30,292 nucleotides of DNA from positions 1-30,292 of IMG/VR virus record IMGVR_UViG_3300048549_001067, one strand, 5' to 3'. Numbering within the stretch: the first letter of the stretch is position 1; every line of letters starts with the position of its first letter. Under the pieces are notes generated by a model. The model searched no databases. It had not been told where the DNA came from and worked only from the letters and a program-made list of their open reading frames with translations. Made by a program: the position numbers and the translations under genes. The stretch comes from a virus. Shown here piece after piece: positions 1 through 30,292 of the stretch.

Positions 1-269
1 AAGTTAGCCACCCTGACAATTCTGCCAGGAATAAAAAGACTTCCATCCCCGACTTGGACATACTCGCTGTTTGCTGTAGTAGTTCCATTGGTGGCTAACT
101 TTTGCGTAAAGAACCCACTGGTTCTCGTATACCACTGCCAATCTCGGCACTGGATAACTTCGCGGACTCCGTGGATAACGGCTTGGCGGACGGCTTCATG
201 TTCGCCGTCTTGTGCGCCTCCACCGTTTGCCGCGAGTAAATAGGCAACAAGGTCTTGGGCTGTATTCAC
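1..269 (-). CDS. Putative head-tail adaptor/connector protein (3' part missing)
   Basis: This open frame begins at a GTG (267-269) that overlaps the TGA of the gene before it (GTGA) and runs off the window edge after 89 codons, so the C-terminus is missing. The visible part has a helical N-terminus (NTAQDLVAYLL, then EAVRQAVIHGVREVIQ) followed by CRDWQWYTR, a strand-rich stretch and GDGSLFIPGRIVRVAN. A short helical start leading to an Arg/Trp-rich 'RDWxWYxR' and then strands is typical of phage adaptor proteins that dock under the portal and form the neck. Its position downstream of portal fits. The neck role is inferred from pattern and context. A perfect 12-bp inverted repeat lies inside it. 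Confidence 0.6.
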   Translation of the reverse strand, partial: MNTAQDLVAYLLAANGGGAQDGEHEAVRQAVIHGVREVIQCRDWQWYTRTSGFFTQKLATNGTTTANSEYVQVGDGSLFIPGRIVRVAN

Positions 270-817
270 TTCTTTTTACGTCCGTATTTGTCTATGACTT
301 TTTCTTTTAACTCACCCTGTTTCATGGTCGGGTGTTTGCGTTTTTCGACTGCCATTAACTCACGGGTAGCAGAATCGCTTAAACGCTTGCTTTCTGGGCG
401 AGGCATAGCGCGGCCTTTGTGATTAACTGCACCTTGCACAGTTAGGTTTCTTTTAGCCGCAACTCTTTGAATATCCCCGTGGCCATCTACCCATGCCTCT
501 GGGTCAGCAACGCCACGCTTATCGGCTATTGGCCCGCAGTAATATTTCCCACTTGGGTTTATGCCTGCGGCTTTCGCTTCTCGTATCATTTTCCGCGCTC
601 GCCACGCAGGCATTTCGTTGAACTGTTCGTTGTTGTACCTCCCTTGCATGTAAGACCGATCTGTACCTTTCGAGGCAGGAGGAGTTTGCAAGGCGCACAT
701 GACAGCGAATTTTTCTCCGACCCCGTCTTCTATCATTTTCTTGTAATGATTTTGAACGTGACTTCCTTCCCGTTCTATTTCGTAAGGAAGTCGATTCTGA
801 TTTTCTGAGGTATTCAT
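266..817 (-). CDS. Conserved phage protein with a DPEAWVDGxGD motif, function unknown
   Basis: The protein has 183 residues from an ATG at 815-817, preceded by GGAAAG six bases upstream; an upstream in-frame TTG at 850 is less likely. It is charged and helical, and its centre reads YYCGPIADKRGVADPEAWVDGHGDI followed by QRVAAKRN and QGAVN. I recognise this as a pattern recurring in uncharacterised phage proteins near head-tail genes, but know no activity for it. The C-terminus is lysine-rich (YGRKKK). The gene lies between endonuclease VII and the adaptor gene, which it overlaps by GTGA. Its first two thirds overlap the tail of the endonuclease frame. Being conserved-looking and acidic/basic balanced, it is the more convincing of the two overlapping frames. 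Confidence 0.65.
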   Translation of the reverse strand: MNTSENQNRLPYEIEREGSHVQNHYKKMIEDGVGEKFAVMCALQTPPASKGTDRSYMQGRYNNEQFNEMPAWRARKMIREAKAAGINPSGKYYCGPIADKRGVADPEAWVDGHGDIQRVAAKRNLTVQGAVNHKGRAMPRPESKRLSDSATRELMAVEKRKHPTMKQGELKEKVIDKYGRKKK

Positions 818-1064
818 ATGCTTTCCATATTCCTTTTGAGTTATCCCCAAGTGCGCCTATTGCGTTATTGCACCTCATGCACAAAAGGCCACGTACTTCA
901 TTGGTTTTGTGGCAATGATCAATATGTAGTCTTTTAATTTTCTTTCCACAGATAGCACACTTGCCATCCGCTTCTTCTACCATGCAGTCGTAATCCTCTG
1001 GAGTCATTCGGTAGCGAGTCCAGAGATTGTGCTTTCTCTTTTGCTTGCTTGGTTTTTTTGTCAC
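519..1064 (-). CDS. Recombination endonuclease VII-like HNH nuclease
   Basis: The frame has 181 codons from a GTG (1062-1064) overlapping the portal stop as GTGA. Residues 14-88 match the endonuclease VII fold: CAIC (C36, C39), HIDHCH (H47, D49, H50, H52), CMRCNNAIG (C62, C65, N67) and then the helix KGIWKAYEYLRK. The two CxxC pairs should bind zinc and the H/N residues form a beta-beta-alpha-metal site. T4 endonuclease VII resolves branched DNA before packaging, which suits a place beside the portal and terminase. After residue 90 the sequence becomes Arg/Ser-rich and lies over the next gene in another frame (299 bp overlap). The core is therefore secure, but the true C-terminus is not; a lost stop or frameshift near 800 is possible. 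Confidence 0.75.
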   Translation of the reverse strand: MTKKPSKQKRKHNLWTRYRMTPEDYDCMVEEADGKCAICGKKIKRLHIDHCHKTNEVRGLLCMRCNNAIGALGDNSKGIWKAYEYLRKSESTSLRNRTGRKSRSKSLQENDRRRGRRKIRCHVRLANSSCLERYRSVLHAREVQQRTVQRNACVASAENDTRSESRRHKPKWEILLRANSR

Positions 1065-3070
1065 TGCGGATCTAACTCAGGTGGAACCTGGGGTGGAGAA
1101 CCGCTACCACCCTCTGCAGCCTGATCAGGGGAGGGGAGACCTGTCGGCGCAGAAGGTGGCGCGGGAGGGGGAGGCGGTGGCAATAGATATGGCGCTGCAT
1201 CGATATCAAGCGACTCGGCCCAATCAGACATGAGCGCGTTGAAAGGATCGACTACACCAGACCCAGCAAGTTGCGACAGTATTGGACCAAGAGTCTGTAC
1301 AGACATCTGCATCTGCTCTTGACGTGTCGCCTTGTTGGGCTTTCGAGCCGAGCCCGCCTCGACCCTAAACAGCAGTTCTCTTGTAAGAGATATGATATCC
1401 CTACGACTGATGTGTTGCGCCCACGCCGCTGCACCCATGTTCCCTAGCACAGGCTGTATGTCGTGAGGTTCTAAAAGCCACCGCGCAGCAAGAGCCTCTC
1501 GCCTTGCTACCATTGACATTGTGTCTTCCACTTCGTTAGCCATGTTGTCTGGCCTGATCGAAATGTTTTCGTTTTTAATTTGTGCGTCCGTAGCACTTCT
1601 GCTCTGGACCCTAGTCTGACCATACGCGAGTTCTGACAACCCAGTTCGTTTCGCGAACTCATCCATTATCGCGCTGATGATGTCCCAAAGATCTTTAGTG
1701 ACCTGCGGGAGTTGAAAGACACTGACAACATCATTAATACTTCTTCCAAGAAGTTCTGATATTGAAAGGATCTTAAACCCACCTTCTGACGGTGCGAGCA
1801 GTTGTTCTTTGAGCGTGTCGTCAGCGGCTTTCTGTATCGCTACAACTGTTTCACAACTAGTTGCAATGCGAGTGGCCAGGAACGAAAAACACCAGTTAAG
1901 CAATCGCAACTCGCCAATGGCGGGCCTGATGTGACTCACAGGCCAGGAATATCCTGGTTTCCTGTGGAACGCTAGCATCGTGAAAGGCCAGCCCTTCGGG
2001 TCACAATAAAACGGAATTGGCCAGGATACTCTAGGTAACACACTAGCCGGTACTCCGAGTTGTTCGTCTACTTCTTCTTCCATCACCTCTGGAGGAAGGT
2101 TGAGCGGATACTCCACTCCTTCGCAAACAACCAAGTAGCAATAGTTTCCTACTTGATCGAAAATGCCTTTGTTGTCTTTAGGCGCGTCTTTGAACCTGTC
2201 CCCCATTCCGCACTTAGACCAGATCTTGTAAAAAGTAATTAGTTCGTTAGTAGTCTCTTTTTTCCTTCCCCTAGGCTCTCGTCGTAATTTCTTACCATCC
2301 CCATCCAAGTGCTTCTTTAAATCCTCTATGCTCAAGTTGTATGTAGAGGCAACTTCTTCTATTGGCCTAACACACTTCTTTGCGCACCAAAGCATGTCGT
2401 CTTCATTATCGAAATCTGGATCGATAAGGAGGTTATCAATAGAGTCATGGAACGAACCAACCATTCTCATAGGTGGACGCGACCCATCAGACGACGTATC
2501 TATTGAAACAAGTTCCGTCCAGAAAACACCGCCACCCTTAATCAGCGCTTCGTTAACTACCTTACGCGCCTGTTTTTTCAGGTCTAACTCTACGGCGTTC
2601 CAATCCAAATACTTTTCTAGCAGTTTGGCTGCAATGCCACGCGACTGCCGCTCTTCATCTTCAGCCTGGACTGCAGCCAGGATCTGCTGCTGCTCCATAC
2701 TAGGCATGCCATCTGGGCCAAGCGGTTGATCTAAACCCATCGGAGCAAGGGGGATGTCCGGTGGGTCCATAACAGTGACGGTACGCACAGGGTTTCTGGC
2801 GTAAATGATCGAACCAAATATGTCGATCAATTCAAAGACTTTGTTTAATTGCATCCTGAAAGAAGGCGGTGCAATTGAACTGTTATAGCCACGTTCGCCG
2901 CGACTATACGAGTCTTTCCACATCCAATTGTGGTCCCCGTCATAAAACTGAGATGCTTCTTTTGCGTCATCCATAAACGGCTTTTTATATTTTTCAGCCG
3001 ATTTAAGTTTTTTGACCCAAGTAGCAACAAGTTGTTTAAGCGGGCTGTTTGCTTGGTTTTCTACGGTCAC
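1061..3070 (-). CDS. Portal protein
   Basis: The protein has 669 residues and starts at GTG (3068-3070), with AGGGGA about six bases upstream. Portal proteins form the 12-subunit ring at the capsid vertex through which DNA enters and leaves. The N-terminus (KPFMDDAKEASQFYDGDHNWMW), the long helical middle with LAYGQTRVQSRSATDAQ and an MxxxARREALAARW helix, and the length agree with phage portals. The C-terminal 45 residues are disordered and proline-rich (PPPPPP, then repeated P/S/G), probably an exposed tail. Position directly after terminase and a 109-aa gene supports the call. It overlaps that gene by 35 bp. The call rests on context and overall pattern more than on one signature motif. 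Confidence 0.8.
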   Translation of the reverse strand: MTVENQANSPLKQLVATWVKKLKSAEKYKKPFMDDAKEASQFYDGDHNWMWKDSYSRGERGYNSSIAPPSFRMQLNKVFELIDIFGSIIYARNPVRTVTVMDPPDIPLAPMGLDQPLGPDGMPSMEQQQILAAVQAEDEERQSRGIAAKLLEKYLDWNAVELDLKKQARKVVNEALIKGGGVFWTELVSIDTSSDGSRPPMRMVGSFHDSIDNLLIDPDFDNEDDMLWCAKKCVRPIEEVASTYNLSIEDLKKHLDGDGKKLRREPRGRKKETTNELITFYKIWSKCGMGDRFKDAPKDNKGIFDQVGNYCYLVVCEGVEYPLNLPPEVMEEEVDEQLGVPASVLPRVSWPIPFYCDPKGWPFTMLAFHRKPGYSWPVSHIRPAIGELRLLNWCFSFLATRIATSCETVVAIQKAADDTLKEQLLAPSEGGFKILSISELLGRSINDVVSVFQLPQVTKDLWDIISAIMDEFAKRTGLSELAYGQTRVQSRSATDAQIKNENISIRPDNMANEVEDTMSMVARREALAARWLLEPHDIQPVLGNMGAAAWAQHISRRDIISLTRELLFRVEAGSARKPNKATRQEQMQMSVQTLGPILSQLAGSGVVDPFNALMSDWAESLDIDAAPYLLPPPPPPAPPSAPTGLPSPDQAAEGGSGSPPQVPPELDPQ

Positions 3071-3365
3071 TGGTTTCCCCTGCGCTGAGGCTGTTAATAG
3101 TGTTTGTTCCTACCGAAAAGTCCCATACTCCAAAGTCTTCCCAGCCGTGGTCTCCCAAAAGTGCTGGATCGTCTTTGTGATGGCATGAAGATTCAACGAA
3201 AGCCTGTCCTGCTCTGTTGAATGTCAATATGGTTATGGTCGAGTCACTGGGTTTTTCCATAACAAATCCGACTACAGGCTCAGAGAAGCCTTGCAGGTCA
3301 CGGGAAAACACAACAATATCGCCAATGTTAGGACGCGGCATGCGCCATGTTTCAGTCTTAGCCAT
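3036..3365 (-). CDS. Small conserved protein between terminase and portal
   Basis: The protein has 109 residues. The ATG at 3363-3365 shares a base with the terminase stop (TAATG), and AAGGAG lies seven bases upstream; the longer frame from 3446 lacks such a site. The sequence is beta-rich: PNIGDIVVFSRD, SEPVVGFVMEKPSDSTITILTFN, then SSCHHKDDPALLGDHGWEDFGVWDF. The pattern 'xGDxVVF ... GFVxxxxxxxxxxxTF ... HxxDP' resembles a small SH3-like barrel, with His and Asp/Glu residues late in the chain. I know no function. Tight coupling to terminase and portal suggests a part in packaging or the connector. An A8 run in the terminase gene could also join the two frames (see findings). Confidence 0.6.
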   Translation of the reverse strand: MAKTETWRMPRPNIGDIVVFSRDLQGFSEPVVGFVMEKPSDSTITILTFNRAGQAFVESSCHHKDDPALLGDHGWEDFGVWDFSVGTNTINSLSAGETSDRRKPSKQPA

Positions 3366-5068
3366 TAATTTTCTCCTTGGGGTGGACCCAAGAATACATA
3401 CCCACGACCATCCCTCCCTAGCCTTTTTTTTCTTTCTGCCTGCCACTTAACCCACCAAGGGTCTGGCATGTTTGCTTTCACTGGAGGCTGGTGGTACTGC
3501 GGACGATATGCACACAGGTACTCCAGGCACTGGCAAAGGTGGACTTCGCCTTTGGTATTAGGCTTATCAGTAACTATTGACGTTCCAGAAACGTAGTTAA
3601 CTTGCTTCCTGTAGCGCTTTAACTCCCTCTCTAAGTCAGGACACGCATTCTTAAGTATGCGCAGAACTGGCGTACCTTTAGGTCGAATGTGCATTGCAAC
3701 ACGAGTGCTTTCAAGTCTTGCTGCTATGTCGTCACAGCCTGCTAGAAATGAAGACCCTGTTGTTTCGCTTGCCACATGATGCTTTCGTAACTCTTCCGTG
3801 TACTGCTCGACAGGCAATCGACCGCTACCTATATCCCTAAGCCGACCGCCATGAGCATCAATGATCCAGGCATGGAAATGAAAGTCTCTAACCTTGTGAG
3901 CAAATGCTTCACCGAACTTTGTGGCATTACACTGACGTAGGTAGAGTTGGTCGTACACCAGCCAAAAATCCTCTGTTGGAGGAACAGCAGCAAACAGCAC
4001 TCCTGTTACTGTGTGGCCAGGGTCAATCACTGCATACCTGCACCAATCGTGAGGGATCTGGCTCTTTGGCAGTTCCTCTCTGGAATACCCGTGGATTCGC
4101 ATGTCGAAACTTGGATAGACCAAGATAGAGTCCGTGATGAAGTCGCCTTCTGCTCGCATCCGCAACACGTCTTCGCCAAGCGCTGACCAACGCTCAATAC
4201 TCTTTTTCTTTTCTTCAGTATCTAGAAACGGATTGTCAAGCATCCTTAACTTAAACTGACGAATATCACCCTTATTTCCTAACTGCTTCTCTGCCTCATC
4301 GGCTCGCTCTTTCAAACCTAGCAGAGCGTTGTTCGTAGAGTGCGGCATAGCACTCCATGAGAACTTTCCTTTTCTGTCCACAAGACGTGCTTGAAGTTCA
4401 GGAACCCAGCCCTCATTGTTCACATCCTCGTCAATGTGTACGCGGTCAGTTTGTACGCCCTGCACAGGGTCGCCCTCACTGCTAAAGAAATGGATATCCC
4501 AGCCAGTGTGAAGTTGGCAACTTTGAATGTAGTTAGCACTCTTGAGAACCCAACTCTTAGACTTTATTAGCCTGGGCGGAATTAAAGGGGGAGCGGGCTT
4601 TGCTTCACCGCGACGATGCTCGTCAGTCTCTGGATTGTAAGATCTCCATTCTCCAGTGACTTCGTCCTTTATCATCTTGAACGCACCGGGAAGAAATAAA
4701 TACGGATAACATACTAATCCGATGTGCTTCCAATCTTTTCCGACAATGATTAAAGAGCCATTGTCTGGATACTTCTTGTGTGGGTCTTGGTTGGTAACAC
4801 AGCGAGCGTCTTCAACGAACGTGCATAAAGACTTACCAGAACGGTTACCACCTATCACAAGAACTTCACTTGCTGTCGTCTTGTGAATTTCCTCTTGGTT
4901 TTCGTTTGGTTGATACAGACGAAGGGCTTCTATTCTTCGGTCCCTTAGTTCGCCCTGTATTTCTTTTAATGAGTTTTTTTGGTAGTCCGTCATCTCTACT
5001 GACGGGTTCATCACTTCCGGCGGTGTCACTTTCGGATGTTTCTTCGTACTCGATTTCTTGCGTGGCAT
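3365..5068 (-). CDS. terL: Terminase large subunit
   Basis: The protein has 567 residues; its ATG at 5066-5068 has AAAGGAG upstream. TerL is the packaging motor, with an N-terminal ATPase that pumps DNA and a C-terminal RNase H-like nuclease that cuts concatemers. Visible motifs are Walker A GGNRSGKS (73-80), Walker B with catalytic acid RVHIDED (D213, E214), and nuclease acidic residues in YAVIDPGH (D349) and WIIDAHGG (D404). The length is normal for the family. The N-terminal 47 residues before RLYQP are charged and overlap the preceding gene by 203 bp. The gene is followed by TAATG coupling to the 109-aa gene and then portal. This is among the most secure calls in the window. Confidence 0.95.
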   Translation of the reverse strand: MPRKKSSTKKHPKVTPPEVMNPSVEMTDYQKNSLKEIQGELRDRRIEALRLYQPNENQEEIHKTTASEVLVIGGNRSGKSLCTFVEDARCVTNQDPHKKYPDNGSLIIVGKDWKHIGLVCYPYLFLPGAFKMIKDEVTGEWRSYNPETDEHRRGEAKPAPPLIPPRLIKSKSWVLKSANYIQSCQLHTGWDIHFFSSEGDPVQGVQTDRVHIDEDVNNEGWVPELQARLVDRKGKFSWSAMPHSTNNALLGLKERADEAEKQLGNKGDIRQFKLRMLDNPFLDTEEKKKSIERWSALGEDVLRMRAEGDFITDSILVYPSFDMRIHGYSREELPKSQIPHDWCRYAVIDPGHTVTGVLFAAVPPTEDFWLVYDQLYLRQCNATKFGEAFAHKVRDFHFHAWIIDAHGGRLRDIGSGRLPVEQYTEELRKHHVASETTGSSFLAGCDDIAARLESTRVAMHIRPKGTPVLRILKNACPDLERELKRYRKQVNYVSGTSIVTDKPNTKGEVHLCQCLEYLCAYRPQYHQPPVKANMPDPWWVKWQAERKKRLGRDGRGYVFLGPPQGEN

Positions 5069-5582
5069 CTATCGTGACTCCTTTAAAACTGGCAACTGCT
5101 TCCAGCATGCGGTTGTTTAACTCATCCTCAAGTTCTTCCTCGCTCCAGAGTTGTAAAGGTTTCTTAGCGCCACCCGAATCAACATTCTTAGTTACAAGCC
5201 TCGCTAGAGTCTCAAGCAGACGATTCCGCTGAGATCCACCTGGACTCGCATCCCAGTATTGTTTGACAAGAACTGCGCCAAATCCCCCCGCTCCACCAAA
5301 ATATCTAAATATTTGTTCGACTAACTCGGCAGTGTGAGGAATGTTACTGCCAGATTGTTTTGTTGCTTTTACGAAGAGATCGACTGCTGTCGATTCAATA
5401 TTAGATAGCCCCTGCTCTCTTCTATCCCGGCTACGCGCTTCAGATACAGCCTTTGCTTTTTTAATGCATTGCTGGCACTCAGCCGTGTAATAGCCATTAC
5501 CGTCCTGCTCTCGATAACGAAAGTTCGTTTCGTCGAGTGTTTTCTCTACACCACAATGGCTGCAAGTTTTTTTCTCGCTCAT
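4866..5582 (-). CDS. Putative terminase small subunit with N-terminal zinc finger
   Basis: The protein has 238 residues. Residues 7-41 read CSHCGVEKTLDETNFRY...CQQC, a four-cysteine zinc ribbon. The central region (about 63-165) is helical, with PHTAELVEQIFRYFGGAGGF and RNRLLETLARLVTKN. The tail (about 175-238) is acidic and then very basic (RKPRGNSQDDSK) and lies over the start of terL in another frame. Its place directly before terL is the usual one for TerS, which recognises the packaging site and forms a ring on DNA. I see no family signature, so the name rests on context plus the DNA-binding look. There is no Shine-Dalgarno site: the ATG at 5580-5582 sits two bases after the T-tract of a terminator. 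Confidence 0.5.
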   Translation of the reverse strand: MSEKKTCSHCGVEKTLDETNFRYREQDGNGYYTAECQQCIKKAKAVSEARSRDRREQGLSNIESTAVDLFVKATKQSGSNIPHTAELVEQIFRYFGGAGGFGAVLVKQYWDASPGGSQRNRLLETLARLVTKNVDSGGAKKPLQLWSEEELEDELNNRMLEAVASFKGVTIDATQEIEYEETSESDTAGSDEPVSRDDGLPKKLIKRNTGRTKGPKNRSPSSVSTKRKPRGNSQDDSK

Positions 5583-5584
5583 GC

Positions 5585-5618
5585 AAAAAGCGGCCTGCGG
5601 TTATTAGCCGCAGACCGC
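5585..5618 (-). terminator. Intrinsic terminator after the capsid genes
   Basis: On the minus strand an 11-bp GC-rich stem (GCGGTCTGCGG with CCGCAGGCCGC, one G-U pair) closes a 7-base loop and runs into TTTTT. It ends transcription of the capsid/decoration genes and separates them from terminase. It finishes two bases before the next start codon, leaving no room for a leader. Confidence 0.85.
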
Positions 5619-5644
5619 TCCATGTTTTCGGTCCTAAAGCAACA

Positions 5645-6214
5645 CTAGACAACGTCGCTTGTAAGAAGAACACGAACCTTGTTACTTGCGGCAGCGGAAA
5701 TTGCGTGACCGATAGCAACAGTAGAAGCACTTGAGGTGGTGGAAGCAGTTGCTTTACCAGCCTTCAAGTGAACTGCTGCGCCAGCGGTTACAGCACCGTC
5801 TGCCTGCATGTTACATGGGCCTTTTACTACAACCCAGATAACATCGTTTTCACGAAGTTCACCAGCAAGGTATTCGTCGATAACACCGACTACTTTGCCA
5901 TTGTTAACATTGGTCGCGGTCGCTTGCGATGTTACTGTTCCAAGGACGTTTGCAGCGTCAAATGCATAGAGTTGACCAGCAATTGTTGAAGCATCAGTAA
6001 CTGTGCTTCCCTTGTAACGAACTGCAACGCAATAAACGATGCGAGCACTGTACCGCTCACCCTTTCCGGTGGGCTGTACATCTGTAAAAATCTTGACGGA
6101 ACCAAGGTCGGTTTCGCCTGCTACTGGATTACCAGCAGCGTTCAGTTCAATTGGCTCTCCGCCCAACAGCGTGCTACCACGCCGCCACAGCGGATCTGAA
6201 AAAATACTACTCAT
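5645..6214 (-). CDS. Probable capsid decoration / minor head protein
   Basis: The protein has 189 residues; the ATG at 6212-6214 has AAGGAG about eleven bases upstream. It is almost wholly beta-strand and Ala/Thr/Val-rich, with few charges (VTSQATATNVNNGKVVGVI, DGAVTAGAAVHLKAGKATAS, STVAIGHAISAAASNKVRVLL). The late segment of repeated 'VxAGxxVxLKAGKATAS...AIGxA' strands is the style of capsid decoration proteins that glue to the outside of the head. It directly follows the major capsid gene and precedes a terminator, where a highly expressed structural gene is expected. Decoration is an inference from position and composition; a head-fibre or other minor head protein is possible. Confidence 0.55.
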   Translation of the reverse strand: MSSIFSDPLWRRGSTLLGGEPIELNAAGNPVAGETDLGSVKIFTDVQPTGKGERYSARIVYCVAVRYKGSTVTDASTIAGQLYAFDAANVLGTVTSQATATNVNNGKVVGVIDEYLAGELRENDVIWVVVKGPCNMQADGAVTAGAAVHLKAGKATASTTSSASTVAIGHAISAAASNKVRVLLTSDVV

Positions 6215-6241
6215 CTTTTTGGTTTCTCCTTATGAGTTGAT

Positions 6242-7393
6242 CTAGACTTCTGCGGTAACGGCTTTGAGTGCAAAGAAATTTCTTGGACTCTTGAACTTAA
6301 AGTTTCCGAGTGTTGAGGCCGAAAATCGGTACGATTGATTTTCTTCGTTGTAAAACGGACCCTCGGCAACCATGAGTTGTGACTCAAGGCAACGAAGTTC
6401 CATGTTTGCAATTGAAATTCCATAACCTGTACCAGGAGGTACGGCGTACTCCGACGCGACCGTTACCCCGTCGAGGCTTACGGTATCGTTGAAGCCCATC
6501 GCCTTCAGTCCATTTTCTTGAGAAACCTGAATGCGTTCCTTGTCGTTGTACTGATTCAAGAATGCGATGTACATTGCACGATCAATTACAACGAGATCGA
6601 CTTGAGCGTCTTTCGAGTCGTTGCGTTTGGTTTGATGTACACCTTCGCGAATTGCTTGGACACAATTAAGTTTCCAGTTGCCATTCGTTCCAGCATCGTT
6701 GTAAGCAGTCGAGTTGTAGTTAATAACTACTGGGCTCCAGAAATCAACTTCTGGATCAACTGGTGCATTTGGGAACACGCCAGTTGTATCGCCAATTCGA
6801 CCACCACCGTAGTAACCAAGTTTGGTGTTAATGCCACAGTAAGTGTCCTGTGGGAAACCATAACGGTCACCAGTGTTACTAGATGTACGAGCCGTAAAAG
6901 GATCTGATCCTGACTCGTCAATCGTTCCAGCCGTTCCGAGGAATGATTCCAAACCGTGGAAGTCATCTTCAAAACCACTTGCATCACCATCTCGATATGG
7001 TTGGTAACTCAAGTGCTGCTCAAGCGACTCTTGAAGACGCTCGCTCATTTTAGATGCTACATCGACTAAGGCCTGCTGACCCCGATTTTCGAGCATCTCC
7101 CGTCTCAGGATACTGTCCTGAGTCGAAAATCCAGCCCACGGGAGGCTAGCCCGTTTCCACATGTTGACACGTGAAAATGATCTAGGCTGCGCACCATTGT
7201 TGGATGACACAGGTGCATTTCTGTAACGCACATTCCAATCGAACCCGCGACCACTCTGATTCATAATTACATTACCGCTCTGCTCCAGAAGAGCAAACAC
7301 TTTAAACTTTCTAAGTGTTGCTTCTTCAGTCTCGCGCAGGTGCTGTACGATGGTCGTCGCAATTAACCTGCTCCAATCGCTTGGCGCTGCCAT
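6242..7393 (-). CDS. Major capsid protein (HK97-fold expected)
   Basis: The protein has 383 residues; the ATG at 7391-7393 has GGAG ten bases upstream. It should form the hexamers and pentamers of the head. The middle has aromatic and glycine-rich loops (YGGGRIGDTTGVFPNAPVDPEVDFWSP) and a helix with DAQVDLVVIDRAMYIAFLNQYNDKERIQVS. The segment after it, GFNDTVSLDGVTVASEYAVPPGTGYGISIANMEL, is the strand-turn pattern of an HK97-like P-domain, in which a residue-defined loop precedes 'xxNxxxLxL'. It lies between scaffold upstream and a probable decoration protein downstream. No cleavage site or head protease is visible here, so assembly probably relies on the scaffold. The fold is inferred from pattern and context. 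Confidence 0.8.
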   Translation of the reverse strand: MAAPSDWSRLIATTIVQHLRETEEATLRKFKVFALLEQSGNVIMNQSGRGFDWNVRYRNAPVSSNNGAQPRSFSRVNMWKRASLPWAGFSTQDSILRREMLENRGQQALVDVASKMSERLQESLEQHLSYQPYRDGDASGFEDDFHGLESFLGTAGTIDESGSDPFTARTSSNTGDRYGFPQDTYCGINTKLGYYGGGRIGDTTGVFPNAPVDPEVDFWSPVVINYNSTAYNDAGTNGNWKLNCVQAIREGVHQTKRNDSKDAQVDLVVIDRAMYIAFLNQYNDKERIQVSQENGLKAMGFNDTVSLDGVTVASEYAVPPGTGYGISIANMELRCLESQLMVAEGPFYNEENQSYRFSASTLGNFKFKSPRNFFALKAVTAEV

Positions 7394-7444
7394 AGTGAAA
7401 CATCTCCATGATGAGGAAGTGTAAAATCGTCGTTAAAAAATCCC

Positions 7445-8503
7445 TTAAATTAACCCTTCCTTCTGAGCCTCGGCTGTAAGCCTTTCCTCAAAAGTCATAG
7501 GTTTTTTAGGGGCTCTCGCATTCGCGCCACCATCAGCAGGACGTTGTGAAGCAGTTCGCATTGCAGTCCTTCTTAAGAACTCCATGTTCTTTTGCTCTTG
7601 GGTCTCTGTTGGTAGTCGGCTTTCAGGCGTTTGCCCAGTCTGTGGGGCTTGTACTTGTTGCTGCGGTTGCGCATTGTTACGAAGTTTTGCGAGCATTAGA
7701 TCTCGCTCAACCATTTTCGTTGCGTAATCCCAGCGCTGTTCCGCGCCCTGGATACCAAAACTTTTGGCATCCTGTATATATTTCTGGACCGCGACACCCT
7801 CGGCAGATACATTGCCTCTTTCGTCATACAGCCAATCACGATTCTCTTGTTCAAGGCGAGAAACGTAATTTTCGTCGTTCATTCGCTGCATTCGAGTGTC
7901 AATTAGTTGTTCAGCGCGCTCCATAGCCACCTTTTCAACCATTGGTCCCAAAGCATCTTGAGGGTTGTCCAAAAACTTTTGTGCAAAATCAGCACGGTAT
8001 TGTTGATAGTCTTCAAGCGCAGAACGGGCATCCATAGGAGCATTAGGGTCTATTACTTCCCTGCCTGCCTCGTCTCGATTTAAATATCTTTTATGTGATT
8101 CTTTAAGCGTAGGAGGATTCCACCAAGGTTTTTCCTGTGGCTGCTCTTGCGGCGGCGGCGCTGGATTATTCCGGCCTTCTTTCCAGGCTTCATAATCCGT
8201 TCTGTTTTGAATGTACTCCTGAGCAACTGGAACAATACTCTGGTATTGCTGTAATGCTCGTGAAGCAGACTCTTCTCGCTCTAGCGCTTGATAAAGACGT
8301 TGCGCTATTGCTTGGTCTTCTTGCCCCTGGAACTGTGGCAAGTTACGGAAATGGCCCCACACCTCTTGCGGCTGGCCCTCGGTTTGTTCTGGCTGTTCAC
8401 CAACAACTGGTTCGCTAGCCTCAGCCGGTGCTTCCGGCGCTTCAGCAACTGGTTCTGCTGCAACCTCTTCGGAGGGTGCTTCTTGCATTTCTTCTTCGCT
8501 CAT
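7445..8503 (-). CDS. Scaffolding protein
   Basis: The protein has 352 residues; the ATG at 8501-8503 has AGGAG six bases upstream. The first 55 residues are acidic Glu/Ala/Pro repeats (EEVAAEPVAEAPEAPAEA). The rest is long, glutamine-rich helix with coiled-coil character, and the end is a short positively charged helix (KKPMTFEERLTAEAQKEGLI). Acidic disordered N-terminus, helical body and helical C-terminus directly upstream of the major capsid gene is the standard pattern of scaffolds that shape the procapsid and leave before maturation; the C-terminal helix usually contacts the coat protein. No protease signature is present, so a scaffold-protease fusion is unlikely. Confidence 0.75.
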   Translation of the reverse strand: MSEEEMQEAPSEEVAAEPVAEAPEAPAEASEPVVGEQPEQTEGQPQEVWGHFRNLPQFQGQEDQAIAQRLYQALEREESASRALQQYQSIVPVAQEYIQNRTDYEAWKEGRNNPAPPPQEQPQEKPWWNPPTLKESHKRYLNRDEAGREVIDPNAPMDARSALEDYQQYRADFAQKFLDNPQDALGPMVEKVAMERAEQLIDTRMQRMNDENYVSRLEQENRDWLYDERGNVSAEGVAVQKYIQDAKSFGIQGAEQRWDYATKMVERDLMLAKLRNNAQPQQQVQAPQTGQTPESRLPTETQEQKNMEFLRRTAMRTASQRPADGGANARAPKKPMTFEERLTAEAQKEGLI

Positions 8504-8568
8504 AGTGTTCTCCTGTTACAAGGACAGGAAAAGTATGAGGCTAGCGCCGTTGCGACCTAAGCAATTTT

Positions 8569-11500
8569 TTACCGTCTTCTCCTTGCCCTTGTGCCAGGGC
8601 CAAGATCTGTCGGTTTTTCCAATTCATTCTTCCTGTCTCTGTACCGTTCTTGGGCATCGTAGAGCGAAGATCGGGTATCAATACTGCGACGTTCAAATTC
8701 TTCATCGTAGTCAGCATCGTTAGGATCTTTGTTATCCATTAGAAGATTGGTGTTTTGCGGGGAGAAATAATCCCAAATACTTCCATACATTGGCCCGCCA
8801 ATAACGCCGCCCTCGATGTTCTCGTCCACCATTTCCTCAATCATGTTTCTCGGTACATTCATAGCACCTTTAGCGCCAGCCTTAGCGCCGCCAAGAATGC
8901 CACCTGTTGCACCTCTCCTCAACCCAGACAGTCCGCCAAGAGTTCCCGTAAGTGCTACCTGGGCAGCATTTACACCCATATCAATTGGGTCAGTCATTAG
9001 TTCTCCAATAATACTGACACCTTCATCAGCAAACGGAGATAAGTAAGTTCTGTCTACCTTGCGTCCAGTAAGAGCGCCAAGCGTATTGTTATAAAGATCT
9101 GCAGACTTCGGACCTAGCAATGCTGAGTTGTAGCCAGATAACTTGCTGTCGGCTTCTTCGACCTGATCCCCAATCTCCTTAAACTCACCGGCTTTAAATC
9201 CTTCGGGGACAACTGGGGTGATCTTAGTGTGGCCACCCTTGATTGCTGCAATGTCATTGCCGTACTGCCGACCATCCTTCCCTTCCATGTTAGCGCCTAT
9301 TGTCTGCGACAAGCCACTGCCGGAAGTTGGGTTAAACTGATTCATGAACTGAACGCCACGAGATAGAGGGAACGAGGCATTCTCGCCATAAGTATTAGCA
9401 AGACCCAGCGGGCTGTTCTGAGGATCGTACTTGTTGTACTTCGCTCTGCCGCTTGCATCGTAAACAGATTCCATGTTCCCAGACTCTAGGTCACCAGCCG
9501 AACGGTTATACAACTCAGCCGCGTAACCGAACTTCCCTTCAGGACGAGACATTCGACCCATCTCATCCCAAGGGTCTCCCATGTTACGATTGCTGTTCCC
9601 CGTGAACGTATTGTACACAGGAGCAATTAGTCCTCCGATACCCCTCTGGACCTGAGACATTGTAGTACCAGAAGCGTAATTAGGATCAGTAGCATTGTAT
9701 AACTCAGTAACTCTCTGAGCCTCATGGTTTTGCTTACCCTCCTGCGTCATTCTGAAATCAGCGCCAGAGCCATAATCCTTTTCTATTTGGCCGCGCTCTT
9801 CTTCTGTTACGGAAGCGTAAGAAGCGAACTGCCCACCTGGAGCATGCGCCGCCACTGTATTGCGAATCTCTTTAGCGATGCTGTTAATGCTGTCGTCGTT
9901 AGTAGTTAGCGTTCCTGCCAGCACACCCGCTATAGCATCTTCATTTACAGACGGCTGGTTACGAATGTCCAACGAGCCTTGGACTATCTGCATCTTTTCT
10001 TCTTGCGACATCTGCCCTAGGTCTTTGCCTTTAACAGCCTCTGTCAAGAAGTTAATAACCTGCAACTCTTTGATGAACTGACGAGGGGTAAGGAATCCTT
10101 CTGGATATCTTTTCTCAAGACCATTAAGGCCAATTGATTTGACAGAGATAACAGGTCGGTCAAGGGAGTCGTTAACTGCTCGTGCGTAGAACAGTCTGTC
10201 TTGGTTTAAACCATCAGGTGATTCATAGGATTCAATGAACTGACTTAACGGTTTGCCTTCTGTTACAATAGGCTCAGGACCAAAATAATCTTTAAGTTCT
10301 GAAATCTTGCTGCCGCGATCAACTTCCGGCGATGCTTCTGCGTCAGGACGAGTTCCTCGAAGGAAGTTCATTGATTCCATCTGGGCGGCTTCGGCTTCAC
10401 CGCCAGCCTGACTTGCTAGCGTTGCTGCAGCCAAAGGAGTGAATGCTCTCATGCCGTGCTTGCGAATATTCTCAATGGTTTCAGGGCGCAATGTTATTTT
10501 TGTGCCAGCACGTTGCAGAGCAAGACCAGGCTGCATAGACCCCCTTTCCACCATAGTCTCTGGAGACATACGGTAATCCTCCACGCCAGGTCCATCTACC
10601 GGATCACCTGGCGAAATATCACCTTCAAAATGACGAGGACGATCCGGTCGATTAATTAATACTTCATCAAGTTTATCTTGTGGCAAAGTTTCTAGATAAT
10701 CTATTGTTTTCCCGAGTTTCGGGGCATGCATGCCAAAATGCTGTACACCGTCATACGGTCTAGTCTCGAACGGCTGCTGAAAATCATGCGCGCCTGCTTG
10801 CCGTTGTGTGTATAGATTCCCTGGACCACCGTGGTGTGACCAAATGTTTGGCTGTATAACTTCTAAGTCTGAGCCGCCGTAAGACTTTAATATTTTTTGA
10901 ATTTTATTAGGCAAGTCTCGTTCGTACAGTTGTTGCCCTTTGTGGACAGGCAGGCCCTCTACTCTATTTACATTTTCACCAGTAGGAAATGTAATCGGCT
11001 TACCTTCTTCTGCAGCCTGGGCAATAAGTTGCCTTAATAAAAAGTTTTGATATTCCTTTCCTTGCGTAATAGGACTACCCGTCGCCGCGTCAACTGCCGC
11101 TGCCCTGTCTTCCTTGTCTGCGAACTTATCCTCTCCAAGTTTCCTTCGCATTTTGTCTAACGAACGCTCCGAATCACGCATCTCGGATTTGAGGTTTTCG
11201 TAAACTACGCCCGAAGCGGGATCTGCGCCATACCTTTCGTAGAAACTTCTTGGGATGTCACGCATGTTCAATGCGTTTTCCATTTGCACAACATCATCTA
11301 CTGAAGCCCAACTGCGATAATCGTCGTCATATTGATCATTGCTCCAGCCTTCGTAATTTGCATACCTTGGGTCGTCAGAGTAGGGAAGGTCATAGTCATA
11401 ATCGGGAAGCCGATATGTGTCGCCGCTTATTACATTGCCCTGACCATCTAACTTTGCCTTTGGATCAACTTCATAGTCAAAGTCGTTGATACCCATTTCC

Positions 11501-12831
11501 CTCAGAGCCATCATAGAATTTTGGATGCTATCGCGATGCGGACCAACTACGTCCCTATGGATTTCATCCTTTATCCGAATAAAATCCTCCATCTGCGATT
11601 CGTCTAAACTTGAAATTTCTCTTTCTATTATGCCCGTTTTATGTGGTGTAATATTCTCTACTGCCAATGCATCTAGAAGATATTGATCATATTGTTTCTT
11701 ACTGTTTGCGACTCTTTGTTTGCCCTGTTCTATTTGCAGCCTGTCTTTTTCACCGACGAGCGGCTTTCGTGCCTCTGCTGCTGCCGACTGCGCCACATCA
11801 CTCTGCACATTCTGCACATGTATTGCGTTTGGATCGCTGCTATAACGTATCCAAAAATCAGAGTTGTGCGCATTCTGTGGAGCATTTAGCGGGGCATGTG
11901 GATCTAAAGGCTGCGCTCCATATGGTCCGCTAATGTTATTGAATCTTCCCGCCGTTCCCGTTTTTGGATCGAAAAACAAACTCTCTCGATAGTCTGCTTC
12001 TTTAGGTGCGTAGAAATTGGGGAGACCGCTGTCATCCAATCCGTCTGTCACTTGTTTCATTTCGTTTGTGAAAAACGGAAGGTTACTACCATACTCAGCA
12101 ATGCGATCAATGTCCTGCTGCCCAGTACTTCTCGAACCTTTTATTGTACTGGGGCTCGTCCCGTCGTCTAAATCAACATCGGCTGCATTGAATGTAGTGG
12201 AGGGGTCTAAGCGTCTAGCAAACAAATCCCTAAAAAACTTTTCTTCAGTTATGTTGCTAAAATTTGTTCTTGGGTATGCACCTTCAACATCAAATGTCTG
12301 CTCGGGATTAGAAAACTTCCTCATCACTCGGTCGGCGTTAGGGCCTCCCTGTGGCCCTATGTAATCCTCTCCGGCCTGAACATTATATTTTCTTTGGTTT
12401 TCGGTTCGATGTATCCCTTGGTTCCTGTCTGCCATTCTCTGCTGGGCGATTGTTCCAAGGGTATCTGGGTCTTCACCGGCTAACTTTGCGTGAGGTGCTG
12501 GATCGCGTTCGACTGTTCCACCGCCCTGGGCAGGCTTTCCGTAGTCATCTTGATACAAACTCAGATCTCTTTGCTGGTCAAGCCTCCCAATTTGATTTAG
12601 TGGCCCCTCTTCTTGGAGGAACTTAATCAAATCAGTGGTGCGGATCTTTTCGTCAGGGTATCGTTGAATCCAGTTCTCTAGCCCTGAATACTCTATCTCA
12701 ATAGGCTTGCCTTGATTCTTAAGCAATTGATTGATTACGGATTCTTTTTTAACTCTTACAGGAAGCGATTTCGCTGCTTCGACTGTCGGGGATATGAGTT
12801 TCACTATCCGCTTTGCTGATTGGCTAGCCAT
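8569..12831 (-). CDS. Large polyvalent virion protein, probably internal/ejected
   Basis: The protein has 1420 residues; the ATG at 12829-12831 has GGAG five bases upstream. Residues about 44-75 (EIEYSGLENWIQRYPDEKIRTTDLIKFLQEEG) match the N-terminal repeat of phage 'large polyvalent' proteins, very long modular proteins packaged in the head and delivered with DNA. Further segments of that type are NFLLRQLIAQAAEEGKPITF and the stretch from KGQQLYERDLPNKIQKILKSYGG. The middle is rich in Asp/Tyr/Pro and seems loosely folded. Near residues 1295-1340 there is a Gly/Ala-rich, weakly hydrophobic segment (TGTLGGLSGL, GGILGGAKAGAKGAM) that could enter membranes. No catalytic motif is evident. It sits just before the scaffold, in keeping with co-assembly inside the procapsid. 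The ejection role is inferred. Confidence 0.6.
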   Translation of the reverse strand: MASQSAKRIVKLISPTVEAAKSLPVRVKKESVINQLLKNQGKPIEIEYSGLENWIQRYPDEKIRTTDLIKFLQEEGPLNQIGRLDQQRDLSLYQDDYGKPAQGGGTVERDPAPHAKLAGEDPDTLGTIAQQRMADRNQGIHRTENQRKYNVQAGEDYIGPQGGPNADRVMRKFSNPEQTFDVEGAYPRTNFSNITEEKFFRDLFARRLDPSTTFNAADVDLDDGTSPSTIKGSRSTGQQDIDRIAEYGSNLPFFTNEMKQVTDGLDDSGLPNFYAPKEADYRESLFFDPKTGTAGRFNNISGPYGAQPLDPHAPLNAPQNAHNSDFWIRYSSDPNAIHVQNVQSDVAQSAAAEARKPLVGEKDRLQIEQGKQRVANSKKQYDQYLLDALAVENITPHKTGIIEREISSLDESQMEDFIRIKDEIHRDVVGPHRDSIQNSMMALREMGINDFDYEVDPKAKLDGQGNVISGDTYRLPDYDYDLPYSDDPRYANYEGWSNDQYDDDYRSWASVDDVVQMENALNMRDIPRSFYERYGADPASGVVYENLKSEMRDSERSLDKMRRKLGEDKFADKEDRAAAVDAATGSPITQGKEYQNFLLRQLIAQAAEEGKPITFPTGENVNRVEGLPVHKGQQLYERDLPNKIQKILKSYGGSDLEVIQPNIWSHHGGPGNLYTQRQAGAHDFQQPFETRPYDGVQHFGMHAPKLGKTIDYLETLPQDKLDEVLINRPDRPRHFEGDISPGDPVDGPGVEDYRMSPETMVERGSMQPGLALQRAGTKITLRPETIENIRKHGMRAFTPLAAATLASQAGGEAEAAQMESMNFLRGTRPDAEASPEVDRGSKISELKDYFGPEPIVTEGKPLSQFIESYESPDGLNQDRLFYARAVNDSLDRPVISVKSIGLNGLEKRYPEGFLTPRQFIKELQVINFLTEAVKGKDLGQMSQEEKMQIVQGSLDIRNQPSVNEDAIAGVLAGTLTTNDDSINSIAKEIRNTVAAHAPGGQFASYASVTEEERGQIEKDYGSGADFRMTQEGKQNHEAQRVTELYNATDPNYASGTTMSQVQRGIGGLIAPVYNTFTGNSNRNMGDPWDEMGRMSRPEGKFGYAAELYNRSAGDLESGNMESVYDASGRAKYNKYDPQNSPLGLANTYGENASFPLSRGVQFMNQFNPTSGSGLSQTIGANMEGKDGRQYGNDIAAIKGGHTKITPVVPEGFKAGEFKEIGDQVEEADSKLSGYNSALLGPKSADLYNNTLGALTGRKVDRTYLSPFADEGVSIIGELMTDPIDMGVNAAQVALTGTLGGLSGLRRGATGGILGGAKAGAKGAMNVPRNMIEEMVDENIEGGVIGGPMYGSIWDYFSPQNTNLLMDNKDPNDADYDEEFERRSIDTRSSLYDAQERYRDRKNELEKPTDLGPGTRARRRR

Positions 12832-13198
12832 CGATTCTCCACTTCTTTCTCCAGAGCCTTAACTTGGCTCTATTGTCTTTTCTAGTTTTCCACCATTCAC
12901 ACATGATGCTTACGGTTTGCGGCATAAGGGTATCGAGACCTATACGCCAATAGCCATTGAACCTAGACTCGCCATACACAAAAGAAAGAATTCTCTTTAT
13001 GTCTGCGCATACATCCGACAACGCAACTAATTCTTCTTTAGATTGCTTCTCGGTTTGAGCCAGGGTGTCTATAGGCCATACCTGTATTGCTGTCATAATC
13101 ACATCGTCTAGCATCTCCTTGTCGATTGCTTTTTTGCGAACAGGTAATCCGTTCCAAATGTAAACCTGCAATTGATTTAATGTCGATGTTGATGGCAT
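12824..13198 (-). CDS. Hypothetical protein, 124 aa, upstream of the polyvalent protein
   Basis: The ATG at 13196-13198 directly abuts the TGA of the gene before it, and the end overlaps the 1420-aa gene by eight bases, so the three are one transcription unit. The protein is helical with an aromatic middle (YGESRFNGYWRIGLDTLMPQTVSIMCEWWKTRKDNRAKLRLWRKKWRIDG); the last 30 residues are strongly basic with several tryptophans. No known domain is recognised. A small basic protein co-transcribed with capsid genes may be a minor virion component or an assembly factor, which is only a guess from position. Confidence 0.6.
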   Translation of the reverse strand: MPSTSTLNQLQVYIWNGLPVRKKAIDKEMLDDVIMTAIQVWPIDTLAQTEKQSKEELVALSDVCADIKRILSFVYGESRFNGYWRIGLDTLMPQTVSIMCEWWKTRKDNRAKLRLWRKKWRIDG

Positions 13199-13354
13199 TC
13201 ATTTCTTGCCGCACGCACATTCCTTGTCCTTGCACCCCTTGCCGGACTTTCGTGCAGCCCTTTCATTTTTAGTTTTGTTTTTCATCTTGCGATATTGTTT
13301 GTCGAACTTGTCGCCAATTACTTCGCCTTCAGATCTTGGTACTCCCTTTGGCAT
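13199..13354 (-). CDS. Small basic protein with cysteine-rich end (51 aa)
   Basis: The start at ATG 13352-13354 has GGAG six bases upstream. A longer frame from 13414 would run into the terminator upstream, so the short version is preferred. The 51-residue product is very basic (KQYRKMKNKTKNERAARKSGKG) and ends GCKDKECACGKK, with three cysteines in C-x5-C-x-C that might bind a metal. It is the first gene after the terminator at 13405-13446 and heads the polyvalent/scaffold/capsid operon. Basic small proteins in this spot may bind DNA or capsid, but no family is recognised. Confidence 0.55.
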   Translation of the reverse strand: MPKGVPRSEGEVIGDKFDKQYRKMKNKTKNERAARKSGKGCKDKECACGKK

Positions 13355-13404
13355 TCTTCTCTCCTTATGAGTTAGGTTGGTTACCTTGTGTATGGTCACT
13401 AAAC

Positions 13405-13446
13405 AAAAAGCCACCCCAGTGCGAAAGGAGAAGCACCAGGGTGGCT
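13405..13446 (-). terminator. Intrinsic terminator before the virion operon
   Basis: On the minus strand AGCCACCC and GGGTGGCT form an 8-bp outer stem, extended inside by GGTGC/GCACT-type pairing, and the hairpin runs into TTTTTGTTT. It closes the 13520-13810 gene group and isolates the downstream virion operon. Only about 50 bases remain to the next start codon, so a promoter for it must be compact, or expression depends on readthrough. Confidence 0.85.
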
Positions 13447-13519
13447 ACCTTTGCCCACCAGCACGAACAAAGTTTCGTGGTACACCATGCGAAACCACTG
13501 AGAAGAAGTCTAGGATCGG

Positions 13520-13810
13520 CTACCAATCCATCGGAGCCTTTTTCCACATGCGCCTATGAGGCACGAGAAAAGGTTCCATTCTTTCGGCCTTCTTTTTACT
13601 TGTCCCACAATAGTGGAAAAACAAAGCGATTCGCGGCTTGCTTCCGCTGGCCAGCACTACAAGACGATAGTAATGCTTAATCTTGCTGTCTGTTCTATCT
13701 CGATAACAGTATCTGCCGTTTCCAAACTTAGCGTCTATTGCCGATCCGCATAGAGGTCCGCCTATGCACTCGTACTCACCGTTCGGCACTGTCATGTAAT
13801 CGTCGCTCAT
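13520..13810 (-). CDS. Hypothetical protein, 96 aa
   Basis: The ATG at 13808-13810 overlaps the TGA of the upstream gene (ATGA), so translation is coupled. An upstream in-frame GTG at 13831 is less likely. The protein is mixed strand/helix with three cysteines and many aromatics (NGEYECIGGPLCGSAIDAK, GRYCYRDR, HYYRLVVLASGSKPRIALFFHYCG) and ends KKAPMDW. No domain is recognised. The pattern 'YxYRLVVLxxxxxPRIALFFxYxG' suggests a small beta sheet. It is the last gene before the terminator at 13405-13446 and belongs with the small accessory genes upstream. Confidence 0.55.
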   Translation of the reverse strand: MSDDYMTVPNGEYECIGGPLCGSAIDAKFGNGRYCYRDRTDSKIKHYYRLVVLASGSKPRIALFFHYCGTSKKKAERMEPFLVPHRRMWKKAPMDW

Positions 13811-14088
13811 TCCGATGCCGCTTTCTTCCACATTTCCAGCAAGTTTGTTAATCGGCTAATTTCCCGTGATCCATGCCCGCATATTGCTACATAATCATCA
13901 ATGATCCGATGCAACCTCTCCAGTTCTTTTATTGCATCCTCCATTGCTTTTTGTGCAGCGCGATTCTTCAAAATTTTTTTTTGGCTTTTAAGGGTTTCTA
14001 TTATTCCGGTTCTGCCTTCCACCCTTGTGACTTCCTGTTTCTTCGGCGTGGTTTTTTCTGGGAGGGTTTGCTGCATATTGCTTTCCAT
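13807..14088 (-). CDS. Small coiled-coil protein, 93 aa
   Basis: The ATG at 14086-14088 has AAAGGAG eight bases upstream, which favours it over the longer frame from 14151. The product is a lysine-rich start followed by a heptad-like helix (IIETLKSQKKIL, AAQKAMEDAIKELERLHRIIDDYVAI) and a second helix (ISRLTNLLEMWKKAASE). This is a coiled-coil hairpin, usually a protein-interaction module. Function is unknown. The end overlaps the next gene by ATGA. Its beginning overlaps the tails of the 76-aa gene and the DVGxxEVR gene upstream in different frames. Confidence 0.55.
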   Translation of the reverse strand: MESNMQQTLPEKTTPKKQEVTRVEGRTGIIETLKSQKKILKNRAAQKAMEDAIKELERLHRIIDDYVAICGHGSREISRLTNLLEMWKKAASE

Positions 14089-14662
14089 CGTTGAATCTCC
14101 TTTGCCAACTCTTCGGCTGTTGCTGGTTTGTACGTTCCGTTTGCGATACACGCTTCTCGAAAGTCGCGGTGGACTTCTTTGAGCCCTTCGTCCACGGCCT
14201 TTCCAGTTTCTCCACTGGGTGGTATGTCCATGTGTCCTCCTGGTCCATTGTTGCTATCACTGCATCTGCTTCTACGCAGCCGAGTAACTCAACTTTTCTG
14301 TACTCGTTGTCCACGATGCGAGCGCCCCAAACAATCTTTCCTGCGTCACTCTTACGAACGGGTACTCCGGTTGCTGTTCGCAACCTGCGTACTTCAAGAC
14401 ATCTACCTACATCTGCTAGGTGTCTGTACTTATTGCGCTCTGAATAGTGCCAAACGTGACCGTGGAAGTATTGGTTCGTGTACCTAGCCACAGCAATTTC
14501 ACACATTACCGATGCTGCTTGAGCCTTTCGGTCTTCTTCCATACGGGAACGGTCGTAATGCGGAGCATCAGCCCGCCCCCAGTTAGCAGTGAATCTTGCG
14601 ATTCCAACCTGGAACCCGCGTTCATATTCCCACGGGTACAGTTCGACTATTGGATTGCTCAT
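13988..14662 (-). CDS. DVGxxEVR-type phage protein, possible nuclease-like fold
   Basis: The frame has 224 codons from the ATG at 14660-14662. The N-terminal domain reads WEYERGFQVGIARFTANWG, then SVMCEIAVARYTNQYFHG, DVGRCLEVRRLRTATG and VELLGCVEADAVIA. This order (a W/E start, 'xxxGExAVAKxL', 'DVGxxEVR', then a strand followed by an acidic step) recurs in uncharacterised phage proteins; the D...E-V-R arrangement resembles a PD-(D/E)XK-like site, which is only an inference. After about residue 155 the sequence becomes Lys/Arg/Asn/Gln-rich and covers the whole next gene in another frame. Promoter-like box 14681-14694 lies 18 bases before the start. Core credible; real C-terminus uncertain. Confidence 0.6.
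   Translation of the reverse strand: MSNPIVELYPWEYERGFQVGIARFTANWGRADAPHYDRSRMEEDRKAQAASVMCEIAVARYTNQYFHGHVWHYSERNKYRHLADVGRCLEVRRLRTATGVPVRKSDAGKIVWGARIVDNEYRKVELLGCVEADAVIATMDQEDTWTYHPVEKLERPWTKGSKKSTATFEKRVSQTERTNQQQPKSWQRRFNDGKQYAANPPRKNHAEETGSHKGGRQNRNNRNP
14001..14231 (-). CDS. Small basic-tailed protein nested in the previous gene (76 aa)
   Basis: The ATG at 14229-14231 has a near-perfect AGGAGG four bases upstream, which argues for real translation. The product is helical (GKAVDEGLKEVHRDFREACI, ATAEELAKEIQRWKAICSK) with a very basic end (KPSQKKPRRRNRK). It lies entirely within the extended frame of the DVGxxEVR gene, in another frame. The N-terminal two thirds look like a proper small helical protein, better than the competing tail over the same bases. 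No family is recognised. Confidence 0.55.
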   Translation of the reverse strand: MDIPPSGETGKAVDEGLKEVHRDFREACIANGTYKPATAEELAKEIQRWKAICSKPSQKKPRRRNRKSQGWKAEPE

Positions 14663-14680
14663 GCTTCTATTTTCTGAGCA

Positions 14681-14694
14681 TGTCAAGAGCAGAG
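14681..14694 (-). promoter_or_regulatory. CTCTGCTCTTGACA promoter-like box, copy 1
   Basis: The minus strand carries CTCTGCTCTTGACA, identical to copy 3 and one base different from copy 2. TTGACA is a perfect sigma-70 -35 hexamer, but no -10 is evident 16-18 bases on, and the start codon of the next gene is only 18 bases away. It may serve a phage-specific polymerase holoenzyme or be an operator. Confidence 0.45.
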
Positions 14695-14916
14695 TTATTT
14701 GTTCATTGTTCGCTGCACAGGACCAGGATGATCAATGCCGTACATGGGATTACCCATCATGCGAACTTCGCTGCTATCGACGTGGACTACCCTACCGTCA
14801 TCGAACTGATGCACCACCCATATTGTGTTTACGGATGGCCCATAGTCGATGACGAGCAGGGCATGTCCCTCGCCAAGAGGTGTCTTAACCCACAGTGGTG
14901 GATTCAGTTGTAGCAC
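14695..14916 (-). CDS. Conserved small phage protein (LGEGxALxVIDYG motif)
   Basis: The protein has 73 residues from GTG (14914-14916), with GAGGGG about ten bases upstream, overlapping the previous gene by 32 bp. The sequence reads LWVKTPLGEGHALLVIDYGPSVNTIWVVHQFDDGRVVHVDSSEVRMMGN, a compact all-beta protein. I recall the pattern 'xVxTPLGEGxAxxxIDYGxxxNxxWxV...GxxxHxxSxxxR' from small phage proteins of unknown role in early or accessory regions. It looks like a small barrel that might bind nucleic acid or protein. No activity is known to me. Confidence 0.6.
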   Translation of the reverse strand: MLQLNPPLWVKTPLGEGHALLVIDYGPSVNTIWVVHQFDDGRVVHVDSSEVRMMGNPMYGIDHPGPVQRTMNK

Positions 14917-15322
14917 TTGGTTTAATCCCCTCGATTAGATCAAGAACAAAGTCTCTCGGGACAGGTGGCTGCACATCATGCTCCCCCCAGAAACGATTCA
15001 ACTGCATCTCATTACCACGGAAAGGCATAAGATCCGAACAAGTATCCGTCAACAGATACAAAGTAGCGGACTGCACCTCGGGAGACGTGAACTCTACGTC
15101 TATAGTTTCACGCTTACTGTAGACTTCGCCGCATGCGTCTACCTTTTCATCGTCTTCCATTGCGACCCAGACCACGCCGCAATGTTCACATTCGAGGAAA
15201 TCATGCGCTGTTTCCGCCGTTGCATCTAGAACCATGTCCTTGAACGTGCTCTCGTAGGCAAACTCAATCATTCCTACGAAGATCTTCCGCAATCCGTTGA
15301 AGTCATCCATTCGTCGTTTCAT
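14885..15322 (-). CDS. Hypothetical protein with CxxC pair, 145 aa
   Basis: The ATG at 15320-15322 has AAAGGAG six bases upstream. The N-terminal half is helical (NGLRKIFVGMIEFAYESTFKDMVLDATAETAHDF), then LECEHCGVVWVAMEDDEKVDACGEVY gives C-x2-C with one further cysteine, possibly a degenerate zinc knuckle. The rest is acidic. The last residues (PSATTESTTVG) lie over the next gene's start. A promoter-like box (15375-15388) and iteron-like repeats lie in the leader, so this is probably the first gene of a transcription unit running to 13520. No family is recognised. Confidence 0.6.
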   Translation of the reverse strand: MKRRMDDFNGLRKIFVGMIEFAYESTFKDMVLDATAETAHDFLECEHCGVVWVAMEDDEKVDACGEVYSKRETIDVEFTSPEVQSATLYLLTDTCSDLMPFRGNEMQLNRFWGEHDVQPPVPRDFVLDLIEGIKPSATTESTTVG

Positions 15323-15374
15323 AGTTTCTCCTTTGCTATGGTGTAAAAGACGTACAGTTCCATGATGCTCAGGC

Positions 15375-15388
15375 TGTCAATAGCAGAG
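15375..15388 (-). promoter_or_regulatory. CTCTGCTATTGACA promoter-like box, copy 2
   Basis: Second copy of the box, 52 bases before the ATG of the 145-aa gene. That distance nearly equals that of copy 3 to its gene (48 bases) and fits a promoter with a short leader and Shine-Dalgarno site. No convincing -10 is visible (CTGTAC lies 17 bases after TTGACA). Confidence 0.5.
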
Positions 15389-15391
15389 AAA

Positions 15392-15431
15392 AGTCAGTCA
15401 CTCGTGTAATTGACTGACTAATTGACTGACT
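15392..15431. repeat. Iteron-like 9-mers TGACTGACT (three copies, one inverted)
   Basis: AGTCAGTCA at 15392-15400 is the reverse complement of TGACTGACT at 15411-15419 and 15423-15431; the direct copies are spaced 12 bases apart, about one helical turn, inside a repeated AATTGACTGACT. They lie a few bases upstream of promoter-like copy 2 as transcribed. This arrangement suits an operator or replication iterons. Confidence 0.6.
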
Positions 15432-15752
15432 AATTTGCAAAACTGGAAAAAATCCAAGAGCCAGACATATATATAGTATTGGGTACGCGGGGGGGCTCCG
15501 CCCCTTTTCGATTCAATGCCCCTCTATTTCTGCAGCAACAAAGGACCCCACCGGACCCACCGAGGCCCCCGCCGTCATCGACCGGATAGAATGCAGCCCC
15601 GTACTATCCTACCACCCTCACGCCCTCTATCCCTGGAAAGAATACCCCCGCCATACCTCGACACCCTGCCACCCTGCCACCCCTTACAGCGCAGCATAGG
15701 AGCACGCCCCACCTGCCACCACTCCAGGCAATAGCACCCTGGCCACGTCAAC

Positions 15753-15788
15753 AAAAAAGGCCCGCCCCTCTATTGAGAAGGACGGACC
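15753..15788 (-). terminator. Intrinsic terminator after the 96-aa gene
   Basis: On the minus strand GGTCCGTCC pairs with GGGCGGGCC over nine bases (two G-U pairs) around a 12-base loop and runs into TTTTTT. It lies about 30 bases after the stop of the 15819-16109 gene. Its 3' arm and loop belong to an 18-bp repeat also found at 16150-16167. Confidence 0.75.
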
Positions 15789-15818
15789 CCAGGGAATAAC
15801 AACGGGTACGCGGTAGAC

Positions 15819-16109
15819 TTATTGGCCGCCCCCTTTACCCAACCGGAGACATACCCTCATTGGCCGACTATGAAAGATCTTTAGGTCATCATCCTTTTCA
15901 GTTAACCACTTAAGGCGAGCGCGGACCTCACGCCGCGTCACGGGATCATCACAGCCGACGACGGGATCATCCCAAGATCCAGGCGCGCCGTATTCATGAC
16001 GGTCTGCGCGTGGCCTTATCAACTCTACCACCATATCAGCCAACTCGGCCCGACTGCATTTCAGGAGCCAGCCTATCGCCTCGTCATCATAGTATGTTTT
16101 GTTTTTCAT
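15819..16109 (-). CDS. Hypothetical protein, 96 aa
   Basis: The ATG at 16107-16109 follows GGGGATATAAGAC, a moderate Shine-Dalgarno site. The product starts with a helix (YYDDEAIGWLLKCSRAELADMVVELI), has an acidic/proline linker (GSWDDPVVGCDDPVTRREVRARLKWL) and ends in a basic Gly-rich tail. No domain is recognised. It stands between the GP88-like gene and a terminator, so the two probably form a short operon. The DNA here is more GC-rich than in neighbouring genes. Confidence 0.5.
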   Translation of the reverse strand: MKNKTYYDDEAIGWLLKCSRAELADMVVELIRPRADRHEYGAPGSWDDPVVGCDDPVTRREVRARLKWLTEKDDDLKIFHSRPMRVCLRLGKGGGQ

Positions 16110-16149
16110 GTCTTATATCCCCAGGAGAGTGAAAGAGAGAAGGCGGAAC

Positions 16150-16167
16150 GGCCCGCCCCTCTATTGA
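16150..16167. repeat. 18-bp direct repeat GGCCCGCCCCTCTATTGA (second copy; first at 15759-15776)
   Basis: The same 18 bases occur at 15759-15776, within the terminator after the 96-aa gene, and here in the leader of that gene, so one copy lies on each side of it. Here the element forms a shorter hairpin with CTCTA/TAGAG and is not followed by a T-tract. Confidence 0.6.
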
Positions 16168-16180
16168 AACTAGAGCCAGC

Positions 16181-17086
16181 CTAGGCCAGGATGGCGAAGC
16201 CGGAACGGATTGCCGCGTTTCGGTTCTCATATGTACGGGCTCTGAGCACCAGCCCGCAAACCTGGCCGCCCGTGTCCCCTGGTCTCCAGTCCGTCACGTT
16301 ACCATCGAACACCGGAACACCGAAGAATGCAGCCGGGATGGTTTGACGGATTGCAGCCTTACCACACTTTCCGCCCTCGTTATAGAACACAACCGCAACC
16401 ACTCCGCCCGATGCTATCACTCGGCGGGCCTCAGTCTCATTCGTTCCATCATATGAAAACGTGATGTAGTAATTAGGAGCGATCCACCCTGAGCGCCCGT
16501 GTTCCTTAGTGTAATCGTAGAACACTATCCCAGGATGCGCGGCAATAATTCCCAGATCTTCCCAGTGAATGTCAGAAAACATATTGAGACGCGCGCCGAT
16601 AGTCTCAGCCCCTTTATTCCTTTTCTCGTGGTTCGTCAACTCGCGGTCCAAGGTAGCCAGGAACCACTCGCGGCATACAACAAACAAAACTGTTTTGGCT
16701 AGGCGCGAGGCCATCACCCCAGGCACGGGGCCTTGTCCCTGGTGCGCGAGGCACGGCTTTACGCATACCTTCGCCATCATGCAGAGATTGACACCAGGAA
16801 TAAGGCAACCACGCGCAGGAAATAATGACAGCCCAACGGTAGGAATTTCATTCTTGGCTGTCTTGGGATTGTCGTCCCCCTTTCCTAGTAATTGTTTGAC
16901 GCGCACCGCGTGAGGCATCCGGCCCCCTTCCACCTGCCATACTCGCGGAGAAATACGTGTAATGATGTACGGTTTTAAACCGATACACGGCACGGTATAG
17001 CCCGTCTCGGTGATAGTAATCTCAGGACCGTTTGCAATTGGCGGCGATTGATTGCCAGCCGTTGGTTGCTCAAGAATCGTTAACAT
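16181..17086 (-). CDS. GP88-family phage protein
   Basis: The protein has 301 residues; the ATG at 17084-17086 has GAGGG eight bases upstream. I recognise the GP88 ('gene product 88') pattern: a cysteine cluster GCLIPGVNLCMMAKVCVKPC (C94, C102, C108, C112) followed by a helix, then FVVCREWFLATLDREL, the hallmark ARLNMFSDIHWE (165-176), FYDYTKEHGR and YYITFSYDGTNET. The cluster suggests a metal or iron-sulfur centre. Proteins of this family are common in phages and some plasmids, but I know no established activity. It is the first minus-strand gene left of the opposite-strand island; the 211 bases between them must hold promoters for both directions. Confidence 0.8.
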   Translation of the reverse strand: MLTILEQPTAGNQSPPIANGPEITITETGYTVPCIGLKPYIITRISPRVWQVEGGRMPHAVRVKQLLGKGDDNPKTAKNEIPTVGLSLFPARGCLIPGVNLCMMAKVCVKPCLAHQGQGPVPGVMASRLAKTVLFVVCREWFLATLDRELTNHEKRNKGAETIGARLNMFSDIHWEDLGIIAAHPGIVFYDYTKEHGRSGWIAPNYYITFSYDGTNETEARRVIASGGVVAVVFYNEGGKCGKAAIRQTIPAAFFGVPVFDGNVTDWRPGDTGGQVCGLVLRARTYENRNAAIRSGFAILA

Positions 17087-17200
17087 TTTTTCGCCCTCAT
17101 TTTTTTGCGGGTCTCAATTGCCCGACACAAAACAACAAGAGCCAGCCAGCGCAGCACCCCGCGCGCGAGCAATTAGACGCGCGCCTACATGCCAGACCGA

Positions 17201-17227
17201 GGGCTGTGGGCTGTGGGCTGTGGGCTG
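17201..17227. repeat. Tandem 7-bp repeat GGGCTGT, nearly four copies
   Basis: GGGCTGT is repeated three times and followed by GGGCTG, in the intergenic region between the divergent GP88-like gene and the plus-strand island. The rest of 17087-17297 holds GC-rich alternating GCGCGC tracts and no gene; promoters for both directions are expected here, but none is clear. Confidence 0.7.
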
Positions 17228-17297
17228 AAGAAACCCCTTGTTTTATAGGGCGGATCGTCGGCTGGCTTATGTTCTCTACAGAGAGGAGGACAGCGTC

Positions 17298-17372
17298 ATG
17301 GAAGACAACAAATTACAGATCTTGTTTGAACTGATTCGTTTAATTCTTGAACTACTAGAGAGGGCTAACTGA
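17298..17372 (+). CDS. 24-residue leader microprotein
   Basis: ATG at 17298 is preceded by GGAGG at eight bases. The product is a single leucine-rich amphipathic helix (LQILFELIRLILELLE, then RAN). Its stop overlaps the ATG of the next gene as TGATG. Strong ribosome site, perfect coupling and head-of-operon position argue it is translated. It could be a regulatory leader, a peptide that binds a membrane or partner, or only a coupling device. Confidence 0.55.
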   Translation: MEDNKLQILFELIRLILELLERAN

Positions 17373-17572
17373 TGAGTTGTTTCAACCAGATACCAATGCA
17401 CCTAAGAACAAACGGTCAGGTATCAATGCTTTGCAAGCAGGTTGCTTGGCTGCTTGGTGGAGAGGTCGAGGTTACATGGCATTCAACCGACGACGGGCTG
17501 CATTTAGTTTGCAAGGACCTGGACTACGACATGAGTGGAGAGATCTACAAAACAAATGAGGAGGACGAATGA
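17372..17572 (+). CDS. Hypothetical protein, 66 aa
   Basis: The ATG at 17372 overlaps the stop of the microprotein (TGATG), and the end overlaps the next gene by ATGA. The sequence starts with a helix (GQVSMLCKQVAWLLG), then strands EVEVTWHSTDDGLHLVCKD and an acidic end (YKTNEEDE). No family is recognised. The small size and full coupling suggest co-production with the Zn-ribbon protein that follows. Confidence 0.6.
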   Translation: MSCFNQIPMHLRTNGQVSMLCKQVAWLLGGEVEVTWHSTDDGLHLVCKDLDYDMSGEIYKTNEEDE

Positions 17573-17823
17573 TTAAGTCTGTCAAGTGTGGAGAGTGCAA
17601 CCACGACGTGGTTGTGCCTGAAGATAAAGACCGTGGGCATGGGTTCGCTTTGCACTTGGTCGAGTGTGATAAGTGCGGCGCTACTGCTGGCGGAGGTAAC
17701 GGTGGGACAGGTGAGATCACCACCTGGATGTCCGCAAGATCTCGAAGCCGTGCATTGGCTGAGATACACGCTCAAGAATGTGATGCTTTTAACAACGAGT
17801 TTTATGGAAGGGGTAATTGGTAA
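17569..17823 (+). CDS. Zinc-ribbon small protein, 84 aa
   Basis: AGGAGG lies a few bases before the ATG at 17569, which overlaps the previous stop. Cysteines at KCGEC (C7, C10) and ECDKC (C33, C36) form a clear four-cysteine zinc ribbon. The stretch after it, GTGEITTWMSARSRSRALAEIHAQECDAFN, is a helix reminiscent of the 'EAIxAWN' end of Lar-type zinc-finger proteins, which some phages use against restriction; this resemblance is loose. It could equally be a DNA- or RNA-binding adaptor. It belongs to the plus-strand operon. Confidence 0.6.
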   Translation: MIKSVKCGECNHDVVVPEDKDRGHGFALHLVECDKCGATAGGGNGGTGEITTWMSARSRSRALAEIHAQECDAFNNEFYGRGNW

Positions 17824-18167
17824 TGAAAAGTTTTTTTGGTGTCGTAGATATCAAGGCAAGCCTAGCCAACTTGGACAGCCTAGGTTTTGTCGATCAGGAT
17901 AGCGACGAATGGGTTTCTATGTGGCATGACTTGTCAAGTATCCCATGCAATAAAAGGCTGTCCGATCCTGCAACTGCAGCCGATGAGAACGGCGAAGTCT
18001 GGCAGTACATGGGTAGTTTCGAGGCCCCACTAAACAAGATCCGAAAGACAGGGGTCGAATGGGTTTGGGTTCACGAGTTCCGGCATCGAAACCACCCTAC
18101 CATTGGCCGAAGAACTGTACATCTTCGGGCGAGTAAGAACTTTTGCATAGAAGGGGGGGACAAATAA
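17823..18167 (+). CDS. Hypothetical protein, 114 aa
   Basis: The ATG at 17823 shares a base with the previous stop (TAATG) and has GGAAGGGG upstream. The product mixes strands and helices with several tryptophans (SDEWVSMWHDLSSIPCNKR, GVEWVWVHEFRHRNHPTIGRRTVHL). The HEFRH stretch looks like HExxH on paper but sits in a Trp/Arg-rich context with no zincin-type helix, so I do not call a protease. Function is unknown. Confidence 0.55.
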   Translation: MKSFFGVVDIKASLANLDSLGFVDQDSDEWVSMWHDLSSIPCNKRLSDPATAADENGEVWQYMGSFEAPLNKIRKTGVEWVWVHEFRHRNHPTIGRRTVHLRASKNFCIEGGDK

Positions 18168-18227
18168 GTTCAGAACAATTGTGAGTTCGTATTTTTAAAC
18201 CGTTTCAATCAAGAGGGTAACACCACC

Positions 18228-18479
18228 ATGAGTAATTTAAATAAAACTGAAGTCGCTTTAGGAGTTGAGGCAATAGTCACTGACAATGCTTGCATGTATG
18301 AGGAGGACATTGACTGTGGATATCTCTGCATCCAGGGGGAGGTAGCCAAGCAACTGAGGAAGGCAGTTGCCGTGGCTCGTGATAGTGATGCATTCACTGA
18401 CCTTGACCGCCAGCGTTTAGATGTAGCCACCAAGGCTATTGATATCACTTTTCCGAAGGAGGTAACCAAGGACGAATAG
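18228..18479 (+). CDS. Hypothetical acidic protein, 83 aa
   Basis: The ATG at 18228 has AGAGGG upstream. The protein is acidic and helical: LGVEAIVTDNACMYEEDIDCGYLCIQGEVAKQLRKAVAVARDSDAFTDLDRQRLDVATKAIDIT. Three cysteines sit in the first half. No domain is known. A 60-base gap with an AT-rich stretch (GTATTTTTAAACC) before it may hold a weak promoter or only a leader; after it comes a small hairpin (18500-18518). Confidence 0.55.
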   Translation: MSNLNKTEVALGVEAIVTDNACMYEEDIDCGYLCIQGEVAKQLRKAVAVARDSDAFTDLDRQRLDVATKAIDITFPKEVTKDE

Positions 18480-18499
18480 TCCTAAGTACGGTGGAGGCA

Positions 18500-18518
18500 G
18501 GTGCTCATCGTGAGCACT
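18500..18518 (+). other. Short perfect hairpin before the 300-aa gene
   Basis: GTGCTCA and TGAGCAC form a perfect 7-bp stem (8 with a flanking G-T pair) around the loop TCG. No T-tract follows, so it is not an ordinary terminator. It lies 54 bases before the ATG of the 300-aa gene and may shape or protect the mRNA. Confidence 0.5.
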
Positions 18519-18571
18519 TGACCTCTTACCGAAACTACAGGTGTACAAAAACTTTTAAACAGGAGGCAGAG

Positions 18572-19474
18572 ATGACAGACAAGAAACTAAGTTCGGAGCA
18601 TGCGATTGTTTTCTGGGATAGCGTCAGGTGTCCACGGTCAGCAGTCGAAGAGGTCTTCGACAAGATTGGTTACAAGAAACACGTACCACAAGTAGACCAC
18701 TACTCTGCACTCAAGAGGGTAGCAAAAGAGATATGCGGACCAGAGGATGGGAGCACTCGATTGTTTCCCCTGGCTGGTGACCTCAAGGATTATGTGGCAG
18801 TTGAGGTCCGACGATTCGAGAAGGGTAGCAAGAAGAACGACCTACCTTTCCTCTACTCAGTGGGTGTCAGTGAGGATAACAAGATTGTGATTCTCAACTA
18901 TGACGCTATGGAATGCAGGACAATAGGCCAGAGTCCATACGGTCCCACCGATGAGGCCATCAAGACTATGGAACGGGAAGGCACTGCGCTATGGAATGAA
19001 GAGATTCAGTACATGCCAGCCCACGATTTGACCACCGCTATCTCTGCATTGGTCAAGGATCACAGTGGGTTTTTGTTGCGTGACACTGGCGTGGTCTGGT
19101 ACATGCCAGTGGAATTGATTGACCACTATCAAACAGTGGCAACTGAACTCAAGCAACACAAGGTAGACATGGCTTGTGTTCGCTTCAGTCCTGTACTCAA
19201 CGATGAACTATTAGAATTCGTCGGGCGTGAGTTGAAGACCCAGGCTCAGACCATGATCGACGGTCCTCTCGATGAGGTTGTGGACCTAGTCAATAAAGGC
19301 CAGAAGATCTGGCGATCAGACGGTCAGGCTAGCCGCATGGAAAAGGTATGCCAAGCCGAGGCACTAGTGCAAAGCAATAGCAAACTAGTAGGCGATTGGT
19401 CCGAGCATTTCAAACAGGCTGCAGCAATGGCGAAGACCCGCATCGCTGAGGCAGCAATCAAACAGCACTCTTAA
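18572..19474 (+). CDS. 300-aa protein, probable partner of the AAA+/VWA pair
   Basis: The ATG at 18572 has AGGAGG five bases upstream, preferred over a frame from 18491. The protein is mostly helical and acidic. It starts MTDKKLSSEHAIVFWDSVRCPRSAVEEVFDKIGYK, has a strand-rich middle (DYVAVEVRRF, LPFLYSVGVSEDNKIVILNY, GVVWYMPVELIDHYQTVATEL) and ends with long helices (SEHFKQAAAMAKTRIAEAAIKQ). I recall similar phage proteins of unknown function, perhaps the group called DUF6744, beside MoxR-type ATPases, but cannot verify it. It lies 25 bases before the ATPase gene. A substrate, adaptor or regulator of the pair is inferred from position only. Confidence 0.65.
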   Translation: MTDKKLSSEHAIVFWDSVRCPRSAVEEVFDKIGYKKHVPQVDHYSALKRVAKEICGPEDGSTRLFPLAGDLKDYVAVEVRRFEKGSKKNDLPFLYSVGVSEDNKIVILNYDAMECRTIGQSPYGPTDEAIKTMEREGTALWNEEIQYMPAHDLTTAISALVKDHSGFLLRDTGVVWYMPVELIDHYQTVATELKQHKVDMACVRFSPVLNDELLEFVGRELKTQAQTMIDGPLDEVVDLVNKGQKIWRSDGQASRMEKVCQAEALVQSNSKLVGDWSEHFKQAAAMAKTRIAEAAIKQHS

Positions 19475-19499
19475 TCACCACTCTTGAAAGGAGAACATC

Positions 19500-20576
19500 A
19501 TGAGTAATCAAGCAGCCTGGATATGTATCCAAGCAAAGCAGCCTACCGTTTTGGTAGGTGGTACGGGCGAGGCCAAGACAGCAATGGCCGTGGCCTGTGC
19601 CAAGACACTAGGACTGAAACCGTTTGTACTTATTCCTAGTCAGCATATGCCAGAAGATATTGGAGGCATACCACATATCGAAAACAAAAAGGCAATCATG
19701 GTATTCATGGATTGGCTACTCGATATGACAGGCCCAGGTCATATGCTAATCGTGGACGAGTTGAACACAGCCACTCAGTCCATGAGGCCATGTCTTCTCA
19801 GTCTGCTGAATGAGGGACGGATAGGCAGTACCTACCTGCATAGCAGTACGCTTCGGGTAGCAGCCATGAACCCTGAAGACTTCGCCCCTAACGCCATGCC
19901 ACTTGAGGCTAGCATTAACAACAGACTGTACCACCACCAGTGGCAGTTGCCGTTTGATTCCTGGCTAACTGGAATGATGAACGGCGGGCAGTTTGAAATG
20001 CCGGAAGACTTCCCGATCATTGGTGACTACTCTAGTCACGTTCCGAAATGGTGTCGTCGTATCGGTTATCTATTACGTCGAGCGCCTGCTATTCGTAAGA
20101 CTACTGAGGTTCCAGCAGACGAGCCAGCATTCCCTAGCCTGAGAGTATGGGAAGATCTTGCTCAGTGTCTGTCAGCAGCCGATAGCATTGATGCTCCAGG
20201 CGAAGTGAAGGCAGAGATTGCAGGCGGATTGGTTGGACGTGCAGCAGCAGCACAACTCATGGCTAGCGTAGCATCTAGCATGCTTTACGATGCGTCCGAA
20301 GTTGTCGATGGAAAGACAGCAATCAATTACGACAAGGCACGGATAGACCAACTCGTTTACCTGCCATGCGGTGTACTTGAAACACTGGCTGATGATCACG
20401 AGCCAGCCAGGGTAAGGCGGGCAGTCGATGTCCTCTTAGAAATGGGAGACAACGGACTGCTGGATTGCGTGAGCCCTGTCATATCTGACATCACTAGGCA
20501 GTATGACTATCAACTGGACCAGGACCACATGAACCAGTACGGCACGTTGCTTGCAAAGATGGGGGGTGCAGCATGA
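19500..20576 (+). CDS. MoxR-type AAA+ ATPase
   Basis: The protein has 358 residues; ATG 19500 has AAAGGAG upstream. Walker A is GGTGEAKT (20-27), Walker B LIVDE (D86, E87), sensor 1 is in RVAAMNPED (N124), and EASINNRL (137-143) ends in the arginine that usually acts in trans. The early break 'GEAKT' and 'MPEDIGGIP' are typical of MoxR/CobS-like ATPases. Such ATPases form hexamers and, with a VWA partner, remodel proteins or insert metals. The VWA gene overlaps the end (ATGA), so the two are made together. The C-terminal third is helical and carries no extra domain. The target cannot be read from sequence. Confidence 0.9.
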   Translation: MSNQAAWICIQAKQPTVLVGGTGEAKTAMAVACAKTLGLKPFVLIPSQHMPEDIGGIPHIENKKAIMVFMDWLLDMTGPGHMLIVDELNTATQSMRPCLLSLLNEGRIGSTYLHSSTLRVAAMNPEDFAPNAMPLEASINNRLYHHQWQLPFDSWLTGMMNGGQFEMPEDFPIIGDYSSHVPKWCRRIGYLLRRAPAIRKTTEVPADEPAFPSLRVWEDLAQCLSAADSIDAPGEVKAEIAGGLVGRAAAAQLMASVASSMLYDASEVVDGKTAINYDKARIDQLVYLPCGVLETLADDHEPARVRRAVDVLLEMGDNGLLDCVSPVISDITRQYDYQLDQDHMNQYGTLLAKMGGAA

Positions 20577-21811
20577 GCAAGCACGTTGCAAGCCTGATGT
20601 GGCGGGCAAGTAACAGACTGTATGAACGAGCACCCTACCTCACCCATTTGTTTTCAATCATGGGACACAACATCACCAAGAGTGTAGACACAATGGCTGT
20701 TGATAAGTGTGGTCGGTTGTATATCAACCAGGAGTTTGCTGAGTCTATCAGCGTTGATCAATTCTGTTACTGCTTATTGCATGAGATGCTGCATATCGTG
20801 GCCAATCATGTTAAGAGATTCGATGAGGTTGACGGATGTACTAAGCATGACCTCACCGTCTGGAACTATGCAGTAGATCTATCTGTTCAGCAGAAGTTAG
20901 CCACCGAGTACGGCGAGTCCGAACCTGATGGCATCATCACTATCGATGGCACTATCCCTGGCACTAACACCAAGTGGCTCGACGTTCCAGGCCTAGGTAG
21001 GAACATGACATGTGAGAAGTATTATGAATTAATACATCCACTCTGTCCTATTGGTGGCGGTGATGGTGGCAATCGCAATCAGGTTTTAGATCCTGCTAAG
21101 TCTGGCAGCAACAGCGGCGGATGCTCTCAGCCATATGAACTAACAAGCGATGGCACTCAGCAGAGTATGGTCGAGTCTCATGTATCGATGGTGGACAGGG
21201 ACATGGAACGACAGATTGTAATGGAAGGTACTCTAGCCGGTGAAGTTAAGAAGGAACTGGACTGCAGGTTAAGACCACAGCCTGACCCATACCCCATCTT
21301 AACAAGAACGTGTGCTAGATCTGTGCGCTCACCACTTGGCCAGCCTCTGTCTACCTATCGCATCATGAACAGGAGGCAGCAGCCAGGACAGGCACGACGA
21401 CGTGGCTTTGATTACATAGGTCCCGAGTGCAGCATCATCATAGACACGTCTGGTTCTATGCAAGGACTAGAGTCTCGTGCATTCACAGCCATTGCTCAGG
21501 GATTGAAGTCAGTCTCTAGCCCACGAGTCATAGCGTTTGATACCGAGATTCAATCGGCCAAGCGCATGACCTGTGCTAAGAACTTTGAGTTTGTTGGGTA
21601 CGGCGGGACTGCTATGGACAAGGCAATCATAATGGAGGACGAGGAACACCGGCCCGATGCAATGGTTGTGGTGACTGATGGCATGACAGCATGGCCTGCG
21701 AAACCAACACGAGCACGGCTGGTTGTTGTACTCGTTGGAAGACTTAGGTCTAGACCTGTGCCAAGTTGGGCGAAGGTCGTTGACTGCAGAGAGGAGGTCA
21801 TCAATGTCTGA
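20573..21811 (+). CDS. VWA protein with N-terminal zincin domain (COG3864/CobT-like)
   Basis: The protein has 412 residues. The N-terminal domain holds LLHEMLHIVANH (H70, E71, H74) followed by WNYAVDLSVQQ, the layout of a zinc metallopeptidase. A low-complexity linker (about 158-190, Gly/Asn/Ser-rich) joins it to a VWA domain with a complete MIDAS: DTSGSM (D291, S293, S295), GGTAM (T346) and TDG (D369). This two-domain form is the usual partner of MoxR ATPases. Both active sites look intact, so it may cut or reshape a target delivered by the ATPase. In phages these genes are often labelled CobS/CobT, but I see no cobalamin pathway here. Translation is coupled to the ATPase by ATGA. Confidence 0.88.
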   Translation: MSKHVASLMWRASNRLYERAPYLTHLFSIMGHNITKSVDTMAVDKCGRLYINQEFAESISVDQFCYCLLHEMLHIVANHVKRFDEVDGCTKHDLTVWNYAVDLSVQQKLATEYGESEPDGIITIDGTIPGTNTKWLDVPGLGRNMTCEKYYELIHPLCPIGGGDGGNRNQVLDPAKSGSNSGGCSQPYELTSDGTQQSMVESHVSMVDRDMERQIVMEGTLAGEVKKELDCRLRPQPDPYPILTRTCARSVRSPLGQPLSTYRIMNRRQQPGQARRRGFDYIGPECSIIIDTSGSMQGLESRAFTAIAQGLKSVSSPRVIAFDTEIQSAKRMTCAKNFEFVGYGGTAMDKAIIMEDEEHRPDAMVVVTDGMTAWPAKPTRARLVVVLVGRLRSRPVPSWAKVVDCREEVINV

Positions 21812-21878
21812 TCCTGCATGGATACTAATTCTAATTTGTTTCTACACTTACTACTGCACTGTGATTGAGAGGCGATAG
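21804..21878 (+). CDS. 24-residue transmembrane microprotein
   Basis: ATG 21804 follows a perfect AGGAGG six bases upstream and overlaps the VWA stop by eight bases in another frame. The product has a hydrophobic core (WILILICFYTYYCTVI) after MSDPA and before ERR, so it should span a membrane once with the charged end inside. Its stop TAG ends two bases before the ATG of the next gene. Coupling and ribosome site suggest it is real. A membrane anchor or signal linked to the MoxR/VWA pair is inferred. Confidence 0.55.
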   Translation: MSDPAWILILICFYTYYCTVIERR

Positions 21879-21879
21879 C

Positions 21880-22101
21880 ATGAAGACTAAAGTAATTAAT
21901 AAACTAAAGGGAAAGACTATTGCTGACATTGAGTACGAGAACAGACCAATGGATGGCATAGGCCTAGGTGGATACACTTGCATTAAATCAATCACCCTGG
22001 ATGATGGAAGCAAGATCACGTTTGGTATCGGTGAGACGGAGCATTCGTACTCAGAGCCATGCTTCACGGTGCTAGGCCAGAGAGGAGGATTGTACCGTTG
22101 A
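21880..22101 (+). CDS. Hypothetical small beta-rich protein, 73 aa
   Basis: ATG 21880 follows the microprotein's TAG by one base; a longer frame from 21865 is less likely. The sequence is TKVINKLKGKTIADIEYENRP...GYTCIKSITLDDGSKITFGIGETEHSYSEPCFTVL, alternating strands with a glycine-rich loop, like a small barrel. Function is unknown. The end overlaps the recombinase start (TTGA). AGAGAGGAGG inside its 3' end is the ribosome site of the recombinase. Confidence 0.6.
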   Translation: MKTKVINKLKGKTIADIEYENRPMDGIGLGGYTCIKSITLDDGSKITFGIGETEHSYSEPCFTVLGQRGGLYR

Positions 22102-22913
22102 TAAATGTCACCACTTGCTACGGGTATGGCCGTCACTCTACCTCTAAGCAGACAGGTAAAAATACTGAGGGCGATCAGAAGGACAGGTGCTTTCAGTATT
22201 GGAAGGAACAGTTACAACCTCACGGTATAGAGTGGGGCGGATGGTTCTACGACAGAGCCAAGTCAGGCAGCAGCCGATGGGACGAGCGTGACTTCGGTCG
22301 ATCACTCGCACTTAGGATGCGACCTAAAGATTGGCTGATCACAGACCACAACGACCGACTGTTCCGAAACAATCATGACGCATGGTACTGGCACGAAAAG
22401 TTTAGTGAACGTCAGATACATGTCCGCATGCTTAACATTCTCGGGACAGAGAACCTTGAGTTCCCCGAGGCTAACATGGTTAAGGGACAAGCATACCTAG
22501 CAGCACAGTATCAGAGGGACAACTGTTCTCGGAAAGAAATTAAACGTGTGCGTGGGTGCAAGGAAAAGGGTAAGCCGTGGTCTGCATCTGCCCCGCCAGG
22601 ATGGAAGCGTAAGTTTGTGTCAGGTGAATGGGTGTTTAGATCCAACGATCATGAACGTGCAGTGATTGCTTTCATGCACACACTGTGGGAAGAGGGCATG
22701 AACATGGGACGCATAGCGCAATGGTGGTGCAGTGAAAAGCGTAAGGGTCGATACGACAATAAGCCAATGCGATCTATGTCTACTGCTGCAATAGTTAGAT
22801 GGTGCATTCGAGCACGGATCATCAACTACCCACAAGACATAGGCAACCGTGACGAGTTCACTAAGAAGTGGACTGCAGGAGAACTAGGGAAGGTTCCCCT
22901 CAATTCCCCGTAG
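22098..22913 (+). CDS. Serine recombinase (resolvase/invertase family)
   Basis: The frame starts at TTG 22098, with AGGAGG nine bases upstream and TTGA overlap; an ATG at 22059 has no ribosome site. The 271-residue product begins CYGYGRHSTSKQ, where R12, S14 and Q18 fit the YxRxSxxxQ catalytic motif. It continues with DRAKSGSSR, then DHNDRLFRN (D86, R87, R90), the usual 'DRLxRN' block, and a compact C-terminal part (CKEKGKPWSASAPPGWKRK, IAQWWCSEKRK) like the start of a large-serine-recombinase DNA-binding domain. It is much shorter than large integrases. It may invert or move DNA, or mark how the island entered. It ends convergently with the sigma-like gene, overlapping by 30 bp. Confidence 0.75.
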   Translation: MINVTTCYGYGRHSTSKQTGKNTEGDQKDRCFQYWKEQLQPHGIEWGGWFYDRAKSGSSRWDERDFGRSLALRMRPKDWLITDHNDRLFRNNHDAWYWHEKFSERQIHVRMLNILGTENLEFPEANMVKGQAYLAAQYQRDNCSRKEIKRVRGCKEKGKPWSASAPPGWKRKFVSGEWVFRSNDHERAVIAFMHTLWEEGMNMGRIAQWWCSEKRKGRYDNKPMRSMSTAAIVRWCIRARIINYPQDIGNRDEFTKKWTAGELGKVPLNSP

Positions 22914-23399
22914 CCTATCAATTGCAGCACGTACTCGTTTGCTGATTGTACGGGGATCGCATCGCTGTTCATTGCTGAGTTGCTCAAGTGTTATCTGTTC
23001 TATCAGCCGATCCTCAAGCAGAGCACGGTCGTAAACAGTCATCAGCCTCAGTGCTCGCATGGCTCTGAGTTCCTGTCGAGTCCTCAATGCAGAAGGCTGA
23101 GGGTCTAAGATCTGCTCGGTGCATATGTATCGACCATCTTGTTTCTGCTGATTCAACACCGCTCGATAGAGGGCGTGTCGTATGGCCGATGAGAAGTATG
23201 TGGTTGGCTTAGACTTTGTCTTATTGTATGTGAATGCAGCCATGCACACTGCCACCTGGGCTACACTCTCCATGTCCACCCTCTTCATGGCTGGCCGAAG
23301 ATCCGAGTTCCTCTTCCAGAACGTAGCGATAGTTGGCCTGATAAATATCAAGCATTCCTCTGCTAGTTTCTGCTGCCTCTTATTGAGCCGCCTCCCCAT
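22884..23399 (-). CDS. Phage-encoded sigma-factor-like protein
   Basis: The protein has 171 residues; AGGTGAT precedes the ATG (23397-23399). The first half carries a sigma region 2-like helix set (DMESVAQVAVCMAAFTYN, YFSSAIRHALYRAVL). The last 55 residues (LMTVYDRALLEDRLIEQITLEQLSNEQRCDPRTISKRVRAAIDRLRGI) have the region 4 helix-turn-helix pattern 'LxxRLxExxTxEQLSxxxxxxxxTISxRVxxAIxRLR'. Together they resemble a small ECF-type sigma factor, which would bind host RNA polymerase and direct it to phage promoters. The repeated TTGACA boxes are obvious candidate targets. It could instead be a helix-turn-helix regulator with a sigma-like end. It closes the minus-strand membrane module. Confidence 0.6.
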   Translation of the reverse strand: MGRRLNKRQQKLAEECLIFIRPTIATFWKRNSDLRPAMKRVDMESVAQVAVCMAAFTYNKTKSKPTTYFSSAIRHALYRAVLNQQKQDGRYICTEQILDPQPSALRTRQELRAMRALRLMTVYDRALLEDRLIEQITLEQLSNEQRCDPRTISKRVRAAIDRLRGIEGNLP

Positions 23400-23400
23400 A

Positions 23401-23664
23401 TCACCTACGCCTTCGGTAAGTTGTCTTCACCTGGGGGACGGGGCAGTTTCCGTCTGGACAATCCGGCTGAGGGCTGTCAATTGATGGACCCTCAATAATA
23501 ATTGGAGGATGTATTAACTCTTCTAACTCCTCGTCCTCGTCAACGATTTCTTTTTGCAAGGACGAGTACGCAACGCACACTGCACCTGCTGCCTGTGCGT
23601 CAACGACAGGGACCTGCTGCTCATCAGCGGATAGAAGGGTGAGCCAGTAAACAATCCACCTCAT
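23401..23664 (-). CDS. Small exported or anchored protein, Cys/Pro-rich end (87 aa)
   Basis: ATG 23662-23664 has AAGGAG six bases upstream; a GTG just before it is less likely. The N-terminus (MRWIVYWLTLLSADEQQ) is short and hydrophobic, like a signal or anchor. Then comes an acidic stretch (EIVDEDEELEELIHPP) and a proline/cysteine end (PDCPDGNCPVPQVKTTYRRRR), with two cysteines six apart and a basic terminus. No family is recognised. It is coupled to the genes on both sides. The run of membrane proteins around it suggests an envelope role. Confidence 0.5.
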   Translation of the reverse strand: MRWIVYWLTLLSADEQQVPVVDAQAAGAVCVAYSSLQKEIVDEDEELEELIHPPIIIEGPSIDSPQPDCPDGNCPVPQVKTTYRRRR

Positions 23665-23891
23665 CACAAACTCCTTGAGTGATCGACATAAGATTCATCT
23701 GGAGCATGGCGGTCATACACTGGCGTGGGTGCAGGCTCTGCGAACAGCATTAGTTTGAGTCCAAGGCCTGCAGCATTTCGTATCATGCGAAGGAATGGAC
23801 GGTCTGTTACTACCCCCCTGCCAGACATAGACATGCCGATAGCAAACGCAAGTAGCAGAGCCACAATTAAATTTTTGTTTCGGTTATTCAT
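23664..23891 (-). CDS. Small membrane protein, 75 aa
   Basis: The ATG (23889-23891) lies inside the last codons of the protease gene, so translation is coupled; the stop overlaps the next start. The N-terminus NKNLIVALLLAFAIGMSM is one transmembrane segment or signal. A second weakly hydrophobic helix (AAGLGLKLMLFA) precedes a charged tail with APTPVYDRHAPDESYVDH. It could be a holin-like or anchoring protein; the short length is compatible with a holin, but there is no proof. Confidence 0.5.
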   Translation of the reverse strand: MNNRNKNLIVALLLAFAIGMSMSGRGVVTDRPFLRMIRNAAGLGLKLMLFAEPAPTPVYDRHAPDESYVDHSRSL

Positions 23892-24906
23892 TAGTCATCC
23901 ATCCGTCATGATTGACAGGTCTCCATTTAAAAGCCACTGAACTAATAGCCCAGCAGTCACCGCTGGATAACATGCGTTCAACTACAGATCGCTCGGCCCA
24001 GAACACGCCATCGGGTAGATCATCTGGATACCTGGGTGCTGTGTACGTTATGTAGTCACCCCAAGAGTTAAGGATTGCAGCGCCCTCCGTGTCGAAGCGC
24101 ACCCCAATACATCCCATTGCGTGGGACCAACGCCCTTGAGGACGAGCCCACGAACCCTCTCCTACAGTGCGGGTAAATCCTTGGCCCGAGCACATGAGGA
24201 CGGGATGACCGCTGGTTACTGCAGCAACAAGTTCATCCCATGTCTTAACCTGTGCGACGTACAAGCACGGCTGCTTCTTAGCCTCATCATCCAGGCGACC
24301 ATTGTCATCTCGTCCGCCGCAACCATACGCACCGTACTCGGCATCGAGATCAGTAGATTGTTTTGTAGTGTCAGCCGTGGGGTATTGCTTGCGCCATATA
24401 ACTCCCCAATCTCGCAGCCATTTACTAACCGAGTAGCCAGTAGATCCAGGTGAGTAGCCAGCGTAATCTTTGTTACGTGCTTCGACCCTGCTACCACCAT
24501 AGCAAGCAGCGGGGCTGGCCAAGAGTGGTGGTTCATCACGATCACCCGTCACATAATCTACGCATGCCGATGCATACACACAGTGGGCTGCGGCATGGCC
24601 AACACATGAACCAATGTTACCCTGGTTACTTGGCTCAAACTTGTGGCCGTAAACTTCACGATGACAGATGTTCATCGCTCGCCAAAGGTAGGTGTCTACA
24701 TGATCAGCCCTGTCCATAACGTCAGGTGCAGCATCACTAAAGGTTGGCTTGTCTAGTGACGCAGCAAACTTACGAGCACCCTCTGGATCTGGTAGGTATC
24801 CATAGTTACTCACGTCCCTTGGTCGCAGAGATAGCGCCAGGAATAATGCAATGACAACAGTTAGTGCGAATGCTAATGCATCACGGTTCGGCTTGAACTG
24901 CGGCAC
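23884..24906 (-). CDS. Membrane-anchored papain-like cysteine protease (C1 family)
   Basis: The protein has 340 residues; it starts at GTG 24904-24906 with GGAG nine bases upstream. Residues 9-27 (DALAFALTVVIALFLALSL) are one N-terminal membrane segment. The rest is a C1-type papain fold with the expected order: oxyanion Q95 and nucleophile C101 in QGNIGSCVGHAAA, His262 in WSHAMGCIGV, and Asn280 in ILNSWGD. All three catalytic residues are present. Many other cysteines (PLLASPAACYGG, YGCGGRDD) may form disulfides, which fits a periplasmic or outside location. It could degrade an envelope or host protein, take part in lysis, or protect the host from other phages. The role is inferred. Confidence 0.8.
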   Translation of the reverse strand: MPQFKPNRDALAFALTVVIALFLALSLRPRDVSNYGYLPDPEGARKFAASLDKPTFSDAAPDVMDRADHVDTYLWRAMNICHREVYGHKFEPSNQGNIGSCVGHAAAHCVYASACVDYVTGDRDEPPLLASPAACYGGSRVEARNKDYAGYSPGSTGYSVSKWLRDWGVIWRKQYPTADTTKQSTDLDAEYGAYGCGGRDDNGRLDDEAKKQPCLYVAQVKTWDELVAAVTSGHPVLMCSGQGFTRTVGEGSWARPQGRWSHAMGCIGVRFDTEGAAILNSWGDYITYTAPRYPDDLPDGVFWAERSVVERMLSSGDCWAISSVAFKWRPVNHDGWMTNE

Positions 24907-25339
24907 GAGAGGCTTCTCCTATCTCACGGTAGCAGTTAATCCACTGCTTCCTCTGAGCGTCGGTAACAACCCCTCCTGAATTACCAAGTTTCTCATCAAG
25001 GTAGTCACTGACTAACTTGCGAACCCTTGGCTGTCTATCCCCTATTGATTCCCCTCTGCACAGAAACTCTCTGCTTCTTGTGCGTAGGCTATCGAATGCG
25101 GTAGCCGTCTGCATGCTTGGAGTTTCTAATCCCCCGTCGAACTCTATGACATCAGCAATCTCTGTGGCCATAGCCGCCAAGAGTTGTGCGTCTTCACTTG
25201 CAGTCTCACTTATGAAAGCACCACGAAGATCTAACTCCTGGTTGTACGGCACAGGCTCAGGCGCAGGCTCAACTTGTGCGGTGTTCATGTACACCACAAG
25301 TGCAGCAAGCCCAAGTGCTATGGCTATACGCGCTCTCAC
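24881..25339 (-). CDS. Secreted or anchored protein, 152 aa
   Basis: GTG 25337-25339 overlaps the previous stop (GTGA), and GGGGAG is upstream. Residues 3-18 (ARIAIALGLAALVVYM) are a signal or anchor. The mature part is acidic and helical (ASEDAQLLAAMATEIADVIEF, RVRKLVSDYLDEKLGN, WINCYREIGEASRAAV). Two cysteines occur. It overlaps the protease start by 26 bp. No domain is known. Co-translation with the protease suggests an inhibitor, substrate or partner, which is a guess. Confidence 0.55.
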   Translation of the reverse strand: MRARIAIALGLAALVVYMNTAQVEPAPEPVPYNQELDLRGAFISETASEDAQLLAAMATEIADVIEFDGGLETPSMQTATAFDSLRTRSREFLCRGESIGDRQPRVRKLVSDYLDEKLGNSGGVVTDAQRKQWINCYREIGEASRAAVQAEP

Positions 25340-25578
25340 TCTTCACTCCCCTTCACCAGTGCTAAGGTCAGTATGTTTATTGCCTCTGCTTCATCAGCAT
25401 CCAGGGCCTGAGTAGAGGCTAGACGCTGACGCACTACTTGCAAACTACTAACTGCTTCTATGTATCCGTGGTTCTCCACCTTCTTCTGCTTAGGTAGCGG
25501 AAGGAAATCGGCTGGGCTTTTCTTTACAGGCCAAAGCAATGTGACTGCAGCAGCAGCAATCAATATCCAAACAATCAT
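25336..25578 (-). CDS. Small membrane protein, 80 aa
   Basis: ATG 25576-25578 overlaps the previous stop (ATGA) with no Shine-Dalgarno site, so it depends on coupling. One transmembrane segment (IVWILIAAAAVTLLW) is followed by a basic turn (PVKKSPADFLPLPKQKK) and a helical tail (SSLQVVRQRLASTQALDADEAEAI) with coiled-coil character. The topology of TM plus coiled coil is that of spanin-type or anchor proteins, but no lipobox or partner makes this certain. Confidence 0.55.
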   Translation of the reverse strand: MIVWILIAAAAVTLLWPVKKSPADFLPLPKQKKVENHGYIEAVSSLQVVRQRLASTQALDADEAEAINILTLALVKGSEE

Positions 25579-25919
25579 GACAGATCAATTCTTATGAGAG
25601 GTAGCAGTGATTCAACAGCACCCGCTGCCAGTGAAAGCACGAGTGCTCGTGTTGCACTACGCATCAGAAACCATATTGGTTTGAGATACATAGGCACGAC
25701 TCGATCAGCAAATGTATCGAACATGTATTCAACGAGCCTCAGAACCTCTGCCTTCTTGTCCACGCTAGGCATCTGCATTCTGTCTAGCAGTGTGATAGCA
25801 AGACGCATTCCGTCCAGGGTAATCGTTGCAAGTTCGGATACGGTCAGGCCGTCCTCAGCCTTAACCTTTACAGAGAAAACAAACTCTGAAATTTTATCTG
25901 AAAAATTTTTGTCAGGCAT
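25575..25919 (-). CDS. Protein with hydrophobic C-terminal half, 114 aa
   Basis: ATG 25917-25919 has GGAG nine bases upstream. A charged start (KNFSDKISEFVFSVKVKAEDG) leads to helices (TVSELATITLDGMRLAITLLDRM, KKAEVLRLVEYMFDTFADRV) and a long hydrophobic end (YLKPIWFLM, ALVLSLAAGAVESLLPLI). It could bind or insert in a membrane. It is the first gene of the coupled membrane module. A holin-like role is conceivable but unsupported. Confidence 0.5.
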   Translation of the reverse strand: MPDKNFSDKISEFVFSVKVKAEDGLTVSELATITLDGMRLAITLLDRMQMPSVDKKAEVLRLVEYMFDTFADRVVPMYLKPIWFLMRSATRALVLSLAAGAVESLLPLIRIDLS

Positions 25920-26247
25920 TACAAGTTACTCCAAATACCACCCTGCTTATGGGCTTGGTTGAGTCGTTGACAGCAAATGATTTCAATGCAGCAGCAGCCT
26001 TATCCATGTCTATATCCAGGCACTCGCAGCACTCACTGAAACTAACTAGCCCCAGGTTAGTGTCTGCCACCCAGTTCTTCGCAGCCCTTTTACACACCAC
26101 ATCTTCCTTGCGGTGCAATGCTTTGCGGCGAAAACTTGTAGCAGTCTGCACTAGTATGCACCCGCACAGCGCGCGCCACGCACCAGCAATCTCATCCGGT
26201 CTTCGGTCTGCGATTTGTTGATCGATAATCTGATCGAGTTGATCCAT
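25912..26247 (-). CDS. Small conserved phage protein (fSxCExLxID motif), 111 aa
   Basis: ATG 26245-26247 has AAAGGA upstream. The core AWRALCGCILVQTATSFRRK, then RAAKNWV...LVSFSECCECLDIDMDKAAAAL, matches a pattern I recall from small phage proteins: 'W...ARxWhxxxxxxxFSFxxxCexLgiDpxxvR'. No activity is known to me; the C-terminal helix looks like half a helix-turn-helix. Its first bases overlap the DUF3310 tail by 56 bp and its end overlaps the next gene by eight. Confidence 0.55.
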   Translation of the reverse strand: MDQLDQIIDQQIADRRPDEIAGAWRALCGCILVQTATSFRRKALHRKEDVVCKRAAKNWVADTNLGLVSFSECCECLDIDMDKAAAALKSFAVNDSTKPISRVVFGVTCNA

Positions 26248-26476
26248 CCTTGGTTCCTTTAATCAGTTCAACCTTCCGTGTTAAATAAAACAGAGCCTTC
26301 TCGTAGTCTTCTAAAGTCTTCTCGTCATTAGACATGCCCTGTTCTCTCTTCTTGCCTGCTCGCCACAGATACTTAATGACCTGTCCATCTAGGTAATCAA
26401 ACTCCTGTGCTATCGTGATGCACTCGACACCTGATGGATGCCAGTTGTAATGGCTTGGATGATTGACACTGTCCAT
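26192..26476 (-). CDS. DUF3310 protein
   Basis: The protein has 94 residues; ATG 26474-26476 has GAGGGGA upstream. The family hallmarks are clear: VNHPSHY (4-10), ECITIAQ, the helix VIKYLWRAGKK (33-43) and DYEKALFYLTRKVEL (58-71). The family is widespread in phages and some call it a nucleotide kinase, but I know no firm biochemistry. The last 18 residues (DGSTRSDYRSTNRRPKTG) lie over the start of the next gene in another frame and are not family-typical. It lies among replication and nuclease genes. Confidence 0.85.
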   Translation of the reverse strand: MDSVNHPSHYNWHPSGVECITIAQEFDYLDGQVIKYLWRAGKKREQGMSNDEKTLEDYEKALFYLTRKVELIKGTKDGSTRSDYRSTNRRPKTG

Positions 26477-26479
26477 AAG

Positions 26480-26800
26480 TTATTCCCCTCTGTACTTCAT
26501 ACTTACCGTTCCATATATCGCCCAGAAAATTGAATCGTGATCGTCTTCAATCGGGACAGGACACTCTTGCCGCAGTGCATGTACCCATTCCTCAATCAGT
26601 GCGTCGATCATTACCTGCTCTACGTCCATCGTTACTCTTATTAGCACTCGCTCGTCGTCTATTAAACACAGCCCGTGGAGCCCCGGCATTGCTTCGGCTG
26701 TCGGTGTCCTCACTACCACTGGTCGTTCGGTCGGAAAGTTCTTGCGCAGCCAGCGCACTACGCGCTTGAACCTCGGTGTCGTTTGCTCGTTCGTAGGCAT
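26480..26800 (-). CDS. Degenerate zincin-like protein (EEWVHAL), 106 aa
   Basis: ATG 26798-26800 has GAGGT seven bases upstream. The product has a basic start, then strands (RPVVVRTP, LHGLCLIDDERVLIRVTMDV), the helix VMIDALIEEWVHALRQE and HDSIFWAIYGTVSMKYRGE. I recall phage proteins with 'LxHEWAHAL ... H..xfW..YG' of minimal-zincin type. Here the first metal-binding His is Glu (EEWVH instead of HEWxH), so zinc protease activity is doubtful, or the family uses another set of ligands. Its 5' third overlaps the nuclease tail. Confidence 0.6.
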   Translation of the reverse strand: MPTNEQTTPRFKRVVRWLRKNFPTERPVVVRTPTAEAMPGLHGLCLIDDERVLIRVTMDVEQVMIDALIEEWVHALRQECPVPIEDDHDSIFWAIYGTVSMKYRGE

Positions 26801-27119
26801 GTACTAACCTCGATAAGTCCTCAAGCCGAATGGTCAACATCCATCCGTTGACCGACCTGTTCGGCCTGTGCATAACTACTGGAGCCCGACGACCGGATTG
26901 CCTCACGGCAGTGGCTAAAGCCCGTGGAACATTGAGTTTTTCTACCCGCTTAATCTCCCAAAATATGTCCGGCGTTTCCGTCACCTCAATGTCAGGAGAG
27001 TTGCCGTCTGTCCAGCCCGAGTGTTGCTGGGTTCTATGACATTGCCAACCAAACCGTTCTCGGAGTTCCTTGCAGGCTAACAACTCCCCGACCTTTCCCT
27101 TCCGATTTGAATTTGGCAT
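26592..27119 (-). CDS. PD-(D/E)XK nuclease, resolvase-like
   Basis: The frame starts at ATG 27117-27119 with a weak GAAAG site and gives 175 residues. The core (1-110) has GKVGELLACKELR (E12), RTQQHSG, SPDIEV (D43), WEIKRVE (E55, K57), VVMHRPNRSVNGWMLTIRLEDL. This is the E..D..ExK metal site of Holliday-junction-resolvase or VRR-NUC-type enzymes, which cut branched or recombining DNA. From about residue 112 the tail is Ser/Arg/Asp-rich and overlaps the next gene by 209 bp in another frame, as in the endonuclease VII and TerS-like genes. The core is secure; the last third may not be functional. Confidence 0.75.
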   Translation of the reverse strand: MPNSNRKGKVGELLACKELRERFGWQCHRTQQHSGWTDGNSPDIEVTETPDIFWEIKRVEKLNVPRALATAVRQSGRRAPVVMHRPNRSVNGWMLTIRLEDLSRLVHAYERANDTEVQARSALAAQELSDRTTSGSEDTDSRSNAGAPRAVFNRRRASANKSNDGRRAGNDRRTD

Positions 27120-27128
27120 GTCAATCTT

Positions 27129-27542
27129 TCAGTAAGGCCAAGCAGGCGTGTTCTTTGTGCGGTCCTCTATAAATTTTTCGGGTATCGGACAAACGTCGTA
27201 AGCGAGCGCCCTCCGTCCCGTGAGCGAAGCGAGTTTGTCGAGGTCCAAGTATCCATCCTCTTCGAGTTTCGCCGCCAAGACCGCGCCTTTAGGAATCTCT
27301 CCGTATTCAGGAAGGCGGTCATGAATCGCTGTGTGACACCTGGAGCACACGGCTGTGTAATTTTCTTCACAATTTTTTCTACCTGCTCCGCCGACGATGT
27401 GATGCAACTGGAGAGTACGTCCTGGTTTGTTATCCGGCCAATGACATATCGCACACCTGTTGTGCAGCAACATGTAATCCTGTGGAGAAAGTTCCTCATC
27501 ACTCTTCTCCCCCTTCAAACGATCCAACTCGTACAAATCCAT
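27129..27542 (-). CDS. HNH endonuclease, 137 aa
   Basis: ATG 27540-27542 has GAGGTG upstream; the longer frame from 27710 adds a low-quality N-terminus and overlaps the previous gene further. The core is CAICHWPDNKP (C30, C33), LQLHHIVGGAGRKN (H47, H48), ENYTAVCSRCHTAIHD (N61, C66, C69, H70, H74), a zinc-supported HNH site. A helical tail follows (AAKLEEDGYLDLDKLASLTG). It could act in DNA repair, packaging or recombination, or be a free-standing homing enzyme. It sits nine bases before the next nuclease gene. Two nucleases in a row suggest a DNA-processing module. Confidence 0.8.
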   Translation of the reverse strand: MDLYELDRLKGEKSDEELSPQDYMLLHNRCAICHWPDNKPGRTLQLHHIVGGAGRKNCEENYTAVCSRCHTAIHDRLPEYGEIPKGAVLAAKLEEDGYLDLDKLASLTGRRALAYDVCPIPEKFIEDRTKNTPAWPY

Positions 27543-27957
27543 CTTCACACCTCGCATATTGCTCGTGACTTTGACGCAGTCCGAGCGCGATACGTTTACA
27601 CTCTTCACTGAAGACGGCGACTGAGGTGCTTCTGGACATCGAATGTGTGCAACATGCAAATAGGCTTGTCGCGACTCGTGAATTTCTATGAGACTCATGC
27701 ACATAAACATTTACCTGTAACTGATCTTTGTCTTCTCTTCGCCAGTTACTTACCGAGCACCAGCCAAGCACCTCTGGACTATCCGTAGGTGTGTACGCAT
27801 AAGAAATAATTACGATGCGATCATCGTCACTTAATTCTTTTGATTCGATTCTTTCAAACATCTGTTGCGATTCACTGTGCGGGTTGCACAACAAACCACA
27901 CTGCCTTGCTACATGCCAAGGCAACTCGCCTGCAAAAACTGTATTGATGTTCAACAT
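27499..27957 (-). CDS. GNAT-like acetyltransferase-fold protein, 152 aa
   Basis: ATG 27955-27957 has GGAG seven bases upstream. The order fits the GNAT fold: DDDRIVIISYAYTPTDS, LGWCSVSNWRR (a strand), LQVNVYVHESHRNSRVATSLF (81-100; the strand/loop that should bind acetyl-CoA), VAVFSEECKRIALGL, then YARCEDGFVRVG. The usual R/Q-x-x-G-x-G/A loop is changed to RNSRVA, so cofactor binding is plausible but weakened. The target is unknown; phage GNATs may modify host or phage proteins. A structured leader precedes it. The end overlaps the HNH start by 44 bp. Confidence 0.5.
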   Translation of the reverse strand: MLNINTVFAGELPWHVARQCGLLCNPHSESQQMFERIESKELSDDDRIVIISYAYTPTDSPEVLGWCSVSNWRREDKDQLQVNVYVHESHRNSRVATSLFACCTHSMSRSTSVAVFSEECKRIALGLRQSHEQYARCEDGFVRVGSFEGGEE

Positions 27958-27967
27958 TTAATTTCTC

Positions 27968-28032
27968 CGTTGCAGAAACAGGCAGCGCTAACGTCGAGTT
28001 CATCCCTTAAACCCAGGTGCAACGCTGCCTGT
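27968..28032 (-). promoter_or_regulatory. Leader with two competing stems before the GNAT-like gene
   Basis: As transcribed on the minus strand, ACAGGCAGCG (28023-28032) pairs perfectly with CGCTGCCTGT (27978-27987), ten base pairs with a 35-base loop. CGTTGCA (28018-28024) can instead pair with TGCAACG (27968-27974), seven base pairs that share two bases with the first stem and end next to GGAG, the ribosome site. The two forms could switch translation. There is no T-tract. Confidence 0.45.
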
Positions 28033-28042
28033 CCCCGGCAAA

Positions 28043-28414
28043 TTAGAAGTTGGTCGCGAAATCATCTGATGATTCTTGTGACCGCTGTTGCTGCATATCT
28101 TTCCAGTTAACCCAACCGTTGTTGGGAAGCCAATCACCAGTGGCCTTGTCTTTCCTCTTAGGGAAAAATCCATGACCATCTTTTCTTCTGCCTAGTGCCA
28201 GCGATGCACCGCTGGACATGCACTTCCACTCGAAGAATGTGTAGTCACCATTAGTCCTGACTACAGGGATGATGTCTGTCCCCCCTGTCATTCCACATTC
28301 CTTGCCGCATGACAGAAGTTCTGCCATCTCGGCCATGTTGCTAAACAGTTCCTCTGCTGTCTCACCCTCGACCTGTACTGTGAAGTTGCCGATAGTTGCT
28401 TTAAGTTGTTTCAT
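28043..28414 (-). CDS. Hypothetical phage protein (DNA-metabolism neighbourhood), 123 aa
   Basis: ATG 28412-28414 has AAAGGA upstream. It starts MKQLKATIGNFTVQVEGETAEELFSNMAEMAELL (strand, then helix), has one C-x3-C (LSCGKECGMTG), and a core DIIPVVRTNGDYTFFEWKCMSSGASLALGRRKDGHGFFPKRK followed by a linker ending GWVNWKDMQQQR. I recall similar 'YxExxC......xxxGxxKxGxxxFPKR' phage proteins of unknown role encoded near recombination or single-strand-binding genes. DNA binding is possible but not shown. It follows promoter-like copy 3. Confidence 0.55.
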   Translation of the reverse strand: MKQLKATIGNFTVQVEGETAEELFSNMAEMAELLSCGKECGMTGGTDIIPVVRTNGDYTFFEWKCMSSGASLALGRRKDGHGFFPKRKDKATGDWLPNNGWVNWKDMQQQRSQESSDDFATNF

Positions 28415-28448
28415 TTAAATTCCTTTCGTAAAAAAACTTTTGCTGGTT

Positions 28449-28517
28449 TTATTTTCCCTGCTTGTCAAGAGCAGAGAACTTCAGATACGCAGCGCGGTTA
28501 GTGTGCTTGCACCCCAT
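28449..28517 (-). CDS. Possible 22-aa microprotein
   Basis: ATG 28515-28517 begins a 22-codon frame, MGCKHTNRAAYLKFSALDKQGK. GGAAGGG lies directly against the ATG, too close to be ideal. The same frame stays open for 47 further codons upstream without an accepted start codon. Promoter-like copy 3 lies inside it, so the frame may be accidental. Confidence 0.2.
   Translation of the reverse strand: MGCKHTNRAAYLKFSALDKQGK
28463..28476 (-). promoter_or_regulatory. CTCTGCTCTTGACA promoter-like box, copy 3
   Basis: Identical to copy 1. It lies 48 bases before the start of the 123-aa gene, separated from it by GGGAAAATAAAACC and a ribosome site. A clear -10 is missing. It would drive the gene run from 28414 towards 25912. 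Confidence 0.5.
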
Positions 28518-28776
28518 CCCTTCCGAAGACAGGGATCTGCCTCCGGTTGGGTAAGCCGTGCTCGCCTTATGCAGGGTCTTCGGATATGGACCAGGACGCT
28601 GGGGCTTAACTACTAGATCAACTACTAGCGCGGAGCCTGGAGTTTCGTGCGAACAGAGGGCTACTTATGCGGATACCGCTCCTGCTTATAGGCAGGCTTT
28701 GTTTATGCTCGATGTTTTTTTATTTCTAAACCGCAGTAACTTATCGAGTAAATTAAAACTGCGTGATCAATCTGTA

Positions 28777-30292
28777 TTATCTCCGGCGTAGTTTCTCTGA
28801 GCCCAGGAATGTCTCCACGTTCTCCTTCAACTTGCCGTCCTTCATGTGCTTGACAACCGCTGGTAAATACCACGGTGCTTCGGCATGTATCTTTTTGAAT
28901 GTCCGTCCTTTGAATTTCCCGTAAGGCATCCACCACGGATTCCATTCCTTCCTTGTGTTCTTTCCTTCAGCGTCAGCCAGGGTGTCCCTCTCGTAGGCAG
29001 TGACACTTCCCTTGCCCAAGATCCCTGTCGTTCGTTGCAGGGCGTGACGCTCTCGCATGGCCTGCTCTTGAGCCATTGCCTTGCGCTCGGCTTCTAAGAT
29101 TGGATCTAATTCCTCAGCACTAATTGTTTTGCCAAGCCGCTCCACCTTTGCACGGACGCGACGGAGTAAGTCTGGCTTCTCTCCTGGCAGCATGGCATCA
29201 ATGGATGTCTTCAGGTCATGCGACCGACTCGCATCAGTCAGATCGAACACCTCAAAGAATGGCTTCTCGCTTGCAGCAATCGCAGCCAGCCTCTCCTCCT
29301 TGGTCTTACATCCCTTGATCACATCCTTCGGGAACAGGCGTGTCCCTCGTCCGAAGACCTGACGATACAATTGCGACGAAGCACAGGGTCTGGCAATGAA
29401 AAGTTTTTTAATCCTAGGTTGATTCCAACCCAGAACAAGCATGCCTACATTGAGGATCACATCTACCTGCCCACTTGAGAACATGTATATGTTTTGTTGC
29501 ACCTCTTCTTCAGTCATGTTGCTATGTACTATGCCCGCGCTGATGCCTCGCGTAGCCAAGTCTTCACCCACTAGGGTTGCATGTTCTATGCTGGCGCAGA
29601 AAACAACAGAGGCTTCACCCTCCCAGAATTTTTCTACTGTCATACCAACAGCAGCAACGAGTGACTTTTGTTTCATCACCCTGTTAATTGCAACACCATT
29701 GAAGTCACCGCTCAACGTCTTCTTAACTGAACTAAGATCAAGATCATCAAGCACAACAAGACGTGACCTACAGTCAGCAAGGTAGCCGTCATCCCTGCCC
29801 TGTACCCAATCGTAAGTAAAGGCAGGGGGGCCATAGTGATCCCTGATGCACAAGTCTTTGCCGTCTGGTGGCGTTGCCGTCATGGCTACGATCTTCGTGC
29901 CACTCTCCACCAACTTGTCCACGAAATCCATGTGGTACTTCGTGAAGTTAAGATGCGCTTCATCTATTATGCATAGATCAAATCGACCTATGTGTTTGTC
30001 TTGCCTGCTAAGGATTGTGTCGATGCAACCTACGACATTTTTCTCAACCGTCTTGGCATCTGCCATCTCGATACCCACTTCCATACCCCAAGCAGTCAAT
30101 CGTTCCGCTGTTTGAAAAACGATTGGCCTGCGAGGGGCATAGAAGAGGCAACCCTTATCCCATTCATGAGACATCAACATCGCCGCTACATCCGTTTTGC
30201 CTGTCCCGGTAGCCATGTAAAGACCGCACCTATCGTGGTCCTGCAAGCACTGCATTACTGCAGCATCTGCACTGACCTGATAGTCGCGAGGT
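28777..30292 (-). CDS. SF2 DEAD/DEAH-box helicase (start lies outside the window)
   Basis: The frame is open to the window edge, so the true start lies beyond 30292; the window opens with PRDYQVSADAAVMQ, the usual 'RxYQ' before motif I. Motifs: I ATGTGKT, II IIDEAH, III TATPP, the domain-2 block CASIEHATLVGEDLATRG, V-like LNVGMLVLGWNQP and VI LYRQVFGRGTR. It is a superfamily 2 helicase of the UvsW/XPB-like type that unwinds or rewinds DNA or drives branch migration; a replication, recombination or repair role is expected. The C-terminal part (MPYGKFKGRTFKKIHAEAPWYLPAVVKHM) is a small extra domain that also occurs in nuclease/helicase proteins. It heads the minus-strand early-looking genes. 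Confidence 0.9.
   Translation of the reverse strand, partial: PRDYQVSADAAVMQCLQDHDRCGLYMATGTGKTDVAAMLMSHEWDKGCLFYAPRRPIVFQTAERLTAWGMEVGIEMADAKTVEKNVVGCIDTILSRQDKHIGRFDLCIIDEAHLNFTKYHMDFVDKLVESGTKIVAMTATPPDGKDLCIRDHYGPPAFTYDWVQGRDDGYLADCRSRLVVLDDLDLSSVKKTLSGDFNGVAINRVMKQKSLVAAVGMTVEKFWEGEASVVFCASIEHATLVGEDLATRGISAGIVHSNMTEEEVQQNIYMFSSGQVDVILNVGMLVLGWNQPRIKKLFIARPCASSQLYRQVFGRGTRLFPKDVIKGCKTKEERLAAIAASEKPFFEVFDLTDASRSHDLKTSIDAMLPGEKPDLLRRVRAKVERLGKTISAEELDPILEAERKAMAQEQAMRERHALQRTTGILGKGSVTAYERDTLADAEGKNTRKEWNPWWMPYGKFKGRTFKKIHAEAPWYLPAVVKHMKDGKLKENVETFLGSEKLRRR

Follow-up and report, generated by a model that had tools for sequence, protein, structure and literature searches.

The opposite-strand block

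The DNA analysed here (the window) comprises positions 1 to 30,292 of the IMG/VR record IMGVR_UViG_3300048549_001067 and stems from an uncultured phage lineage of ~60 kb. Between positions 17298 and 22913, a codon-usage gene caller placed eleven ORFs on the plus strand and all remaining called genes of the window on the minus strand, in agreement with an earlier note that had pointed out this opposing block. Its genes are:

17298-17372, plus strand: 24-aa amphipathic micro-ORF that opens the block, with the strong Shine-Dalgarno sequence AGAGAGGAGG
17372-17572, plus strand: ORF
17569-17823, plus strand: 84-aa CxxC protein, possible zinc ribbon (sub-threshold Pfam match)
17823-18167, plus strand: ORF
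18228-18479, plus strand: ORF
18572-19474, plus strand: 300-aa third protein, divergent DUF6744 (PF20529), from relatives over the cut-off and predicted fold
19500-20576, plus strand: MoxR-type AAA+ ATPase (phrog_1297; N4 gp24-like), from AAA_5, phrog_1297 and BLASTP
20573-21811, plus strand: DUF2201 zincin-like and VWA/MIDAS protein (phrog_1314; N4 gp25-like), from PF13203 and PF09967
21804-21878, plus strand: 24-aa one-helix membrane micropeptide (predicted), overlapping the VWA stop, with a strong Shine-Dalgarno sequence and a position kept in relatives
21880-22101, plus strand: 73-aa ORF (called gene), coupled to the recombinase start
22098-22913, plus strand: serine recombinase with resolvase N-terminal domain (PF00239, E 1.7e-13)

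The start of the 300-aa protein was revised to 18572, and the recombinase (271 aa) most likely starts at TTG 22098 and not at ATG 22059, because the former is preceded by a strong Shine-Dalgarno sequence and yields an N-terminus resembling that of its relatives. A second contig, 99.95% identical to the window with 6 SNPs, spans 18473-29808, which from 18473 rightwards rules out a chimaera arising in a single assembly.

At the left border, tandem GGCTGTG repeats (~17202-17228) lie in the intergenic stretch from which the GP88 gene and the plus-strand block diverge, and the 22 bases upstream of the first micro-ORF show 82% resemblance to those in front of the micropeptide at the VWA stop. In the window, the GP88 gene (16181-17086) is a minus-strand gene, but in the relative G004 (57781-58695) it is found on the strand of the block, and has therefore switched sides of the divergent region. 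Scans of the window for sigma-70 promoters and terminators performed at chance level, and their candidates were not accepted.

The MoxR/VWA pair and its third protein

The MoxR and VWA genes overlap by four bases. The MoxR protein possesses a conserved Walker A (GGTGEAKT) and a conserved Walker B motif (LIVDEL), exceeds the Pfam cut-off for AAA_5 and matches phrog_1297 (E 2.6e-29); against the bpMoxR profile it stays below the cut-off (13.3 vs 27 bits). The 412-aa VWA protein combines an HExxHxxxxH zinc site (HEMLHIVANH at residue 70) with a complete MIDAS (D291-x-S-x-S, T346, D369), and H70, E71, H74 and H79 as well as the MIDAS residues are invariant in a 12-member alignment. It furthermore matches DUF2201_N and DUF2201 (PF13203, PF09967) and phrog_1314 (E 5.1e-38). 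Motifs, Pfam and PHROGs hence bear out the earlier description of a MoxR ATPase overlapping a protein with both HExxH and complete MIDAS motifs, with protease activity of the DUF2201 part being a motif prediction only. The same zincin/VWA family is labelled 'HNH endonuclease' in phrog_1314 and in many GenBank/RefSeq phage records, which, given the HExxH and MIDAS motifs in the sequences, looks like a spread annotation error.

As judged by homology, the pair itself is already known as gp24/gp25 of N4 (Schitoviridae), which share the MoxR plus DUF2201 zincin/VWA composition, both PHROGs and detectable homology at 23% identity with the window proteins (BLASTP E 9e-15 for MoxR vs gp24 and 1e-9 for VWA vs gp25). 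Relatives of N4 gp25 are present in 651 phage records; as scan queries, alignments of distant N4-type relatives gave no result. In contrast to the window, the N4 genome is without a DUF6744 relative in a PF20529 search, and no micropeptide was found after gp25. Both genes figure on the core-gene list of N4-like phages (PMC7650795) and are transcribed as middle genes in N4 (PMC4193335), and in the literature we found no paper on the function of the MoxR/VWA pair in any bacteriophage. Among cellular systems, NorQ/NorD and RavA/ViaA likewise join a MoxR protein to a VWA partner, and a model of the window VWA protein gave weak Foldseek matches to Ro60 and to NorD of the NorQD complex. Cellular clients are known for both NorQ/NorD and RavA/ViaA; we know of no DUF6744 partner in either.

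The 300-aa protein itself passes the gathering score of no Pfam family (0 families) and is therefore filed only as a divergent relative of DUF6744. Among its alignable homologues at the same position (aligned as A6), those of L130 (43.5 bits) and L125 (35.1 bits) exceed the DUF6744 cut-off of 27 bits, and those of G009 (26.0 bits) and L129 (22.0 bits) fall below it. Its AlphaFold2 model (pLDDT 86.4, pTM 0.78) predicts an alpha/beta domain with long C-terminal helices, and Foldseek matched this model to four viral proteins (E 2e-15 to 5e-11). One of them, L7TK87 of HVTV-1 (383 aa, E 4.8e-11), is most likely identical with HVTV1_25, with which we equate it through its length, and HVTV1_25 scores 69.5 bits as a DUF6744 protein. 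From relatives over the cut-off, together with a fold shared with a DUF6744 member, we conclude that the third protein belongs to DUF6744 as a divergent member. Comparison with the PDB returned no result for the profile against sequences and no significant match for the model against folds, so that any role proposed for DUF6744 is a guess. No paper was found in the literature on DUF6744, nor on the phage MTATph1 discussed below, and two pattern scans of genome contigs yielded no cellular relatives of the 300-aa protein, at a sensitivity too low for exclusion.

DUF6744 is also linked, independently, with other MoxR/VWA types, namely in Moorella phage MTATph1, in one 47-kb contig and in two further contigs. 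MTATph1 encodes on one strand DUF6744 (CDS0119, 206.6 bits), then bpMoxR (CDS0115, 180.5 bits) about 0.7 kb away, then a VWA_CoxE protein (CDS0114). This is the order of the window, from which MTATph1 differs by its bpMoxR-type ATPase, a VWA_CoxE protein without DUF2201 match and small genes between DUF6744 and bpMoxR. In L146, bpMoxR, DUF6744 (70.2 bits) and VWA are consecutive; in L144, a DUF6744 stretch (30.7 bits) directly follows a MoxR-DUF2201 pair; and in L145, a near-threshold DUF6744 match lies 2.2 kb before the DUF2201 gene. The window terminase found no match in L144, L145 or L146. DUF6744 thus accompanies MoxR and VWA proteins of more than one type. HVTV-1 (Druskaviridae) resembles the window in encoding a MoxR-like AAA, a VWA and a DUF6744 protein (HVTV1_25), but its DUF6744 gene stands apart from the pair, and its 743-aa VWA protein is without DUF2201 match.

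Two database records deserve a remark. MTATph1 (OR602862.1) seemingly carries two MoxR/VWA-type systems (112731-116922 and 149232-150305), one with DUF6744 and one DUF2201-like. L010 (MT835968.1, 'Bacteriophage sp.') contains long ORFs that, judged visually, look bacterial (sugar-kinase-like, transketolase-like), and therefore may be a bacterial contig.

Gene order, inheritance and the VWA-coupled micropeptide

Gene calls and profile search recovered the order DUF6744 > MoxR > VWA (hereafter the triad) in 13/13 phages with this VWA subfamily (12 distinct ones plus L142), most of these records being VWA-selected, as further triad phages were recruited through a VWA-alignment scan. The idea that the pair travels with the 300-aa protein is thereby upheld, and the compared phages held no case of triad members scattered apart, an outcome that the earlier note had named as refuting. 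In a search of 40 terminase relatives, the three records with a VWA gene were also the three with a 300-aa gene. Co-evolution within the triad is apparent from distance correlations of 0.947 (300-aa/MoxR), 0.954 (300-aa/VWA) and 0.950 (MoxR/VWA), with lower values between DUF6744 and its neighbours, the recombinase (0.80) and a cysteine peptidase (0.74). On the terminase tree, the triad is present in 12/13 members of one clade and in none of a sister group of seven, with two label changes, suggesting mostly vertical inheritance. The 300-aa profile revealed no third protein beside the pairs of N4, S-TIM5, RM378, phiFa or V5-type phages, and the association with DUF6744 thus characterises a subset among the MoxR/VWA systems.

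One relative, G004, possesses the block and the recombinase, with some 31 small ORFs where the triad would stand. Loss of the triad in G004 is probable but not proven, because most records were VWA-recruited and the G004 sequence is without terminal overlap.

The gene coupled to the VWA stop is an ORF of 24 codons (MSDPAWILILICFYTYYCTVIERR), which starts 7 bases before the end of the VWA stop codon and is preceded by AGAGAGGAGG. Nine other triads harbour ORFs of 24-25 codons that encode a single hydrophobic stretch and start 10 bases before the end of the VWA stop, so that a micropeptide of the same place and length (24-25 aa) accompanies 10/13 triads. A strict scan detected such ORFs at 9/13 VWA stops vs 2/333 other stops (Fisher p 2e-13, an optimistic value given the relatedness of the phages), and substitutions are rarest at second codon positions in three groups of relatives (16/87, 3/24 and 25/99). 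The 24-aa membrane peptide of the earlier note hence stands as a real gene by its conservation, with its insertion in the membrane predicted from hydropathy only. No micropeptide was found at the VWA stop in the subclade of L116, L125 and L135, nor after the VWA gene in MTATph1 and L146. A gene of 24 codons is easily missed in annotation and became recognisable here through conservation of gene order.

Other members of the block are less constant. The 84-aa protein displays CxxC pairs and sub-threshold Pfam matches only (S27e, E 0.0037), and its gene forms no cluster with genes of three or more triad-locus relatives; likewise, the 73-aa ORF belongs to no Pfam family and has no sequence relative among three or more triad loci. 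As neither is common to the relatives, both were left out of the module, and the zinc-ribbon gene loses the membership that the earlier note had given it.

Possible functions of the module

The earlier note had seen in the block a self-contained cassette, serine recombinase included, and this mobile reading can draw on the recombinase encoded at the end of the block and on a perfect 14-bp inverted repeat around it (22049-22062 and 23057-23070). A terminase scan of IMG/VR, however, gave 76 relatives with longest contigs of about 60 kb, and their loci speak otherwise. In G001 and G009, the same opposite-strand block, with the recombinase at its end, is situated between a gene like that at 22884 and the structural genes, and VWA and terminase genes lie on opposite strands in these two and in 10/10 further records with both. 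The recombinase ends the opposite-strand block in 12/12 compared triad loci as well as in the triad-less G004, where it always adjoins the 22884-23399 gene or neighbours of that gene and points towards them. Because they are present throughout the tested relatives, including G004, orientation and recombinase are, on comparative grounds, assigned to the phage backbone and not to the triad; the normality of this orientation in all tested relatives is the very outcome that the earlier note had named as counting against a cassette. No flanking direct repeats stand out, the 3' end of the block overlaps its convergent neighbour gene, and the inverted repeat, considered as an inversion site, has no counterpart at that position in nine relatives and is probably due to chance. 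Together with the mostly vertical distribution of the triad, this leaves transfer by its own serine recombinase largely refuted and very improbable.

Three other functions were weighed. The module could act as a virion or assembly chaperone that matures structural or ejection proteins of the phage, a role proposed for p618/p892 of ATV, in which p618 is a virion protein binding p892 and p387 (PMC4124505), and suggested by the N4-like roseophage RPP1, in which a second structural module is located near the gp24/25 homologues (PMC4193335). In all tested relatives, however, the module sits among the small ORFs of the opposite-strand block, at a distance from the structural genes and running against them, and it seems to be missing from a near-complete relative whose capsid genes are the same, which makes this function unlikely. 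A conflict module, in which DUF6744 would be the sensor and which would disable a defence of the host or a rival phage, is somewhat more doubtful. The ternary MoxR-vWA systems described as conflict systems also comprise a conserved third component of variable kind (PMC7159879), and the ATPases of MTATph1 and L146 match bpMoxR; but the third component here is DUF6744, Pfam found no VMAP, iSTAND or beta-propeller partner, the genes are phage-borne, variable effector fusions were not seen, no PADLOC model matched the window proteins, and the distribution is mostly vertical instead of patchy. More doubtful still is a metal-insertion machine of the CobS/CobT or NorQ/NorD kind that supplies metal to an enzyme of phage or host, for instance a reductase. 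MoxR/VWA pairs are known to insert metals (PMC13036017), haloviral pairs were named CobS/CobT (PMC8651126), and in MTATph1 a ribonucleotide reductase adjoins the DUF6744 gene, yet the families common to the triad neighbourhoods include no metalloenzyme client gene, and the membrane peptide would be left unexplained.

As the overall explanation we favour, with a probability of about one half, a membrane-tethered remodelling machine, similar to NorQ-NorD or RavA-ViaA, which would be encoded by the core of the block, a vertically inherited module of four genes in this lineage (DUF6744, MoxR, DUF2201 metallopeptidase/VWA and 24-25-aa membrane peptide). By analogy, a MoxR hexamer would pull or twist its MIDAS-VWA partner, much as the NorD finger enters the pore of NorQ, which in turn remodels the NorD linker (PMC13036017). 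Complex formation has a viral precedent in ATV, where the VWA protein p892 and p387, when bound by the MoxR protein p618, both raise the ATPase activity of the latter (PMC4124505). The client might be held by the zinc domain of the VWA protein together with the DUF6744 protein, the latter serving as client adaptor, while the micropeptide may recruit the assembly to the inner membrane for the remodelling, or possibly clipping, of a membrane complex of the host or the phage in the course of infection. If the middle expression of N4 gp24/25 is any guide, this action would precede the late genes. Against the proposed machine speak the separate position of DUF6744 in HVTV-1 and the missing micropeptide in the L116/L125/L135 subclade, MTATph1 and L146.

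With the pair itself known, the new elements of this viral MoxR/VWA machine are its DUF6744 partner and its VWA-coupled micropeptide. A broader proposal is that the MoxR/VWA machines of tailed viruses, bacterial as well as archaeal, generally contain DUF6744 as a third subunit, and that in this lineage the micropeptide, translationally coupled to the VWA gene, is a fourth subunit placing the machine on the host membrane; as a whole, it has in our view even odds. Tying an unannotated family and a micropeptide to MoxR/VWA defines a concrete complex for purification and a testable location.

Further small or unassigned proteins occur beside other VWA genes. The Thermus phage phiFa (L006), an unrelated MoxR/VWA phage, contains a 25-aa hydrophobic ORF (MLELLTMAVIGVMVMVLVALHDERQ; 7094-7171) a few bases after its VWA stop, possibly a second case of such a micropeptide. 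In L121 (6900-9142), L127 and L131, and likewise in L116 (12390-13385), L125 and L135, the VWA gene is followed by proteins of 330-400 aa without convincing Pfam match, which may represent extra partners.
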